The translations under genes and the position numbers were made by a program. Source: Candidatus Didemnitutus sp. (lineage in GTDB: Bacteria; Verrucomicrobiota; Verrucomicrobiia; Opitutales; Opitutaceae). Taken from it: a stretch of 64,000 nucleotides of DNA. This document shows positions 1 to 64,000 of this stretch, piece after piece. The first letter of the stretch is position 1, and every line of letters starts with the position of its first letter. Where the stretch lies: contig JAGOQJ010000002.1 of the NCBI GenBank assembly GCA_017991595.1, forward strand, positions 249,386 to 313,385, given 5' to 3'. Under the pieces are notes generated by a model. The model ran no database searches. It was given only the letters and a program-made list of their open reading frames with translations, and was not told the origin of the DNA.

Positions 1-526
1 CCTCCGCGCCCGCACCACCGGCTTGAGTTACGGGAACTACAGCGCCGCCGGTCAAATCCTCCAATTCGTCGGCGGGGCGACCGTAATGCCGTGCGATGGC
101 TCGGGCGAGATCGTCGCGGGCCGCGATGCCGGGCACGACCGGTTGGCCGCAGACGTGGGCGAGGCTGTCGAGCACGTCGACGGCGAAGGGATCAGGCACA
201 GCGATCTGCACCGCGCCGTGGTCGCGGCCAACGGCGCAAACGCCGTGTTTCATGACGAAGGAGCGCGGCAGCAGGCCGAGCACTTCGCCGGAGATCTGGC
301 GGTCGCCGATCTCGTAGAACGGCATGCCGAATTCCTCGGCGAGGGCGCGGGCAAAGCGGCGCAGGTCCAAGGCCCCGGCGGCGACCAGCAGCGCCAGCAC
401 GCCCGGCACCTCGGTGGTGAGGTCCGTGTGGTCGGCGGCCTGCCGGCGGGCCTCCTCCACGGCGACGGCATCCACCAAGCCCTTTTCGAGGGCGAGCTGG
501 ATGATCTGGTCGTCGGCCGTGGTCAA
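1..526 (-). CDS. GspE/PilB-family secretion or pilus ATPase, N-terminal part (cut by left edge)
   Basis: Reading the minus strand from a TTG at 526 gives an open frame running off the left edge, about 175 codons. It begins MTTADDQIIQLALEKGLV and continues as an MshEN-like (T2SSE_N) domain: a helical repeat with 'LAEEFGMPFYEI', then a 'LGLLPRSF...GVCAVGRDHGAVQIAVPDP' stretch and a further helix pair ending 'IARHYGRP'. In this family the domain precedes a hexameric ATPase that powers type IV pilus assembly or type II secretion; the ATPase part lies outside the window. An in-frame GTG at 544 is an alternative start. It lies just downstream of rho on the same strand, with 17-34 bp between, so the two may be co-transcribed. 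PilB versus GspE cannot be decided here. Confidence 0.75.
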   Translation of the reverse strand, partial: MTTADDQIIQLALEKGLVDAVAVEEARRQAADHTDLTTEVPGVLALLVAAGALDLRRFARALAEEFGMPFYEIGDRQISGEVLGLLPRSFVMKHGVCAVGRDHGAVQIAVPDPFAVDVLDSLAHVCGQPVVPGIAARDDLARAIARHYGRPADELEDLTGGAVVPVTQAGGAGAE

Positions 527-560
527 AGGAAGGCGAGGCCGCACCCGCAGGAAGGCGGGC

Positions 561-2561
561 TCAGCGATTCAGGCTCAGCAGGAACTCGGCGTTGGTCTTC
601 GTCTTCTTCAGACGCTGGATCAGCATCTCGATGGAGTCCGCCGCGGGCACGCCCTGCATGGCGCGGCGCAGCGCGTAGATGCGCGCGAGCTCGTCGGGGT
701 GGTAGATGAGCTCTTCCTTGCGCGTGCCGGACTTGTCGATGTTGAGCGCGGGGAAGATGCGCTTGTTGACGAGGTCGCGATCGAGGTGGAGCTCCATGTT
801 GCCGGTGCCCTTGAATTCCTCGAAGATGATCTCGTCCATGCGCGAACCGGTGTCGACGAGCGCGGTGCCGAGGATGGTGAGCGAGCCAGCGCCCTCGATG
901 TTGCGCGCGGAACCGAAGAAGCGCTTCGGCTTCTGCAGCGCCGTGGCCTCGAGGCCGCCGGACATGATCTTGCCGGAGTTCGAGGCCAGCGCGTTGTAGG
1001 CGCGGGCCAGACGCGTGATGGAGTCGAGGAGGATGACGACGTGCTCGCCGAGCTCGACGAGGCGGCGGGCCTTCTCGATCACCATCTCCGCGCAGTGCAC
1101 GTGGCTCTCGGGGGTCTCGTCGAAGGTCGAGCTGACGACCTCGCCCTTGCAGTGGCGGCGGAAGTCGGTGACTTCCTCGGGGCGCTCGTCGATGAGCAGG
1201 ATGATGAGCTTCGCCTCGGGCGAGTTGGCCGCGATGGAGTTGGCGATGTTCTGCAGGAGCACCGTCTTGCCTGTGCGCGGCGGGGCGACGATCAGGCCAC
1301 GCTGGCCGAAGCCGACGGGCGTGATGATGTCGACCATGCGCATCGAGACATCCTTCGCGCCCTGCGATTCGAGCCAGATGCGCTTGAGCGGATAATAAGG
1401 CGTGAGCTCCTCGAACGGTTTGACCGAGGAGATGCCATCCGGCGCGCTGCCCATGACGGAGCGGATGCGCACGACGCTTGGGCAACGGTCGTTGCCCTGC
1501 GGGGCCTGCACCTGCACCTCGACGCGGTGGCCGCGCTTGAGGCCGAGTTTGCGGATGAAGATCTCGGGCAGGTAGGCGTTCTCGGGGAAGAGCCGGTAGT
1601 TCGTGAAGTCGTGGACGACGAAGCCGAAGCCGCGGTCCGTGAGGTCGATCCAGCCTTCGTCGAGCAGCGGGATCTTCTGCTCGGCGGCGGCGGCGAACAC
1701 GGCCGCGAGCAGCTGCTTTCGATTCGGCACGCCTTCGAACTTCGCGCCGAGCGCGCGCGCCTTCGCGCTGAGATCGGCGTGGCCGAGCGCGTAGAGCGAT
1801 TTCAGCCAGATCGGCTCGGCGGCCTGCGGGCTGGAAATTTCGTCGGAGGTCTTGGCGAGGGCCTCGAGGTCGGCGAAGCGCGCCGGATCGGGCAGCTCGC
1901 CGAAATAAATCTCGCCCTTGGGCGGAGGCGGTTGCGGCGGATGCTTAGGTTGGCCGCCGTTGCCGCCACCCTGCCCGCCTCCTCCATTGCCACCCCCGCC
2001 GTGCTTGTTCCACTTGCCGCGGAATTTCTTGTCGCGCCAGCGGTTGAATTTACCGCCGCCCTGCGGCTGAAAATCGCCACCGCCATCGCCGCCGGAGGAC
2101 TGGGCGTAATCGCCGCCCGCATCGCCGCCTTGGGCCGAGGCCATCGGAGCCGCTGGGGCCGGAGCGGGTGCCGAGGAGGGCTCGCGGGAAGGTGCGGCTG
2201 TCTGAGCCGGAGCCTCGGGAGCGGGCGCAGCTGCGGCCGGCTCGGACCGGCGGGACTCTTCGCGGCGAGGCTCCTCGCGCGCGGGCTCTTCCCGCCGCGG
2301 CTCTTCGGCGCGGCTTTCGACCGGGGCCTCCGCCTTGGGCGCGCGAGCGGAGCGCGCGGGACGCTCGGCGGGGGCGGCCGCTTTGGGCGCGGGCACCGGC
2401 TCGGCGGACGGGAGCAGCTCAGCCGTCGCCTCGGCCGCCGCCTTGGACTTGGAGCGGTAAAGGCGCGAACGGGTGCGCGGGCGTTTCTTCGATGCGTCGG
2501 TGCTGTCGGCCTTGGACGCGGTTGATGCGGTGTCCTCGTCGGACTTGGGGGGCAATGCCAT
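561..2561 (-). CDS. rho: Transcription termination factor Rho with long N-terminal extension
   Basis: Hexameric RNA-dependent ATPase helicase that ends transcription of untranslated RNA. The 666-residue product has a canonical C-terminal half: an RNA-binding cold-shock-like part ('[12 protein letters not shown]'), Walker A 'PPRTGKT' with GKT near residues 431-433, '[13 protein letters not shown]', and the R-loop/Q-loop region '[10 protein letters not shown]'. The E. coli protein is about 420 residues with its P-loop near 180, so roughly 250 extra residues precede the core. Residues 1-130 are rich in Ala, Glu, Arg, Ser and Pro; residues about 130-215 are rich in Gly and Asn with Lys/Arg patches. 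Both look disordered. It starts 12 nt after coaE ends on the same strand, so coupled expression is likely. Confidence 0.97.
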
Positions 2562-2573
2562 TGCGGATGCCGG

Positions 2574-3185
2574 TCAGTGGTTGTGGAAGGGAGGGAGGCG
2601 ACGGGCCAGTTCGCTGACTTGCTCGCGCAAGAATCCGAGGGTTCCGTCGTTCAGGAGAACGAAATCAGCCAGCTCGCATTTTCGCGCCAGGGGCAGTTGC
2701 TTGGCGAGGCGCTGGCGGGCGATCCCGAGGGGGACACCGCGTTGCTCCAGCCGCCTTAGTTGCAGAGCGGAGTCTGTGGTCACGCAAACCGTGAAATCAA
2801 ATCTATTCTCCAAGCCCTTCTCGAAGAGCAGCGGCACCTCGACGATGAAGCGCTCGCCCGTCGCCGCCGCGTAGATGCGCTCCCAATGTGCGTGCAGCCG
2901 CGGGTGGAGCAGCTCCTCCAACCACCCCAGCGCCGCGTCGTCGGCAAAGACCACCGCGCCCAGCCGCGCCCGATCGATCTGCTCGTCGCGCGCGTCGAAC
3001 ACCCCGCGGCCGAACCGCGCGCGGACCGCCGCCTTCACTTCATCGCTCGGCAAGAGCACCTCGCGCACCACTTGGTCGGCGTCCAGGCGCACAAAGCCGT
3101 GCTCGGTGAACAAGGCTGCAGCCGTGGATTTGCCGCTCCCCATCCCTCCCGTCAGACCGACGATCAGGTTACCTCCCGTGCCCAT
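2574..3185 (-). CDS. coaE: Dephospho-CoA kinase
   Basis: Cytosolic enzyme for the last step of coenzyme A synthesis, phosphorylating the 3'-hydroxyl of dephospho-CoA with ATP. The 203-residue length is normal for the family. The P-loop is GGMGSGKST at residues 13-21; 'RLDADQVVREVL' is the conserved segment after it, and 'VEVPLLFEKGLE' is the CoA-domain signature. Transcription is leftward into rho with a 12-nt gap; the HD-domain gene on the other side is divergent, so the 3186-3261 gap should carry both promoters. Confidence 0.95.
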   Translation of the reverse strand: MGTGGNLIVGLTGGMGSGKSTAAALFTEHGFVRLDADQVVREVLLPSDEVKAAVRARFGRGVFDARDEQIDRARLGAVVFADDAALGWLEELLHPRLHAHWERIYAAATGERFIVEVPLLFEKGLENRFDFTVCVTTDSALQLRRLEQRGVPLGIARQRLAKQLPLARKCELADFVLLNDGTLGFLREQVSELARRLPPFHNH

Positions 3186-3261
3186 GCGTGATGATGCGTA
3201 GAATTAGCCCACATAACGGCCTTGCCCAAGAGCGGGCAAACCCTATTTGTGAGCCATCCTA

Positions 3262-4122
3262 ATGGCCCTGCCCCACGCCGTAGATACCACGAACCCGGAC
3301 GAGGTGTATCGCCACGTCATTGGGGTTTTCTCCTCACACGGATGGCGTGAGAGCCAAGCCTTGATGGAGATTTTGTTTCGCGACATCGCCCGTCTTTTCC
3401 GCGGCGAGTGGCCCGGCTACATGGCGTGCGACATGCGCTATCACGATTTCCAGCACACGCTCCAAGCGACCGTGTGCATCGTCGATCTCGTCGACGGCCA
3501 GCACCGTGCCGGCGCCACGCCGCACCTCGACCGGCGCGAGGCGGAGAAAGCCGTCGCCGCCGCGTTGCTGCACGACAGCGGCTTCATCAAGCGCACGCAC
3601 GAGCCCGCCGGCACGGGTGCGAAATACACCTTCGTGCACGAACAGCGCAGCTGCGAATTCGCCCGCGCCTACCTGCCGACCATCGGCTTCGCTCCCGCCG
3701 AGGTCGACGACGTCTGCGCCGCCATCGGTTGCACCGGCCCGCGCAACCGCATCAGCACCCAGACCTTCAGCGGCCCGACCAACCGGCTCATCGCCTGCAT
3801 GCTCGTCACGGCCGATTACCTCGCGCAGCTCGCCGCCGCGGACTACCCCGACGAGCTCGACATCCTCTACGCAGAGTTCGCCGAGGCCTACGACCACGAG
3901 AATCTCCCGCCGGAAAAGCGCCTCTTCAAGAGCGCACGCGACCTGAAGCAGAAGACCCCTGATTTTTGGGAAAAATACGCGCGCCCCATGCTCGACACCG
4001 AGGCCGACGGCGTGCATCGCTATCTCACAGTCACGGGCCAACCCAATTTCTACCTGCAGGCGGTCGAAGCCAACATCGCGGAGATCCGCCGCCGGCTGCA
4101 GGCGGAGATGGCGCAAACCTAA
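3262..4122 (+). CDS. HD-domain phosphohydrolase/phosphodiesterase-like protein
   Basis: A 286-residue soluble protein. It shows a metal-ligand pattern of the HD/PDEase superfamily: 'YHDFQHT' at residues 60-66 (His61, His65), 'LLHDSGF' with His104-Asp105, and a later 'TADYLAQL' that can supply the last Asp. The 'YH-x3-H' opening resembles class I cyclic-nucleotide phosphodiesterases more than the RelA/SpoT type, but I cannot name the substrate. There is no signal peptide or membrane segment. It is divergent from coaE and lies 21 bp before the YifB-like gene on the same strand, so the two probably form a short operon. Confidence 0.7.
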   Translation: MALPHAVDTTNPDEVYRHVIGVFSSHGWRESQALMEILFRDIARLFRGEWPGYMACDMRYHDFQHTLQATVCIVDLVDGQHRAGATPHLDRREAEKAVAAALLHDSGFIKRTHEPAGTGAKYTFVHEQRSCEFARAYLPTIGFAPAEVDDVCAAIGCTGPRNRISTQTFSGPTNRLIACMLVTADYLAQLAAADYPDELDILYAEFAEAYDHENLPPEKRLFKSARDLKQKTPDFWEKYARPMLDTEADGVHRYLTVTGQPNFYLQAVEANIAEIRRRLQAEMAQT

Positions 4123-4143
4123 TCCCCGCCTCCCGTCAGACTG

Positions 4144-5688
4144 ATGCTCGCCACCATCTGCTCGGCGGCGCTGGTCGGCATCGATGCCGTGCCCGTGTCC
4201 GTCGAGGTCAACACCGGTGAAACCGGTGAGCCCAAGCTCATCCTCGTCGGGCTGCCCGACGCCGCCGTCAAGGAGTCCGACGATCGTGTCTTCTCCGCGC
4301 TCAGCAACTCGGGCTTCCGCATGCCGCGCACGCGCACCACGATCAACCTCGCGCCGGGCGACCTGCGCAAGGAAGGCGCGCTCTACGACCTGCCCATCGC
4401 ACTCGGCATCCTCGTCGCCGACGGCACCATCCAGAACGCCCGGCTCGAGGACTTCCTCATCGCCGGCGAATTGAGCCTCTCCGGCGCCACGCGCGCCGTC
4501 AAAGGCGGCCTTGCCTTCGCCGTGCTCGCCCGCGCCTCCGGCAAACGCGCCCTCATCCTGCCGCCCGTCACCGCCGAGGAAGCCGCGCTCGTCGAGGGCG
4601 TCCAAGTCTATGCCGTGCGCTCGCTCGACGAAGCCAAGCGCTTCCTCTCCGGCGAGACGCCGCTCCGCCCCGTCGCGCCCCGCTCGCCCGCCGCCGCGAC
4701 GGCTGCCGCGGCACACGCGGACACGCAGGCGGATTTCTCCGAGATCAAGGGCCAGCACGCCGTCCGCCGCGCCGTCGAGGTCGCTGTCGCAGGCGGACAC
4801 AATCTCCTGATGCTCGGACCGCCCGGCTCCGGCAAATCCATGATCGCAAAACGCGTGCCCACGATCATGCCGCGCCCGTCGCTCGACGAGTTCCTCGACA
4901 TCCTCCGCATCCACTCCGCCGCCGGCCACACGATCAATGGCGAGGTGCGCTTCCTCGAACGCCCTGCCCGCGCCCCGCATCACACCATCTCCGATGTCGG
5001 CCTGCTCGGCGGCGGCGCGATCCCCGGTCCCGGCGAAATCTCGCTCGCGCACCACGGCATCCTCTTCCTCGACGAGTTGCCGGAGTTCAAACGCTCCGCC
5101 CTCGAAGTGCTCCGGCAGCCCTTGGAAGACGGCCACGTCACCATCTCGCGCAGCGCCGGCAAGGTCACCCTGCCCTGCCACTTCATGCTCGTCGCCGCGA
5201 TGAATCCTTGTCCTTGCGGCTACTTGGGCGACCCGAAACACGAATGCCGCTGCTCGCCCTCGCAGATCCAACGTTACCGCAACCGCATCAGCGGCCCCTT
5301 GCTCGATCGCATCGACATCCACGTCGAGGCACCGGCGCTCTCGCTCACGGAGCTGCGCAACGACCAGCCCGCCGAAGCCTCGTCCGCCATCCGCGCCCGC
5401 GTCGAGGCGGCCCGCGAGCGCCAGCGTGCGCGCTTCGCCGGCTCGCGCACCGCCGCCAACGCCCGCATGTCGCCCGCGCAACTCAAGCGCTTCAGCGCGC
5501 TCGACCCCGCGCTCGGCGACCTGTTGCAGCAGGCTATGGAACAGCTCTCGCTCTCCGCGCGCGCCTACGATCGCATCCTCAAGGTCGCCCGCACCATCGC
5601 CGATCTCGCCGAAGCCGAGAAGATCGCCGCACCGCACCTGCTCGAGGCCATCCAATACCGCTCGCTCGACCGCAACGTGTTCTACTGA
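4144..5688 (+). CDS. YifB/ComM-family magnesium-chelatase-like AAA+ ATPase
   Basis: A 514-residue AAA+ protein. It opens with a Lon-protease-like S5 fold ('[18 protein letters not shown]'), followed by the ATPase: Walker A GPPGSGKS at residues 225-232, Walker B 'LFLDELPEF' with Asp near 310, and the Mg-chelatase-type insert '[10 protein letters not shown]' and '[11 protein letters not shown]'. The C-terminal Mg_chelatase_C helical domain ends '[15 protein letters not shown]'. ComM members promote branch migration during natural transformation in gammaproteobacteria; whether this protein does so here is unknown. Full length, ATG start 21 bp after the HD-domain gene. Confidence 0.93.
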
Positions 5689-5910
5689 ACCCCGGCAGCG
5701 ATCCGTGTCGCTCCATCCTGGCGGAGGAATGCGCCGCGCCACTTGCCTCCGCACCCGGCAGCGCCCGCAGCGCGCCGCGGCGCGCCGCGGCAGATTTGCC
5801 GTTGAGTTCCCGCCGCACGCTGTGAGCAAATCGCGTGTGCGCCGCCTCCTTCTTTTTTCTCCCGCGACTGCCGGCCAAGAGCCACAGGCGCACGCGGCGG
5901 CCTCCTGACC

Positions 5911-7806
5911 ATGTGTGGCATCGCAGGCATCGTCTCTCCCCGGCTGGCGCCGGTTGACCGTGAGGCAGCGATCGCACGGATGATTCGTCGTCAGCGTCAT
6001 CGCGGCCCGGACGACGACGGCCTCGTTTCCTCCGGCTCCGCCACGCTGGGCATGTGCCGCCTCGCGATCTTCGATCCGGCCCACGGCCACCAGCCGATGA
6101 GTTCGCCCGACGGGCGATTCCACCTTGTCTTCAACGGCGCGCTCTACAACCACGCCGCGCTCCGCGCCGAGCTCGCCGCCGGCGGCTGGAGCTTTCGCAC
6201 GCACTGCGACACCGAGGTGCTGCTCGCCGCCTTCGCGCAACACGGCGCGGCTTGCCTGCGCCGCCTGCGGGGCATGTTCGCCTTCGCCGTCTGGGATCGC
6301 GACCAGCGCACGCTCTTCGTCGCGCGCGATCCGCTCGGCATCAAACCACTCTACTACACCCGGCTGCCGGACGACACTTTTGTCTTCGCGTCGGAACTTA
6401 ACGCGCTCCTGGCCAGCGGCGTCGTGCCCGCGGAAGTCGATCCCGTCGCCATCGGCGACTTCCTCGCCTGGTTCGCCGTGCCCGCGCCGCGCACGCTCTA
6501 CCGCGGCATCGCCAATCTCCCGCCCGGCCACTCGCTGCAAGTCGATGCCAATGGCCGCGTGCAAACGGAAGCGTGGTGGCGACTGCCCGGCACTTCGGCG
6601 CAGCCGGGCAACGTCACGCGCAGCGAGATCATCGCCGGCCTGCGCGCGCAGCTCGCGGAGTCGATCCGCGCCCACCAACTCGCGGACGTGCCCGTCGGCG
6701 CATTCCTTTCCGGTGGACTCGATTCGAGTGCCATCGTCGGCCTCATGGCCGCCAGCGGCGCGCGCCGGCTGAAGACCTTCTCCATCGTGTTTCATGAGGA
6801 AGAATTCTCCGAACGCGACGCGGCGCGTTTCGTCGCAGCGGAGTTCGGTTGCGAACACCATGAGCGTCTGCTCACGGGTGCCGAGCTCGCCGCCGATCTG
6901 CCGCGCATCGTGGCGGCGTTCGATCAGCCGACGGGCGACGGCATCAACACCTACTACGCGAGCCAGGCCGCCCACGCAGGCGGTGTGAAGGTCGCGCTCT
7001 CCGGGCTCGGTGGCGACGAGTTGTTCGGCGGCTACCCGTCGTTCCGCGACATGCCCCGGCTCGCGCGACTGCTTCCGCTCTGGCGCAACGTCCCGCGCCG
7101 GCTGCGCGCGCCCGTGTTGCACTGGCTGCAAGGCAGCGGCAGCCGAAGGCGCAAGCTCGCCGACTTCCTCGCGCACGCGCGCGACCTGCACGAGCTCTGT
7201 TCGCTCCGGCGCCGCGTGCTCTCCGAACCGCTGCGCCTCTCGTTGCTCGCCCCCGAGGCGCGCCGGCTCGCACAACGCCAAGGCGCCAATCACCCGATGC
7301 TCGACGATTTCGTATTCGAGCTCGACGGCGCCGACGCGAACCGGACGGTCAGCGCCTGGGAAATGCGCACTTACATGGCGGACGTGCTGCTGCGCGACAG
7401 CGACGTGATGAGCATGGCGCACGGGCTCGAACTGCGCGTGCCCTTCGTCGACGTGCCACTGATCGAGTGGTGGTGGCGCCAACCTGCCGCCGTGCGCCAC
7501 GACGTCCTGCAACCGAAGAGCGCCCTCGCCGACGCCGTGGCCGACATCGTCCCCGCAGCGATCCGGCGGCGCCGCAAGCAAGGCTTCTCGCTGCCGCTCG
7601 CCCAATGGATGCGCGCGGAGCTGCGTCCCTACCTCGAGGAAACCTTCGCCGACGCCGCGCTCGCACGCTGCCCGTGGCTCGACGCCGCCGTCGTGCAACG
7701 CCTGTGGCGCGACTACGCCGCCGGACAAACGCCGGACAACTGGTCGCGCGTCTGGACGCTCGCGATGCTGGTCGCCTTCCTCAATCGTCCTCGCACCGCG
7801 CCGTGA
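5911..7806 (+). CDS. asnB: Asparagine synthase (glutamine-hydrolysing)
   Basis: A 631-residue two-domain amidotransferase that transfers ammonia from glutamine to aspartate or, in polysaccharide loci, possibly to a sugar carboxylate. The start is fixed by Cys2 of MCGIAGIV, the glutaminase nucleophile after Met removal. The synthetase domain has the pyrophosphate loop SGGLDSSA near residue 267 and 'ALSGLGGDELFGGYP'. Its TGA overlaps the GTG of the glycosyltransferase by 4 nt, tying the two together. The 222-bp gap upstream holds no gene, only a tandem CGCGCCGCGG repeat and a short pyrimidine run. A role in free asparagine synthesis is equally possible. Confidence 0.93.
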   Translation: MCGIAGIVSPRLAPVDREAAIARMIRRQRHRGPDDDGLVSSGSATLGMCRLAIFDPAHGHQPMSSPDGRFHLVFNGALYNHAALRAELAAGGWSFRTHCDTEVLLAAFAQHGAACLRRLRGMFAFAVWDRDQRTLFVARDPLGIKPLYYTRLPDDTFVFASELNALLASGVVPAEVDPVAIGDFLAWFAVPAPRTLYRGIANLPPGHSLQVDANGRVQTEAWWRLPGTSAQPGNVTRSEIIAGLRAQLAESIRAHQLADVPVGAFLSGGLDSSAIVGLMAASGARRLKTFSIVFHEEEFSERDAARFVAAEFGCEHHERLLTGAELAADLPRIVAAFDQPTGDGINTYYASQAAHAGGVKVALSGLGGDELFGGYPSFRDMPRLARLLPLWRNVPRRLRAPVLHWLQGSGSRRRKLADFLAHARDLHELCSLRRRVLSEPLRLSLLAPEARRLAQRQGANHPMLDDFVFELDGADANRTVSAWEMRTYMADVLLRDSDVMSMAHGLELRVPFVDVPLIEWWWRQPAAVRHDVLQPKSALADAVADIVPAAIRRRRKQGFSLPLAQWMRAELRPYLEETFADAALARCPWLDAAVVQRLWRDYAAGQTPDNWSRVWTLAMLVAFLNRPRTAP

Positions 7807-8930
7807 AGACCCTGCTGATCACTCCCGACCTGTTTGGCAGCGAAGGCGGCATCGCCCGCATCATGCGTCTCTATTTGCGTGCGCTCGGCGAGTTTGCCGG
7901 TCCGACCGACACGCTCCGCTCGTGCACCCTGCTCGACGCCGGCAATCCCGCAGCCCGCGCGCGCGCCGTGGGCGGCCCGCACCTGCGCTCGCACCGGCAC
8001 AGCCACGGCAGCCGGCTGCACTTCACCGGCCAGGTGCTGCAGGCCGCGCTCGACACCGACCTGCTGATCTCGGGCCACCTGCACTTCCTGCCGCTGGCGT
8101 GGATCGCAAGCCGCTTTCAACCGCGGCTGCGCTACTGCCTCGTCGCGCACGGCATCGAGGTGTGGCGACCGTTCTCGTGGCTCGAACGCCTCGCCTTGAG
8201 CGGCGCCGAGCGCATCTTCTGCGTGAGCAATTACACGCGGCGCCAAATGCTGCGCTTCCATCCCGGACTCGAGCCGTGCCGCCTCGTCGTCGTGCCCAAT
8301 ACTTTCGATCCGCAATTCAGCAGCGTGGAACCGAACGAGCCCACGACACCGGCCGGCTCTGCGACGGGACCGCGCATCCTCGTCGTCTCGCGGCTGTTGT
8401 CCAGCGACCCTTACAAAGGCGTCGACACCGTCATCGAGGCGATGCCGCGCGTCCTGTCGTCGCACCCGGGCGCGACGCTGCGCATCGTGGGCGGCGGCGA
8501 CGATCGCCCGCGCTTGGAAGCGCTCGCCGCCGAGCGCCACTTGGGCGCGGCCGTGACTTTCCTCGGCGCCGTGGACGATGCGACCCTGCGCGCCGAATAC
8601 CGGCACTGCGACCTGTTCGCCCTGCCCAGTCGCAAGGAAGGCTTCGGCCTCGTTTACCTCGAAGCGATGACTTACGGGAAACCCTGCATCGCCGCGCGCG
8701 CCGGCGGAGCGCCCGAGGTCGTCAACCGCACCGTCGGCGAACTGGTCGACTACGGCGCCACCGATCAGATCGCCGCCGCCGTCCATGCGCTCGTGCGGCA
8801 TCCCCGCGATCCCGTCGCGCTGCGCGCGCATGCCGCGGAGTTTTCGTTTCCCCGTTTCCGTGCCCGCCTCGCCGCCGAGTTGCAAGCGATCGCCGCCGCC
8901 CGCGAGGACCGCGGCGTCCCGGTCATTTAA
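7803..8930 (+). CDS. Glycosyltransferase, GT4 family
   Basis: A 375-residue GT-B fold enzyme. The start is the GTG at 7803 overlapping the asnB stop; the frame is open further upstream but only as antisense-like reading inside asnB. The N-terminal half starts 'VKTLLITPDLFGSEGGIARIM', a typical glycine-rich acceptor-side loop. The C-terminal half has 'ILVVSRLLSSDPYKG', 'LRIVGGGDDRPRLE' and the donor-binding E-x7-E in 'KEGFGLVYLEAM'. It probably uses a nucleotide sugar to extend a lipid-linked or surface glycan. There is no other polysaccharide gene within 14 kb, so with asnB it forms an isolated two-gene unit. Confidence 0.9.
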   Translation: MKTLLITPDLFGSEGGIARIMRLYLRALGEFAGPTDTLRSCTLLDAGNPAARARAVGGPHLRSHRHSHGSRLHFTGQVLQAALDTDLLISGHLHFLPLAWIASRFQPRLRYCLVAHGIEVWRPFSWLERLALSGAERIFCVSNYTRRQMLRFHPGLEPCRLVVVPNTFDPQFSSVEPNEPTTPAGSATGPRILVVSRLLSSDPYKGVDTVIEAMPRVLSSHPGATLRIVGGGDDRPRLEALAAERHLGAAVTFLGAVDDATLRAEYRHCDLFALPSRKEGFGLVYLEAMTYGKPCIAARAGGAPEVVNRTVGELVDYGATDQIAAAVHALVRHPRDPVALRAHAAEFSFPRFRARLAAELQAIAAAREDRGVPVI

Positions 8931-8956
8931 CTCCGCCCGCACCGGGCGGGCGGCAT

Positions 8957-9011
8957 TCTCAAGCCGCCGGCAAAGGCTCTCATTCCCCTCACCTGCCGCG
9001 TGTGCTACGCT
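8957..9011 (+). promoter_or_regulatory. Tandem TCTCA operator plus -10-like box of the SGNH esterase gene
   Basis: Direct repeats TCTCAAG at 8957 and TCTCATT at 8978 are 21 bp apart. A TACGCT hexamer follows at 9006, 28 nt after the start of the second half-site. The spacer contains CCGGCAAAGG, nearly repeated in the beta-mannosidase operator. The same layout occurs at three other promoters of this locus, so it is read as an AraC/XylR-type activator site with the second half-site over the -35 region. It would place the transcript start near 9018, just before the ATG at 9022. Confidence 0.65.
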
Positions 9012-9021
9012 GCGTCTCAGC

Positions 9022-9735
9022 ATGCATTCCCCTGGCCACCCCTTCGCTCTGGTTCTGCGCAGCTTGGCGTTGCTGCTCGCCGTCATCGGCACAACGTTGT
9101 CCGTCCACGCCGACCCGGCGCGCTGGGAGACGGAAATCGCCCGGCTCGTCGCGCAGGATGTCGGGGTGCAAGCCGACGTGGTGTTCGTCGGCAGCTCCTC
9201 GATTCGCATGTGGCGAACGCTGGCGAACGATTTTCCCGGCGTGCGCGTCCTCAACCGTGGCTTCGGCGGCTCGCACCTTGAGGACAGCGTGTTCTATTTC
9301 GACCGCCTTGTGCTGCCGCACACCCCGCGCGTCGTGGTGCTCTACGCGGGCGAAAATGACATCTCGGCCGGCATGACGCCGGAGCGCGTGCTGGCGGACT
9401 TCCGTGCCTTCCGCGCCCGACTGCATGAAGCGTTGCCCGCGACCCACCTGATCTACCTTTCCTGCAAACCCAGCCCCTCGCGTGCGCGCCACCGCGACGG
9501 GATGCGCAAGACCAATGACCTCATCGCCGCCGAGTGCGCCGCGGACCCGCTCGCCACCTTCGTCGACATCTTCACGCCGATGCTTGATGCCGCCGGGGAG
9601 CCGCGGGCGGAGCTTTTCATCACGGACCGGCTGCACATGAACGCCACGGGCTATGCGCTCTGGACGAGCCTGCTCACCCCGCACTTGCAAGCCGCGTTGT
9701 CTGCCGCGCCCACGCCGCCCGTGCAGAATCGCTGA
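9022..9735 (+). CDS. Secreted SGNH/GDSL-type esterase
   Basis: A 237-residue exported hydrolase. The ATG at 9022 is chosen because it is followed directly by a signal peptide (hydrophobic 'LVLRSLALLLAVIG', likely cut after 'SVHA'); the open frame extends upstream but overlaps the glycosyltransferase. SGNH blocks are visible: block I 'FVGSSSIRMW' at about 55-64 (nucleophile probably Ser59), block II Gly in 'GFGGSHLED', block III Asn in 'YAGENDIS', and block V D-x2-H in 'TDRLHMN'. Members act on acyl esters; next to the AXE1 esterase and beta-mannosidase it most likely removes acetyl groups from a hemicellulose. Confidence 0.88.
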   Translation: MHSPGHPFALVLRSLALLLAVIGTTLSVHADPARWETEIARLVAQDVGVQADVVFVGSSSIRMWRTLANDFPGVRVLNRGFGGSHLEDSVFYFDRLVLPHTPRVVVLYAGENDISAGMTPERVLADFRAFRARLHEALPATHLIYLSCKPSPSRARHRDGMRKTNDLIAAECAADPLATFVDIFTPMLDAAGEPRAELFITDRLHMNATGYALWTSLLTPHLQAALSAAPTPPVQNR

Positions 9736-9759
9736 TCTCAACTTCACCGCATCCTCCCC

Positions 9760-11127
9760 ATGCCACCCCGCCTGCTCCGCTTCTGCTTCTCCGCGTTCCT
9801 CGTCACGCTGACCGGTCTGTGCGCATTCGCCGCCGGCGTGACCGAGATTACTCCCGTGCCCGGTTTCGCTCAACGTCGGTTGGCCGGCGTGAAAGTGCAG
9901 GTCACACCCGACCGCGCCGACTGGACTTACGCCGTTGGCGAGCCGGCGAAGTTCCGCATCGCCGTCTTGGCGGACAATCACCCGGTGCCCGGCGCGACCG
10001 TCACCTACACCATCGCCCCCGAATACACCCGTGCCGAGCCGGTCACGCAGAGCGTGCCGCCCGAAGGACTCGTCATCGACGCCGGCACGATGCAGGAGCC
10101 CGGTTTCCTGCGTTGCATCGTCGAGACGGAGGTCGCCGGACGCAAGGTCCGCGGTCTCGCCACCGCCGGCTTCTCGCCGGAGAAAATCGTGCCTTACCAG
10201 ACCAACCCGGAAGACTTCGACGCGTTCTGGCAAAAAGGCCGCGCGCAACTCGCGAAGGTTCCGCTCGAGCCGCGCCTGACGCTCATGCCCGAGGCCTGCA
10301 CCGATCTGGTGAACGTCTATCACGTGAGCTTCCGCACCATCGACGTCGGCTGGTCCGGCCCCGCGCGCATCTACGGCATCCTCTGCGAGCCGAAGGCGCC
10401 CGGCCGTTACCCCGCGCTGCTCCGCCTGCCCGGCGCCGGCGTGCGTCCTTATGCCGGCGACAAATCCACCGCGGCCCGCGGCATTATCACGCTTGAGATC
10501 GGCATCCACGGCCTCCCTGTCACGCAACCCAAGGAAGTTTACGACTCACTCTACGCCGGCGCGCTGCACGGCTATTGGCTCTTCAACCTCGACAACCCCG
10601 AGACCTACTACTTCCGCCGCGTTTACCTGAGCTGCCTGCGGGCGAATGATTTTCTCACCTCGTTGCCCCAGTGGGACGGGCGCAACCTGCTCGCCGTCGG
10701 CTCCTCCCAAGGCGGCCAGCTCGCCATCGTCACTGCCGCCCTCGACGAGCGCGTCACCGGCGTCGTCTCGGTGCACCCCGGCTTCTGCGACGTGACTGCG
10801 GAATACCTCCACCGCCGCGCCACCGGCTGGCCACGTCCGTTCCGCACCGAGGAACTCAACGCCTCGCCGCATGCCACCGCCGCCAAGTTGCGCACCGCGT
10901 CGCTCTTCGACACCGTCAACTTCGCCCGCCGCCTGCGCGTGCCCGGCTACTACACGTGGGGCTACAACGACGAGGTCTGCGCCCCCACGTCGCTTCACGC
11001 CGCCTACAACGTCATCACCGCGCCCAAGACGCTCGAGCTCACCCTCGAACTCGGCCACGCCTACACCGCCGAGCAATGGGACGCCATGCAGGCGTGGATC
11101 GGCCGCGCCGTTGGCCTGAAGAACTGA
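9760..11127 (+). CDS. Secreted acetylxylan/cephalosporin-C deacetylase-family (AXE1) esterase
   Basis: A 455-residue exported alpha/beta hydrolase. Residues 1-26 form a signal peptide ending 'LCAFAAG'. Residues about 30-145 look like an extra beta-sandwich domain; family members are usually about 320 residues. The catalytic domain has 'FDAFWQKGRAQL', the nucleophile elbow GSSQGG (Ser316), the acid in 'YNDEVC' and the His in 'LGHAYT'. It deacetylates sugars or acetylated oligosaccharides. It lies 24 bp after the SGNH esterase, so the pair should be co-transcribed, and precedes the beta-mannosidase by 130 bp that carry a separate promoter. Confidence 0.88.
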   Translation: MPPRLLRFCFSAFLVTLTGLCAFAAGVTEITPVPGFAQRRLAGVKVQVTPDRADWTYAVGEPAKFRIAVLADNHPVPGATVTYTIAPEYTRAEPVTQSVPPEGLVIDAGTMQEPGFLRCIVETEVAGRKVRGLATAGFSPEKIVPYQTNPEDFDAFWQKGRAQLAKVPLEPRLTLMPEACTDLVNVYHVSFRTIDVGWSGPARIYGILCEPKAPGRYPALLRLPGAGVRPYAGDKSTAARGIITLEIGIHGLPVTQPKEVYDSLYAGALHGYWLFNLDNPETYYFRRVYLSCLRANDFLTSLPQWDGRNLLAVGSSQGGQLAIVTAALDERVTGVVSVHPGFCDVTAEYLHRRATGWPRPFRTEELNASPHATAAKLRTASLFDTVNFARRLRVPGYYTWGYNDEVCAPTSLHAAYNVITAPKTLELTLELGHAYTAEQWDAMQAWIGRAVGLKN

Positions 11128-11159
11128 CCCCGCCGGCCCATGCGGCGCGCGTCGCGGAC

Positions 11160-11214
11160 TCTCATTTTCCGGACAAAGGATCTCATTAACCGGCGCCACG
11201 CGACCGGCTAGGAT
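11160..11214 (+). promoter_or_regulatory. Tandem TCTCATT operator plus -10-like box of the beta-mannosidase gene
   Basis: TCTCATT occurs at 11160-11166 and again at 11181-11187, exactly 21 bp apart, and each copy is followed two bases later by CCGG. TAGGAT lies at 11209-11214, 28 nt after the start of the second copy. This is the cleanest example of the four. It places transcription start near 11221, which rules out the upstream ATG at 11213 and supports the ATG at 11258. Confidence 0.7.
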
Positions 11215-11257
11215 GCCACCCGACCGGCCCGTCCCGGGCTGCGCTTTCCCCCATTTC

Positions 11258-13738
11258 ATGCACAGCTTTCCCCTCGCCTCCCAGACTTGGCAGTTCCGCG
11301 ATTGCACCGAAAAAGCCTGGCTGCCCGCTCGCGTGCCCGGATGCGTGCACACCGACCTGCTCCGCGCCGGCAAGATCAGCGATCCCTTCGTCGGCACGCA
11401 GGAGCTCGACGCCCAGTGGGTCGAACACCGCGATTGGGAATACCGCACGAGCTTCGAGCTGCCTGACTCGCTCGCCGCCCAGACGGGCATCGAACTCGTC
11501 GCCGACGGCCTCGACACGCTCGCGACCGTCATTCTCAACGGCCGCACCATCGCGCAGACGGACAACATGTTCATCGCGCACCGTTGGGACGTGAAGCCTC
11601 TCCTGCGTCGCGGACGCAACGAGCTGCGCATCCGCTTCGCCAGCACCGCGCCCTACGTGCGCGAGCGCAAACACCTGCACGCGCCGCGTGAGATCAACGA
11701 TCCCGTCGGCGGCTGCACCGTCATCCGCAAGCAGCAATGCCAGTTCGGTTGGGACTGGGGTCCGCGCCTCGTCACCGCCGGCATCTGGCGCGACATCCGC
11801 CTCGAAGGCTGGACCGGCAACCGGCTCGAATCCGTCCGCGTGACGCAGACCCACCACGCTGATTGCTCCGTCACGCTCACGCTGGACGCCGAGCTCCGCC
11901 GCCCCGCGCCGGACGCGACCTGCCGCTGGCGCGTCTCGCTCGACCGTGTGACCGTCGCCGAAGGCACGGGCAACACGATCCACCTGCCGCACCCACAACT
12001 GTGGTGGCCCGCCGGCCAAGGCGCGCAACCGCTCTACACGCTCGAGGTCGAGGTTGTCTCCGCCGCCGGCCCGACGATCGGACGCTGGGTCAAGCGCGTG
12101 GGTCTGCGCACGCTCGCGCTCGAACGCGTCGCCGACACTTGGGGCGAGAGTTTCCGCTTCGTCGTCAACAGCCGCCCGATCTTCGCCAAGGGCGCCAACT
12201 GGATCCCCGCTCACAGCTTCGTCGCCGGCCTGACCCGCGCCGATTACGCGCGCGATCTGCGCAGCGCCGTGCAAGCCCACATGAACATGGTGCGCGTCTG
12301 GGGCGGCGGCGTCTACGAAAGCGAGGATTTCTACGACCTGTGCGACGAACTCGGCCTGCTCGTCTGGCAGGACTTCATGTTCGCCTGCACGCTTTATCCC
12401 GGGACGCCGGACTTCGTCGCCAGCGTGCGCCGCGAAGCCGAGGGTCAGATCCGCCGGCTGCGCCACCGCGCCTGCCTCGCTCTCTGGTGCGGCAACAACG
12501 AGGTGTGGTCCATCAACGCCCACCTCGCCGGCACGCCGGAGTTCGCCCGGTGGCAGGAGGCTTACGACCAACTCTTCCATACGACGCTGCCCGACGCCGT
12601 CGGCGCACACGACGGCGCCACGCCTTACTGGCCCGGCTCGCCGTGGCGCGGCGACGCCGCCGCTGATCACGCCGCCGGCGAGAAGCGCGGCGACACGCAT
12701 TACTGGGACGTGTGGCACGCGCGCCACCCCGTGAAGGATTACGAGCGCTGGGCCTTCCGCTTCGTCTCGGAGTTCGGCATGCAGAGCTACAGCTCGCCCG
12801 CCACCAACGCCACGTTCTGCCCGCCCGGCGATGCCAACGTCTTCGGCCCGGTGATGGAGTGCCACCAGAAGAACCGCGCCGGCAACCAGATCATCCTCGA
12901 CTACGTCTCGCGCCGCTACCGTTTCCCCAAGTCGCAGGACGACCTCATCTATCTCTCGCAGCTCAACCAGGCCTACTGCATGCAGGCCGGCGTCGAGCAC
13001 TACCGCCGGCTCATGCCGCGTTGCATGGGCGCGCTTTACTGGCAGTTGAACGACTGCTGGCCCGTCGCGTCGTGGAGCTCGATCGAGTTCACCGGCCGAT
13101 GGAAAGCACTCCACTACGTCGCGCGGCGCTTCTTCGCCCCCGCCGCCGTCAGCGCGCACGTGCCGGGCGACGAGGAAGTCACGATCGGCAACTACCGCCG
13201 CAGCACCGTCGCCGAAGCGCATCTCTACACCGTCTGCGACCTGCCGCAGCGCACGCGTGGCCTGCTCCGCTGGGACCTCTGGCACCTCGACGGCCGGAGC
13301 CTGCTTCGCGGCCGCAAGCAGGTGCGACTCGAGCCCGGTGCCAGCCAGTTGCAGCGCACGCTCGCGCTCCAGCGCATGCTCGCTCGCCACGGTCGCGATA
13401 ACCTCTACCTGCGCATCGCGCTCGACGTCGACGGCGCCTGCGTGAGCGAGGACACCGTTTTCTTCGCGCCGCCGCGCTTCCTCGCGCTGCCGCGCGCCCG
13501 CACGAAGGTCCGCGTGAAGCTCGAGTCGCCGCGCCGCGCGGTGCTCACGTTCGCATCGCCGGTCTTCCAGCATCGCTTCGCTTTCGATCTCGCGGGCCTC
13601 GCACATCAGCCGGCCGACAATTATTTCGAACTCTACCCGGGCGAGGAGAAGCGCATCGTGGTCGAGCTCGGGCGGGCCGCCACGGTCGCGCAGTTGCAAC
13701 GCGCGCTCAGCTACCGCTCACTCGTCGACACCTATTAA
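11258..13738 (+). CDS. GH2 beta-mannosidase (copy 1)
   Basis: An 826-residue exo-acting glycosidase that removes terminal beta-mannose from manno-oligosaccharides or glycan stems. The N-terminus 'MHSFPLASQTWQF' aligns with 'MHCIDLQRAPWKF' of the second copy in this window, which together with the promoter position favours this ATG over the one at 11213. Sugar-binding, immunoglobulin-like and TIM-barrel domains are in the usual order. Catalytic residues are Glu415 (acid/base, 'WCGNNE') and Glu505 (nucleophile, 'VSEFGMQSY'). No signal peptide is seen, so it should act in the cytosol on imported oligosaccharides. The symporter gene starts one base after its stop. Confidence 0.93.
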   Translation: MHSFPLASQTWQFRDCTEKAWLPARVPGCVHTDLLRAGKISDPFVGTQELDAQWVEHRDWEYRTSFELPDSLAAQTGIELVADGLDTLATVILNGRTIAQTDNMFIAHRWDVKPLLRRGRNELRIRFASTAPYVRERKHLHAPREINDPVGGCTVIRKQQCQFGWDWGPRLVTAGIWRDIRLEGWTGNRLESVRVTQTHHADCSVTLTLDAELRRPAPDATCRWRVSLDRVTVAEGTGNTIHLPHPQLWWPAGQGAQPLYTLEVEVVSAAGPTIGRWVKRVGLRTLALERVADTWGESFRFVVNSRPIFAKGANWIPAHSFVAGLTRADYARDLRSAVQAHMNMVRVWGGGVYESEDFYDLCDELGLLVWQDFMFACTLYPGTPDFVASVRREAEGQIRRLRHRACLALWCGNNEVWSINAHLAGTPEFARWQEAYDQLFHTTLPDAVGAHDGATPYWPGSPWRGDAAADHAAGEKRGDTHYWDVWHARHPVKDYERWAFRFVSEFGMQSYSSPATNATFCPPGDANVFGPVMECHQKNRAGNQIILDYVSRRYRFPKSQDDLIYLSQLNQAYCMQAGVEHYRRLMPRCMGALYWQLNDCWPVASWSSIEFTGRWKALHYVARRFFAPAAVSAHVPGDEEVTIGNYRRSTVAEAHLYTVCDLPQRTRGLLRWDLWHLDGRSLLRGRKQVRLEPGASQLQRTLALQRMLARHGRDNLYLRIALDVDGACVSEDTVFFAPPRFLALPRARTKVRVKLESPRRAVLTFASPVFQHRFAFDLAGLAHQPADNYFELYPGEEKRIVVELGRAATVAQLQRALSYRSLVDTY

Positions 13739-13739
13739 C

Positions 13740-15188
13740 GTGAGCCTCGCCACCGCCGCCCCGTCCTCCGCCACGCCTGCAACGCGTCCGGCCGACCGCG
13801 TCCCGCTGCGTCAGAAAATCGCCTACGGCCTCGGCAGCTCCTGCGACATGTGGGGCCACTGGCTCTACCCGAGCATGGCGTATCCGGTGTTTAACCTCTA
13901 CCTCGGCGTGCCGCCACACCTGATCGGCATCGTCCTCATGGTGAACCGGCTCGCGGACGCGCTCTCGGATCCGTTCTTCGGCTGGGTGTCCGACAACACT
14001 CGCACGCGCTTCGGTCGGCGCCGGCCCTTCATCCTCGTCGGCGCGTTTCTCGCCGGTCTGGGTCTGCCGGTGCTCTTTCTCGCTTCGCCGACGTGGAGCA
14101 CGACGCAGCTGTTCCTGTTCATGCTCTCCTCGGCGCTGCTCTACGTGCCGCTGATGAGCTGCTTCAACATGCCCTACCAGAGTCTCGGCGCGGAACTGAC
14201 GCCGGACTACAACGAGCGCACGGCGGTCATGTCGTTCAAGGGCGCGTTGCAGAAAGTCGCGGAGCTCGCGCTGTATTTCGCGCTGCCGTTCACCACCCTC
14301 GCCTGGTTCACCGACCCGGCGACCGGCAAGCAGAACACCTTGCTGGGCGCGCAGGTCTATTGCGCGGGGCTCGGGCTGCTGATGATCGCGATCGGCGTCA
14401 TCATCTTCTTCACCGTGAAGGAGCGTTACTACGCGCACCTCGTGCAACAGGGACAGGAAAAGGTGAAGCTGCGCGAATCGTTCTACGAGACGCTGCGTTG
14501 CGCGCCGTTCCGCATCCAGCTCGGCATGTCGCTCGCCTTCGCCACCGGCACGAGCATGGTCAGTGCGCTTGGTTACTACGCCACTGTCTATGTCGTGTGC
14601 GGCGGCGATTCCGTCAGTGGCAACTGGTGGAACGCACGCATGGGCATCGCCTACATGGCGGGCGGCTTCCTCGCCGCGCCGGCCTTCGCCTTCCTCGCCC
14701 GCCGACTCGGCAAGCAGCGAGCCGCGGCCATCGCGATCGCGTCCGGCATCGCGGCCTTCGGCGGCACGTGGTGGCTCTACACGCCCGCCGTGCCGTGGCT
14801 GCAGGTGCTCGCGTCGGGCGGCATCGGTTTCGCCAGCGGCGGCTTCTGGATGCTGCTGCCCGCGATGGGGGCTGACATCATGGATTACGACGAGCTCAAC
14901 ACCGGCAAGCGCCGCGAAGGCGCATTCTCCGCCTGCGGCTCGTGGATCAGCAAGGTCGGCATGTCGCTCGGCGCAGGCGCGGCGGGTTTCGTGCTCAACT
15001 TGACCGGCTTCGACGCCGCGCTGCCGGTGCAGTCGCCCGACACGATTCTCCTCATCCGCGTGATGCTCGCGTCCATCCCGGTCGCCGGACTCACGCTCGC
15101 CTGGGTCATCCTGCTGCGTTACCCGCTGGGCGTCGCGCAGGTGGAGGACATCCGCCGCCAGCTGGAGGCGCGCCGCGGCACCGTTTAG
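13740..15188 (+). CDS. GPH-family glycoside/oligosaccharide:cation symporter (MFS)
   Basis: A 482-residue polytopic membrane protein with about 12 hydrophobic segments. Family hallmarks are 'QKIAYGLGSSCDMW' at the N-terminus, 'DPFFGWVSDNTRTRFGRRRPFILVGA' as the loop 2-3 signature, and 'ADIMDYDELNTGKRREGAFSA' in the second half. GPH members take up glycosides, pentosides or hexuronides with Na+ or H+. It starts with GTG one base after the beta-mannosidase stop, so import and hydrolysis of a mannoside are translationally linked. Confidence 0.9.
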   Translation: MSLATAAPSSATPATRPADRVPLRQKIAYGLGSSCDMWGHWLYPSMAYPVFNLYLGVPPHLIGIVLMVNRLADALSDPFFGWVSDNTRTRFGRRRPFILVGAFLAGLGLPVLFLASPTWSTTQLFLFMLSSALLYVPLMSCFNMPYQSLGAELTPDYNERTAVMSFKGALQKVAELALYFALPFTTLAWFTDPATGKQNTLLGAQVYCAGLGLLMIAIGVIIFFTVKERYYAHLVQQGQEKVKLRESFYETLRCAPFRIQLGMSLAFATGTSMVSALGYYATVYVVCGGDSVSGNWWNARMGIAYMAGGFLAAPAFAFLARRLGKQRAAAIAIASGIAAFGGTWWLYTPAVPWLQVLASGGIGFASGGFWMLLPAMGADIMDYDELNTGKRREGAFSACGSWISKVGMSLGAGAAGFVLNLTGFDAALPVQSPDTILLIRVMLASIPVAGLTLAWVILLRYPLGVAQVEDIRRQLEARRGTV

Positions 15189-15248
15189 CACGGAGCGTGT
15201 GGCTGGACCCTTGCCACGCCACGCGCGCTCACCCACGTTCGTCCCGAC

Positions 15249-16406
15249 GTGAAGCCCCAAGTCCTGCTCGTCTTCCTCACGCGCTTCGAGGAGTGCAACG
15301 CCATGCTGAAGGGCGTGGCGCACTACGAACGCACCCACCGCCCCTGGGCCGCCTTCCTCGACGACGAAGCGCGTGCCGAGAACGACCCGCAGTGGCTGCG
15401 CAGCAAGACCTGGCACGGCGTCATCAGCCGCCACACCACGCCCGGCCTCGTGCAGGCGTGCCGCGAGCTGAAGCTGCCGCTCGTCGATCTCAACGACACC
15501 GTGCCTTTCCGCGGCGTGCCGAAAATCCGGCCGGACAACACCGCCCTCGGCCACCTCGGCGCGGAGCATTTTCTCGAGCGCGGCCACCACCACTTCGGTT
15601 TTTGCGGTTTCCGCAACGACGGCTGGGCCTGCGAGCGCCGCGACGGCTTCATCGAGGCGCTCGCGCTCGCAGGGCAAACTTGCGAGGTCTTCGACGTCGA
15701 TTATCCGGGCGACCTGACACCATTCTGGGACGAGCGCCAGACCTCCGCGCTCGCCGCCTGGCTCAGCGCGTTGCCCAAGCCGGTCGGCGTCATGGCCTGC
15801 AACGATCTGCGCGCGCTCCAAGTCGTGAGCGCCGCGCAAGCCGCCGGCCTGCTCGTGCCCGAGGAAGTCGCCGTGCTCGGCGTGAACAACGACACCATCC
15901 GCTGCGAGCTCGCCTACCCGCCGCTCTCCAGTGTCGCGACCAACGCCTTCCAATCCGGTTACCTCGCCGCCGAGTGCCTCGCCCGGCTCATGGAAGGCGA
16001 AAAGCCCGAGAGTCTCGACGTGCGCGTCGAGCCGCTGTCCGTCGTGCCGCGCCATTCCACTGACGTGCTCGCGATCGACGATCGCAACGTCGCCGCCGCA
16101 CTCGGTTTCATCCGCGAGCACGCCTGCCACAATATTACCGTCGAGCAGGTGTTGAAGGCTTCTTTCGCCTCGCGCAGCCAGCTCGAGAAAAAATTCCGCC
16201 GCCTGCTCGGCCGCTCGCCGCAAGCCGAGATCCGCCGCGTGCAGGTCGCGAAGATCCGGCAACTGCTCTTCGAAACGGATTTCCCGATGAAGAAGATCGC
16301 CGAGCTCACGGGCTTCGAACACGTCGAATACATGTGCGTCGTGTTCAAGCGCCTCACCGGCGACTCGCCGGGCGTCTACCGCCGCAAGGTGCAGGCGCAG
16401 AAATAG
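15249..16406 (+). CDS. XylR-type transcriptional regulator (LacI-like sensor, AraC helix-turn-helix)
   Basis: A 385-residue regulator. Residues about 1-275 form a type I periplasmic-binding-protein fold as in LacI sensors ('IRPDNTALGHLGAEHFLERGHHHFGF', 'VLGVNNDTIRCELAYPPLSSV'). Residues about 283-381 form an AraC DNA-binding domain ('VEQVLKASFASRSQLEKKFRRLLG', 'MKKIAELTGFEHVEYMCVVFKRLTG'). GTG start, no clear ribosome-binding site. It follows the symporter by 60 bp. By location and family it is the best candidate to bind the tandem 21-bp TCTCA operators at the SGNH, beta-mannosidase, TonB-receptor and GH5-like promoters. Confidence 0.92.
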   Translation: MKPQVLLVFLTRFEECNAMLKGVAHYERTHRPWAAFLDDEARAENDPQWLRSKTWHGVISRHTTPGLVQACRELKLPLVDLNDTVPFRGVPKIRPDNTALGHLGAEHFLERGHHHFGFCGFRNDGWACERRDGFIEALALAGQTCEVFDVDYPGDLTPFWDERQTSALAAWLSALPKPVGVMACNDLRALQVVSAAQAAGLLVPEEVAVLGVNNDTIRCELAYPPLSSVATNAFQSGYLAAECLARLMEGEKPESLDVRVEPLSVVPRHSTDVLAIDDRNVAAALGFIREHACHNITVEQVLKASFASRSQLEKKFRRLLGRSPQAEIRRVQVAKIRQLLFETDFPMKKIAELTGFEHVEYMCVVFKRLTGDSPGVYRRKVQAQK

Positions 16407-16758
16407 GCCTTCAGCCCGCGCCTCGCTTGCAACGCGCCACCGCGGTGACGCCACGGACGGAGACGTCGTTTTTCCACCGATTCGCCGACCGCAAAGATTC
16501 TCAATCCACGTATAACCGAACTCATTTCCGATCGCCGCTCCGCAAGGTAACTTCGACCCGTCCAGCGTTCGTCCGCCCCCACCCCTTTGTTTTCCGCTGT
16601 GCTCCGTCTGTCGACTTTTTCGTTCGTGCCCCGCTATGGCGCGTTGCTCCACCGCCATCCTCGGCCCTTTCCGGCGCCATCCCTCGCGCGCGTGGACGGC
16701 TGATCCACGCCCTCCAGACACACCGGCAATAGAACTTCACGACCACACCTCGCACCCC
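16407..16758 (+). other. 352-bp gap: operator, promoter and long leader of the TonB-dependent receptor
   Basis: There is no gene here. The tandem operator and -10-like box sit at 16499-16553. From the inferred start near 16560 about 198 nt of leader run to the ATG at 16759. The leader is pyrimidine-rich with runs such as CCCCCACCCC and CTTTTTCG; I found no clear riboswitch fold or Shine-Dalgarno sequence in it. Confidence 0.5.
16499..16553 (+). promoter_or_regulatory. Tandem operator plus -10-like box of the TonB-dependent receptor gene
   Basis: TCTCAAT at 16499 and ACTCATT at 16520 are 21 bp apart; TAACTT at 16548-16553 lies 28 nt after the start of the second half-site. CAAAGAT precedes the first half-site, resembling the CAAAGG that precedes the second half-site at the SGNH and beta-mannosidase operators. 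The second half-site differs from TCTCATT in its first base. Confidence 0.6.
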
Positions 16759-19700
16759 ATGAAAAATCCGCCCCCGCCCCGCGTCTCACCGGTCCGACCC
16801 GCGCTCGCGTCCCTGCTCGCCGCCGCGGTTTCCCTGTGTCTCGGCGCCTCCGCCGCCGGACAGTCGACCACGACGATTCAGGACCAGACCGCCCCCGCCC
16901 CGGAGGAGCGCAAGATCAAGCTACCGCTCGAGGCCGCCGAGGAGGAGGAGACCGTGCAGCTTTCGCCCTTCACCGTCACCGCCGAGGCCGACCGCGGTTA
17001 TCAAGCCACCTCCACGCTCGCCGGCACGCGCCTGCGCACCGAGCTTCGCGATGTCGGCGCCGCCATCTCCGTCGTCAACGCGCAGTTCCTCGCCGACACC
17101 GCCTCGACCAACGCGAAGGACGTGCTCGTCTACACCACCGGCACCGAAGCCGCCGGCATGGGCGGTAATTTCTCCGGCGTCGCCACCGGCCAGGGTTTCT
17201 CGAACCCCGAGGACGGCCTCGTGAGCCCCAACAACGCCACCCGCGTGCGTGGCCTCAGCGGCGCCGACCTCACGCGCGATTTCTTCAGCACCGATATCGG
17301 GATGGACTCCTACAACACGGAGCGCATCGACATCTCGCGCGGCGCCAACGCCATCCTCTTCGGCCTCGGCAGTCCCGCCGGCATCATCAACAACCAGCTC
17401 AAGATGCCCAAGCTCCGCGAAAGCGGCATCACCTTCACCCAATCCGTCAGCCGCTACAGCTCGCACCGCGAGGTCCTCGACGTGAACCAAGTCGTCGCCA
17501 AGGACCGCCTCGGCATCCGCGTCATCGGTCTCAACGACGAGCGGCAATACCGCCAGCAACCCGCCTTCGAGGACGACCGCCGCCTCTACGCCGCGCTCCG
17601 CTGGGAGCCGCGCCTGATCAAGAACGGCTTTACCCAGCTCCAGGTCAGCTACGAGCAGGGCAACATCGAGGCCAACCGCCCGCGCGTCACGCCGCCGATG
17701 GACGGTCTCACCGTCTGGTTCGACGTGCTCAACAAGGTCCAGCTCGATCCCACCAGCCCCAGCACCGTCACGAACGATCCGCTGCTCGGCGCCCACCTCG
17801 GCTCCGCCGGCCGCTGGTTCGGCCAGGTCGGCGCCGTGTTCACCGATCCCGCCTCCGACACCCAGGGCGGCAACGGCGTCCCGGCCTTCATGATGAGTCG
17901 CGGCGGCACGCCCCTCTTCACCCAGTGGTTCGGCGTCTACAACTACACCGCCGCCGGCAACAACCCGAACTTCTTCCTCAACCAACAATACGCCCCTGCT
18001 GGCGAGGCCTACGCCGGACTCTGGAAATATCAGGAGCTCAGCGATCCCACTATCTTCGACTTCTACAACAAGCTCCTCGACGGCCCGAACAAACGCGAGT
18101 TCACCGAGTTCAACGCGCTCAACGCCTCGCTCCGCCAGACCTTCTTCAATGACGCCGTCGGCGTCGAGGTCTCCTACGACCAGCAGAACCACGCGCGCCG
18201 CAACCGCAGCCTCGTCGGGTTCGACGCCGCCATGATCCACGTCGACATGCAGACGAAGCTCGTCGACGGCTCCCCCAACCCGAACTTCGGCCGTCCCTAC
18301 TTCGCCTCCGATTCTATCGGCAACTACATGGTCGACACCGACCGCGAAGCCTTCCGCGCCACCGCCTACGCCACGCTCGATTTCACGAAGAAGGAAGGGT
18401 TCCTCCGCCACCTCGGTCGCCACACCTTCACCACTGTTTACAGCGATCAGGAAAGCCGCCGCCTCTCCCGCACGCACCAAGGCTACGCCTACACGACGGA
18501 CCAAAACATCTACGCCGACAGCGCCAGTGCTCTCTCCTATCCGGGCTACGCCGCCATCCACTATCTCGGCGATTCGATCGCACACCTGAACTCGGCTTCC
18601 GGTGCCAACATCGCCGGTCTCACCGCGCTCCACGAGCCGATCCCGACAGGCACCGCACTCCTCTTCGACAACCGCATCGACCAGTGGGTCTACGCGCCCG
18701 TCTCCGTCATCACGCCCGAGCGCGATCTCGACAAACTCTACTCCAACGCCTCGCGCTCGTTCAACACGACGCGCAGCTACTCCGCCATCTGGCAGGGCCA
18801 CCTGCTCAACCGCAAACTCGTCGGCCTCGTCGGTTGGCGCGAGGACGAGTTCTCGCTCTACGACGCGGGCGTCCCGCCCACCGTCCCCGTCACCGGTCAG
18901 GTTAATCCCTTCGATCCTGCCTGGGTCTTCCCGGCCACACCCAACATCTACGCCAAGGACCAGACCGTCAGCTGGAGCGTCGTCGGCCACACGCCCGATT
19001 TCATCAAGCGCCGCCTGCCGCTTGGCATGGATGTGAGCGTTTCCTACAACGAGTCGGAGAACTTCCGCCCGTCCTCCACGGTCGCCGACGTCTACGGCCG
19101 CCCCTTCTCGCCGCCCTCCGGTTCGACCAAGGATTACGGCGTCACCATCGGCCTCGCGAACAACAAATTCGTCCTCCGCCTCGTCCGCTACGAGACGCGT
19201 CAGGCCAACGACGTCAGCACCTTCTACAACACCTTCTGGCCCGGCAACGATCTCGTCCGCGCCATGAACGGCCTCCGCGGCACCAACACCTCCGAGGTGC
19301 TCATCAACCGCTGGTTCGGCTACCAGCCCGGCGACCCGAACTACCTGCCGGTGCGCGCCAGCATGACGAGCTCCACCAGCGCCAATCCCTCGCTCACCAC
19401 CGCCGAGCGCAACGCCCGCACCGCTTGGTTCAACGCCCGCACGCCCGAGGAGTGGCTGCGTCCCGTCGACCCGCTCCTCGTGCAGAGCTGGGGCATCACC
19501 CAGAACGCCAGCGGCACCTGGACCGCCACCCGCCCGCCGAACGTTGGCAACATCGCCGACACCGAGTCGCGCGGCACCGAGATCGAGGCCACCTACAACC
19601 CGCTTCCAAACTGGCGCATCACCTTCAACGCCGCCCGCCAGGAGGCCTTCCGCTCCAACTACGGCAAGGACTTCGAGGAATTCATCGCGAACAACCTCCC

Positions 19701-20256
19701 GCTCTGGACCGACGGCGACGGCGTCATCGCCTCCAGCATCCGCGCGCAGAACGGTTTCGAGGACATCCCCTACTTCAACAGCGTCACCGGCTCGCGCTTC
19801 GGCGTGATGGCGATCAACAACATGTATATCCCCTACCTGAACGCGCTCGCCGCCAACAACGCGTCCGTGCAGGAGCTGCGCAAGTGGCGCTTCAACTTCG
19901 TCACCAACTACGAGTTCACCAGCGGCCGCCTCAAGGGCTTCGGCATCGGCAGCGCCGTCCGCTGGCAGGACCGCGCCGCCATCGGCTACGGCGTGAAGAA
20001 GAACGAGCTCGGCATCTGGGTCTCCGACATCGAGCAGCCCTTCTACGGTGACGAGGACCTCGACGTCGACCTCTGGCTCCGCTACGCCCGCAAGCTGAGG
20101 AACGGAAAGGTCCGTTGGTCCATCCAGTTCAACATCCGCGACGTGCTCGGCAACGACGACCTCATCGCCGTCACCGCGCAACCCAACGGCCAGGTCGCCT
20201 CATTCCGCATTCCGCAGCCGAAGCAGTGGACGCTCACGAACACCTTCGCCTTCTGA
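16759..20256 (+). CDS. TonB-dependent outer-membrane receptor (copy 1)
   Basis: A 1165-residue outer-membrane transporter that takes up ligands using TonB energy. ATG at 16759 gives a signal peptide ('LASLLAAAVSLCLGASAAGQ'); the frame is open further upstream but into the promoter. A low-complexity acidic linker leads to 'VQLSPFTVTAEADRGYQATSTLAG', the plug entry typical of this group. The plug has 'RTELRDVGAAISVV' and 'IDISRGANAILFGLGSPAGIINN', and the rest is a large beta-barrel ending 'WTLTNTFAF' with the terminal Phe of outer-membrane barrels. With neighbouring esterases and mannosidase it likely imports manno-oligosaccharides. It ends in front of a strong terminator. Confidence 0.93.
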   Translation: MKNPPPPRVSPVRPALASLLAAAVSLCLGASAAGQSTTTIQDQTAPAPEERKIKLPLEAAEEEETVQLSPFTVTAEADRGYQATSTLAGTRLRTELRDVGAAISVVNAQFLADTASTNAKDVLVYTTGTEAAGMGGNFSGVATGQGFSNPEDGLVSPNNATRVRGLSGADLTRDFFSTDIGMDSYNTERIDISRGANAILFGLGSPAGIINNQLKMPKLRESGITFTQSVSRYSSHREVLDVNQVVAKDRLGIRVIGLNDERQYRQQPAFEDDRRLYAALRWEPRLIKNGFTQLQVSYEQGNIEANRPRVTPPMDGLTVWFDVLNKVQLDPTSPSTVTNDPLLGAHLGSAGRWFGQVGAVFTDPASDTQGGNGVPAFMMSRGGTPLFTQWFGVYNYTAAGNNPNFFLNQQYAPAGEAYAGLWKYQELSDPTIFDFYNKLLDGPNKREFTEFNALNASLRQTFFNDAVGVEVSYDQQNHARRNRSLVGFDAAMIHVDMQTKLVDGSPNPNFGRPYFASDSIGNYMVDTDREAFRATAYATLDFTKKEGFLRHLGRHTFTTVYSDQESRRLSRTHQGYAYTTDQNIYADSASALSYPGYAAIHYLGDSIAHLNSASGANIAGLTALHEPIPTGTALLFDNRIDQWVYAPVSVITPERDLDKLYSNASRSFNTTRSYSAIWQGHLLNRKLVGLVGWREDEFSLYDAGVPPTVPVTGQVNPFDPAWVFPATPNIYAKDQTVSWSVVGHTPDFIKRRLPLGMDVSVSYNESENFRPSSTVADVYGRPFSPPSGSTKDYGVTIGLANNKFVLRLVRYETRQANDVSTFYNTFWPGNDLVRAMNGLRGTNTSEVLINRWFGYQPGDPNYLPVRASMTSSTSANPSLTTAERNARTAWFNARTPEEWLRPVDPLLVQSWGITQNASGTWTATRPPNVGNIADTESRGTEIEATYNPLPNWRITFNAARQEAFRSNYGKDFEEFIANNLPLWTDGDGVIASSIRAQNGFEDIPYFNSVTGSRFGVMAINNMYIPYLNALAANNASVQELRKWRFNFVTNYEFTSGRLKGFGIGSAVRWQDRAAIGYGVKKNELGIWVSDIEQPFYGDEDLDVDLWLRYARKLRNGKVRWSIQFNIRDVLGNDDLIAVTAQPNGQVASFRIPQPKQWTLTNTFAF

Positions 20257-20274
20257 CAAGGTCGCTGAGGGCCC

Positions 20275-20308
20275 CCTCGTAGGCCGCGAGCTTGCTCGCG
20301 CCCACACC
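20275..20308. repeat. REP-like element A, first copy
   Basis: A 34-bp element with the near-palindromic core GCGAGCTTGCTCGCG. It matches the copy at 20890-20923 at 30 of 34 positions in the same orientation. The core can fold as a hairpin in RNA. It directly precedes the terminator of the TonB receptor gene. Confidence 0.75.
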
Positions 20309-20313
20309 TGCAA

Positions 20314-20340
20314 GCCTCCGCTCTCCGCGGAGGCTTTTTC
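20314..20340 (+). terminator. Intrinsic terminator of the TonB-dependent receptor gene
   Basis: Perfect 8-bp stem GCCTCCGC (20314-20321) and GCGGAGGC (20327-20334) with a 5-nt loop, followed by five T residues at 20335-20339. It lies 58 bp after the receptor stop codon. Confidence 0.9.
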
Positions 20341-20451
20341 TTGGTGCGTATCCCGGCCACGCGCCGCACCAGCGTCCCCGCCGCCCGCCCAATCTCCCCT
20401 TCGCCCGCTCTCTTCCAGTAGACACCGTGCTCGCACGCACCGCGCTATTCA

Positions 20452-20477
20452 GGCGCGACCAAGGTCTCCGCCCACCC
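20452..20477. repeat. REP-like element B, first copy
   Basis: Begins GGCGCGACCAAGGT and recurs at 20854-20879 in the same orientation, identical over the first 14 bases and diverged over the next 12. Confidence 0.65.
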
Positions 20478-20575
20478 GGCCGACAACGTGGCGGAGCGCG
20501 GGGCTGCGCCCCAGGCAGCGCGCCGGCACACACCCCTGGCGCCTTCCCATTCCGGGGGCCAAGCCCCAAGCCGGT

Positions 20576-20596
20576 TTGTAGTCTAATAGACTACAA
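20576..20596. promoter_or_regulatory. Perfect 21-bp palindrome, first copy (operator-like)
   Basis: Arms TTGTAGTCTA and TAGACTACAA around a central A, with no mismatch. The same 21 bp recur at 20778-20798. It is AT-rich in a GC-rich setting, typical of a dimeric repressor site, but no promoter or start codon follows within the gap. The binding protein is unknown. Confidence 0.7.
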
Positions 20597-20775
20597 GTAT
20601 GCCGACACGCACCGCTCATGGATGCGCATGGTCGCCGCACGCCCGAATCCCCAGCGCGCATCCGGCACGCACAGTCGGCCCGTTTTCATTCGGGAAAGTG
20701 CACCTGCGAGGAGCGCCAGGCGTCCGACATCAGCGCGCTCCCGAGTCCTTGGGCGGTGCCTGCGATCCCAAGTAA

Positions 20776-20800
20776 GTTTGTAGTCTAATAGACTACAAAC
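20776..20800. promoter_or_regulatory. Perfect palindrome, second copy, extended to 25 bp
   Basis: Same core as at 20576-20596 with two more paired bases on each side (GT...AC), giving 12-bp arms around a central A. The centres of the two copies are 202 bp apart. No adjacent gene reads from it. Confidence 0.7.
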
Positions 20801-20853
20801 CGCAGGCTGCCTCGGAGGGGAGAACGGGAACGCGCGTGGCCGGCCACCGCCGG

Positions 20854-20879
20854 GGCGCGACCAAGGTTGCTGCCTACCC
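20854..20879. repeat. REP-like element B, second copy
   Basis: Starts GGCGCGACCAAGGT like the copy at 20452. Its end, CTGCCTA at 20870-20876, pairs with TAGGCAG at 20895-20901 inside the next element, so elements B and A may fold together here. Confidence 0.65.
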
Positions 20880-20889
20880 AGAGGCGAAC

Positions 20890-20923
20890 CCTCCTAGGCA
20901 GCGAGCTTGCTCGCGCTAACACC
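20890..20923. repeat. REP-like element A, second copy
   Basis: Matches the copy at 20275-20308 (30 of 34). It lies 10 bp beyond the stop of the GH5-like gene, and its hairpin core may serve as that gene's 3' end. Confidence 0.75.
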
Positions 20924-20933
20924 GCCGCCTCGC

Positions 20934-23036
20934 TCACTCGATCTTCTCGATCAGCACCGCCGCGTGACGCGCGATCTCCGGCGTCGCCACGCGCAAGGCG
21001 CCTCCGGCATGGGCGCGCTCCTCGACCTGCGCCGGCCCGCCGCGCTCCATGTCCCACCACATGATGCGCCAGCGTCCCGCGTCCACCGCATCCAGCACGA
21101 GTTCCCCGCTTGCCGCCGCCGTCGGCGCCGCCGCCATGACGCCCTCGCGGTGCCAGAGATAAACCATCGCCGCCGTCGCGCTGCGCCGCCCGATCGCCGC
21201 CAAGGCCGTCACCTCGTCCCCCTGCACTTGGATGCTGCCGATGCGGAAGGAATCGGGCCCGAGATTGCGCAAGGTCACCGCGTGGCGCCCCGCCGGCACC
21301 GCGAAAGCCAGCTCGCCCGGACGCAACGTTTCCTTTGAGGCGCGCTTCTCGCGCGGCCATGTCACGCGCTCTTTTCCACCGCCGTCGCGCTCGATCGCGA
21401 TCGTCGCACCGCGTTCGCCGACATCTTTCAACCGCACCTGCACGCGCCCGGGCGCGACGCGGTCGAACACCAGTGTCACACGGTCCGGATGCCCATCCGC
21501 CAGTAGCGCGCGCCGGGGCGGCACCACGTATTCCGGCACATCCGCCAGCGCGACGAGCGGATCGCATGCGGCCGCCACGTCGAGCGTGAGCGGCTCACGC
21601 GCCGCCCAGTGAAATCCCGGGGTGAGCACCTGAGGCACGCACACGGCGGTGTGAATCTCCGGCCGAAATTCCTGCAGCTCGTGCGTCCGCTCCGCAAACC
21701 GCGCCTGCGCCACAAAGCGGCTCCACGCAGCGAATTCTCCCCAGCGCGGCGTATCGAGCACACGGTCCCAATACCACAACTGCGCCGGCAGCGCGCCCGC
21801 CGCCATCAAGCCGGCCCACAGCGGCGGCACGAGCCCCGCGCCGCTTACCTTGTCCTCCGACGTCGCGAAGGCTTGGTGATCGTCGCCTATCTCGCCGTAG
21901 AAAACCGGCTTGTCCGCCGGCAGCGGCAAGCCCGGGAAACGCCGCGCATGCGCCAGACCGTTCACCGCGTAGAGATGCGGTTGGTAGTAATCCATCGTGC
22001 GCCAGAGCGGACTCGTCAGATCCTCCGCACTCGTCGTGACGAGGTGACCGTGCGGGTCGTGACGCCGCAGGTAGTCCGCCATCTCGGCGTGCCAGCGCAC
22101 GACCGCATCGTGCCGGCGCGAGCGTTTCCACGCATCGGTGTAGTGCACCTCGTTGAAAAGTTCCCACGCCAGCACCGCCGCGGAGTATCCGTATCGCGCG
22201 GCAAAATAGCGCAGCTTCAACCGCGTCTCGCGCTGCGCCCGCGCATCGGTGAAGAACGCCGCCGGGTCAGCGAGGAAGCCTCCGTTGCGCGTGTTCCATG
22301 GATGTCGGGGCCAGGACGGATTCACCTCCGTGCTGAACTGCCCGTGCTGGAACAACACCACCTGCACATAGAGCCCGTGCTCCTCTGCGGCCGCGAGCAG
22401 CCTGTCCCACCGGCGCGCGATTTCGAGATCTAGTTCGCCCGAAGCCGGTGAGCGCGCGGGCTCTTCCCGCCACGCGGGGTCAAGTTCGCCCCAGCTCACG
22501 ACCCAGAGTCGCACCCAGTTCGCACCCGCGTCCCGCAGCGCTGCGAAGGCTCGCAGGTAATAGGCATCGTCGCGCGCCCAGGCCACATTCAGCCCGACTG
22601 GATAATACGGCGCGCCGTCGGTGCGTTGAAAGGCGTCCGCTTGCGCCGGATGCCGCCGCACCGCCGGCACCGCGAGCGGGCCGTCGTGCACGATCGTCGC
22701 GCCGCCTTCGAGCGCGATCTGAGGTTCGGTCCGCTGCCCCGCCGCATCGCCGCGGCGCACACGCTGCAATCGATATTCGCCCCGGGCTTCGGCCCGCACA
22801 CGCACGCGCCACAGGCCGTCGCCGTCGAAGAATGCGGGAAACGCACGCACCGTGCCGTCCGGACGCCGGATTTCCGCCCACCACTCCTGCGCGAATGGCT
22901 GAGCGCCGACCTTGGCCGGGCGAAAAGCGAACTCCACGAACGTGCGCGCGCCCTTCGTATCGAGGGCGACCGACGCCACAGCCGAGCTCAGGCCCGAAAC
23001 CCAGCCGGCGAGAAGGAAGATCAGCACACGTCGCAT
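20934..23036 (-). CDS. Secreted DUF5060-containing GH5-like glycoside hydrolase
   Basis: A 700-residue exported enzyme. The ATG at 23036 gives a signal peptide ('RRVLIFLLAGWVSGLSSAVAS'); the upstream GTG at 23102 would coincide with the inferred transcript start and is less likely. Residues about 20-110 match the DUF5060 beta-sandwich ('FVEFAFRPAKVGAQPFAQEWWAEI'). A (beta/alpha)8 barrel follows: 'YYPVGLNVAWARDDAYYLRAFAAL', acid/base Glu296 in 'WELFNEVHY' and nucleophile Glu382 in 'FYGEIGDD'. C-terminal beta-sandwich domains complete it. In the beta-mannosidase locus an endo-mannanase role is plausible but not proven. It has its own operator at 23109-23164. Confidence 0.82.
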   Translation of the reverse strand: MRRVLIFLLAGWVSGLSSAVASVALDTKGARTFVEFAFRPAKVGAQPFAQEWWAEIRRPDGTVRAFPAFFDGDGLWRVRVRAEARGEYRLQRVRRGDAAGQRTEPQIALEGGATIVHDGPLAVPAVRRHPAQADAFQRTDGAPYYPVGLNVAWARDDAYYLRAFAALRDAGANWVRLWVVSWGELDPAWREEPARSPASGELDLEIARRWDRLLAAAEEHGLYVQVVLFQHGQFSTEVNPSWPRHPWNTRNGGFLADPAAFFTDARAQRETRLKLRYFAARYGYSAAVLAWELFNEVHYTDAWKRSRRHDAVVRWHAEMADYLRRHDPHGHLVTTSAEDLTSPLWRTMDYYQPHLYAVNGLAHARRFPGLPLPADKPVFYGEIGDDHQAFATSEDKVSGAGLVPPLWAGLMAAGALPAQLWYWDRVLDTPRWGEFAAWSRFVAQARFAERTHELQEFRPEIHTAVCVPQVLTPGFHWAAREPLTLDVAAACDPLVALADVPEYVVPPRRALLADGHPDRVTLVFDRVAPGRVQVRLKDVGERGATIAIERDGGGKERVTWPREKRASKETLRPGELAFAVPAGRHAVTLRNLGPDSFRIGSIQVQGDEVTALAAIGRRSATAAMVYLWHREGVMAAAPTAAASGELVLDAVDAGRWRIMWWDMERGGPAQVEERAHAGGALRVATPEIARHAAVLIEKIE

Positions 23037-23108
23037 GCGCAGAGGAAACGCATCCACCCAAGACGGGGCGACGGCACGGGGCGACAGAATACTGGGGCTC
23101 ACACGTCC

Positions 23109-23164
23109 ACTTTAACGCGCCGCCCTGCCATCAGCCATGAGAGCGCCCGCGCGCAGGATTGAGA
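23109..23164 (-). promoter_or_regulatory. Tandem TCTCA operator plus -10-like box of the GH5-like gene
   Basis: Read on the minus strand, TCTCAAT starts at 23164 and TCTCATG at 23142, 22 bp apart. TAAAGT starts at 23114, 28 nt after the second half-site start. The spacing is one base longer than at the other three sites. It places transcription start near 23102 and supports translation from the ATG at 23036. Confidence 0.55.
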
Positions 23165-23203
23165 CGGATTTCTCCGTCGCCCTTCCGTCGTCCGTCGTGG
23201 GGA

Positions 23204-24670
23204 TCAGGAGGTTTTCGGCGCCTCAAACTCCGCCCAGCGCAACGCCATGATCAGCAGCGCCCACCAGGTCACCAGCACGCCGGGATGCTGGAATGGAAAG
23301 TCCATTCCGGCATGGATGAGAGTCTGCAAGGACCCGAGGAAAATCATCAGCGCAAACGGATGTCCCCAGCCCCCCGCCTTGATCCAACGCCACAACCACC
23401 AGAAGTAGGCCACTGCGATCAGCAGCACACCGGCGATGCCCTGTTCGATGGGAATCTCCAGCCAGTCGATATGCGCATGTTCCCAGAAGTAGCGCCCGCC
23501 GCCGGAGATGAATTTGTTATCGCGAATGTAGTTCGGAAACAGAAACCGGAAACTCCCGGCGCCCGTGCCGCGCACCCAGTGGTCCTCCCACATCTTGATC
23601 ACCCGTTCGCGAGACTCCACCCGCATGCGGTAACTCGTCTCCTTCTCGCCCATCTTCTGAAACGCCTCGAAACGCTTCTCGAGTTTGCTGAAATCCAGTT
23701 GTTGCAATGCAAACACCCCCGTGCCCGCCAGCAGTAACATCAGAGTCGCGGTCACGAGTTTGGGCGTCGCTCCCGCGCTTCCCAACCGCAGCCGCAGCAC
23801 GAACCAGCCCAACAGAGCGAGCACCATGAACAGCAGCACAATCAATACCGAGGATCGGGCATAGGTGTAAGCGATGCCCGCCACGAAGACGAAGGCCACG
23901 AAAAGCCATACGGGCCCGGGCGTCGAATGCGCCATGCGCCGCCGCCCTTCGTAGTGGCTCCACGCCGCGAGTGAGACCGCCACGGCGGCGATGAGGCACA
24001 GGTAGGCCCCTGCGTGATTGCGGTAGGTGAAGGCGCCGAAGGCAGTGGAATTTCTCACGAACCGCTGCCACAGCACCACCTGCTCGTATTCCGGACCGGA
24101 GAAACGGTGAATCAATCCCACCGTCACCAAGGCCAGACCGTTCGCCACCAGCACCCAGCACAGGATCTGCAAAGCACGTCGACGCGTTACGCCGATCCAC
24201 AGCGCGCAGACCAGCAACCACGCTGATGCGTAAACCGCGAAGGTGCGCCAGACATTATAGAAGGCGAAAGGCGTGTCCGCACTGGTCGGCAGCCAAGCGA
24301 TGTTGGGCAGCGGCAGCATGCCCCACCTGTAGCCATTGGTTTCGTAGAACCAGGAAGGGTTGAAAGCCCCCGCGACCATCAGGCCGAGGAAAGGCAACCC
24401 GAGCCAGAAAAGCGGAAACCGCACCAACCGCCACCACGGGTGCAATTTAAAATCGGGCCCGTCGCTCAGCACGCCGTCGTAGGTGCGGGGCCACAGCGCA
24501 ATGATGAATGCCAAGCCCGCCAGACCGGCGCTCCCCACCTGCGTCCACGCCCGCTCAAGGCTGTAGCACCAAGGCAACAGGATCAGGTGCAGACTGGCGA
24601 CCACCAGCAACGCCCGCTCCAGCGGGTGCAAGGGCGGACGCTTCTTGGCAGTGGCGGCAGCGGTTCTCAC
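23204..24670 (-). CDS. O-antigen ligase/polymerase-like membrane protein (Wzy_C family)
   Basis: A 488-residue polytopic protein with about 12 hydrophobic segments starting at 'ALLVVASLHLILLPWCYSL'. A large soluble loop at residues about 330-400 contains 'ESRERVIKMWEDHWVRGTGAGSFRFLFP', the Wzy_C/O-antigen-ligase-type region with conserved Arg and 'GxGxGSF'. 'FTYRNHAGAYLCLIAA' is also typical of the family. It should join or polymerise lipid-linked glycans on the periplasmic face of the inner membrane. It lies alone at the polysaccharide locus border, 94 bp from the PslG-like gene on the same strand. Ligase versus polymerase cannot be told from sequence. Confidence 0.82.
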   Translation of the reverse strand: MRTAAATAKKRPPLHPLERALLVVASLHLILLPWCYSLERAWTQVGSAGLAGLAFIIALWPRTYDGVLSDGPDFKLHPWWRLVRFPLFWLGLPFLGLMVAGAFNPSWFYETNGYRWGMLPLPNIAWLPTSADTPFAFYNVWRTFAVYASAWLLVCALWIGVTRRRALQILCWVLVANGLALVTVGLIHRFSGPEYEQVVLWQRFVRNSTAFGAFTYRNHAGAYLCLIAAVAVSLAAWSHYEGRRRMAHSTPGPVWLFVAFVFVAGIAYTYARSSVLIVLLFMVLALLGWFVLRLRLGSAGATPKLVTATLMLLLAGTGVFALQQLDFSKLEKRFEAFQKMGEKETSYRMRVESRERVIKMWEDHWVRGTGAGSFRFLFPNYIRDNKFISGGGRYFWEHAHIDWLEIPIEQGIAGVLLIAVAYFWWLWRWIKAGGWGHPFALMIFLGSLQTLIHAGMDFPFQHPGVLVTWWALLIMALRWAEFEAPKTS

Positions 24671-24764
24671 GGGGCCGGATTAAGCGCGGTCCGCCCCGGC
24701 TTGGCAAGCGGCCTGCACGGCAGAAATATCCCAAGGGCCAATTAGCAACAAGGAGGCACTTCTG

Positions 24765-27092
24765 CTACTCGCCGGAACTGAGTTCCACCACCCGCGCCTT
24801 GCGCACTTCATAGACCGCTGGCAGCAACCGCGGTCGGAAGTGGAAGACGAGCGCCGCCGGCTCGTGCTCAAGGAAACGCCACGGCAGTTCCATCCGTCCA
24901 TAGAAAGCCGGAGTAAAATTCGCGGGCATCTCGGCAAAAAGCTGCCACTGCGTTTGAATCGGGAAATCGATCGCCATCATGAAGAGGTTGCCCGTCCGAG
25001 TGCGCACGTGCGGCCAGATGGGCTCCCGGTCCAAGCGCGAGAAATTGGGATGAGACAGCGGTTGATCGACCGGATGGACTTGCGCAATCGTGCGAGGAAC
25101 CAAGCGCAAATCCATGCGCAACAGACTTTCCCTTGAGAACCGCAAGCCGTCCCGCAACGGCAACTCCGCCACGGCTGGGCGCGTGGGTTCGTCTGGGAAC
25201 CCAGACACCGTGAAGCGCCACACGTCATTCTCCTCCGTTACGGACAGCCCCTTGGTGACGCGCCAGCGTCCCATCGCATGGAGCACTTCCTCTTCGGATG
25301 CGCGAGGCCGAGTATCCAAAAAATGGGCGTTCGCTCTGACGGCAGCTCCGGCCGCAGAGAAATCCTCGACTACCCTCTCCTGACTGTCGCGAGGATCGGC
25401 GAACACCCTCGAAGAAAAGCGCGCAACTCCTGGTCCACGCTCGGGAACAAAGGCAACGCTCCATTCTGTGGCGCGAAGAAAGCTGGCGGCAGACAGTTCA
25501 ACGGGGACTTCCCGCATTTCGCCTGGCTGCAGCCGCATAGGCATTTCAGTTAACCCGTCTCGGACGCCTTCAATTCGCAGCGTGCCCACCACGGTATTCG
25601 GTGCAAAATTATAGATCCGCAATTGCCCGCTCCCTACCCAACCGGCGGTAGTTTTTTTGGTGAGCCAATACCCTCCGTAGCTTTTAGCCTGCTGCATCGC
25701 AGCTCCAGCAATGAAATCGATCACCACAGGAGAGGGTGCCTCCGCGAACACATTTAAACCACGTGGCCGGGGAATAGCAGGCTGATGCAGCAACCACGCT
25801 AGCGCCGGCGATACCTCCCACTCGCCAAACTTGCGTCCGATCTCACGCATCCACGGCTCAATCTCCGTCGCCCCAAAATCACTCGGGCGAAAGTCGACCC
25901 CGCCGGCAGTGAAAATGTCAGTCGCAGCCTTTTTTCCGCTCACGACAGAGTCAGCCTCTTGCGGCTGAGCGAATGTTTTGGGGCGCATGGTCAGCCCGTA
26001 TTCTTTCGCGCCATATTCAAGGTAAGGCGGGAGATAAAACGCCATCGGCGCCTCAATCCCGAGCGCTTCGATCTGTGGGCGGACATCCTGGAAAAATTTC
26101 CATTGGCTGACGCGTCCCTCGGTTGTGGCTGCAGCTCTACCGCTGAGCAACGAATACCCATGTTCCGATAGAAAAGCGGGGAGCGTTTTTCTGACAAATG
26201 AGCGTGGAGCGTTTGTCGCTGCTAACTGATTAGCATGACCAAGCTGACGGCCTCCTGGCACAGTTAATCCAGCTCCTGAATCACCCGCAGCCATGCGTGC
26301 ACCGCTAGTTTGAGCGAGCGCCGATTCGAACATACGATAAACCCCTGAAAAATCCTGCGCGTAGCCGTAATAATGATAGTGAAAGCCATCCGTGTAGGAC
26401 AGAAACCCGTTCTCCATCAAGCGCTCGAAATAAGGCCCCGGCGGCAAAGCCAAGGGAGCCATCACGACGAGCGGGAACCGCGGAGACCGTCGCCGGGGGC
26501 TAGGTGCATGCTGTCGGCCGGGTGGTGGCCGCCATCCCAACGTGCGCTCCGCGCCTGCATACAGGCCAAGATACATCGCCTTGAGAAAGGCCGCGTAGCT
26601 CTCGGGATTCTCCAGAACGAAACCCACATCAGGCTCGTTGTCGATTTCCCACGCTTCCACCCGCGTGCCGTAAGCCCTGGCCAAGGCCCAGCCCCAGCGA
26701 TAGCCTTCCCGCAAGTCCAGTGGTAGACCACCCGAGGGTCTCAATCCTCTGTGTCCGCCAACCCATCGCTGATTTTCAGCGCGCAAGAAGAACATTTTAT
26801 GCATCTGCTGCTTTCGCAGCACATCCAAGGCTTTTCGCATCTCGACATTTGAGGGAATTGCATTCGCCAACGGCAGACTACCGCGCAAGCGAGCCCACCC
26901 ACGCATCTCTAGTTTCCACGACCCATCCCCGAATGCGCGAGCGAGCGTAGCAACTGGAGCGCTATCTAGGCCACGTCCCGCTACCGGCTCCAGCATTACC
27001 TCCCGCACGCAAAGCCATGCTCCAAGGCCGATGAGAATCACCGCGCTGCAAGGCGCCCAAACGGCGAGATTCGGTTTATTGAGCATAGGCAA
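24765..27092 (-). CDS. Membrane-anchored PslG/GH39-like glycosidase
   Basis: A 775-residue protein with one N-terminal membrane segment ('LAVWAPCSAVILIGLGAWLCV'), so anchored or exported. The central part reads as a GH-A clan TIM barrel: 'EAWEIDNEPDVGF' gives an acid/base Glu153 within an NEP motif and 'LSEHGYSLL' a nucleophile Glu310. The C-terminal 400 residues are beta-rich, with 'RIYNFAPNTVVGTLRIEG'. A basic, Pro/Arg-rich insert lies near residues 190-205. By layout it resembles PslG-type hydrolases that act within exopolysaccharide loci. It is divergent from the WcaJ-type transferase across 143 bp. Family placement is by motif only. Confidence 0.6.
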   Translation of the reverse strand: MPMLNKPNLAVWAPCSAVILIGLGAWLCVREVMLEPVAGRGLDSAPVATLARAFGDGSWKLEMRGWARLRGSLPLANAIPSNVEMRKALDVLRKQQMHKMFFLRAENQRWVGGHRGLRPSGGLPLDLREGYRWGWALARAYGTRVEAWEIDNEPDVGFVLENPESYAAFLKAMYLGLYAGAERTLGWRPPPGRQHAPSPRRRSPRFPLVVMAPLALPPGPYFERLMENGFLSYTDGFHYHYYGYAQDFSGVYRMFESALAQTSGARMAAGDSGAGLTVPGGRQLGHANQLAATNAPRSFVRKTLPAFLSEHGYSLLSGRAAATTEGRVSQWKFFQDVRPQIEALGIEAPMAFYLPPYLEYGAKEYGLTMRPKTFAQPQEADSVVSGKKAATDIFTAGGVDFRPSDFGATEIEPWMREIGRKFGEWEVSPALAWLLHQPAIPRPRGLNVFAEAPSPVVIDFIAGAAMQQAKSYGGYWLTKKTTAGWVGSGQLRIYNFAPNTVVGTLRIEGVRDGLTEMPMRLQPGEMREVPVELSAASFLRATEWSVAFVPERGPGVARFSSRVFADPRDSQERVVEDFSAAGAAVRANAHFLDTRPRASEEEVLHAMGRWRVTKGLSVTEENDVWRFTVSGFPDEPTRPAVAELPLRDGLRFSRESLLRMDLRLVPRTIAQVHPVDQPLSHPNFSRLDREPIWPHVRTRTGNLFMMAIDFPIQTQWQLFAEMPANFTPAFYGRMELPWRFLEHEPAALVFHFRPRLLPAVYEVRKARVVELSSGE

Positions 27093-27235
27093 GCGCAGGG
27101 CAAAAGACCACCCTATCGCCGATTGTCAATCCGCCGGTCCCATACGCCATGCCAGGGATTTAGCGCATCACTCACGTCGTAAAAAGGACTCGACTGGTCG
27201 CGAAGCTCAAGGGATGTTTCGCATTTACCTTGGTC

Positions 27236-28651
27236 ATGCCTCAACGTTCCCACGCCTCGCAAGCACAACGCTCTTTGCTAATTCTTCTCCTGCTCGGAGA
27301 CACGTTGGTCTCCTTCCTCGGGCTGAGTTTGGCCTACTGGCTGCGCTTCGAGACACCGTTGCGTAAGATCGGCATCGAAGCGCTGCAGGCCAATTATTTT
27401 GACTACCTACCCCTTATCTATCTAGGCACCCTCTTTTTCGTCGGGTCCTTCGGTGTGCTGGCGGCCTACGATGCGCGACTTCTGCTCCGACCTCACCGAG
27501 GACTCAGCATCCTGATGCGTGGAGTTTTCTTTTGGGTGCTGGCCTTCTTGGGTGTATCGCTGGCGCTCAAATTCGAGCCGGCGATTTCCCGTCTCTTCGT
27601 GCTCTTCGCTTCGGCCACGACGCTGCTGCTGCTGTCGCTGTGGCGGTGGCTTTTCCACGAGAGCGTCTCCCGTAGCCACCTCCGCGATGAACTTGCTCAG
27701 ACCGTGATCATTCTTGGTTGGTCCAAGGAGGCAACCCGCTTGGTCGAAGCGATCCAAGTCGATGCCAATCACCCCTACGATGTGAGGGGCTTTGTAAGTA
27801 GCCACCAGCACGATTCTGGGAACGCAGCACTGCGGCATCTCGGCGCAATCGGCGACCTCGATAATGTGCTGTCCACCGTCCACCCCAGCATCCTAGTTGT
27901 CGCCGACCTTGAGCTAAACCGCGAACAACTCGTGCAAGTCGCCGCTCTCTGTGAACGCCACTATGTCGCCTTCAAGGTCATCCCTTCCTTCTTCCAGATC
28001 TTCGTCAGCGGACTGCGCTTACAGACTATCTCGGGTGTCTCGATTCTTGGCATCGAAGCCCTTCCGCTGGATTCGTTGCCCAACCAACTGATCAAACGCG
28101 CCATCGATATTCTCGGTGGCATGGTGGGGCTAATAGGCTCTCTACCTATCATGTTAGTCCTTGCCTACTTGGTGAGGCGCGAAAGTCCGGGAGCTGTGAT
28201 CTATCGCCAAGTCCGCGTCGGCCTGCATGGACGACCATTCACCATCTACAAAATGCGCTCAATGCGCCTTGATGCGGAGGCTCAGAGCGGTGCCCGTTGG
28301 GCGGTGAAAGATGATCCTCGACGCCTCAAAGTCGGTGCCTTCATGCGCGAGTGGAACCTGGATGAGCTACCACAGTTTTGGAACGTGCTCAAAGGGGACA
28401 TGAGCCTCGTAGGGCCGCGACCCGAGCGCCCTGAACTCATCGCTGAATTCGAAAAGCAAATTCCTCATTACAACCCTCGCCATACTGTTCGTCCCGGACT
28501 TTCAGGCTGGGCTCAAGTCAACGGACTGCGGGGCGACACCAGCCTCGTCGACCGCGTGAAATACGACCTCTATTATATCGAAAATTGGTCCGTCTGGTTT
28601 GATTTCCAGATTATGCTGTTAACCTTTGCCCGACGCAAAAACGCCTACTGA
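27236..28651 (+). CDS. Undecaprenyl-phosphate sugar phosphotransferase (WcaJ type)
   Basis: A 471-residue integral membrane enzyme that starts polysaccharide repeat-unit synthesis by transferring a sugar-1-phosphate, usually glucose or galactose, to undecaprenyl phosphate. Four to five N-terminal membrane segments, a central CoA-binding-like domain ('[17 protein letters not shown]', '[12 protein letters not shown]') and a fifth hydrophobic region ('[22 protein letters not shown]') precede the catalytic domain: '[16 protein letters not shown]', '[28 protein letters not shown]', '[16 protein letters not shown]'. ATG at 27236 is preferred over a TTG at 27230. It converges with the glycosyltransferase run, with only 8 bp between stops. 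Confidence 0.93.
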
Positions 28652-28659
28652 TCCGGCTT

Positions 28660-29811
28660 TCACGCCTTCTTTCCCAGCACGTTCAAGTAAAATTCCAGCA
28701 CCCGGCCGCAGCAAACCTGCTGATCAAATAATTTGACGGCCAATTGCCGGTGATTGCGCGTTGCATCCGCCCGGGCTAATCCAGCCGCACGATTGATCAA
28801 AGCCGCGAAACCATCGGTGTCTCCCTGTGCTGAGAACCAGCAATGGCTGAGCCCCAAGCGCATGAATTCCCTGTTCCCCGGGACATCAGATAGAATGAGT
28901 GGCAGGTCGCAGGCTAGTGCTTCTAATACAGCAAAAGAGAGCCCTTCGTAGCGCGACGTTAGTGCGAAAGTGTCTATCCCTTGGTAGAACCGCTGAGGGT
29001 TGGAAAGATAGGCTATACGCTTATAGCGCTGCCTGATATCTGCGCCAGCCATGATGGCCTCCGCCTCATCCACAAGCTCGCCATCGCCCAGATGGAGGAA
29101 AAAGATCCGCGGATCGCTTCTCATGGCAATAACTATGGCCTTATACAATGTCAGGGGGTCTTTTTGCCTGGAAAAGCGACCGGCAGTGCCCACCACAAAC
29201 GCATCCGCCGGTATGCCGTGATCACGACGCCAGTCAGCGCGTGTCGCGGCATTAGCAGGCGTAAACGCATTCGTATCAACGCCGTTCGGAATCACCTGTT
29301 GCCGTTCCGGGGCAATTCTCAGGATATCGTGAGCAAACAGCCGCTCATCTTCCGATACGCAAATCGTGCTTCCGATCCCTCCGAGTATCCGTTCTATTCC
29401 ATTAAACAATGCTTCCGCTGGTTTCCCGCCATCTGCCATTCCATAGTAGGCGTTGGGCGTATAGACGACTGGACGCCGGCAGGCGAAGGCAGCCACCCGA
29501 CCTAATGCGCCAGCTTTTGAACTATGAGTATGAATCAGCGATGGCTTTGTTTCCCGGATAAACCGGATCAACTTAAGCCAAGCGACTGAATCCTTCACTG
29601 CGGGCGCGTTCGCCACCTGCAGGTCCATCGTGCGACCGCCCCGCATGGTAATCTCAGCCACCAACTCAAATAGGCGGTCAGACGGGCGCCGCGATGAATA
29701 TGCCAGATCCACTTGCACGCCACGGCCCATGAGATGTCGGACCAAGCCCTCAACGTGACGAAAAACGCCATCCCGTCCGGGCTCGACCACTTGCATGATT
29801 CTTAGTGCCAT
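28660..29811 (-). CDS. Glycosyltransferase, GT4 family (last gene of the run)
   Basis: A 383-residue GT-B enzyme. The N-terminal side has 'MQVVEPGRDGVFRHVEGLVRHL' and 'PSLIHTHSSKAGALGRVAA'; the donor side has 'VVGTAGRFSRQKDPLTLYKA', 'FLHLGDGEL' and 'TSRYEGLSFAVLEALACDLPLI' with the E-x7-E pair. It should add one sugar to the lipid-linked repeat unit. Its start overlaps the upstream glycosyltransferase by 10 nt. Confidence 0.9.
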   Translation of the reverse strand: MALRIMQVVEPGRDGVFRHVEGLVRHLMGRGVQVDLAYSSRRPSDRLFELVAEITMRGGRTMDLQVANAPAVKDSVAWLKLIRFIRETKPSLIHTHSSKAGALGRVAAFACRRPVVYTPNAYYGMADGGKPAEALFNGIERILGGIGSTICVSEDERLFAHDILRIAPERQQVIPNGVDTNAFTPANAATRADWRRDHGIPADAFVVGTAGRFSRQKDPLTLYKAIVIAMRSDPRIFFLHLGDGELVDEAEAIMAGADIRQRYKRIAYLSNPQRFYQGIDTFALTSRYEGLSFAVLEALACDLPLILSDVPGNREFMRLGLSHCWFSAQGDTDGFAALINRAAGLARADATRNHRQLAVKLFDQQVCCGRVLEFYLNVLGKKA

Positions 29812-30896
29812 ATGTTCAGCTTCTCCGCCAACTGTGCGCCTGCCGCCGGCCAGGAAAACAATCCCGCCCGTGACAACCCACGCGTAATCAATTTTTCTCT
29901 CGCGCTTGGACTATTCGCCAACTTGCGCATGGCCTCGACCAATTCCTCCACTGACTGCGGATTGACCTGCCAAGCAGCATCGCCGGCAATTTCAGGAAGA
30001 CACGAGCAATTTGACGTTATCACCGGACAACCGCTGTAAAACGCCTCTACAATCGGCAGGCCGAACCCCTCTTCCAAAGAAGGGTAAATAAACGCGGTCG
30101 CTCCTTTGTATGCGGAAGCCAGTTCCGTGTCATTTATGTATCCAGTGAAAGTTACATTTCTGGCCTCGGCCAGCTCATGCGCGAAATCGCATACCGAGAA
30201 CCTCGATTGCCGCCGTCCGACGATTTTCAGTTCAAAATCAGGTATTTCTTGGTTTAGGCGCGCCCAAGCCGCCAAAATGGTTTTGAGATTTTTGTGCGGC
30301 TGCAGGCTGCCCACGCATAAAAAATACGGGCGTCTTGGGGCGGGCATCTCACTATTCCGAAGCGTCTCCACGTCGATGCCAGGACCTTGGTAAATCACAT
30401 GTATCCGCTCGGGCACAATGCCTAGGCGGTTTATCAAGCTGCGCTTCACATAGGCGGAAAAGCAGATGATCGCGTCCGCGCGTCTGGCTGCTTGGCCGCA
30501 GGCATAGCGATACCAGACTCGAAACGCAGGTGTGAATACCTGAGGAAGCAGCATGAAATTGATGTCGTGGACGACCATGATGTGGCGGTGCCCCGGATGC
30601 AGAATCGGCCCTGTGCCCATTAGGCTGAGTAAGGTCCGGGCGCGCGACATCGCCGGCCAAAGCAATTGCTCCCACAAGTGATCCGCTTTACCATTTGGAG
30701 ATGGCATGCGCCGGAAAATAGCACTGGCACCAGCCGCGATTTCGCCAGCGCGTTCTTCGGCACCGCGGGGAATGAAAAGCTCGAACTCGCCGGCTCTCGC
30801 TGCGCGCAGCGTTGCCGTCAGCAACCGCGTAGCACTGCGCTGCGTCCCCGTAGGATTGTTTACGCGCAAAAAGCGCCCAGAGACACTTATATTCAT
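29802..30896 (-). CDS. Glycosyltransferase, GT4 family (mannosyltransferase-like)
   Basis: A 364-residue GT-B enzyme. 'NPTGTQRSATRLL' at the N-terminus is the type of glycine/threonine loop found in WbpY/WbaZ-like mannosyltransferases. 'DINFMLLPQVFTPAFRVWYRYACGQAARRADAIICFSAY', 'PYFLCVGSLQPHKNLKTILAAW' and 'YPSLEEGFGLPIVEAFYSGCPVI' cover the acceptor and donor domains. Cytosolic, acting at the membrane. Its ATG overlaps the preceding stop by 4 nt (ATGA at 30893-30896). Sugar and linkage cannot be read from sequence. Confidence 0.9.
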   Translation of the reverse strand: MNISVSGRFLRVNNPTGTQRSATRLLTATLRAARAGEFELFIPRGAEERAGEIAAGASAIFRRMPSPNGKADHLWEQLLWPAMSRARTLLSLMGTGPILHPGHRHIMVVHDINFMLLPQVFTPAFRVWYRYACGQAARRADAIICFSAYVKRSLINRLGIVPERIHVIYQGPGIDVETLRNSEMPAPRRPYFLCVGSLQPHKNLKTILAAWARLNQEIPDFELKIVGRRQSRFSVCDFAHELAEARNVTFTGYINDTELASAYKGATAFIYPSLEEGFGLPIVEAFYSGCPVITSNCSCLPEIAGDAAWQVNPQSVEELVEAMRKLANSPSAREKLITRGLSRAGLFSWPAAGAQLAEKLNIWH

Positions 30897-32074
30897 TTCT
30901 TTTCGCCAATCACGTCACGCACGATCTCATCGAGCTTGTGGGCAATCGCTTGTGGAGAGAAATTCGCCGCCCGTTGAAGGCAAGCGGCGCGCATGCGGTC
31001 CATTTGCTCCGGGGCGTCACAGATCGATCGAAACAAAGTCACCAATTCATCGAAGTCCTGAAATATCCAACCGGTCCGGTGGACTTCGATCAGTTCTGGC
31101 AAGGCTCCCCTAGCGCTGACGAGTGAAGGGACCCCAGCACTCGCCGCCTCGATGACAACCCGTCCGAACGCCTCGCCCCAAAGCGAAGGAACGACGAGAG
31201 CATCGATCTGGCCGATCAATTCGCCCGGGGACACTCGCCCAAGGAAGCGCACATTGGCCCCAGCGGCAGCCTGCTGGCAGGCCCGGGTGTATTCGCCCGG
31301 ACCGCTGCCTGCGACCAACAGCTCGCCATCAATCGCTGCACGTTTGAAAGTTTGGATCGCCTCAAGAACCCCTTTCGTCGGAACAAGACGGCCGAGATAG
31401 CCAAACCTGAGCGCAGGGCGCCGCTTCCCCGACGGCTGCAGAATCCCCAGTGGCTCGATTGGATTGCCAATCGTCTGGAATAAACCGGGTTGCTCCCACA
31501 CGCGCTCGTGCACCGCGGCGATGTAATCGCTAATCGAAAGAAATCGATCCACTTCTCTCAGACTCCGCTTCCCGCCCATGCGCAGGAAATGACAACTTCC
31601 GCATTGGCTGACGCATTCGTGGCTGCCGGTTGTCATCGTGGAGTTCGGACAAAGCAGGTAGTAATCCCTTACAATATGGATGATCGGGATTCCTTGGTTT
31701 TTGGCGGCGCGCCAAATGGCCGTCGAAAAGCCAGCCAGATTGTTGGTGACTAGCAGATCCGGCTCCTGTCGGCGCAGCTCCTCGGCGCAAGCGTCTCCCA
31801 TGGCTTCATTCCATCGGTCTCGCCAGTGCCACAGCATTCTTCTCCACCGTGCCGGGCGCAGGCCATCGAACGGCCAGTAGCTGTTGAGAAGTGGGAGCTC
31901 AATCTTCTGCACTCCCCTATGCTGAGATATCCGCTTGGTGACGCCGGGCGTCAGCCCCATGACCGTCACTTCGTGACCGATCTCTGCCAGCCCGCGCGCC
32001 AGAACCGCCACGGATCGTTCGGCCCCGCCTCCCGCATCCTCATCGACTAGCGTATTTACGAGGCACAACCTCAT
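30893..32074 (-). CDS. Glycosyltransferase, GT4 family
   Basis: A 393-residue GT-B enzyme. 'DEDAGGGAERSVAVLARGL' is the acceptor loop; 'DYYLLCPNSTMTTGSHECVSQCGSCHFLRMGGKRSL' contains a Cys cluster often seen in this subgroup; 'FGYLGRLVPTKGVLEAIQTF' and 'PSLWGEAFGRVVIEAASAGVPSLV' form the donor site. Its ATG overlaps the stop of the Wzy-like gene by 4 nt (32071-32074). Confidence 0.9.
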   Translation of the reverse strand: MRLCLVNTLVDEDAGGGAERSVAVLARGLAEIGHEVTVMGLTPGVTKRISQHRGVQKIELPLLNSYWPFDGLRPARWRRMLWHWRDRWNEAMGDACAEELRRQEPDLLVTNNLAGFSTAIWRAAKNQGIPIIHIVRDYYLLCPNSTMTTGSHECVSQCGSCHFLRMGGKRSLREVDRFLSISDYIAAVHERVWEQPGLFQTIGNPIEPLGILQPSGKRRPALRFGYLGRLVPTKGVLEAIQTFKRAAIDGELLVAGSGPGEYTRACQQAAAGANVRFLGRVSPGELIGQIDALVVPSLWGEAFGRVVIEAASAGVPSLVSARGALPELIEVHRTGWIFQDFDELVTLFRSICDAPEQMDRMRAACLQRAANFSPQAIAHKLDEIVRDVIGEKK

Positions 32075-33465
32075 GAGCGAACGAGCGGAGCGCCTTCGGG
32101 CCTTCTGCGTATGCCCGATATCGAGCGAGGTGCCGCCGGCAAAAACCGTCCCGCTCCCTCTGTTTCCGCAAGGAGATGCTGATGGATGCCTGCGAGCAGG
32201 AAGGTGAACGCGAAATAAAAATAGCGGTCCTCAATCACGATATAGAACGCCAGAGCCATCGAGATGAACGTGCTGGCCTGCAATAGAGGCACTCCACGCT
32301 GCCGCATAGTTGCAGGCAAATCGAAGACGTAAAAAAGCAGCAATCCAAGAAGCAGCAGGCCGATGGCCCCGCCACGAGCGGCGATGTTTGCCAATGCACT
32401 CTTCAATCCGAAGATGCCGTTATTGAAGTAGAACATCATCTCCTCCGTGATCATGATCTGTCGATTCTGAACCACATCCATGATCCCGGAGGGCGCACCT
32501 CCGAGCGGTTTGTTGATCAGCGAGCTCCACGCAATCGAGAAACCTTCGGTTCTACCATAGACGCCCTTGCCCTTGACGGCGCTGACATCGCCGCCCGCGA
32601 AGAGGCTTTGAACCGACTCGATCTCGGACAACACATACTCTTTCGACTCAACCGGCAGCGCGGAATAAACAAGCGAACCGACGATAAGCGTCGAAACCGA
32701 AACGGCGCCCGCCAAGATCAGCCCGATCCGCCCAAGAGCAAAAGGCAGAGCCACTAAAAAGGCGGCGAACCCGGCAAACACCACCGCGATGCCCGCCTTC
32801 GTCAGCACAAAGGCCAAACCCACCAACCCCACGGCCCCAGATACGACCGAGACGACTGCGATCACCCGCGCATTCCGCCTCCATTCGGCAATAGCCCCCG
32901 CAAAGAGCATGAAAGCCAAGCCACCCAGCACTGCCCCTAGGGCGCTGGATTCGGCATACACACCCCGCAAGCGGACATCGACCGCCCCGTAGGTGACGGA
33001 GCCGCCGATGGTCGTCAGGGAGACGGCCGCACGAGACGGAAGATGCGAGATAAGATCGAATCCGCGCCATTCGAGCGCGGCGGCACCGACACCCACCCAG
33101 ACAATGAAGGCCGCTATCACGAGCAGCCAGCGTCGCTGCAGGACAAGCAGCGAAAGCACCAGCAACGCCATGGCACTTTGCGCCATGAGCTGGCTATTCA
33201 GATCCATAAACTCCCACAAATCGCGCCCGTCGAGGTAGCAGACCGAGATCTGGTAGCCGTGCAGGGCCATAAGCAGGAAGGCCGGCAGGCGCCCGACGGT
33301 GAACCAGCAGAGCGGGAAGTAGAGCAAGATCAGCAGCGCGTAAAAGGCTCCGGGCAAAATCACGTAAGGAATCGAAAGCAGCAGCGTGCCGATCACGGCT
33401 GCCACCAGCCTGAACTGCGCTTCACCGAAGTAGTTGCGGGTTGGGCGGGCTGTCGTGCTTCTCAT
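32071..33465 (-). CDS. wzy: Wzy-like O-antigen polymerase/ligase candidate, polytopic membrane protein
   Basis: A 464-residue protein with about 10-12 hydrophobic segments, starting near 'VAAVIGTLLLSIPYVILPGAFYALLILLYF'. A large extracytoplasmic loop near residues 285-340 contains 'KGKGVYGRTEGFSIAWSSLINKPLGGAPSG', a Wzy_C-like Arg/Gly-rich loop. Wzy proteins are poorly conserved and identified mainly by topology and location; this one lies between glycosyltransferases in the same run, with 4-nt overlaps on both sides. The protein at 23204-24670 is a second candidate of the same superfamily, so one may polymerise and the other ligate. Confidence 0.7.
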   Translation of the reverse strand: MRSTTARPTRNYFGEAQFRLVAAVIGTLLLSIPYVILPGAFYALLILLYFPLCWFTVGRLPAFLLMALHGYQISVCYLDGRDLWEFMDLNSQLMAQSAMALLVLSLLVLQRRWLLVIAAFIVWVGVGAAALEWRGFDLISHLPSRAAVSLTTIGGSVTYGAVDVRLRGVYAESSALGAVLGGLAFMLFAGAIAEWRRNARVIAVVSVVSGAVGLVGLAFVLTKAGIAVVFAGFAAFLVALPFALGRIGLILAGAVSVSTLIVGSLVYSALPVESKEYVLSEIESVQSLFAGGDVSAVKGKGVYGRTEGFSIAWSSLINKPLGGAPSGIMDVVQNRQIMITEEMMFYFNNGIFGLKSALANIAARGGAIGLLLLGLLLFYVFDLPATMRQRGVPLLQASTFISMALAFYIVIEDRYFYFAFTFLLAGIHQHLLAETEGAGRFLPAAPRSISGIRRRPEGAPLVRS

Positions 33466-34496
33466 TTCTGGGTGTGTTGGTAGAGTGCTTCCGTCGCAAT
33501 CGCTATTTTTTGCCAGTTTAGGATGGCGCAGGCCCGAGCGGAAAGCGCATTCCTCTCCTCGTCGGCGAGCGGGTTTGTCCAGCGCTCGAATTCAAGCTTT
33601 TCGAACATCACGCAGCTTCCGGGACCCAACACGCGCGCCCACTCGGCAAACAACGGGATGGACGGCACGACCACCGGCACGCCGTAACTCATGCCCAATA
33701 CGGCGCTGCCACTGTTCGTGATCCGGGAAAACGGCAGGACGAGATAATCGAACGAACCGAGATAAGCTCGCAAAGCATCCGGCGCCACATGACCGCAGCG
33801 CAAGAAGATGCGGCTGTCATTCGCCACGAGCCCGCGTAATCGATCCGCATAAGCGCCGGACTCCGGCTGCCCCGCGATGCAGAGCAACTGATCGGCGCGG
33901 GCCGTCTGGCGAAAACGGGCGATCAATTCCTCGATCCCCTTGTAGCCCGCCAAGCGACCGACAAAGCCGAAGACGATTTTGCCTGACGGAAGGTCCATCC
34001 GCGCCCGCGCTTCAGCCGATTGCAGAAGGTCGCCATAGGCCGAGACGTAGTGCCCGTGGACGATGCAGGCGTGCGGCTTGTCGCGGATCGCCTTGGCGAG
34101 GGCACGCGGCGCGGCAGCCAAGCTCGCCTGCGAAAGCAGGATGAAACCGTCGCACCCCCAACCAAGAACACGATGCGCCAACCGCAGCAACCAGCCCGAC
34201 ACCCGTCTGTGCGGAGCAAGGTTGTGAATGGTCCAGACCGTTCTGATGCCACGCGCACGCGCCAGGAGCAGAGCCAGCGTCAAGCGTGCCAAGGCCAGCA
34301 ATCCAGCCAGCGCCGAGGAGCGGACAAGAAACCCGTCCGGCCAGTGCAAATGCCAGATATCGTGCTCTCCACGCCAGAGCTCTTGCGGGGAAAATTCCGT
34401 GATGGCATGTCCCCGCTCTTGCAGCGCCTCATACAGCAGCGCGTTGTAGGGATTCTCATGCCGGTTTGCATAGGCCGGCCACGCCAAGATCCTCAT
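33462..34496 (-). CDS. Glycosyltransferase, GT4-like
   Basis: A 344-residue GT-B enzyme. The ATG at 34496 ('MRILAWPAYANRHENPYNALL') overlaps the stop of the GT2 gene by 4 nt and begins with the usual beta-strand; the open frame extends 16 codons upstream into that gene. 'HDIWHLHWPDGFL', 'TVWTIHNLAPH', 'KIVFGFVGRLAGYKGIEELI' and 'PFSRITNSGSAVLGMSYGVPVVV' are visible. The last segment replaces the usual E-x7-E with a Thr/Asn-Ser-Gly-Ser pattern, seen in some GT4-like subfamilies. Confidence 0.85.
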   Translation of the reverse strand: MRILAWPAYANRHENPYNALLYEALQERGHAITEFSPQELWRGEHDIWHLHWPDGFLVRSSALAGLLALARLTLALLLARARGIRTVWTIHNLAPHRRVSGWLLRLAHRVLGWGCDGFILLSQASLAAAPRALAKAIRDKPHACIVHGHYVSAYGDLLQSAEARARMDLPSGKIVFGFVGRLAGYKGIEELIARFRQTARADQLLCIAGQPESGAYADRLRGLVANDSRIFLRCGHVAPDALRAYLGSFDYLVLPFSRITNSGSAVLGMSYGVPVVVPSIPLFAEWARVLGPGSCVMFEKLEFERWTNPLADEERNALSARACAILNWQKIAIATEALYQHTQK

Positions 34497-35422
34497 CCCC
34501 GAGTCCTCCATCGGGTCCTGCTCAGGACCGCCAAGCGGCACCACTCCCGGACCAAAGGGAAAATGCTCCCAGACGGAGCAAGCCGGCGCAGTTGCCAGAT
34601 TCGCCGCATGTCCTGCAGGCGTGGCGGCACACCGTTGAAGGCCGCATTGCGCATGCTGCTGACGACACGAGCCACCAGCATATGCCGTCGCAATACATCC
34701 GCCGAGAGCGGTTGCAGCCCGAGCTGACTCACCATCTCCGTGTGCATCGGCAGGTAAATTTCCAGCTGGCGTGCAAACGAGTCACTCTGTGTCGCGTAGC
34801 CCAATTGCCCACGGTTCACACGGTAGCGCCAGTGCGCGCCCGCCTGCAGTTTCAGCCCCCCCGCCACCGCAGCGAGGCGCAGCCACGCGTCGGTATCGAT
34901 GAACCAGCCGTTGGCGCACGGGCTGGAACGGAAGCCGCCGGCTTGCTCGAAGTCCACTTTCAGAAACACCAGTCCGGGCAAAAGCAGCGCGAGTCCTCCG
35001 CCAAACAACTTGGCATAAAGAGCACCGACCGATAGCGTGGCGGTGCGCCACTGGGTCTGGTGCACCGTTTGTCCATTTTCGGAGATGATGGCGTAGCCCA
35101 ACGCGACAAAGCGACTTTCGCGCAGTGCCGCCCGTGCCGCCATCGCCATAGTTGGTTCCAGCAAATCGTCATCCCCCAAGATAAGAACAGCCGGCCCTGC
35201 AGCCACCGATACCGCCCGGTTCCACGATTCATGCGGCGGTAAGCGTTGAGGGCAGCCCTCCATGCGCACCCTTGCCGGCAATGGAGGCAATTCCGCCCGG
35301 TCCACCCCATTGGCAAACACAACGACCTCATCGAACGGCTCGATCTGATCCAGCGCTGAATTAATGGCCGCCAACAAAAAGGGCGATCTCCCGACCGTTG
35401 GAATGACGACGGACAATTTCAT
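34493..35422 (-). CDS. Glycosyltransferase, GT2 family
   Basis: A 309-residue GT-A enzyme. ATG at 35422 gives 'MKLSVVIPTVGRSPFLLAAINSALDQ', the standard GT2 opening, and overlaps the flippase stop by 4 nt; the open frame upstream is antisense-like. 'VLILGDDDLLEP' is the metal-binding DxD region and 'FIDTDAWLRLA' supplies a catalytic acidic residue. No membrane segment. It adds one sugar of the repeat unit at the cytosolic face. Confidence 0.9.
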   Translation of the reverse strand: MKLSVVIPTVGRSPFLLAAINSALDQIEPFDEVVVFANGVDRAELPPLPARVRMEGCPQRLPPHESWNRAVSVAAGPAVLILGDDDLLEPTMAMAARAALRESRFVALGYAIISENGQTVHQTQWRTATLSVGALYAKLFGGGLALLLPGLVFLKVDFEQAGGFRSSPCANGWFIDTDAWLRLAAVAGGLKLQAGAHWRYRVNRGQLGYATQSDSFARQLEIYLPMHTEMVSQLGLQPLSADVLRRHMLVARVVSSMRNAAFNGVPPRLQDMRRIWQLRRLAPSGSIFPLVREWCRLAVLSRTRWRTRG

Positions 35423-36720
35423 CGTGCGATCTCTTTCGCCTCCTGCCCCCAGAAGCGACGCCAAGCCGTGGCGGAGACCCAGAGGCTGGGTCCAAAGGTC
35501 GCCAACGTCATACCGATCGGCACGCCGGTGAGCCCCCATTTTTGGTGGGAAAACCAGATGGCTGGCCCGATGAGCAGCATGTTCACCAAAGCCGGACCAA
35601 TGAACCGAGCGCCACCGACGGCCAGACAAGGGCTGGCCACGCTGCTATGAAACACGAAGAGCAACCCATACGCCAGCATGCTGCGCACCGTGGCGGAACC
35701 CACAAAATGCTCCGAGCCGAGCCACCGCACCACCAACCACTCGGGGGCCAACAACAGCGGCAGCGCCGCCAACAGGTAAGCCGCGACAGCCAAGCCGAGC
35801 GCCCGGATGGCAAAACGGCGCGCTCCGGGAAAATCGCCTTCAGCCCAACAGCGCGAGACAAACGGATAAGTCATGTTGACGGGGAGCAAAGCCAGTTGAG
35901 TCAGCAGCATTTGCACTCTCACGATCGGCCCGAACCCAGCCAAGGTCTCCAACCCCTCCCATCTTTCCACGAGATAGAGGCAAGACTGGGAGATGACAAA
36001 CGTGGTGATATTCAGGATGAGCAACCCCCATGAGTCCCGCAGCAACGGGCGTAGCTCGTCGAGTTGCCGCGACCAGGGGGCGCGCGCTCCTGCGCGGGCA
36101 GGATAAAGGCGCGCCTGGAAGCGGTGGGCCACTCCTGCGAGCAGGATCCCACTGAAGGCAAAGGACGCCGCGGCCGCGACCAGACTGCCGGTGAGTCCCA
36201 CAAGCACGACCATCAGAGCCAGGTTCATCAACCCCGCACCGGTCATCGCCACTTTGTCGAAGCCCACCTCGCCTGCCGCATTGACGAAGGCGAAGTCAAT
36301 CTGGGCCGACATCCGGCCGATCGCCCCGATGACATACAATCCCCAGCCCAAACCCACCAGCAGAGCACCGGTCGCCGTGCCCTGCGCGGGCTGCGCCAAC
36401 GCAAAGGGGAATGCCGCCAGCGCAACGACACCGATCAGAATTCCGATCATGATCCGCGCCGTCGAACCAGCCCGGCGATGATCGCACCACGACAAGCCAG
36501 CCCCGCGCGCCGTCGCCACCAAGCGTGTGAGCGACGGCACGATGCCCAATTGCGCCAACCCCAGCAGCACCCCGAGCGAAGCATACAGCACCCAGATGCC
36601 CACCTCGGCGGCAGGCATGAAACGCAGCAACAGGGGGTAAGACACGAGGCCGACCAAGGCATCCACGCCCATGCTGACGAAGCCAAGCAGCACCCCCCGC
36701 TTGATGCGCCCTATTTTCAT
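35419..36720 (-). CDS. wzx: Wzx-type polysaccharide flippase (MOP/MATE superfamily)
   Basis: A 433-residue polytopic protein that moves the undecaprenyl-linked repeat unit across the inner membrane. ATG at 36720 ('MKIGRIKRGVLLGFVSMGVDALVGLVSYPLLL') overlaps the epimerase stop by 4 nt; the longer open frame upstream is an artefact. About 12 hydrophobic segments are present in two halves, with 'ASLGVLLGLAQLGIVPSLTRLVA' and 'GFGPIVRVQMLLTQLALLPVNMTYPFVSRCWAEGD' matching the oligosaccharide-flippase pattern. Confidence 0.88.
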   Translation of the reverse strand: MKIGRIKRGVLLGFVSMGVDALVGLVSYPLLLRFMPAAEVGIWVLYASLGVLLGLAQLGIVPSLTRLVATARGAGLSWCDHRRAGSTARIMIGILIGVVALAAFPFALAQPAQGTATGALLVGLGWGLYVIGAIGRMSAQIDFAFVNAAGEVGFDKVAMTGAGLMNLALMVVLVGLTGSLVAAAASFAFSGILLAGVAHRFQARLYPARAGARAPWSRQLDELRPLLRDSWGLLILNITTFVISQSCLYLVERWEGLETLAGFGPIVRVQMLLTQLALLPVNMTYPFVSRCWAEGDFPGARRFAIRALGLAVAAYLLAALPLLLAPEWLVVRWLGSEHFVGSATVRSMLAYGLLFVFHSSVASPCLAVGGARFIGPALVNMLLIGPAIWFSHQKWGLTGVPIGMTLATFGPSLWVSATAWRRFWGQEAKEIAR

Positions 36721-37613
36721 GCCTGCAGCACATGCCTGATGAACTCCCGCAAGTCGCGATCCGCTTCTGCCTGATCGACAGGATGGGCCGGCACTCCCCA
36801 CGTTTCCATCAATTCGGAATCGCGGTAAGGGATGGCCCCGAGCTGGGGTTTGAAGGCAGGGGCAAGGGAGTGCAGTATCCCAAGCACATCCTGCAAGGTC
36901 CGGCGAATGCCCGTGCACGCATTCACAGGCACGCTCGGCCACTGGTCCGGCGCCTTCACCATCCGCCACACCGTCTCCGCCACGGCCTCGACACTCACAA
37001 AGTCGCGCGATTGACCTCCCGGGCTCGTCGGAAATGCACCGCCCGTTCGAGCCGCATGGATGGCTTGGGCGAGGAAGCTGCGCGGGCTCATGCCTGCGCC
37101 ATAGACGAGAAACGGACGCACCACTGCGGTGCGCCAACCTTCGCTCCGCCGGCGCGCCATCAGGTATTCGGTCGCCGCCAACTTGGCCCAACCATAAGCT
37201 GAATTGGGACGGCAGGGCCCGTCTCCTCTCTGCGCACACGGCGCATCCCCGTATTCCGCGTTACTGCCCAAATGCAGCACCGCCACCCGCCTCCCGAGCT
37301 GCAGACTCTCCAGCGCGTCTGCGAGGTTAACGACTGGACGCACGTTGGCCTCCCACTGCTCGCGGTAGATGCCCGGACGGACGGACTGGTCGATCAAGCC
37401 CGCACAATTGATCACCATATCCCAGCGATCATGGGCTAAAGCCGCCTCAACCGAGGCCGGCGTTGCGAGATCGCACGCCAATCTCCGCCCTTCTGCAGTT
37501 GGCCCGGGGCCGGCGCGGACCGCCGCCACGATCTCGAGCGCCGGATCAGCCTGAAGGCGACGGGTAATCGCCTGGCCGATGAATCCGCCGCTCCCGGTTA
37601 TCAGGATTCTCAT
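36717..37613 (-). CDS. NAD(P)-dependent short-chain epimerase/reductase, likely final NDP-dideoxyhexose reductase
   Basis: A 298-residue extended SDR enzyme. GSGGFIG at residues 7-13 is the nucleotide-binding motif; 'CDLATPASVEAAL', 'HLGSNAEYGDAPC' and 'NSAYGWAKLAATEYL' give the Ser-Tyr-x3-Lys catalytic set. Next to RfbF/RfbG/RfbH homologues and an RfbC-like epimerase, an SDR of this length fits the 4-ketoreductase that completes a CDP-3,6-dideoxyhexose (AscF, RfbJ or RfbS type). Which stereoisomer it makes cannot be read directly. ATGA overlaps on both sides (36717-36720 and 37610-37613). Confidence 0.8.
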   Translation of the reverse strand: MRILITGSGGFIGQAITRRLQADPALEIVAAVRAGPGPTAEGRRLACDLATPASVEAALAHDRWDMVINCAGLIDQSVRPGIYREQWEANVRPVVNLADALESLQLGRRVAVLHLGSNAEYGDAPCAQRGDGPCRPNSAYGWAKLAATEYLMARRRSEGWRTAVVRPFLVYGAGMSPRSFLAQAIHAARTGGAFPTSPGGQSRDFVSVEAVAETVWRMVKAPDQWPSVPVNACTGIRRTLQDVLGILHSLAPAFKPQLGAIPYRDSELMETWGVPAHPVDQAEADRDLREFIRHVLQA

Positions 37614-38167
37614 GCGGTCCCTTCCTTCCAGTGGAACGGGGATGTAAATGTGGCGAAGTCTGGCAAGGCACGGTCGCGGGGCGAGAGCAGCGGGGCCGAG
37701 ATTGGCCAGGTATGTCCGAAGGAATCCCAGCGAATCCCAGCATCGTGAGACGGGACATGCTCGGTCTCGACCCAGTAGCCCATCACGGTGTCATCTCCGC
37801 GCGCACAAAAACCGTGGGCACAGCCGCGCGGCACCACGACGAGGGCCGGCTCCTCGGCGTGGAGTTCAAACACGGCAAATCGTCCGAACGTGGGGGATTG
37901 CAGCCGCAGATCCAGCACCACGTCCTGCGCCGCCCCGCGCAGGCACGCCACAACCTTGTGGTGGTCGTGAGGAGGCAACTGGAAGTGCATCCCCCTCACC
38001 ACGCCATGGTGCGACGTGCTCACATACTGTTCGCGCACCGGCCAACCCAAGCCAAGGGCCTGCCATCTACTCTGCTGGAATAGTTTGCAGAAATCCCCGC
38101 GGTCATCGCTTCGGCGATCCAGCCGGATGAATCCGCAGCCGGGTATGCGGGAACCTTGCAAATCCAT
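37610..38167 (-). CDS. RfbC-like NDP-4-keto-sugar epimerase (dTDP- or CDP-linked)
   Basis: A 185-residue cupin-fold epimerase. 'HHGVVRGMHFQ' contains the catalytic His and the conserved Arg-Gly-x-His; 'VPRGCAHGF' and 'AGIRWDS' are also family motifs. In canonical RmlC the segment is Y-x5-Y-x-P with the second Tyr catalytic; here the aligned segment is YWVETEHVP, with His in that place. No rmlA, rmlB or rmlD lies nearby, whereas CDP-sugar genes do, so an AscE-type 5-epimerase of the ascarylose pathway is more likely than rhamnose synthesis. The start is 3 nt from the acyltransferase stop. Confidence 0.85.
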   Translation of the reverse strand: MDLQGSRIPGCGFIRLDRRSDDRGDFCKLFQQSRWQALGLGWPVREQYVSTSHHGVVRGMHFQLPPHDHHKVVACLRGAAQDVVLDLRLQSPTFGRFAVFELHAEEPALVVVPRGCAHGFCARGDDTVMGYWVETEHVPSHDAGIRWDSFGHTWPISAPLLSPRDRALPDFATFTSPFHWKEGTA

Positions 38168-38170
38168 GCG

Positions 38171-38794
38171 TCAGTCCCTGCCTTCCCCTGTGGCGATGCC
38201 CCGATCTGCGGCGGTTCGGACGATCCTTGCCGGAGCCCCCACCGCGATACAGTAATCGGGCACCGAACGAGTGACGACGCTGTTTGCCCCGATCACGCAA
38301 TTGCGTCCTATGGTAACGCCGGGCAGGACGACGACATTTTGCCCGAGCCACGATCCGGCCCCAATTCGCACAGGAGCCAATCGCTCGTATGCCTGATCCA
38401 TACAGGGCACACAAGCATTTGAATACCCATGCGCATAATCACATATAAATATATTTTTTGCTAAAAGAACACGATCCCCAATTTCAACTGATAATGCTGA
38501 GTATATTTGCAATTCTGCTGTTGCGTATATTCCGTCACCCAGAATTATTTCAGGCGCGTAGCGACTGACCGTGCCATCGGGAGCCACGAAAGATTCGCAA
38601 GCGGCCAACACGGAGCCAGGCCCCAAACGCACATCGCGTCCCATGCGGATGCGATGCGGGTTAACGATTCTGCGCGGGGAAGAGATACGACACCAGCCAC
38701 GCTCCTCCCCAAAGCGAGGCAGCGTGAGGCGGTCCCATTTGAGCCTGAACCATTCCGCCCAGACTCCAAGCAGAGGGAGACGCAGGCGAATCAT
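38171..38794 (-). CDS. Left-handed beta-helix (hexapeptide) acyltransferase
   Basis: A 207-residue enzyme of the serine-/maltose-acetyltransferase type. ATG at 38794 overlaps the methyltransferase stop by 4 nt; further Met codons upstream lie inside that gene. The N-terminal part is helical and basic, followed by irregular hexad repeats and a clear C-terminal set: 'VRIGAGSWLGQNVVVLPGVTIGRNCVIGANSVVTRSVPDYCIAVGAPARIV'. The catalytic His is in 'DYAHGYS'. It would O-acetylate a sugar of the surface glycan. Bases 38411-38520 are only about 33% G+C, far below both ends of the gene, a sign of mosaic origin. Confidence 0.88.
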   Translation of the reverse strand: MIRLRLPLLGVWAEWFRLKWDRLTLPRFGEERGWCRISSPRRIVNPHRIRMGRDVRLGPGSVLAACESFVAPDGTVSRYAPEIILGDGIYATAELQIYSALSVEIGDRVLLAKNIFICDYAHGYSNACVPCMDQAYERLAPVRIGAGSWLGQNVVVLPGVTIGRNCVIGANSVVTRSVPDYCIAVGAPARIVRTAADRGIATGEGRD

Positions 38795-39627
38795 GCTCCT
38801 TGCCCCCCGGGCCATGGTCGCACCGTCCCATCCGGGCCCGGCTTCGTGCAAAGATGCAGGAGTTCCCGCGCGGCGACGTTAAACCGCACAACGGCCTCCG
38901 GCGCAAGAGTCAGCCGATCCTGCAAGTAGCATTCCTCGACGCGAAAGCCCGCCGACTCCAAGCGCGAGTGGATATCCCGCCCGTAGTAGCGCACATGATC
39001 GGCCTGCCCGAAGTGCAGCGCTCTCTCGGCCGGCAAGATGATGGCCGGATTTTCATAGGTGCAGTCGCCCTTGATGGGCACCTGGACAACCAGCCTGCCC
39101 CCGGGCGCAAGAATGCGGAACAACTCGTTCATGGCCGACGTGTCGGCGGGGACGTGTTCCAAAACGTTGGAGCAATAGATGAAATCGAAGGAAGCGTCCG
39201 GCAGGGACATGCGAGTGATGTCCTCCCGGTAATCCACGCCCGCCATGAACAGATCAGTTGTCCGATAGCTGCCCCCCAACCGTGCGCGGAGACGTCGCTC
39301 CAGCCCGGCCTCGGGAGCGAAATGCAAGAAGCGCAGGCCGGGGTGGAGCAGCCGATGCTGCTCCAAATAAAGGCAGAAAAGTCGCGTTCGCTCAAACGAG
39401 TAGCAGAGAGGACAAATCCGCCCTGTGCCTTCATCTCTCAATTGTCCGGCGCCGACATCACGTCGATTAGCCCGCCAAGACCGCAGCGGCCGCTCGCACA
39501 CCGGACAGTAGGAGTGAAACTCTGGCCATCCGGTCAGACGAGAGAGTCCATGCAGCGAGGACTCCCAATGCGCGCGAGGGTTGATTCGCCGATAGAGCGC
39601 GCGAACGGCATGGGGTATGTGTGCCAT
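38791..39627 (-). CDS. SAM-dependent methyltransferase with N-terminal zinc-ribbon-like cysteines
   Basis: A 278-residue protein. Cys41-x2-Cys44 and Cys72-x2-Cys75 ('YCPVCERP', 'ICPLCYSF') suggest a zinc knuckle. A class I methyltransferase fold follows: 'LRFLHFAPEAGLERRL', 'YREDITRMSLPDASFDFIYCSNVLEHVPADTSAMNELFRILAPGGRLVVQVPI'. It lies 18 bp after rfbH in the same run. Methylation of a sugar hydroxyl or carbon is likely; which one is not evident. Confidence 0.85.
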   Translation of the reverse strand: MAHIPHAVRALYRRINPRAHWESSLHGLSRLTGWPEFHSYCPVCERPLRSWRANRRDVGAGQLRDEGTGRICPLCYSFERTRLFCLYLEQHRLLHPGLRFLHFAPEAGLERRLRARLGGSYRTTDLFMAGVDYREDITRMSLPDASFDFIYCSNVLEHVPADTSAMNELFRILAPGGRLVVQVPIKGDCTYENPAIILPAERALHFGQADHVRYYGRDIHSRLESAGFRVEECYLQDRLTLAPEAVVRFNVAARELLHLCTKPGPDGTVRPWPGGQGA

Positions 39628-39645
39628 AGTTTGTGCGGTGCCGAC

Positions 39646-41136
39646 TTAGTGCGACTTGACGAAGTCGCGTATCGTTTCGAGCTCGTAATCGAGCATCGCG
39701 GCAGTGAGTCCCGGATAGGTGCCGAGGAAAAGCGCGCGGTGCATGATCTCGTCCGCGCCGGAAAGATCGCTCGCCACCCGGAAGGCGACCGGGCGGTCCT
39801 TCCGCAGCTGCACGAAGGCCGGTTGCCGGAGAAGATTGCCGCCAAACAGCATGCGGTTGCCGATCTTCTTCTCGTCGAGGTGGCGTCCGAGTTGGGTGTG
39901 CGTGAACGGAGCCGAGGCCTTCACGCGGAGCATGAAGCCGAACCAAGAGCAGTCGGTGCGGCAGCCGGTCGCATCCCAGTCGAAGCCGCCGCGCCTCCAG
40001 CCCGTGGCGTGCGTGGGCAGGCTGAAGTCGAAGAACTCCTCCAAGTCCCCCAGCCCGGCCCGCAGCGTTTCCCAATTGCGTTTTCGCGCTTCGATGAACG
40101 CGGGCAGCTTCTTAAGTTGCTGGCGCCCGATCGCGGCCTGCGGATCGAGCGGCTTCAGATTGTAGCCGAGGTGGCTGTAAATGTATTTGTGATCGTAGCC
40201 TTCCGGCAGCTCTCCGAGCTGCCAGCCGAAGCGCTTGTTGCAAGTGTTGTCCTTGCCGCTCGCGCACCAGCAATCTCGGCCCCAGTCACGGAAGCTCTCG
40301 GCGTAGGTCTTCAGCGGCGGCCGGTGCACGATGTTCACGGCACCGCCCTCGCCCATCGTCAGGTGATGTGGAGGATAGAAGGACTGCGTCGATAGATCGC
40401 CCCACGTGCCGGTGTAGCGCGTGATGTGCACGCCGTCGGAGGGAATGCCGGGCGAGTTGCTGGTGAAACCCAGCGCCTGCGCGCGCGCGATGGGCATCGA
40501 GTAGGTGCAACCGAGCGCATCGCAGTTGTCCTCGATCAGCCAGAGGTCGTGCTTACGACAAAATTCCAGCACGGCGCCGAGATCGAAGGGGTTGCCCAAC
40601 GTGTGCGCCATCATCACCGCCTTGGTCTTGCCGGGCGTGTAGGCGGCCTCGAGCAAGTCCACCCGCGCGTTGCCGGTGCCGGGGTCGTTGTCGATGAACA
40701 CGGGCACGGCCCCCGCCTGAATGATCGGGGCCACGGTGGTGGGGAAGCCGGCCGCGACGGTGATCACCTCGTCGCCGGGGACGATGCGCTTGTGCGCGGG
40801 AAGCTTGTGCGTGGTGAGCGCGGTGAACGCCACCAAGTTGGCCGACGACCCGGAGTTGACGAGGAGCGAGTGCTTCACCCCGAGCAGCGTGGCGAGTTCC
40901 TTTTCGAACGCCTCGCCCTCCGGCCCGAGCGTCAGCCAGAAATCGAGCGTGGCGCCGACCGCCGCCTCGACTTCGTCTTCGGTGAAGACGCGACCGGCAT
41001 AGGGCACCGTGGTGCCGGGCACGTAGGCAGGACGAGTCGGATCGGCACCGGGACGCTGCTGACCATGCATCAAGCGTGAGTATTCGCGCGTGAGGCGCAG
41101 GATTTCGGCTTTGAGGGCTGTGGGAGTTTGACTCAT
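39646..41136 (-). CDS. rfbH: CDP-4-keto-6-deoxy-D-glucose 3-dehydrase (E1, RfbH/AscC family)
   Basis: A 496-residue PMP/iron-sulphur enzyme removing the C3 hydroxyl of CDP-4-keto-6-deoxyglucose. The aminotransferase-fold Lys is replaced by His, as expected, in 'YPPHHLTMGEGGAV'. The [2Fe-2S]-ligand Cys region is present ('DWGRDCWCASGKDNTCNKRFGWQ'). Fold landmarks include 'NSGSSANLVAFTAL', 'AGFPTTVAPIIQAGAVPVFID' and 'LIEDNCDALG'. The family needs a partner NADH-dependent flavin/iron-sulphur reductase (E3); none is encoded in this window. It lies between rfbG and the methyltransferase. Confidence 0.95.
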   Translation of the reverse strand: MSQTPTALKAEILRLTREYSRLMHGQQRPGADPTRPAYVPGTTVPYAGRVFTEDEVEAAVGATLDFWLTLGPEGEAFEKELATLLGVKHSLLVNSGSSANLVAFTALTTHKLPAHKRIVPGDEVITVAAGFPTTVAPIIQAGAVPVFIDNDPGTGNARVDLLEAAYTPGKTKAVMMAHTLGNPFDLGAVLEFCRKHDLWLIEDNCDALGCTYSMPIARAQALGFTSNSPGIPSDGVHITRYTGTWGDLSTQSFYPPHHLTMGEGGAVNIVHRPPLKTYAESFRDWGRDCWCASGKDNTCNKRFGWQLGELPEGYDHKYIYSHLGYNLKPLDPQAAIGRQQLKKLPAFIEARKRNWETLRAGLGDLEEFFDFSLPTHATGWRRGGFDWDATGCRTDCSWFGFMLRVKASAPFTHTQLGRHLDEKKIGNRMLFGGNLLRQPAFVQLRKDRPVAFRVASDLSGADEIMHRALFLGTYPGLTAAMLDYELETIRDFVKSH

Positions 41137-41164
41137 GCGGGAAACAGGGGGGACGAAAGGTCCA

Positions 41165-42289
41165 TCAACCGGACCAAGCTACGCCGCGCGCGCGCGCCGC
41201 TGCCGTATAAGATTCAATTTGGCGTCGAGTGGCGGCCTCGATCTCGCCCGGCTTCGCCGCAGCCAGCCGATACCACGAGACCGTCTCCGCAATCGTCGCG
41301 GCAAAGTCCCACACCGGCTTCCAGTGCAGGAAATGGAATGCTTTGTCCGTCGCGAGATTCAGGAGCTTGGCCTCGTGAACGGCGTGCGGATCGCTTTGAT
41401 CTACCCATTGCCCCGGCCAGTGACGGAGAATTTCCTGCACAAGCTCAGCAACGGTGCGGTTGGAAGTCAGTGCCGGTCCGAAATTGAAGCCGGAGCAAAG
41501 CTGGGCGCCAAACGGTGAAAGCGCAGGGCTGGCCAGGCATGCCCCTAGCCAGAGGTAGCCGCTGAGCGGCTCCAAGACGTGCTGCCACGGGCGCGTCGCG
41601 ATCTTGTTGCGCACGGGTATCGCTTGGCTGGCCTGCAGCGCGCGGATGCAATCGGGCACGATGCGGTCAAGCGCCCAGTCTCCGCCGCCAATCACGTTTC
41701 CGGCCCGCGCTGAAGCGAGACGCACAAGGGAATCGGCCGCGGAAAAATAGGAGCGACGATAAGCGGCGATCACCAATTCAGCCGCGCCCTTCGAAGAGCT
41801 GTAGGGATCGTAGCCACCCATGGGATCTTCTTCGCGGTAGCTGTGCACCCACTCGCGATTCTCGTAACACTTATCGGTCGTGATGCAGACCACCGTGCAC
41901 GGACGGGCCGCGAGACGCACCGCCTCCAAGACATGCACCGTGCCCATGACGTTCGTCGCATAAGTCTCGACCGGCTCACGATAGGAAAGTCGGACCAGCG
42001 GCTGCGCCGCGAGATGGAAGACAAAATCGGGCTTCGCCTCGTCGATCACCCGCCTCACCACGGCCAAAGACCGAATGTCGCCGACGACATGTCGCAGCCG
42101 ATGGGCCAGCCGGAGTTGGTCGAAGAGCGAAGGTTCAGTCGGCGGCGGCAAAGCCAACCCGGTCACTTCGGCCCCGAGGGACAGCAACCATTCGCATAAC
42201 CAACTCCCCTTGAAACCCGTGTGGCCGGTGACGAGCACCCGCTTCCCGCGATAGATATCGGCGAAGGACATGCTTGGCGCGCTTACCAT
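41165..42289 (-). CDS. rfbG: CDP-glucose 4,6-dehydratase
   Basis: A 374-residue SDR-family dehydratase converting CDP-glucose to CDP-4-keto-6-deoxyglucose. '[18 protein letters not shown]' is the NAD-binding motif with the family's [10 protein letters not shown] signature; '[17 protein letters not shown]'-type and '[18 protein letters not shown]' segments carry the catalytic Tyr-x3-Lys; '[17 protein letters not shown]' is also typical. The start is ambiguous: ATG 42289 (chosen, after TTGGAA), ATG 42271 (about 10 residues before the first strand, as in relatives) or TTG 42298. It slightly overlaps the end of rfbF. Confidence 0.93.
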
Positions 42290-43050
42290 TTTTTCCAAGG
42301 GGCCTTGCCCGACGCCCAGAGATCTTCCAGATGCGTCTTCTCGCGCAGCGTATCCATGGGTTGCCAGAACCCGGTGTGCATGTAGACACCCATCTGCCCT
42401 TCGGAAGCCAAACGTTCCATCGGTTTACGTTCCCAGATCGTCGCGTCGCCGTCGATGTAATCGATAACCTTGGGCTCAAGCACAAAGAAGCCGCCGTTGA
42501 TCCATCCTCCATCCCCCACGGGTTTCTCCTGAAAACTGGTGACGCTGGTGCCTTCGATGCCCAGTGCGCCGTAGCGCCCGGGAGGCTGGACGCCGGTGAG
42601 CGTAGCCAACCGATTTTCCCGCCGGTGAAACGACATCAGCTCCGTAATGTTCACATCCCCTACTCCATCGCCGTAGGTAAAGCAGAACGTCTCCTCGCCG
42701 AGGTATTCGCGAACGCGCTTGAGGCGTCCGCCTGTCATTGTGGCCTCACCTGTATCGACGATCGTGACCCGCCACGGCTCCGAGCGCCGGTGGTGCACTT
42801 CCATGCGGTTGTGCTCCATATCGAAAGTGACGTCCGACATGTGCAGGAAGTAATTAGCAAAATACTCCTTGATCACGTAACCCTTGTAACCGGCGCAGAT
42901 GATGAAGTCGTTTACTCCATGCGCCGAATAAATCTTCATTACGTGCCAGAGAATCGGCCGTCCGCCGATCTCGACCATGGGCTTCGGCTTAAGGTGGGTC
43001 TCTTCACTGATCCGCGTGCCGAGACCGCCGGCAAGAATGACTGCTTTCAT
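42283..43050 (-). CDS. rfbF: Glucose-1-phosphate cytidylyltransferase
   Basis: A 255-residue nucleotidyltransferase forming CDP-glucose from CTP and glucose 1-phosphate. ATG at 43050 gives '[25 protein letters not shown]', the family N-terminus; the open frame upstream lies inside epsI. '[17 protein letters not shown]', '[13 protein letters not shown]', '[12 protein letters not shown]' and 'NGGFFVLEP' complete the match, and the 255-residue length is standard. It commits glucose to the CDP-dideoxyhexose branch and starts 5 nt after the epsI stop. Confidence 0.96.
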
Positions 43051-43055
43051 AATCG

Positions 43056-43805
43056 TTAATCGATCTTGGGTTCGGAACGCGTCGTTTTCAGAGCGTCGAT
43101 GCGCCGTGCTACGGCGTCGAGGAGATCCCTCTTCTGACTGGAGATTCGAATGAAGAACTGCTCCGGTCGCTGGTCTAGGCTCCGGACGAACAAATCCGCA
43201 GCGAAGGCATACCATGGTGCGGCTCCCTGCGTCCCGTAGGAAATGGAGTTCCCATTGGCGAGATGCCAAAAAAAGACATTTTCTCGGTTCTCGTTAAAGA
43301 TCATCTCCCGCAGTTCGCATGGTGGCATGGGCCGCCCTTGGTCGTCGACGAGTTGCACTCGGCTTTCCGCCTTTTCTGTCCGCCATCCGCTATTTACCCA
43401 ACACACATCCGGTGTGTGGCCCGCAACCAGCCGATGCGACATTTTTCCCGGGGCCCAATAGGCAATATAAATGGAAACGCGATCGGAACCCCGTGTATAG
43501 ACCGCAAAAACACCTTCGTCATAATTGAGTAGCTCATCCACTTTGGCTTTCACTTCCGGCGTGTCGGCGATGGGCAGATACTCCACTTTCCAGCCGGGCA
43601 TCTCTTCGATCTTGGGAAGCAGATCCTTGACGGAACCGTGGAAGGTGCGCGGTGGCGGCGGACGCAGCCCGACGAAAAAGAGGACCACGCCGGCAATGAG
43701 GATAAAAATCCCCGCCATGATGGTCCATTTTCCGACCGAGCTTCGCCCCGTCGTTTCCGATTCGGAAGCAACTGGCATACGGGCAAATGTTTCGTTTTCG
43801 GCCAT
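43056..43805 (-). CDS. epsI: EpsI-family exosortase-associated protein
   Basis: A 249-residue protein with one N-terminal membrane segment ('[21 protein letters not shown]', about residues 27-47) and a periplasmic domain. The hallmark is '[15 protein letters not shown]', the conserved H-x-P-x-x-C block of the EpsI/DUF3485 family, followed by '[18 protein letters not shown]'. In other bacteria EpsI is encoded beside exosortase (EpsH/Xrt) and takes part in exopolysaccharide production or PEP-CTERM protein sorting. No exosortase gene lies in this window. Here it heads the CDP-sugar genes, 33 bp after gbsR. Confidence 0.82.
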
Positions 43806-43811
43806 TGGCCG

Positions 43812-43835
43812 GAGCTAACCGTGATAGGTTAGCTC
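43812..43835 (-). promoter_or_regulatory. Perfect 9-bp inverted repeat between gbsR and epsI
   Basis: GAGCTAACC and GGTTAGCTC flank a 6-nt loop with no mismatch. It fills most of the 33-bp gap between the gbsR stop and the epsI start. There is no T-run after it, so it is more likely an RNA hairpin modulating read-through or stability, or an operator, than a full terminator. Confidence 0.6.
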
Positions 43836-43838
43836 TAC

Positions 43839-44414
43839 TTAGTGGGAACCGAGCTTGAGGAAAGTGCGGATGACGGGCAGGAGCGCCCGGGTGCGGTCGT
43901 GCCAGCGCTGGAGCTTCTGCAGGCGCTGACGGAGAATCTTCTGCTCGGCGGCGGTGTAGCCCTCGAGCGAGGGCGCGAAGCCCTGCATGCGGCGCTTGCC
44001 GGAATCGAGGTGCTTCTCCACCCGCGACTCGAGGAAGTGCGCGATGAGCTGGCGCATCTCCGTGTCGGGCATGAACAGCTCGGCGCGGTCCGCCGCAGTC
44101 GAGACCTCCTTCAATGCGCCCACCTCGCGCAGCATGCGCAGACCTTGGCTGACCGAGCCCTTGCTGAGGTTCGCGCGCGCGGCGATGTCGGCGAAGCTCA
44201 ACGGCTGCGCCGAGGCGAACACGATGCCATAGATCACCGCCACGGACTTCGGCACCCCGAGCAGATCGGCGGCGCCAGTGAAGAAGTCCACCACCTGGGC
44301 CTCGAACTGCACCACCGAATCCAGTCGACCACCCGCGACCACGAGGTCGGACTGCACGCGGTCAGTCTCGGTCGGCACGGGGGCTTTGGAAGGCGCAGCC
44401 ATTGATGAAGTCAA
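43839..44414 (-). CDS. GbsR/MarR-family transcriptional regulator
   Basis: A 191-residue winged-helix protein. The DNA-binding part is 'KSVAVIYGIVFASAQPLSFADIAARANLSKGSVSQGLRMLREVGAL', followed by a wing and an alpha-helical C-terminus ('EQKILRQRLQKLQRWHDRTRALL') for dimerisation. GbsR proteins are mostly repressors. It is the first gene upstream of epsI and the sugar genes on the same strand, so it likely controls the polysaccharide run. A 21-bp inverted repeat lies 27 bp before its start. ATG 44414 is used; ATG 44402 is an alternative. Confidence 0.9.
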   Translation of the reverse strand: MTSSMAAPSKAPVPTETDRVQSDLVVAGGRLDSVVQFEAQVVDFFTGAADLLGVPKSVAVIYGIVFASAQPLSFADIAARANLSKGSVSQGLRMLREVGALKEVSTAADRAELFMPDTEMRQLIAHFLESRVEKHLDSGKRRMQGFAPSLEGYTAAEQKILRQRLQKLQRWHDRTRALLPVIRTFLKLGSH

Positions 44415-44441
44415 GGCAGCGGACCAGAATCCGATCCAATG

Positions 44442-44462
44442 TTCAATTCAAAATGAAGTGAA
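44442..44462. promoter_or_regulatory. Inverted repeat upstream of gbsR, likely operator
   Basis: TTCAATTCA (44442-44450) and TGAAGTGAA (44454-44462) pair at 8 of 9 positions around AAA. It lies 27 bp before the gbsR start, the place expected for an autoregulatory site of a dimeric winged-helix regulator. Confidence 0.5.
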
Positions 44463-44721
44463 GATGCATTTGACTGGCGCCTGATAGCCCCGTTCCGGCC
44501 AACGCCCGGCACACGCGATAAGCTGCACAGCTCTCAGCCGAAAAACCTGCGCTCGCCCATATCGGGCGCTGTCGTCCAAGCCGCCCAGGGTTTCGCCGTA
44601 GGCTTTGTAGTAGGCGTTTATGTCGATCTCGCTGTGGTTTGGGAAATCCACGCCGTGTCACCCACGCGAACACGAAGCGTGAACCGCTGCCGGATCGTAT
44701 CGCCAGGTAGGCGCGCGGATT

Positions 44722-44739
44722 GCGTGCGTCCCCGCACGC
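44722..44739 (-). terminator. Stem-loop after the sodium:solute symporter gene (weak terminator candidate)
   Basis: GCGTGCG and CGCACGC form a perfect 7-bp stem with a 4-nt loop, 33 bp after the symporter stop on the minus strand. No T-run follows, so Rho-independent termination is doubtful. Confidence 0.35.
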
Positions 44740-44772
44740 CGATGACAAAGCGCAAGCTACCTCAATCGGCCC

Positions 44773-46344
44773 TTACACCAGTGGCTCATCGCTGCGATCC
44801 CAGACGGTCAGGTTGGTCAAATCGCGTGGCGCCGCTTTCCATCGCAGCGAAAAAAGATAGGCCGCGACCAAAGCCAGAAGGTTCCCCAAGATGGATAAGT
44901 AGTAAGACGGGATGCGAATCGCCAGCGCCTCGGGAGCCCAGCCGGCATTGCTGAGCATAACCCACCCCATCAAGGTCAAGGCGACCACGAGTCCTCCCCA
45001 GACAGCGCCGGAACCGACGCGACGCGTGAACATGCCCGCAATGAAGACGGAAGGAATGCCAATCGTGATGATGACCCCCGCGCCGAGCATGAAATCCGTC
45101 AACGTCAGCATGTCCAATCCGTGGATCAGCAGCGCTCCTGCCACCATGCCGACCGAGACGAGCAGCGCGAACCACTTCCCCAGCCTCAGGCACTGCGCGT
45201 CGTTGGCGGAGGCATTGAGGTATTTGCGGTAGATATCTTCCACCGCCACCATGCTCGAGACATTGATGCAGGCGCTCAGCGTCGACATCGCCGCGGCAAA
45301 CGCTCCCGCGATCACCAATCCGGCCAATCCCACCGGCAGGTAGTGCATGATGAAATGGGGCATCAGACGCTCCGCCTTGTGCACACCGGCGAGGATGCCC
45401 GACGCCACCGGATCGGGATGATGCAGAAAATAGACGAACAGGCAGACGCCAAGAAATTGAAAGAGCGCCCAGACCGGCAGGCAGCCGAGGCCGAGCACAT
45501 ACATCGAGCGGCGCGCGTCGCATGCGGTGCGCGCCGAGCACCAGCGCTGCACAGTGGACTGATCGAACTGCAGGTTGAGATACTGGATCAAACCCACGAG
45601 GAAAACCATCAGGACGGTCTTCTCCTCGAAACCCCCGAACCAAGGCGTGGGCACCAGCTGACCGCCCGTGGCATCAAGGTCGTAGACGGAGAACTTGTGA
45701 TGCGCCGCCCCTTCGCTGAACACGCTCCACAATCCGCCGGGAATACCGTGCAGGACGACGGCCATGCACGCCAGCGCTCCGACCAACAGGATGACCGCCT
45801 GCACCACGTCGGTCCAGATGACAGCATTGATGCCTCCCTTCACCGTGTAAGCCGCCGTCACGCCCACGACGAGCAACAGCGAGGCGGTGAACCCCCACCC
45901 TGTGATCTCTCCCACCAACAACGAAAGCAGATAAGCAATCATGCTCGTGCGCAGCAACTGGGTGAGGATGAAGACGACGGATGCATAGGCCGAGATCGAC
46001 GGACCGAAGCGCAGCGCGAGGTAGTGATACGCCGAGGTGATCGTGCCGCGGCGGAAAAACGGCACCAGCAGCCACGCCGCCGCGAACGTCACCAGCGGGA
46101 AAGCCAGACTCGGCACGAACCGATACCACGCAGTCTTGAACGCATCAGCCGGCGTGGCCATGAAAGTCACGGAGCTGATCACTGAGCCGATGAAACTCAG
46201 GCCGATGACCCACCCGGAAAAAGAACGCCCGCCGAGGAAATACTGATCGGTCGACTTGTTCTTGCGACCGACATAAACGCCGATCGCGAGCTGGCTGAGG
46301 AAATAGACGACCAGCACGAAGAGGTCGGCGGCGGAGAGTCTCAT
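44773..46344 (-). CDS. Sodium:solute symporter (SSS family)
   Basis: A 523-residue membrane protein with about 13 hydrophobic segments. Family marks are 'FFLGGRSFSGWVIGLSFIGSVIS' (as 'YFLGGRS') in the first loop, 'TAAYTVKGGINAVIWTDVVQAVILL', the signature before TM6, and 'AGAFAAAMSTLSACINVSSMVAVEDIYRKYL' with the Na+-site Ser pair. Substrates in the family range from sugars to sialic acid. As the last gene of the operon with a sialidase-like and a NanA-family protein, it probably imports the released monosaccharide. It lies 19 bp after the sialidase-like gene. Confidence 0.92.
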   Translation of the reverse strand: MRLSAADLFVLVVYFLSQLAIGVYVGRKNKSTDQYFLGGRSFSGWVIGLSFIGSVISSVTFMATPADAFKTAWYRFVPSLAFPLVTFAAAWLLVPFFRRGTITSAYHYLALRFGPSISAYASVVFILTQLLRTSMIAYLLSLLVGEITGWGFTASLLLVVGVTAAYTVKGGINAVIWTDVVQAVILLVGALACMAVVLHGIPGGLWSVFSEGAAHHKFSVYDLDATGGQLVPTPWFGGFEEKTVLMVFLVGLIQYLNLQFDQSTVQRWCSARTACDARRSMYVLGLGCLPVWALFQFLGVCLFVYFLHHPDPVASGILAGVHKAERLMPHFIMHYLPVGLAGLVIAGAFAAAMSTLSACINVSSMVAVEDIYRKYLNASANDAQCLRLGKWFALLVSVGMVAGALLIHGLDMLTLTDFMLGAGVIITIGIPSVFIAGMFTRRVGSGAVWGGLVVALTLMGWVMLSNAGWAPEALAIRIPSYYLSILGNLLALVAAYLFSLRWKAAPRDLTNLTVWDRSDEPLV

Positions 46345-46363
46345 GAGCGAGAGGCGTTGGCTT

Positions 46364-47677
46364 TCAATAGATCAGGGAGCGAAAACCCTTCACGCGATGG
46401 AACGTGATCAGGTTGCCGTTGTGTGCCGTCTTCGCCCGCACGTCTCCACTGCGCGAAAGGATGACGAGATCTTCGCCGTCGATATCCATCGACGCATAGT
46501 GGCGCGACTCGCGGTTGCCCTCCACGACGGCGACCAACCCGGCGAAACACCAATCGACGAGATTTTTGGAGAAATGCAGCACGAGGCGCTGCCGCTGGTT
46601 GTTCGGTAGATCGAAGCGGTCCGGCGTCAGTGTCTCCACGCGTGCCATGGAGTCGGTCGCTTGCGAGCCGAGCATCCAATAGAGCTTCGTCCGCTCATCA
46701 TAGAGGATGTGAAAACGCATCTGCCCGCCGGGAAACGGCAGGAACAGCATCGTCTTGCCCGAGGGCGCGCGCACCAGGGAGGTCTTCATCGTTCCGTCCG
46801 CATGCTCGACCACCTGCGCGAGACAAGCGTAGCCCGTGCCGCCGGTATGCGCGCGCATCAGCAGATGGAAAGTTCGTCCCGAGGGATCATGCCAGAGGTG
46901 ATTGGGATCGACCACCTGCACCACATTGGTCTCCAGCCACCCCATCGGATGCATCGGGCGCCCCGGGGCCAGATAGTTCGCGACGGGAAAGGTCTGGGGA
47001 TAGAAAGGCACCCCGAAGTAATCCGTTTCCAAAGTGTTCTCGCGATAGCCCGGGATCAGATCCGCGAACACGAGCTCGTCGGCGAACGTCCAGCTCTCGC
47101 GGCGGGTAAGGTCATCCCCTTCCCTCGCTCGCATGAGCACAGGGGCGAGCATGCCGATGCCCCAGCCTTTGATTTCGTTGGAGGTGCTCCGCTCCATCAC
47201 AAGGTAGACGTTGCCTCTCGCATGCCAGACGTTCGCGGCGGTCTGGTGCCACGACTGGCCGGAGGTCAGCGCGACCTGCGCTGTCCAGGTCTCGCCATTG
47301 TCGTCGGAACGCATGATCTGCAGATCGCCGGCATGTCCCAGATAATAGAGCGAGGATCCGCTGCGGAAAATCCGGCCGTGCGTGATGCCCGCCGTGGCGC
47401 GCAGCGTCCAGGTGAGACCGCCGTCATCGGAGGTCGACAGACGCGCCCACGGATTGCCGAGACTTTTCCAAGCCCCGCTGCGCTCGCTGGCTCCGACCAG
47501 CCTGCCGCCCGGCAACGCGAGGATGCTCGGTGTGTAGAGCGGCACATTGGCCGGATCGGGCGACTCGTCGAAGACAACATGTTCCTGCGCCAGCGGCCGG
47601 ACCGGGCCACCGGCCGATGCCCCGACGAGCGCAGCCGGGACGCCCAACAAGATGGAGAGGAAGGCGAGGATTTTCAT
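46364..47677 (-). CDS. Secreted sialidase-superfamily (BNR/Asp-box) protein
   Basis: A 437-residue exported beta-propeller. Signal peptide at residues 1-20 ('ILAFLSILLGVPAALVGAS'). Two clear Asp boxes: STSDDGGLTW at 81-90 and a second near 124-131 ('RSDDNGETW'). 'YTPSILALPGGRLVGASERSG' and 'GQMRFHILYDERTKLYWMLGSQ' are propeller strands. The F/Y-R-I-P motif of true neuraminidases is not visible, so sialidase activity is unproven; other exo-glycosidases and carbohydrate-binding propellers share the fold. It lies between the TonB receptor and the symporter. Confidence 0.75.
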   Translation of the reverse strand: MKILAFLSILLGVPAALVGASAGGPVRPLAQEHVVFDESPDPANVPLYTPSILALPGGRLVGASERSGAWKSLGNPWARLSTSDDGGLTWTLRATAGITHGRIFRSGSSLYYLGHAGDLQIMRSDDNGETWTAQVALTSGQSWHQTAANVWHARGNVYLVMERSTSNEIKGWGIGMLAPVLMRAREGDDLTRRESWTFADELVFADLIPGYRENTLETDYFGVPFYPQTFPVANYLAPGRPMHPMGWLETNVVQVVDPNHLWHDPSGRTFHLLMRAHTGGTGYACLAQVVEHADGTMKTSLVRAPSGKTMLFLPFPGGQMRFHILYDERTKLYWMLGSQATDSMARVETLTPDRFDLPNNQRQRLVLHFSKNLVDWCFAGLVAVVEGNRESRHYASMDIDGEDLVILSRSGDVRAKTAHNGNLITFHRVKGFRSLIY

Positions 47678-47699
47678 GCGAACGGAAGGTCGGTGGAAA

Positions 47700-50615
47700 T
47701 CAGAAGCGACCGGAGATGCCGAGGTTCACGTTGGGACCGTTGTAAATCGTCAGCTGCGTGCGTTGCTCCAAGCCGCGATAATTTACATAGGGCTCGTTGG
47801 TGATATTCGACGCCGTGACGAAGAACTCGACGGCGCCGCTGAAGCGCCACGCCGCCCCCACATCGATCGACGTGCGCTGCTTCCGATATTGCAAGCGCGA
47901 GGCGTCGGTCGAATACGCGAGCAGGCTGGCATCGGTGAAATTAGCCGCGACGCTGCCACTGAAACGTCCGTAGCGGTAGCGCAGCCGTGCGTTCGCGCTC
48001 GACGGAATGAATCCCTGCACATCGTCGGTGGTGCGCGGGGCGGAGGTGGAGCCGTAGTCGCCCCGGGTGCTGAGCAACGTGTAGTTGAGATTGACCGTGA
48101 GACCGTCGAGCGGAGCGGGCAGAAAATTCAGCGCCTGCTCGTAGGATAGCTCGATGCCGTCGATCGTCGCGCCACCACCGTTGCCTTGGAAATTGAGCGT
48201 GTAGCCTTCGTAATCGCCGTTGAAGCCGTTGTCGGCTCCGCCGCCGATCCTCTCGCCCGTGGCGGTGTAGATGAAATCCGAGATTTCCTTCCGGAAGAGA
48301 CCGACGGAGATCAATCCCACCGGCTTCAGGTAATACTCCAGCGCAAGGTCGAAGTTATCGGCGTATTGCGGCTGCAGATCCGGATTGCTCACGGTCACGA
48401 CCTGCGTCGCATGATTCACCGTGGTGATCGGGATCAGCTGGCGCGGCTCGGGGCGTCCGATGCTGCTGGACCAGCTGGCGCGGGCGATCAGGTTCTTCCG
48501 GAACGCGTAGGTGAAATGCGTGCCGGGGAAAAAGTCCCCGTAGGCACTGGTCAGCCGACGCTGTGCCGGACCGAATTCCGCCGCGATGCGCGCATAGGGA
48601 TCGGTGATCGTCGTCAGCGCCTCGGGTCGCACCCAGGCATCGCCAACGGTCTTGGTGCGCTCGTAGCGCACGCCGGCCAGCAGCCCCAACTTGCCCCAGC
48701 GCATGCGTCCCATCAGGTGCGTCGACCAGACGTCCTCCTCGATGTCGCGGGTGCCCGCGCGTTCCTCGTAGAGGCGGTAATAGACGTTATCCGTCCAGCG
48801 CGCCGGATTCTCGCGCAGATCCCGGCTGATGGTCCCCAGATGGAAGCGCGGCAGGGTCGTGATGGAGCTGCCGAAGCGCGGGTCGATGAGGACGGCGGGG
48901 TCCACGAACGACGCGAGCGAGGTCCCGGCATACTTCCACTCGAAGTTGTGCGCAGTCTCGGCGAGCCGCTTGCGCAGCCACGAGGCGCCGGAGCTGAGCT
49001 GGAGCGGTTGCCCCAGCACCGAAATTTCCGTCTTGGCCGTCAGCTTGGCCTCGTAATTGGTGCCATCGCGCGTGCCTTCACGGTGACGCAGGAAGGAGTT
49101 GGTGCGGTAATTCTCCACATTGTAGAGATTCTTTGCCGCGGTCGTCGGGACTTGAGTGAAAACAGGAAAATCGGGGTCGGAAGTGCGATCGATGATCGCG
49201 CTCACTCCGTAGAGTTTCGCGATGAAATAGTTGCCGGCGTAGGGTTGGTCGGAGCCTCCGTCGAGTTCCACGCTGCTGTTCGAATAGGCGAGGTCGTAGT
49301 TGAGCTGCCAGTGGGCGAACGTGTGCTCGCCGCCAAACTGCGCGCGGCTCTGCCGGTCGAGAAAGCCGAGGTAGCCCTGGAAGATGTCCATGGTCCCGGA
49401 CGTCGCGCGCGAGTATGCATCGGAGTAGCCGGCGGCGAAATTGGCGGCGCTGTTCGTGGCCGTGTAACTCGTGCGCATGTCCTCCATGCCGGGCTCCACC
49501 CAATCGCGCGCCTGCGAATACATCGCGCTGAAGAAGAAGCGGCTCGTGTCCGAGTGCTTGTAGTCGAAACGCAAGGTGGCCGAATCCTGAAAGCGTGTGT
49601 TCACCCCGTCCTGCGTCTGGTGATTGTAGATGTAGGCGTTGCCGAGCGTGGAGGCGTAATCGAGCTGCGTCTTCGCCACATTGCTGATGGTGGACGAGTG
49701 GAACAGATCGAGCGCGACCCCGAGGTTGCGCCGCCCCGAGCCGACGCTGAAGACCTCCTTGTAGCCGAGGGCGGCGAGCGGCCCGTAGGGATGCGAGGTG
49801 CGCCGCGGCGAATAATCGTAGAACGACGGTGTCACCTTCGCACCGAGCCGGTAAGTGACGAGCCGATCCTGCTTCATGTTCAGCGTCGTCTTCGTGCGCA
49901 TGTTGATCGTGCCGCCCAGCGACGAAGCCGGCAGGTCGGGCGTGGGCGCCTTGATGACTTCGAGTTCCTCGAACGCCGAGGCGTTGATGTTCAGGAAACG
50001 GAAATTGCGGTTGGTCAGACCGAACGACGTGGCCATCTGCGCGCCGTCGTAGGTGACGACGTTGAGGCCGGGATCGACACCGCGCACGTTCACCGTCACG
50101 GCATTGCCCTCGTCGTCGGTGTTGCCCGTGATACCCGGCAGCCGGATCAGCAGATCACTGGGATTCTCGTTCGGCAGGTAGCCGACAGCATCGAGCGAGA
50201 CCACCGTCTTCACGTGATCGGCGTTGCGCTGGCGCGTGATGGCCGCAGCGGTGCCTTCCCGCTCGCCGGTGACCTGGAAGGCCGCCATTTCGTAAACTTC
50301 AGCGGTCAACGGAAACTCGATACTGGCCTCGGCGCTCCCGGTGGTCAGATTCACTGCGCGGCGGAGCGAATCCAGTCCCATGTAGCTGGCGACGACCTCG
50401 TGCTCACCCAACGGCACATCGCGCAGGGTGAACCGGCCCAGCTCGTCCGTCAGCACCAGCATCCGCAACGCCGGGATCTCGACCGTGGCATCACGCAGCA
50501 ACGCACCGGTGGCCTGATTGCGAACGACGCCTTGGATGCGTCCGCCCGCGGATTCGATCGCGAGCAGTCCGGGCGCGATGGCCAGCAGAAGGAAGGAAAG
50601 GATCAGGGGTCTCAT
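47700..50615 (-). CDS. TonB-dependent outer-membrane receptor (copy 2) with carboxypeptidase-like regulatory domain
   Basis: A 971-residue outer-membrane transporter. Signal peptide 'LILSFLLLAIAPGLLAI'; residues about 25-105 are a CarboxypepD_reg/SusC-like beta-sandwich ('GRIQGVVRNQATGALLRDATVEI', 'LTDELGRFTLRDVPLGEHEV'). The plug shows 'YLPNENPSDLLIRLPGITGNTDDEGNAVTVNVRGVDP' and 'LEVIKAPTPDLPASSLGGTINM'; the barrel ends 'VNLGISGRF' with terminal Phe. It differs in layout from the copy at 16759. In this operon it should import oligosaccharides released outside the cell. Confidence 0.93.
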   Translation of the reverse strand: MRPLILSFLLLAIAPGLLAIESAGGRIQGVVRNQATGALLRDATVEIPALRMLVLTDELGRFTLRDVPLGEHEVVASYMGLDSLRRAVNLTTGSAEASIEFPLTAEVYEMAAFQVTGEREGTAAAITRQRNADHVKTVVSLDAVGYLPNENPSDLLIRLPGITGNTDDEGNAVTVNVRGVDPGLNVVTYDGAQMATSFGLTNRNFRFLNINASAFEELEVIKAPTPDLPASSLGGTINMRTKTTLNMKQDRLVTYRLGAKVTPSFYDYSPRRTSHPYGPLAALGYKEVFSVGSGRRNLGVALDLFHSSTISNVAKTQLDYASTLGNAYIYNHQTQDGVNTRFQDSATLRFDYKHSDTSRFFFSAMYSQARDWVEPGMEDMRTSYTATNSAANFAAGYSDAYSRATSGTMDIFQGYLGFLDRQSRAQFGGEHTFAHWQLNYDLAYSNSSVELDGGSDQPYAGNYFIAKLYGVSAIIDRTSDPDFPVFTQVPTTAAKNLYNVENYRTNSFLRHREGTRDGTNYEAKLTAKTEISVLGQPLQLSSGASWLRKRLAETAHNFEWKYAGTSLASFVDPAVLIDPRFGSSITTLPRFHLGTISRDLRENPARWTDNVYYRLYEERAGTRDIEEDVWSTHLMGRMRWGKLGLLAGVRYERTKTVGDAWVRPEALTTITDPYARIAAEFGPAQRRLTSAYGDFFPGTHFTYAFRKNLIARASWSSSIGRPEPRQLIPITTVNHATQVVTVSNPDLQPQYADNFDLALEYYLKPVGLISVGLFRKEISDFIYTATGERIGGGADNGFNGDYEGYTLNFQGNGGGATIDGIELSYEQALNFLPAPLDGLTVNLNYTLLSTRGDYGSTSAPRTTDDVQGFIPSSANARLRYRYGRFSGSVAANFTDASLLAYSTDASRLQYRKQRTSIDVGAAWRFSGAVEFFVTASNITNEPYVNYRGLEQRTQLTIYNGPNVNLGISGRF

Positions 50616-50650
50616 TTTCTTGGGGGTTGAAACAGCGGGGGCCTCGAGTG

Positions 50651-51319
50651 CTAACGCGCAGCCTGGGGCCGGGATTGGAAGAGGTCGCGCACCTGGTCCT
50701 TGGTCAGGGCGAGACCGTAAAGCCGTGGCTCCAGCAACGTCCCGTTCATGCGGCGGCGACGGTCAAAATTGCCGAAGGCGACAATTTGGAGGCGATCGTG
50801 CGCGGGAGCGGCGGCAGGACTGCGCAAGGCGATGTCGCCATTCACATACAGGATGCCGCCCTGTGCGGAGCGCGTGTAGACGGCAAAATACCATTGGCCA
50901 GGCTTCACCTTCGTCGCCAGCCCCCGCAGCGCCTTCCACTTGCCGTCACCGTAGGCCGTGACCTCAAAGCGTCCCTCCATGATTCGGAATACCAAGCGCT
51001 GGCTGTCCCGCTCGGTGGCATTCACATCGAGGATCGTCACCGGATGCTCGTCCCCATAGCCGGTGGTCCACAACGCCGGCGAATCCTCCACTCGGAACCA
51101 GAAACTAATGGAGTGCTCGGCCGCCAGAGGGGCCGGTAACTTTACTGCCGGAAGCGCGACCCGGGGTGTCAGCACCAGTTTCTCGATGGCGCCTTCGCGC
51201 AGGAACACCGTGTCCGCAGGAGCGCGGGGCGGCGTGAGGGGGAGCGGCTGGGGCTGGGCGCACAGCGCACCGGCTGTGGTCAGCGTGAGCAGGAAGAGGG
51301 CAACAGCACGATGATTCAT
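50651..51319 (-). CDS. Secreted LamG/concanavalin-like single-domain protein
   Basis: A 222-residue exported protein. ATG at 51319 gives a signal peptide ('AVALFLLTLTTAGALCAQ'); the upstream open frame overlaps the lyase gene. The rest is one LamG-like jelly-roll: 'EHSISFWFRVEDSP', 'RLVFRIMEGRFEVTAYGDGKW', 'KPGQWYFAVYTRSAQGGILYVNGDIAL', 'GTLLEPRLYGLALTKDQVRDLF'. Such domains bind glycans or occur beside enzymes. It sits between the lyase (11 bp) and the TonB receptor (35 bp), so a periplasmic or surface glycan-binding partner of the receptor is a reasonable guess. Confidence 0.75.
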   Translation of the reverse strand: MNHRAVALFLLTLTTAGALCAQPQPLPLTPPRAPADTVFLREGAIEKLVLTPRVALPAVKLPAPLAAEHSISFWFRVEDSPALWTTGYGDEHPVTILDVNATERDSQRLVFRIMEGRFEVTAYGDGKWKALRGLATKVKPGQWYFAVYTRSAQGGILYVNGDIALRSPAAAPAHDRLQIVAFGNFDRRRRMNGTLLEPRLYGLALTKDQVRDLFQSRPQAAR

Positions 51320-51330
51320 GGATGTCGGGG

Positions 51331-52293
51331 TCAGCGGTTGAGGAGAGCGAAGGGAGAGACGAGGCCGAGTTGTTCTTCCCACCCGGCTACGGCACGGTGG
51401 AAAGCGCGCAGCCGCTCGAGATCGGAGGTCTCCAGCGTCGCTTCGCGCATGCGGCACACCGGCTCCATCGGCACGCCAAAGAGGCTCAAGTAGGTTTTGA
51501 CCGAATGCGGATACTTCAGATCGACGGCCGGCGCGGATTCGACGAGGAATCGCTGGAGCGCCTGCGCCTGCTGCGGGTTGCTGCGGAAATGACGGCAGAG
51601 CCAGGCGTAGAGATGCGGCACTGCGTTGGCCCCGACACCGCTGAACCCATGCCCGCCCACCATCAGGCTCGGGAGCAACGTGTCCGTGTTCGCGTTGTAG
51701 AAACGCAAGGGCGATGCCGCCAGGGCGCGGATCTTCTCCTCAATCTGCACGAGGTTGCAACAGGTGTCCTTGAAGAAGCGAAAGCGACCGGTGCGGGCCG
51801 CCCACAACACCGTCGACGGACGAAGCAGCCGCTTGTAGGGCAGCGGACATTCGTAGAGGCCGAGCGGGATCGCGGGATCGAGTCGCTCGAGGCATCGCTC
51901 GGCCGCTGCGCACCACTCCGGTTCGGATTGGCTCTCGGCTGCGAACTGGTTCGTCAGGAACACCACGGCGGACACACCGGTATCGGCGAGACCGCGGGCC
52001 GCCGCGGCGAGGGGCTCGTCCCCCTCGCCCAAGGCCCCGGCGGCGATCACCGGCACGCGCCCGCGAACCCGCGCGACCGTCCGTGCCGCGACGGCCAATC
52101 TCTCCTCGGAAGTGAGATGGAACAGCTCGCTGGAGAAGCAGACGGCGAACAGGCCATCGACATCCGCGGCCAGATACCACTCGATGAGCCGGTCCAAGGC
52201 CGCCCAGTCGATCCGTCGGTCCGTCGTGAACGGAGTGAGCATCACTGGCCACGCACCCGCGGCCGGCTGAGAAATGGAGGAAGCGTCAGACAT
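51331..52293 (-). CDS. DHDPS/N-acetylneuraminate lyase-family aldolase
   Basis: A 320-residue class I aldolase-type TIM barrel. ATG at 52293 ('MSDASSISQPAAGAWPVML') is chosen because the upstream extension has no homology and poor composition. Schiff-base Lys175 is in 'FFKDTCCN', the catalytic Tyr147 in 'GLYECPLPYK'. The usual G-S/T-T-G-E substrate loop is replaced by 'CFSSELFHL' at 52-60. Members act on N-acetylneuraminate, 2-keto-3-deoxy sugar acids or aspartate semialdehyde. Operon context suggests sugar-acid cleavage; the altered loop argues against a standard DapA. Confidence 0.82.
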   Translation of the reverse strand: MSDASSISQPAAGAWPVMLTPFTTDRRIDWAALDRLIEWYLAADVDGLFAVCFSSELFHLTSEERLAVAARTVARVRGRVPVIAAGALGEGDEPLAAAARGLADTGVSAVVFLTNQFAAESQSEPEWCAAAERCLERLDPAIPLGLYECPLPYKRLLRPSTVLWAARTGRFRFFKDTCCNLVQIEEKIRALAASPLRFYNANTDTLLPSLMVGGHGFSGVGANAVPHLYAWLCRHFRSNPQQAQALQRFLVESAPAVDLKYPHSVKTYLSLFGVPMEPVCRMREATLETSDLERLRAFHRAVAGWEEQLGLVSPFALLNR

Positions 52294-52359
52294 GAAGAAA
52301 AATGGACCGAACACGGCACACGCGGGCGTCCGCCCGCGCTGCTCCATGATCCGCCACGG

Positions 52360-54204
52360 TCAAGAGTGGCGGCGGCGAAGCCAAAGAGCGAGCACGAGCG
52401 CGAAAGCGCCGAGACCGAGCGCGTATGTCGCAGGCTCGGGAACTGCCGTCACGGCGAGGCTCAGAGTCGTGGATGAGACGAGCAGCTCGTAGATGTAGCC
52501 GGGAGCGAACGAATCCTCCGCCAGAGCGAGAAACTCCGCCCCGGAGATGGAATCGGCCACGGCGAGCGTGTAGACGCCACCCGCGAAGTCGGGCAGCGCG
52601 TTGAACTCCAGTGTCACGGAGCCCATGATATTCAGCGATCCACCAAGCGTGAGCATGTCGCTTGTGGCACCGAGGTCGAACAGCAGCGCACTGTCCGCCG
52701 CGAGGTTCAGATTCGCCGGCAGCGTGATGGCATCGGCGGTTCCATCTCCACCGAGTCCGAGCGTGCCGGTGAAAATGCCGGTGCCCCCGACCGCCAGCGT
52801 CTGATCCGTCGCGAGACGGAATCCGCCCGTGACTTCGCGGACGTCGAAGGTGGCTCCATCGTCGATGGCGATCGTCCCGCTGGCCAGCCGGCCCGTCGCA
52901 CCGAGCGCCAGCGTGCCGGCCGCGATGTGCGTCGTCCCGCTGTAGGTGTTCACACCACTGAGGCGCAGCGTATTCGCCCCGATCTTGGTCAGGCCGCCGA
53001 CGCCCTCCATGCCGGACTTGACGGTCGCGATGCCGTTAGTGCGGGCCGTATCGATCTGCGCGGTATCGAAGGTGACACCCCCGGCACCGATGGCGATGCG
53101 GTTGGTCGCCGTGCCGGCGAAGCCAGTGACGAACTCATCCAGCCGCGTCTGGAGCATGGCGTCGGTGACGTCGGCCACGGTCGCAGACTGTGCGGTCGTG
53201 ACGGTGATCGTGCCGCCGTTGAGATTCAGCATCGAGTTGGCCAGGCCGGTCAGCGAGCGGATGTTCGTGACGATGAGATTGCCACCGTTGAGATTCACCG
53301 TGCCGCCGATGTTCGAGACCGAACCGCCGAACCCGAGGCCGGAATAGGCGATGCCGCTGCCGCGCGGATCGCCCAGCGCCAGCACGGTGCCACTGTTCAG
53401 GTTGAAGGTCGGCTGTGCACCGGAGGCGACGCCGCCGATCATGATGGCGAAACTGCGGGTGGTCGTGGAGGCGGTGCCGGCCGCATAACCGGTGTTCAAG
53501 GTGCCGCCGTTGACGTTGACCGTGCCGCTCTCGAGCGAGAGCCGGGAAAGATCGGTGTAGCCGGTCGTCAGCGTGCCCGCTTGACCCGTGTAAAGCGAAC
53601 CGGTCTCGAACGTCAGGGTCGTGCCGCCGCGGATGGTCAAGCGGCTGTTGCGGGAGTTGTTGCGGAGGAGCGCACCATCGGCGAGCGTCACGGCGCCGCC
53701 GCCATCGAAAACCAAACCCGGCCCGGCGGAGACATCGGAGCCGCTCACGATCGCTAGTTGGTTGCCGTCCCCGCCCAATGTGAGCACCGCCGTCGGCGCT
53801 ACATTCCAGAGCATGTGCGGCTTGCCGCTGCCGATGAAAGGACTGCCGCCCGCAAGGCCGAGGATGGTGTAATTGCTGCCGGCGGTGAAACTCAGCGTGT
53901 GCGTGCGCGAGGTGCTGTCGCCGAAGTTGGCCGTGAATTGCTTCACGATCGTGCCGGAACCGTTGAAGACGAGAGTCGCATTCTGCGTGGCGGAGCCGAA
54001 CGGCGTGCTCGAGCTGCCGGCCGCGATGGCCTGCGCCCCATCCCACCATTGCGTGGAGTTGGTCGTCCAGGTGGCCGACCCGCCGTTCGCGGCACTGTCC
54101 GCCGTGCCGGCAGGTGACCACGTGTAAGTTTGGGCCGAAAGCGGATCAAGGCACAGGGCGATGACCGCGAACCAGAGCAGCAGACGGATCGGGCGGATAT
54201 TCAT
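52360..54204 (-). CDS. PEP-CTERM protein with autotransporter-associated beta-strand repeat
   Basis: A 614-residue exported surface protein. Signal peptide 'LLLWFAVIALCLDPLSAQ'. The body is rich in Gly, Thr, Ser and Asn with beta-helix-like periodicity; one canonical repeat is 'GLTKIGANTLRLSGVNTYSGTTHIAAGTLALG'. The end is a textbook PEP-CTERM signal: VPEPATYAL, a hydrophobic stretch, then RRRHS. Such proteins are processed by exosortases and often reach the cell surface. It lies between the GH2 and lyase genes of the operon, so it may hold the target glycan at the cell surface; that is inference. Confidence 0.88.
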   Translation of the reverse strand: MNIRPIRLLLWFAVIALCLDPLSAQTYTWSPAGTADSAANGGSATWTTNSTQWWDGAQAIAAGSSSTPFGSATQNATLVFNGSGTIVKQFTANFGDSTSRTHTLSFTAGSNYTILGLAGGSPFIGSGKPHMLWNVAPTAVLTLGGDGNQLAIVSGSDVSAGPGLVFDGGGAVTLADGALLRNNSRNSRLTIRGGTTLTFETGSLYTGQAGTLTTGYTDLSRLSLESGTVNVNGGTLNTGYAAGTASTTTRSFAIMIGGVASGAQPTFNLNSGTVLALGDPRGSGIAYSGLGFGGSVSNIGGTVNLNGGNLIVTNIRSLTGLANSMLNLNGGTITVTTAQSATVADVTDAMLQTRLDEFVTGFAGTATNRIAIGAGGVTFDTAQIDTARTNGIATVKSGMEGVGGLTKIGANTLRLSGVNTYSGTTHIAAGTLALGATGRLASGTIAIDDGATFDVREVTGGFRLATDQTLAVGGTGIFTGTLGLGGDGTADAITLPANLNLAADSALLFDLGATSDMLTLGGSLNIMGSVTLEFNALPDFAGGVYTLAVADSISGAEFLALAEDSFAPGYIYELLVSSTTLSLAVTAVPEPATYALGLGAFALVLALWLRRRHS

Positions 54205-54228
54205 GGGGAGTGGGGTTGATGGGAAAGC

Positions 54229-56724
54229 TCAGAGATACGAATCGACCAGCGAGCGGTGGCGCAGCCGCGCCAGCACCTGCCGCGGGGTCAGGGGCGCGGC
54301 CAAGTGCAGGCGCACCCGCCGCTCCTCACCGGGATGGAGATCGAAATAATTGTCGCTCCATCGGGCCGCCTGTTCCGGCAGCTCGAGGGCGAGCCGGTGG
54401 AGATAAACGCGCGAACTCATGCGCACCTCGACGACGCCACGCGCCACCTGCTTTGCTTGGAGGCGCAAGCGGCCACGCGGCAGCTCCACCAGGCGCGGCG
54501 CAACGAAGAAGAGCGTGTCCTCACTCACGACCTCACCTGCGATCTCCAGCCCATAACGCAGGTAGACGTGCTCCGCGCCAAACCGCGCGAGCGCCCCCTC
54601 GAAATCGAGCTCCTTTTGCAGGACGCCGCCTCCGGCGCGAAGTCGCACACTTTTTGTTCCTTGAACCAGGCAGCGCCCGGCCAAACTCATCAACCGCCAG
54701 CGCAACGTGCCGCGCACCGGCGCGGGCGCATCATAGACGGTGAACAACTGCACCCGTCCACCCGCCGGCTTCTGGTAATTGCCGATTGTCGTCTCCGCCT
54801 CCTGCACCAAGCGGGCGGAGACCAGCGCCGGCGCGAAGAAACGCCTCGCCGCATAGTGGGCCGCCTTCCAGACGCCGGTAAACTCGATCGAGCTCCACGA
54901 GGCGACCGGCCAGCAATCGTTGAGCTGCCAGTAAAGCGTCCCCATGCAGCGAGGCGAGATGCGGCGGAAGTGTTCCACCGCCACCTGCATGCAGTAGGCT
55001 TGGTTGATCTGGGAGAGATAGATGAGGCCGGCCTGATCCTTCGGGAACCGGTAGCGGCGCGAAATGTAGTCGAGGATGATCTGGTTGCCCGCGCGGTTCT
55101 TCTGGTGACATTCCATCACCGGACCGAAGATGTTCCCACCATCCGGCGGGCAGAACGTGGCCTGCGTCACCGGTGAGGAGTAACTCTGCATGCCGAATTC
55201 CGAGCAGAAGCGGAATTTCCAGCGCTCATACTCCTTCACGGGCGCACGCAGGTGCCAGACATCCCAGAAGTGGGTGTCACCGGACTTCTCGCCCTGGGCA
55301 TGCGTGGTGTCGAAGGCTCCCCGCCATTCCGAGCTGGGCCAATACGGCGTCACCCCGTCGCACTCCGCGATCACCTCCGGCAACAGGTGGTGAAAAAGTG
55401 CCTCGTAGCCCGCGCGCTGGTCCGGATCGCGCAACGCCTGCTGGTTGAGCTGCGGCAACTCGTTGTTGCCGCACCAGAGCGCGAGGCAGCTCCGGTGCTG
55501 CAGCCGGCGCACTTGTTGCACCGCTTCCCGGCGCACGCTGGCCAGAAATGCCTCGTCATGCGGGTAGAGCGTGCAGGCGAACATGAAGTCCTGCCAGACG
55601 AGCAGGCCGAGCTCGTCGCAGAGATCGTAGAAATCCTCGCTCTCGTAGATGCCGCCGCCCCAGACGCGCACCATGTTCATGTGCGCCTCCACGGCACTGC
55701 GCAGGTCGCGCTCGTAATCCTCCCGGCGCAAGCCGGCCACGAAACTGTGGGCCGGAATCCAATTCGCTCCCTTGATGAAAATCGGCCGGCCGTTCACCGC
55801 GAATCGGAAGCTCTCGCCCCATTCGTCAGGCTCCCGCTGTAGCTCAATCGTGCGCAGACCCACGCGCCTTTCGCAGCGATCCAGCACGGTGCCTGAATCC
55901 ATGTCCACGACCTCGCAGACCAGTCCATACAGCGGCTGAGCCCCCTGCCCCGCAGGCCACCAGAGCTGCGCACGCCGGACCGTCAGGGCAAGCTCCACCG
56001 TCTCCGGTCCGGCGACGCCTTCCGCAACGAGTCGGCCGGCAAAATACAGGCAGGCCCGCACGCGGACTCGCGTCGTCGTTCCGGCAAGCCGGGGCTGCAA
56101 CCGGAGCGTCACCGCCTCACCCGGTCCATGCACCTGCTGCACCTGCAGAGAATCGAACCGGGCGCCTGACCAGGCCTCGACGCGGATGGGCCGCCAGATG
56201 CCGGCCGTCACCAGACGCGGCCCCCAGTCCCAACCGAATTGACACTGCTGCTTGCGCAGCACCGTGCAGCGCCCCACCGGATCGTTGAACTCGACCGGCC
56301 GGTGTGTCGGACGCACGCGACGGATTTCTTCTTCGGCGCTGTGCAGCACCACCCGAAGCCGGTTCACCCCGCGCCGCAAGGCACCGCGGATATCCCAGAC
56401 GTGGCGGACGAACATGTTGTCCGTCCGCCCGAGCAGCACGTCGTTCAGATAGACGGAGGCCACCGTATCGATGCCCTCGGCCACCAAGGTCAGATGCTCC
56501 TCGGCGAAGATGCCCTCGGCCGCCCGGAAAGTGGTCACGTATTCCCACTCGGACTGACCCACCCACTGGACCTCCAGCTCGTTCCGGCCCCAGAAGGGAT
56601 CGAGAATCCTTCCCTGCCGGAGAAGATCCCGATGCACACATCCCGGCACCTGGGCGGGGAGCCAGCTCCCACCGCCGGTCTGCCGGAATTTCCAAGGAGC
56701 GCGTTGCAGGTCGATACAGTGCAT
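54229..56724 (-). CDS. GH2 beta-mannosidase (copy 2)
   Basis: An 831-residue glycosidase, paralogue of the protein at 11258. ATG at 56724 ('MHCIDLQRAPWKF') aligns with the start of copy 1; the frame is open further upstream but inside the divergent regulator. Catalytic residues are Glu422 (acid/base, 'WCGNNE') and Glu509 (nucleophile, 'CSEFGMQSY'). Long blocks such as 'VRVWGGGIYESEDFYDLCDE' are shared with copy 1. No signal peptide, so cytosolic. It is the first gene of a seven-gene operon, 93 bp from the divergent XylR-like gene. Confidence 0.93.
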   Translation of the reverse strand: MHCIDLQRAPWKFRQTGGGSWLPAQVPGCVHRDLLRQGRILDPFWGRNELEVQWVGQSEWEYVTTFRAAEGIFAEEHLTLVAEGIDTVASVYLNDVLLGRTDNMFVRHVWDIRGALRRGVNRLRVVLHSAEEEIRRVRPTHRPVEFNDPVGRCTVLRKQQCQFGWDWGPRLVTAGIWRPIRVEAWSGARFDSLQVQQVHGPGEAVTLRLQPRLAGTTTRVRVRACLYFAGRLVAEGVAGPETVELALTVRRAQLWWPAGQGAQPLYGLVCEVVDMDSGTVLDRCERRVGLRTIELQREPDEWGESFRFAVNGRPIFIKGANWIPAHSFVAGLRREDYERDLRSAVEAHMNMVRVWGGGIYESEDFYDLCDELGLLVWQDFMFACTLYPHDEAFLASVRREAVQQVRRLQHRSCLALWCGNNELPQLNQQALRDPDQRAGYEALFHHLLPEVIAECDGVTPYWPSSEWRGAFDTTHAQGEKSGDTHFWDVWHLRAPVKEYERWKFRFCSEFGMQSYSSPVTQATFCPPDGGNIFGPVMECHQKNRAGNQIILDYISRRYRFPKDQAGLIYLSQINQAYCMQVAVEHFRRISPRCMGTLYWQLNDCWPVASWSSIEFTGVWKAAHYAARRFFAPALVSARLVQEAETTIGNYQKPAGGRVQLFTVYDAPAPVRGTLRWRLMSLAGRCLVQGTKSVRLRAGGGVLQKELDFEGALARFGAEHVYLRYGLEIAGEVVSEDTLFFVAPRLVELPRGRLRLQAKQVARGVVEVRMSSRVYLHRLALELPEQAARWSDNYFDLHPGEERRVRLHLAAPLTPRQVLARLRHRSLVDSYL

Positions 56725-56817
56725 TGAGCCAGGGTTGACGGGTGTAACGTCCCCATCCTCGCAGATTCCCCGCGATAAATCTTTACCGAATACGGCATAT
56801 TTTGTTTCGTTTCGGAC
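56725..56817. promoter_or_regulatory. Divergent promoter region of beta-mannosidase 2 and its regulator
   Basis: This 93-bp gap must drive both directions. It carries a direct repeat GTTTC-GTTTC at 56804-56813, a small palindrome CCG-AATA-CGG at 56786-56795 and an AT-rich tract. The TCTCA tandem of the first locus is absent, so the two regulators probably recognise different sites. I could not assign -35/-10 boxes. Confidence 0.5.
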
Positions 56818-57996
56818 ATGCACAAAATGCCCGGCCGCCGACGCGCGTTCCGCATGCAGATCATCTGCGACGGCAATCTGGAATACTTCCGCAACGTCAT
56901 CCTCGGCGCACGGCACTACGGCTTCACCAGTCGCAGCATCGTGCTGGGCGACCGCTGGATCGCCCAGGAAGAGCGCGACCTGCCGGCGATGGTGCAACGC
57001 GACAGCATCGACGGCATCATCGCCCAGGTGAATGACCGGCGATTCGAGGAGCGCCTGCTCGCCCTGCCCATCCCGGTCGTGAACATCTCCAACGTCCTCA
57101 CGCCGCCACGCCTCCCGCTGGTCACGCAGGATGACGCGGCCGTTGGACGGCTTGCCGCGGAGCATCTGCTCGGTCGCGGCTGCGCGGTCTTCGCCTGCTG
57201 GGGGCAGCAGGATTCCTCCTTCTCCGCCGAACGCATCGACAGCTTTCGCCGGACCTTGCGCAAGATGTCGCCGACCGCCCAGTGTCACGTGGGCGAAGGC
57301 CCGCCCATCGCGACCGAAAGCGGCGCGCCCCTCATCCGGCGCATGACGAAATGGCTGCGCCACCTGCCCCGTCCGCTGGGCATCTTCACGGTGCTCGACA
57401 CTTTCGCGCTGCACCTGTTGCGCGCAGCCCAGGGTTTGTCGCTGCGTGTCCCTGAGGATGTCGCGATCCTTGGCGCCGGCGACGACGAATTCTGGGTCGA
57501 GTTCGAAAGCATCCCGCTCTCCAGCATCAAACTCCCCTCCCGGCAAATCGGCTACGAAGCGGCTGAGCTGCTGCACACGCTGATGCGCCAGCGCCGCAAG
57601 ACAGCCGAGCACCGCCATCTCCCGGTCACGGAGCTGGCCGTCCGCCGCTCGACCGACGTGCTCTTCGTCAAGGACGATGCCGTCACACGCGCAGTGGCCT
57701 ATATTCGCGAACACGCCGCCCAAAACATCTACGTGAACGATGTCGTCGCCGCGGCCGCCATCTCCCGCAGCGCACTTCAGCAACGCTTCCGGCAGGCGCT
57801 GGGCCGCACGATCCTCACCGAGATTCGCACCGCCCGCATTTCGCGGGTGCAATCCCTGCTGCGCACCACCGACATGAAGCTGTCGGCCATCGCGGAAGCC
57901 TGCGATTTCCCCAACTCACCGCGCCTGCACGTTCTTTTCAAACAACGCACAGGCCAGACACCGGGCCAATATCGCGCGCTCGTGCGTCGAGGCTGA
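56818..57996 (+). CDS. XylR-type transcriptional regulator (LacI-like sensor, AraC helix-turn-helix), copy 2
   Basis: A 392-residue regulator. Residues about 10-275 form the sugar-sensing periplasmic-binding fold ('MQIICDGNLEYFRNVILGARHYGF', 'TQDDAAVGRLAAEHLLGRG', 'VAILGAGDDEFWVEFESIPLSSI'). Residues about 290-390 form the AraC domain ('YVNDVVAAAAISRSALQQRFRQALGRTI', 'LSAIAEACDFPNSPRLHVLFKQRTGQTPGQYR'). It is divergent from the seven-gene operon and almost certainly its activator. ATG 56818 is used; ATG 56827 is possible. Confidence 0.92.
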   Translation: MHKMPGRRRAFRMQIICDGNLEYFRNVILGARHYGFTSRSIVLGDRWIAQEERDLPAMVQRDSIDGIIAQVNDRRFEERLLALPIPVVNISNVLTPPRLPLVTQDDAAVGRLAAEHLLGRGCAVFACWGQQDSSFSAERIDSFRRTLRKMSPTAQCHVGEGPPIATESGAPLIRRMTKWLRHLPRPLGIFTVLDTFALHLLRAAQGLSLRVPEDVAILGAGDDEFWVEFESIPLSSIKLPSRQIGYEAAELLHTLMRQRRKTAEHRHLPVTELAVRRSTDVLFVKDDAVTRAVAYIREHAAQNIYVNDVVAAAAISRSALQQRFRQALGRTILTEIRTARISRVQSLLRTTDMKLSAIAEACDFPNSPRLHVLFKQRTGQTPGQYRALVRRG

Positions 57997-58058
57997 TTGT
58001 CGGCCAAGCAGCGCCAGGCGCTCCCTTGTCGTAGCCAAGCACACCCGCGCGATTGCGC

Positions 58059-59891
58059 TCAACGCGGCGACGCGAGGCCAACGTTGTCCTCGCTGCGGAC
58101 CGCCGAGGTGTCTGGGGTGACACGCAGTGCGGCAACGCGAGGATAACTGAAGCGGTTGCCGCGCAGCGTCACGTCCTCGCAGGCGTGCAGGAGCACGGCC
58201 GGAGCCTCGCGGAGGTTCGCGCCTTCCAGCGGCTCGATGCGGTTGCGCGCGAAGCTTAGGCCACCGACACGCGCGGCCTCGAGCACGAGCGGCTGCACGA
58301 CGCGGAACGTGTTGTCCTCGATCATGACGTGGCGGTGATACGGCGGCAGCACCCGCATCTCGCCCGGCTGCATCGGCCGCAGGCGCAGCAGCGCGGCGGA
58401 GGGATGCAGGCCGGTGAACACGTTGCGCCGGATGGTCAAGTTCGCCACGGCGCCGGACTCGTGCCAGAAGTGCGTGTCGCCCTCGACGAGGATGCTACTC
58501 ATCGACGGGCGCTCGAACACGTTGTCCTCGATCAACACCGGGGCACCCGTCGTGACGAGAACGGAGCGCGCGCGATTGTTGCGCACGACGTTGCGCCGGA
58601 AAACGAGCCGCGCCTGCCAGGAGGCGTTGTCGACGCAGCTGCCGGGTTGGAGAAAATCGTCGAGCGGCTCCGTGAACGCGATCTCGAGTCGCTGCGCGTT
58701 CACCCGTCGCACGGCGCGCACCGTGCGTTCGCCGTAGGCCAGCAAGGTATCACGCCGGGCGAAGCGCAGCACGTCGCCCGGCTCCGCGAAATCGAGCCCG
58801 AACTGCTGGAAGTGATGCAGGCGCACCGCGACGGTATCGGATGCGATGCGCTCCTCCGCGAGGCCATAGACACCGTGCACGTTGATGGCGTCGTCGAGCA
58901 TGGCCTCGAAGCGGCAATCCTCGACGAGAATCTCGCCGCGACAGTCGACGAAGTGCGTCGCATCCGCCGTCGTGCTCACGAGCCGCGCGCTTCCGGGCGG
59001 CGGAATGACGTGGAATCGGCGCAGCGTCACATTCTCCGTGCGCTCGACGATGAGGCCCATGCCGCCGGCATGGTGGATCGCCACGTTCTCCACCACGAGG
59101 TCCGCGACGCGGCGCACGCGGATCGCAGGCGAGACGCGGTTATCCTCGCGGTTGCCCTTGCTGATCAGCACCGAGCCCAGCGCAGGAAGCGGGACCGCGG
59201 CATGCGTGAGGCGAAACTTCCCCTCGCCCACCGCCTCGGCGCGCGCCGCGACTTGTCGCCGCGAATTCCACAACGCGACGACGGGCTGCACGGCCGCCGC
59301 CGCTCCGGTGGCGGGATCGATCCAGTAACTCCACTCGATATTCTGCCACCAGCCCTCGCGGTTGCGCCGGTCGCCTGAGCCGAAGAGCAGTTGCCCGTCG
59401 ACGAGTTGCGCGCGACTCTCGAGGCGCGGCTCGACCTCGAAGGCATCAGCCGTAGCGTCGACCGCCGTCACCTTGGCCTGGAGAAAAAACGGCTCGGCCC
59501 AGTCGATGCGAAAATCCCGCAACACGACGTCGCGGCAATCTTCGAGGGAAAAAGGAATCAAGTGCCCGTGCGCGATGAAGCGCGCGCCGCCGCCCTCGAT
59601 GCGCAACCCGTGCCAGCCGCGCAGCGGGATTGCGATGCGCCGCAGGCCATCGTCGTGATTGGCGATATGGAGGAATTGCTCCTCCGCCTGCGTGCGGAAC
59701 AGATGGTAGTCGCCCGGCGCGAAGCGGATGACCTTGGCGCCGTCCCGCGCCGCCTGCGTGAGCGCGGCGCGGATCACGGGCACCGCGTCGGTGCCGTCCG
59801 CCGGCGCACGCACGACGACTTCGCCGGACGCCGCAACGCCAACGAGGCCGAGGCAGAAGAACACGATGAAGCGGCGGAGTGCGGCGGACAT
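58059..59891 (-). CDS. Secreted right-handed beta-helix glycosidase, resembles GH110 alpha-1,3-galactosidase
   Basis: A 610-residue exported protein. Signal peptide 'FIVFFCLGLVGVAASG'. 'FAPGDYHLFRT' and 'FLHIANHDDGLRRIAIPLRGWHGLRIEGGG' open a parallel beta-helix; 'TADATHFVDCRGEILVEDCRFEAMLDDAINVHGVYGLA' carries the Asp-Asp and Asn-Val-His-Gly cluster seen in GH110. Helix rungs such as 'VLIEDNVFERPSMSSILVEGD' and 'LTIRRNVFTGL' follow. GH110 enzymes remove terminal alpha-1,3-galactose. The assignment rests on remembered motifs; a pectin-lyase-fold enzyme of another family is the main alternative. It lies 66 bp downstream of the autotransporter gene on the same strand. Confidence 0.65.
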   Translation of the reverse strand: MSAALRRFIVFFCLGLVGVAASGEVVVRAPADGTDAVPVIRAALTQAARDGAKVIRFAPGDYHLFRTQAEEQFLHIANHDDGLRRIAIPLRGWHGLRIEGGGARFIAHGHLIPFSLEDCRDVVLRDFRIDWAEPFFLQAKVTAVDATADAFEVEPRLESRAQLVDGQLLFGSGDRRNREGWWQNIEWSYWIDPATGAAAAVQPVVALWNSRRQVAARAEAVGEGKFRLTHAAVPLPALGSVLISKGNREDNRVSPAIRVRRVADLVVENVAIHHAGGMGLIVERTENVTLRRFHVIPPPGSARLVSTTADATHFVDCRGEILVEDCRFEAMLDDAINVHGVYGLAEERIASDTVAVRLHHFQQFGLDFAEPGDVLRFARRDTLLAYGERTVRAVRRVNAQRLEIAFTEPLDDFLQPGSCVDNASWQARLVFRRNVVRNNRARSVLVTTGAPVLIEDNVFERPSMSSILVEGDTHFWHESGAVANLTIRRNVFTGLHPSAALLRLRPMQPGEMRVLPPYHRHVMIEDNTFRVVQPLVLEAARVGGLSFARNRIEPLEGANLREAPAVLLHACEDVTLRGNRFSYPRVAALRVTPDTSAVRSEDNVGLASPR

Positions 59892-59899
59892 GGATTAAT

Positions 59900-59919
59900 C
59901 GGCCGGCAGGGCCCGGCCG
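59900..59919 (-). terminator. GC-rich stem-loop between the autotransporter and beta-helix genes
   Basis: CGGCCGG (59900-59906) pairs perfectly with CCGGCCG (59913-59919) across a 6-nt loop. No T-run follows on the minus strand, so it may only reduce read-through or stabilise mRNA. Confidence 0.35.
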
Positions 59920-59957
59920 CAACGCACCGGGCGTGCAGACCGGGCGTGAGTCAAGAC

Positions 59958-62900
59958 TCAGAACGAGCGCGTGATGATCGCGCGCAGCGCGTGGTCCTGC
60001 TTGGCAGAGGCGAAGCGACCGCTGTAGCCGAGGTCGAGGCGCGTGGCGCTGCCGAGGAAGAAGCCGACGCTGCCCTCCGCGACGATCATCTCGCGACTGA
60101 CCGGTTCGCCGGCGACAGTGAAGGTGTTGCCGTTGAAGAAGGCCAGGTCCTGCGTCACGGCGCGATCGCCGTGGCTCATCTGCCAGCCCAGGCTGCCGAG
60201 GAAGCGCAGATGCGGACGGGAGTTCTGCATGACGTAGGAGGCGCGCAGGCCGGCCGTCGTGAGCGGCACGTTGTGCACGGCCTTGGCGCCGAAGAGCACC
60301 GCGTCGTCACCGTGCTCGCTGAACTCGTCGGACTCGACGCGCACGAAGGCGGCGTTGACGTAGGGCTCGAGATTGACGCTCCGGTAGCGGAGCTGCCAGG
60401 CGGCCTCGCCGAAGGCCTGCAGCGTCGTGGCCTCGCGGCGCACGTCGGTCTCGTCGCCGAAACCGGAGAAGGCGACGACGCGGGTGGTGTCGATGAAGCT
60501 GCGGGTGTAGGTGGCGCCTGCGCTCAGGCCGAACGCGCCGGCGCGGAGGTTGGCATAGGTGCCGATGTGGGCGTGCGAGGCGGTGGCGCTGGAGCCGGTG
60601 TCGGGGGCATCGATCGAACCGCGGGAAACGCCGAATACGAGGCCGCCGCGCAGGTGGTCGGACATCGCGCCGTCGATGCCGGCGAGGACGCCGAACTTGG
60701 AGCGCTCGACGGCGTGGATCTCGTCGTTGCCGTCGCTGTTGCCCGAGCCGCCGATGGTTTGAATCCAGAGGGCGGAGCCGGGCGCGCGCTCGGGATTCTC
60801 CTCGGTGGAAGCAGTGAGGCCGCTGCCGCGCTCGAGCGGCACCTCGCGGATGAAGCGCGAGTCGTCGATCAAGGCGCTGAGGATGGAAGCGTGGATCTCG
60901 CCGGAGAGATGAGCGTAGGAGACCGCGATGGCATCCTCGTCGGTGAGGTTGGTGATCGCAATGTAGAGCGGGTGCAGGTGCCCGAAGGCCTCGATGGCGG
61001 CGGCGGTCGCGCGCTCGTTGGGCGTGCGCGCGTATTCGTCGAAGGCGATGGTGTTGCGCGAGACGTCGAGGTAGAGGCTGTTGGCGTCCTTGGTCAGCAT
61101 CAGGTCGATGAGCGGCAGGTTCTGCTCGAGCGTAGTGAAGTTGCCCGTGATGCCGCCCGCGGCGGTGAGGATGGTGTAGCGGGTGCCGTAAACGTAGGTG
61201 CCGCCAGCCTTGGTGACGTTGACGCCTGCGCCGGCCTGGATGGTGGCGGTGCCGGAGACGTTCACGCGGTCGGCCGCGCCGGTGTTGTCGATTTCGACTT
61301 CGAAGATCGAGCCGTTGGCGAAGGTGAGGTTGCCCGCGACGTTCGTGGTGCCGATGGAATTGCCGGGCGCGAAACGACCGCCGGAGGCGATGGTGGTGGT
61401 GCCAACGGTGCCGGTGCCTTGCAGACGCGCGCCAGAGCCGATGGTGAGCGCACCACCGAGCGAGCCGTTGACGGCGAGCACACCGCCGAGGACGGAGGTG
61501 CTGCCGGTGAACGCGCTGCTGTTGCCGGTGAGCGCGAGCGTGCCCGTGCCGAGCTTGGTCACGGTGCCGTTGCCACCGAGCGTGCCGGCGAAGGTGCCGG
61601 CGACGGTGCTGCCGAATTCGAGCGCGGCGTTGTTCGTGATGCCGCCCGTGCCGAGGGCGCCCAGGCTGGCGACACTGAGGCGGCCGGCCGAGATCGTCGT
61701 GCCGCCGCTGTAAGTGCTGTTGCCGGTAAGCGTAAGCGTGCCCGCGCCCTGCTTGACGAGGGCGCCGGTTCCGGAGATGGCGCCAGAGAGCGTGGCGTTG
61801 GCCGCGGTGGCGGCGGTGAGCGTCGCACTGCCGAGCGCGATGTCACCCGCGCCGGAGAGACCGGTAAGCGTCTGGTTGAAGCCGTTGAGATCGAGCGTCG
61901 TGCCGGCGGCCAGCGTGACCGCGCTGCTCGGCGCGATGGCGTTGGCGATGCCGAAGCGCAGCGTGCCGCCGTTGAGCGTGGTGGTGCCAGTGTAGGTGTT
62001 GGCGGCGGAGAGAATCAGCGTGCCGTCGCCGGCCTTGGTGAGGCTGCGGCCGTCCCAGCCCGTAGCGGGATTGGCGGCCTGGTTGGCGAGGACGGTGCCG
62101 AGGTCGAAGGTCTCGGCCGCGCTGGCGAGGGTGAAGACGCCGTTCGGGTTGGCCGCGGGGCTGTTCCACGAGAGCGAGGTGTTGACGACGTAGTTGTTGC
62201 CCGACTTGGCGGCGGTGACGACGAGGTAATCCGTCGCGCTGCCGCCGCTGCCGCCGACGTTCACCGCGGCGAAATCACCGGTGATGCCGGACGAGGTCGC
62301 GAGCAGCGTGAAGGGCATGACGGTGGAGCCGGAGATGCCGTTGACGTTGAGCGTCGTGCCGGTGGCGCCGATGGTGGCCGAGGCAGCGCTGATGACAGGG
62401 GCGTTGCTGCCGACGACAAGATTGAGCGTGCTACCGTTGGCGAGTGAAAGGGCGCCCGTCAGGCCGAGCGTCGAATCGCGATCGACGGTGAGCGTGGCGC
62501 CGGAGGCAACCGAGGCGCTGGTGGCGGTGAACGCGGTGGCAGCCGTGCCGTCGCCGAGCGCGAGCGTGCCGCCCTGGACGCTGACCGCACCGGCGCTGCC
62601 GGTCGCGGCGGTGAGGGCGACGGAGCCGGTGCCGAGCTTGTTCAACGCGCCGGCGCCCGAGAGCGTGCCGGCGTAGGCGCCGGCGGCACTCGTGGCAAAT
62701 TCCAGCGTGCCTTGATTGGTGACGCCACCGGCGCCGAGCGCAGCGGTCTGCGTGACGCTGAGCTTGCCGGCCATGATGGTCGTGCCGCCCGTGTGGGTGT
62801 TGGCGCCACTGAGCGTAAGCGTTCCGGTGCCGTCCTTCACGAGGCGGCCGCCGGTGCCGGAGATGACGCCGGAAAGCGTGAGGTCGGAGGATTGGTTGGC

Positions 62901-64000
62901 GGTGAGTGTAGCACTGCCGAGGGCGATGGAGCCAGCGCCGGAGAGATTGCGGAGCGACTGGTTGTTGCCCGCGAGATCAAGGGTGGCGCCCGCAGCGACG
63001 GTGACGGACTGACTGGTGGCGATGGCGTTGGCGGTCGCGAGCTGGAGCGTGCCGCCCTCCACCTGCGTGGCGCCGGTGTAGGTGTTGGCCTGATTGAAGA
63101 CGAGCGTGCCGGCACCGGTCTTGGTCAGCGTGCGGCCGTCCCAATTGCCGAGCGTGCCGGTGAAGGCGGTGTTGTTCGCCAGCGCGACCGGCGAAGTGAA
63201 GCTCGCGCCGGTGCCGAGGGCGAAGGTGCCGTGCGCGGCGGATTGGCTGTTCCACGCGAGGTCGGACACGAGACTGATGGTGCGGCCGTCGAGCGAGCGA
63301 TTGAGCTCGAGTGCGAGGTATTGGTCGAGCGAGGGCGTCACCGCGGCGCCGTCGAAGCGCAGCGTGGCGTTGTTGGAATTGGCGATGGCTGTGTCGGACG
63401 TGATCAGCGTGACGGAGCCGAGCGTCGAGGCGTTGTAGCCGGTGATGTTGAGGATGGAGTTGGCGCCGAAGGCGACGCTGCCCGCATCGATGGCACCCGT
63501 GCCCGCGGCGAGGCCGAGCGTGGTGCCGGCGCCGAGGGTGAACGAACCGGTGGTCGCAAGCGTGCCGCCCGTGACATTGAGCGTGCCGCCGTTGACTGCG
63601 ACGTCGCCGGCGAAACCGGCGGCCAGCGGCTGCGCACCGCTCAGCTCGAGCGTGCCGGTGCCGGATTTGACGAGCGCGGAACCAGCCGCACCGCTGACGG
63701 TGCCGGCATAGGCAGCAGAGCTGGCCGCGGCGACGGTGAGCTGGCCATCGCCGAGCGCCACGCGCCCTGCGCCAGTGAGAGAGGAAACGGTGGCGTCCTG
63801 ACCGGCAAGGTCGAGGGTGGCCGTGGCATTGTCAGCAATCGTCACGCCAGACGAGGCCGCGAGGCCGCTGGCCCCAGCAGAGGAACCGAGGCGCAGCGTG
63901 CCTTCCGAAATCGTCGTCGCACCGGTGTAGGTGTTGGCACCGCTGAGAGTCGCCACCGTCGCACCGCTCTTGGTGAGCGTGCCCGTGCCGCCAATGGCGT
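59958..64000 (-). CDS. Giant autotransporter with beta-strand repeats (5' end beyond right edge)
   Basis: More than 1340 residues are visible; the frame is still open at the right edge, so the N-terminus and signal peptide are missing. The passenger has at least seven autotransporter-associated repeats of the type 'GTGTLTLSGANTYTGGTTI', with Gly/Thr/Ala/Ser-rich strands between. A linker ('PGNSIGTTNVAGNLTF', 'NTIAFDEYARTPNERATAAAIEAF') leads to a C-terminal autotransporter barrel of about 280 residues ('GSALWIQTIGGSGNS', 'AHIGTYANLRAGAFGLSAGATYTRSF') ending '...ITRSF' with terminal Phe. It is a type V secreted surface protein; ligand unknown. The beta-helix enzyme gene follows on the same strand. 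Confidence 0.9.
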   Translation of the reverse strand, partial: AIGGTGTLTKSGATVATLSGANTYTGATTISEGTLRLGSSAGASGLAASSGVTIADNATATLDLAGQDATVSSLTGAGRVALGDGQLTVAAASSAAYAGTVSGAAGSALVKSGTGTLELSGAQPLAAGFAGDVAVNGGTLNVTGGTLATTGSFTLGAGTTLGLAAGTGAIDAGSVAFGANSILNITGYNASTLGSVTLITSDTAIANSNNATLRFDGAAVTPSLDQYLALELNRSLDGRTISLVSDLAWNSQSAAHGTFALGTGASFTSPVALANNTAFTGTLGNWDGRTLTKTGAGTLVFNQANTYTGATQVEGGTLQLATANAIATSQSVTVAAGATLDLAGNNQSLRNLSGAGSIALGSATLTANQSSDLTLSGVISGTGGRLVKDGTGTLTLSGANTHTGGTTIMAGKLSVTQTAALGAGGVTNQGTLEFATSAAGAYAGTLSGAGALNKLGTGSVALTAATGSAGAVSVQGGTLALGDGTAATAFTATSASVASGATLTVDRDSTLGLTGALSLANGSTLNLVVGSNAPVISAASATIGATGTTLNVNGISGSTVMPFTLLATSSGITGDFAAVNVGGSGGSATDYLVVTAAKSGNNYVVNTSLSWNSPAANPNGVFTLASAAETFDLGTVLANQAANPATGWDGRSLTKAGDGTLILSAANTYTGTTTLNGGTLRFGIANAIAPSSAVTLAAGTTLDLNGFNQTLTGLSGAGDIALGSATLTAATAANATLSGAISGTGALVKQGAGTLTLTGNSTYSGGTTISAGRLSVASLGALGTGGITNNAALEFGSTVAGTFAGTLGGNGTVTKLGTGTLALTGNSSAFTGSTSVLGGVLAVNGSLGGALTIGSGARLQGTGTVGTTTIASGGRFAPGNSIGTTNVAGNLTFANGSIFEVEIDNTGAADRVNVSGTATIQAGAGVNVTKAGGTYVYGTRYTILTAAGGITGNFTTLEQNLPLIDLMLTKDANSLYLDVSRNTIAFDEYARTPNERATAAAIEAFGHLHPLYIAITNLTDEDAIAVSYAHLSGEIHASILSALIDDSRFIREVPLERGSGLTASTEENPERAPGSALWIQTIGGSGNSDGNDEIHAVERSKFGVLAGIDGAMSDHLRGGLVFGVSRGSIDAPDTGSSATASHAHIGTYANLRAGAFGLSAGATYTRSFIDTTRVVAFSGFGDETDVRREATTLQAFGEAAWQLRYRSVNLEPYVNAAFVRVESDEFSEHGDDAVLFGAKAVHNVPLTTAGLRASYVMQNSRPHLRFLGSLGWQMSHGDRAVTQDLAFFNGNTFTVAGEPVSREMIVAEGSVGFFLGSATRLDLGYSGRFASAKQDHALRAIITRSF

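Follow-up and report, generated by a model that had tools for sequence, protein, structure and literature searches.

A tandem operator precedes four units of the mannan locus

The plant-mannan locus of the verrucomicrobial bacterium Candidatus Didemnitutus sp. raises the question of whether its separate units are controlled together and, if so, by which protein. In the window, i.e. the whole stretch of 64,000 nucleotides that was analysed, the first-pass annotation had placed pairs of direct half-sites upstream of four genes, 21 bp apart in three cases (sites A, B and C) and 22 bp apart in the fourth (site D), each with a TAnnnT hexamer that starts 28 nt downstream of where the second half-site begins. 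All coordinates of the four tandem sites and of their -10 boxes were confirmed, as were the spacings and the distance to the hexamer. The consensus TCTCAWT proposed for the half-sites is matched exactly at site B, while A, C and D each deviate from it by one mismatch.

Genes were called with a codon-usage caller in this GC-rich DNA. Site A (8957-8984, + strand) consists of the half-sites TCTCAAG (8957-8963) and TCTCATT (8978-8984), with 8971-8973 as the CAA box belonging to the proximal one, and is followed by the -10 hexamer TACGCT (9006-9011, + strand), which starts 28 nt past the start of the proximal half-site. The predicted transcript start at about 9018 lies a few nt ahead of the ATG at 9022, with which an SGNH/GDSL esterase gene begins (9022-9735, + strand; Pfam Lipase_GDSL_2, 8e-18); it forms one unit with a gene for an acetyl xylan esterase-like (AXE1) esterase (9760-11127, + strand; Pfam PF05448, 2e-39). 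Site B (11160-11187, + strand), with TCTCATT at both 11160-11166 and 11181-11187 and the -10 box TAGGAT (11209-11214, + strand), precedes a GH2 beta-mannosidase gene (11258-13738, + strand; Pfam Glyco_hydro_2_N2, 8e-62, and Mannosidase_ig). For this gene the ATG at 11258 is preferred; an alternative ATG at 11213 would fall within the -10 box. The unit continues with a GPH-family sugar symporter gene (13740-15188, + strand; Pfam MFS_2, 6e-66; TIGR00792 gph, 5e-57, under its cut-off), and its last gene encodes the XylR-like regulator (15249-16406).

Site C (16499-16526, + strand; TCTCAAT at 16499-16505 and ACTCATT at 16520-16526), with the -10 box TAACTT (16548-16553, + strand), lies upstream of a TonB-dependent receptor gene (16759-20256, + strand), whose Plug domain was detected with 5.5e-8 by Pfam on the frame 16636-20256, 16759 being the preferred start. 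Site D is weaker and lies on the - strand (23136-23164), with the half-sites TCTCAAT at 23164 and TCTCATG at 23142 and the -10 box TAAAGT (23109-23114, - strand), which reads TAGAGT in the sister genome G133. The -10 boxes of B and C were read from the sequence and found with a genome-wide pattern scan for the operator plus -10, that of D was read from the sequence. Behind D lies the gene for a DUF5060-containing GH5-like glycoside hydrolase (20934-23036, - strand), a putative mannanase that starts at the signal-peptide ATG at 23036. DUF5060 was detected just under the Pfam cut-off; in the PDB the protein matched 9gmj (1e-26) and the GH5 endo-mannanases 3ziz and 1qno (3e-5 to 6e-5).

Window and locus sequences were scored with a PSSM, and the genome-wide scans were pattern scans. 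The PSSM was built from 27 sites that included A, B and C, and with it these three sites scored 32.5, 39.0 and 50.7, C being the top-scoring site of the window, versus 3.5 for the best non-site. When the 64-kb window was simulated 400 times with a Markov model, half-site pairs at a spacing of 21 or 22 bp with at most one mismatch in total occurred 0.03 times on average, versus four observed; TAnnnT at +28 accompanied none of the simulated and all four of the observed pairs. Spacings besides 21 and 22 bp yielded merely scattered tandem pairs in the window, and the lone half-site AAAGNNTCTCATT was not enriched there (6 found versus 5.9 expected), so that only the tandem arrangement is informative. 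When the operator plus -10 was sought in the 2.88-Mb genome with up to three mismatches, A, B and C were the only matches, each with 0 mismatches (reversed control: one match). The cruder pattern TCTCA..TCTCAT gave six matches in the whole genome, namely A, B, D and three further ones located inside coding sequence or at its edge. The first-pass annotation had predicted that genome-wide matches would concentrate at related loci and not in coding regions, and this was borne out.

Operator and promoter geometry is conserved in relatives

To characterize the operator beyond the window, orthologs of the regulator were collected with their flanking DNA. When up to one mismatch was allowed, 25 ortholog loci (400 kb) contained 20 TCTCAWT pairs at a spacing of 21 bp versus 0-2 pairs at each other spacing from 8 to 59 bp. 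Two-block matches, searched at spacings of 10-44 bp, showed the same preference, with 57 of 63 at 21 bp and 2 at 22 bp. The half-site consists of two boxes, YAA-N4-WCTCATT (YAA-N4-WCTCAWT in the 27-site matrix), the second box, (C/T)AA, being conserved four bases upstream in each half-site. Although the 27 sites had been chosen by their half-sites alone, TA...T emerged in the matrix at +49/+50/+54.

In a wider locus set, 70 distinct operator copies were found across Opitutaceae relatives, and all 63 tabulated distinct sites are intergenic. Among 32 non-redundant held-out sites, none of which had been used in training, TAnnnT started exactly at +28 from the proximal half-site start in 27 copies, versus three occurrences at all other 34 offsets combined (range 15-49). 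Extra conservation (T26 T27 .. C30; TTNMCN) follows the proximal half-site only, not the distal one, with a 17-bp spacer to the -10 box. The commonest -35 hexamers are TTAACA, TTCCCG and TTCACG, with a third base that is rarely G, and the -35 position lies partly within the proximal half-site. An operator over a poor -35 is established for AraC-family class II activators (PMC4514859). The arrangement seen here is that of an activator-dependent sigma-70-type promoter with an operator that overlaps a poor -35. Outside the family, one chance-level match was found among genomes of the class.

Operators in relatives stand before mannan genes

A gene was called in reach of 64 of the 67 sites. Since most loci had been picked for holding the regulator, the tally of downstream genes at these 64 sites is descriptive and not independent of locus choice: TonB receptors were commonest (30), followed by GH130 (12), GH1 (8), AXE1 (4) and DUF5060 hydrolases (3), and more rarely by GH2 and GH26 (2 each) and SGNH, GH5 and MFS (1 each). 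The unbiased part of the target evidence comes from the pattern scan and from sites located away from the regulator's contig, which in three ortholog-bearing genomes precede GH130 or TonB genes and carry a -10 box. The mannan enzymes encoded behind operators in relatives comprise GH130, GH26, GH27, GH1 and GH5. Further, the gene order GH2-GPH-regulator recurs in relatives behind a single operator, and in many of them a regulator lies within a unit behind an operator.

As judged from the predicted gene functions, the target set is made up of parts of the galactoglucomannan pathway. GH26 and GH5 enzymes would cleave the backbone, the esterases would deacetylate it, and the remaining parts would provide import, side-chain removal through GH27 and phosphorolysis or hydrolysis through GH130, GH2 and GH1.

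The operator tracks a XylR-like regulator

The first-pass annotation of 15249-16406 (+ strand) as XylR-like was upheld. The protein combines a LacI-type sensor (Pfam Peripla_BP_3, 1.8e-35) with an AraC-type double HTH (HTH_18, 4.6e-18; HTH_AraC, 8.5e-13), and its best match in the PDB is E. coli XylR (4fe4/4fe7, 2e-47, alignment over residues 16-378).

The presence of this regulator was compared with that of the operator in 200 genomes of the family, with orthologs defined by an identity of at least about 60%. The exact operator was found in 37 genomes, i.e. in 32 of the 48 with an ortholog and in 5 of the 152 without one (Fisher p=5e-20, a value that is merely a guide as related genomes are not independent). 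Four of the five matches in ortholog-free genomes were examined, and all four were without a -10 box. Paralogs with 41-56% identity gave a different picture: no site scoring above 18 was found around them, versus about 70 in ortholog loci. When other half-sites in the 21/28 geometry were sought at these paralogs, 21 bp came out on top marginally (9.17 versus an average of about 8.4).

In 16 of the 48 ortholog-bearing genomes the exact pattern had no match. Some loci of these genomes have variant sites (L126, L132, L136) and others have none, and several close homologs with 61-75% identity (e.g. L041/L125, isolate EW11) lack such a site nearby, some of them keeping the recognition-helix residues; close homologs without sites therefore appear to have other DNA targets. 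In several of these, the first recognition helix reads SRSL instead of SRSQ. A recognition-helix rule based on this difference was dropped, since the operator is present with SRSL at L116/L117 (with 22-bp spacing) and a site at L136, while some SRSQ homologs have no site, so that no simple helix rule holds. When the site-less homologs were searched de novo for alternative tandem motifs, nothing rose above the spacing controls.

Proposed mechanism and alternative explanations

We consider it highly probable that 15249-16406 is the XylR-type activator of a galactoglucomannan regulon, with binding, activation, inducer and transcript starts as predicted from the sequence. With a mannan-derived sugar present, the regulator would bind as a dimer to the two direct half-sites YAA-N4-WCTCATT of the 21-bp repeat. 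The promoter-proximal half-site would end in a weak -35 (TTNMC) located 17 bp upstream of the TAnnnT -10 box, and with this fixed distance the bound protein would be placed to contact RNA polymerase. In this way site A would switch on the esterases, site B the beta-mannosidase, symporter and regulator, and site C the TonB receptor, while the GH5-like hydrolase behind site D would be activated more weakly. As unit B ends with the regulator gene, the protein would also raise its own level by positive autoregulation. The same switch stands before mannan genes in dozens of related genomes; this one rigid switch, common to four promoters, is thus very probably the XylR-like protein's control of the whole mannan pathway.

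The same regulator might also act at the same sites as a repressor that blocks -35 and -10 until the sugar releases it, as a protein bound at the proximal half-site over the -35 could exclude polymerase as well, and LacI-type sensor domains are common to many repressors. This is very unlikely, as the non-consensus -35 is what is expected for activator-dependent promoters, the half-sites are direct and promoter-proximal like those of known AraC-family activators (PMC4514859), and E. coli XylR and Vibrio XylRA, to which the regulator is most closely related, are activators (PMC12125979). We give still less credence to an operator that belongs to another AraC-family protein, encoded elsewhere and co-evolved with the locus, with the adjacent regulator binding something else. 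A nearby site is indeed missing from some homologs whose recognition helices are identical or nearly so, and the half-site sequence of an AraC-type protein cannot be deduced with certainty from the protein. However, the operator tracks the orthologs of 15249-16406 across the family, adjoins the regulator in most orthologous loci, and would control the unit that contains it.

Site D, upstream of the GH5-like gene, is the weakest of the four. Its proximal half lacks the AA box, its spacing is 22 bp, and its PSSM score of 10.7 was reached only after one spacer base had been removed; in control DNA, a score this high combined with a good -10 box turns up roughly once every 312 kb. The next gene upstream encodes an O-antigen ligase-like protein, and the site might be coincidental, with the GH5-like gene belonging to the neighbouring exopolysaccharide cluster outside the regulon. 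Several observations speak against such a coincidence and make it unlikely. In the sister genome G133 the spacing at D is 21 bp and none of the 19 core positions has changed, versus 18 of 68 other alignment columns (p=0.007). Strong operators lie directly upstream of the DUF5060 hydrolase genes in L044, L113 and L115, whose products are 38-39% identical to that of the window, and the 22-bp spacing also occurs in the operators at L116/L117. Site D is therefore a probable, weak member of the regulon. The original assignment of all four units to one regulator is supported by the co-occurrence of site and regulator and by the mannan genes, with D a likely member that is weaker than had been implied.

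Comparison with known systems

A literature search turned up neither this operator nor any regulon of this kind in Verrucomicrobia. Of the described cases, Vibrio XylRA (PMC12125979) and the 21-bp direct-repeat motifs of the Bacteroides hybrid two-component systems (PMC3878776) come closest. Measured against the literature searched, novelty lies in the motif, the phylum, the substrate handled by this type of regulator and the tightly fixed operator-to-promoter distance. We lean slightly towards the view that a hard-wired operator-promoter module has spread through the Opitutaceae, in which a one-component cytoplasmic XylR-like sensor controls complete galactoglucomannan breakdown, and that close paralogs of the regulator are drifting to other DNA targets. 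If true, a TonB-type polysaccharide regulon would dispense with membrane sensor systems of the kind described in Bacteroides. The exact motif with its -10 box would allow genes to be assigned to the mannan regulon across the family, and the operator-promoter might serve as an inducible promoter in organisms for which genetic tools are scarce.

E. coli XylR likewise joins a LacI-type ligand-binding domain to an AraC double HTH, and direct-repeat operators, which are described for it (Ni et al., 2013, as cited in PMC12125979), are common to both systems. Its target pathway is that of xylose, whereas the regulon described here is directed at mannan and includes a TonB receptor and polysaccharide genes. 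Vibrio XylRA controls a beta-1,3-xylan regulon through one tandem-repeat motif at five promoters, which was identified by comparing genomes and verified by EMSA (PMC12125979). As here, a XylR-type regulator lies in a polysaccharide locus and a tandem-repeat motif occurs at several promoters; in contrast, the Vibrio repeat is AT-rich, the effector is xylose and the host belongs to the Gammaproteobacteria. The distance from operator to -10 is fixed here, and no such distance is given for XylRA in the passages of PMC12125979 that were consulted.

For the AraC-type hybrid two-component regulators of Bacteroides, including HTCS_Man, direct repeats averaging 21 bp apart have been predicted (PMC3878776). 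They resemble the present operators in that direct repeats of about 21 bp stand before polysaccharide-utilization genes, mannan loci included, but these regulators are membrane sensor kinases of another class and act on alpha-mannans, while the protein described here is one-component and cytoplasmic.

XylS, MekR and AraC carry sensor domains other than the LacI type. Their half-sites are bipartite (TGCA-N6-GGNTA for XylS, CACC-N5-CTTCAA for MekR and TAGC-N7-TCCATA for AraC), and for XylS and MekR the period of the repeat is 21 bp (PMC4514859). The present half-sites likewise hold two short boxes, one per HTH, and share the 21-bp period of XylS and MekR, whereas the box sequences differ from YAA-N4-WCTCATT. 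By every tested feature, the predicted system works like, and is, a XylR-type AraC-family activator system.

Organization of the mannan locus and of related loci

In the window stretch 9006-9022, downstream of site A (the tandem operator of the SGNH esterase gene), transcription is predicted to start at around position 9018. Since this is only about 4 nt 5' of the ATG at 9022, the mRNA of this gene may have almost no leader. The same arrangement of start and ATG was found in the sister genome L037.

In two genomes of the same genus (L116 and L117; G040 and G074), the regulator homolog lies in a locus with the order AXE1-regulator-TonB, whose TonB receptor shares 78-79% identity with that of the window and which harbors neither the GH2 gene nor the symporter gene. 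These genomes also carry a second locus, with GH2 and GH130, whose TonB receptor is more distant. The window locus looks like a merger of both loci, or these two look like a split of the window locus. In L116 and L117 the half-sites of the TonB operator are spaced by 22 bp, as are those of an AXE1 site, the -10 box of which is CATCGT.

The mannan locus is directly adjoined by a long, probable exopolysaccharide biosynthesis cluster (23204-43718) encoding an O-antigen ligase-like protein, glycosyltransferases and sugar-nucleotide enzymes. From translations only, a second locus (44773-52245) possibly encodes a symporter (44773-46344) and a TonB receptor (47700-50615) besides further probable sugar genes; no matching operator was detected in it. 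A very long open frame (59958-63998) contains autotransporter-like repeats (TLSGANTYTGATTI).

Directly downstream of operator-controlled TonB receptors, FG-GAP-repeat and TPR proteins were recurrent (L043, L051, L053 and L054; typed by Pfam in L051).

Regulator homologs with 67-75% identity in L041/L125 (EW11), L048, L127 and L128 are surrounded by unrelated genes, and no matching operator was found nearby. In L163 (regulator homolog 44%), AACTCATG and GTCTCATG, 21 bp apart, precede the gene at 13789, which encodes 1070 aa, with TAGAGT at +28. On this example, the operator/-10 geometry may reach distant paralogs.
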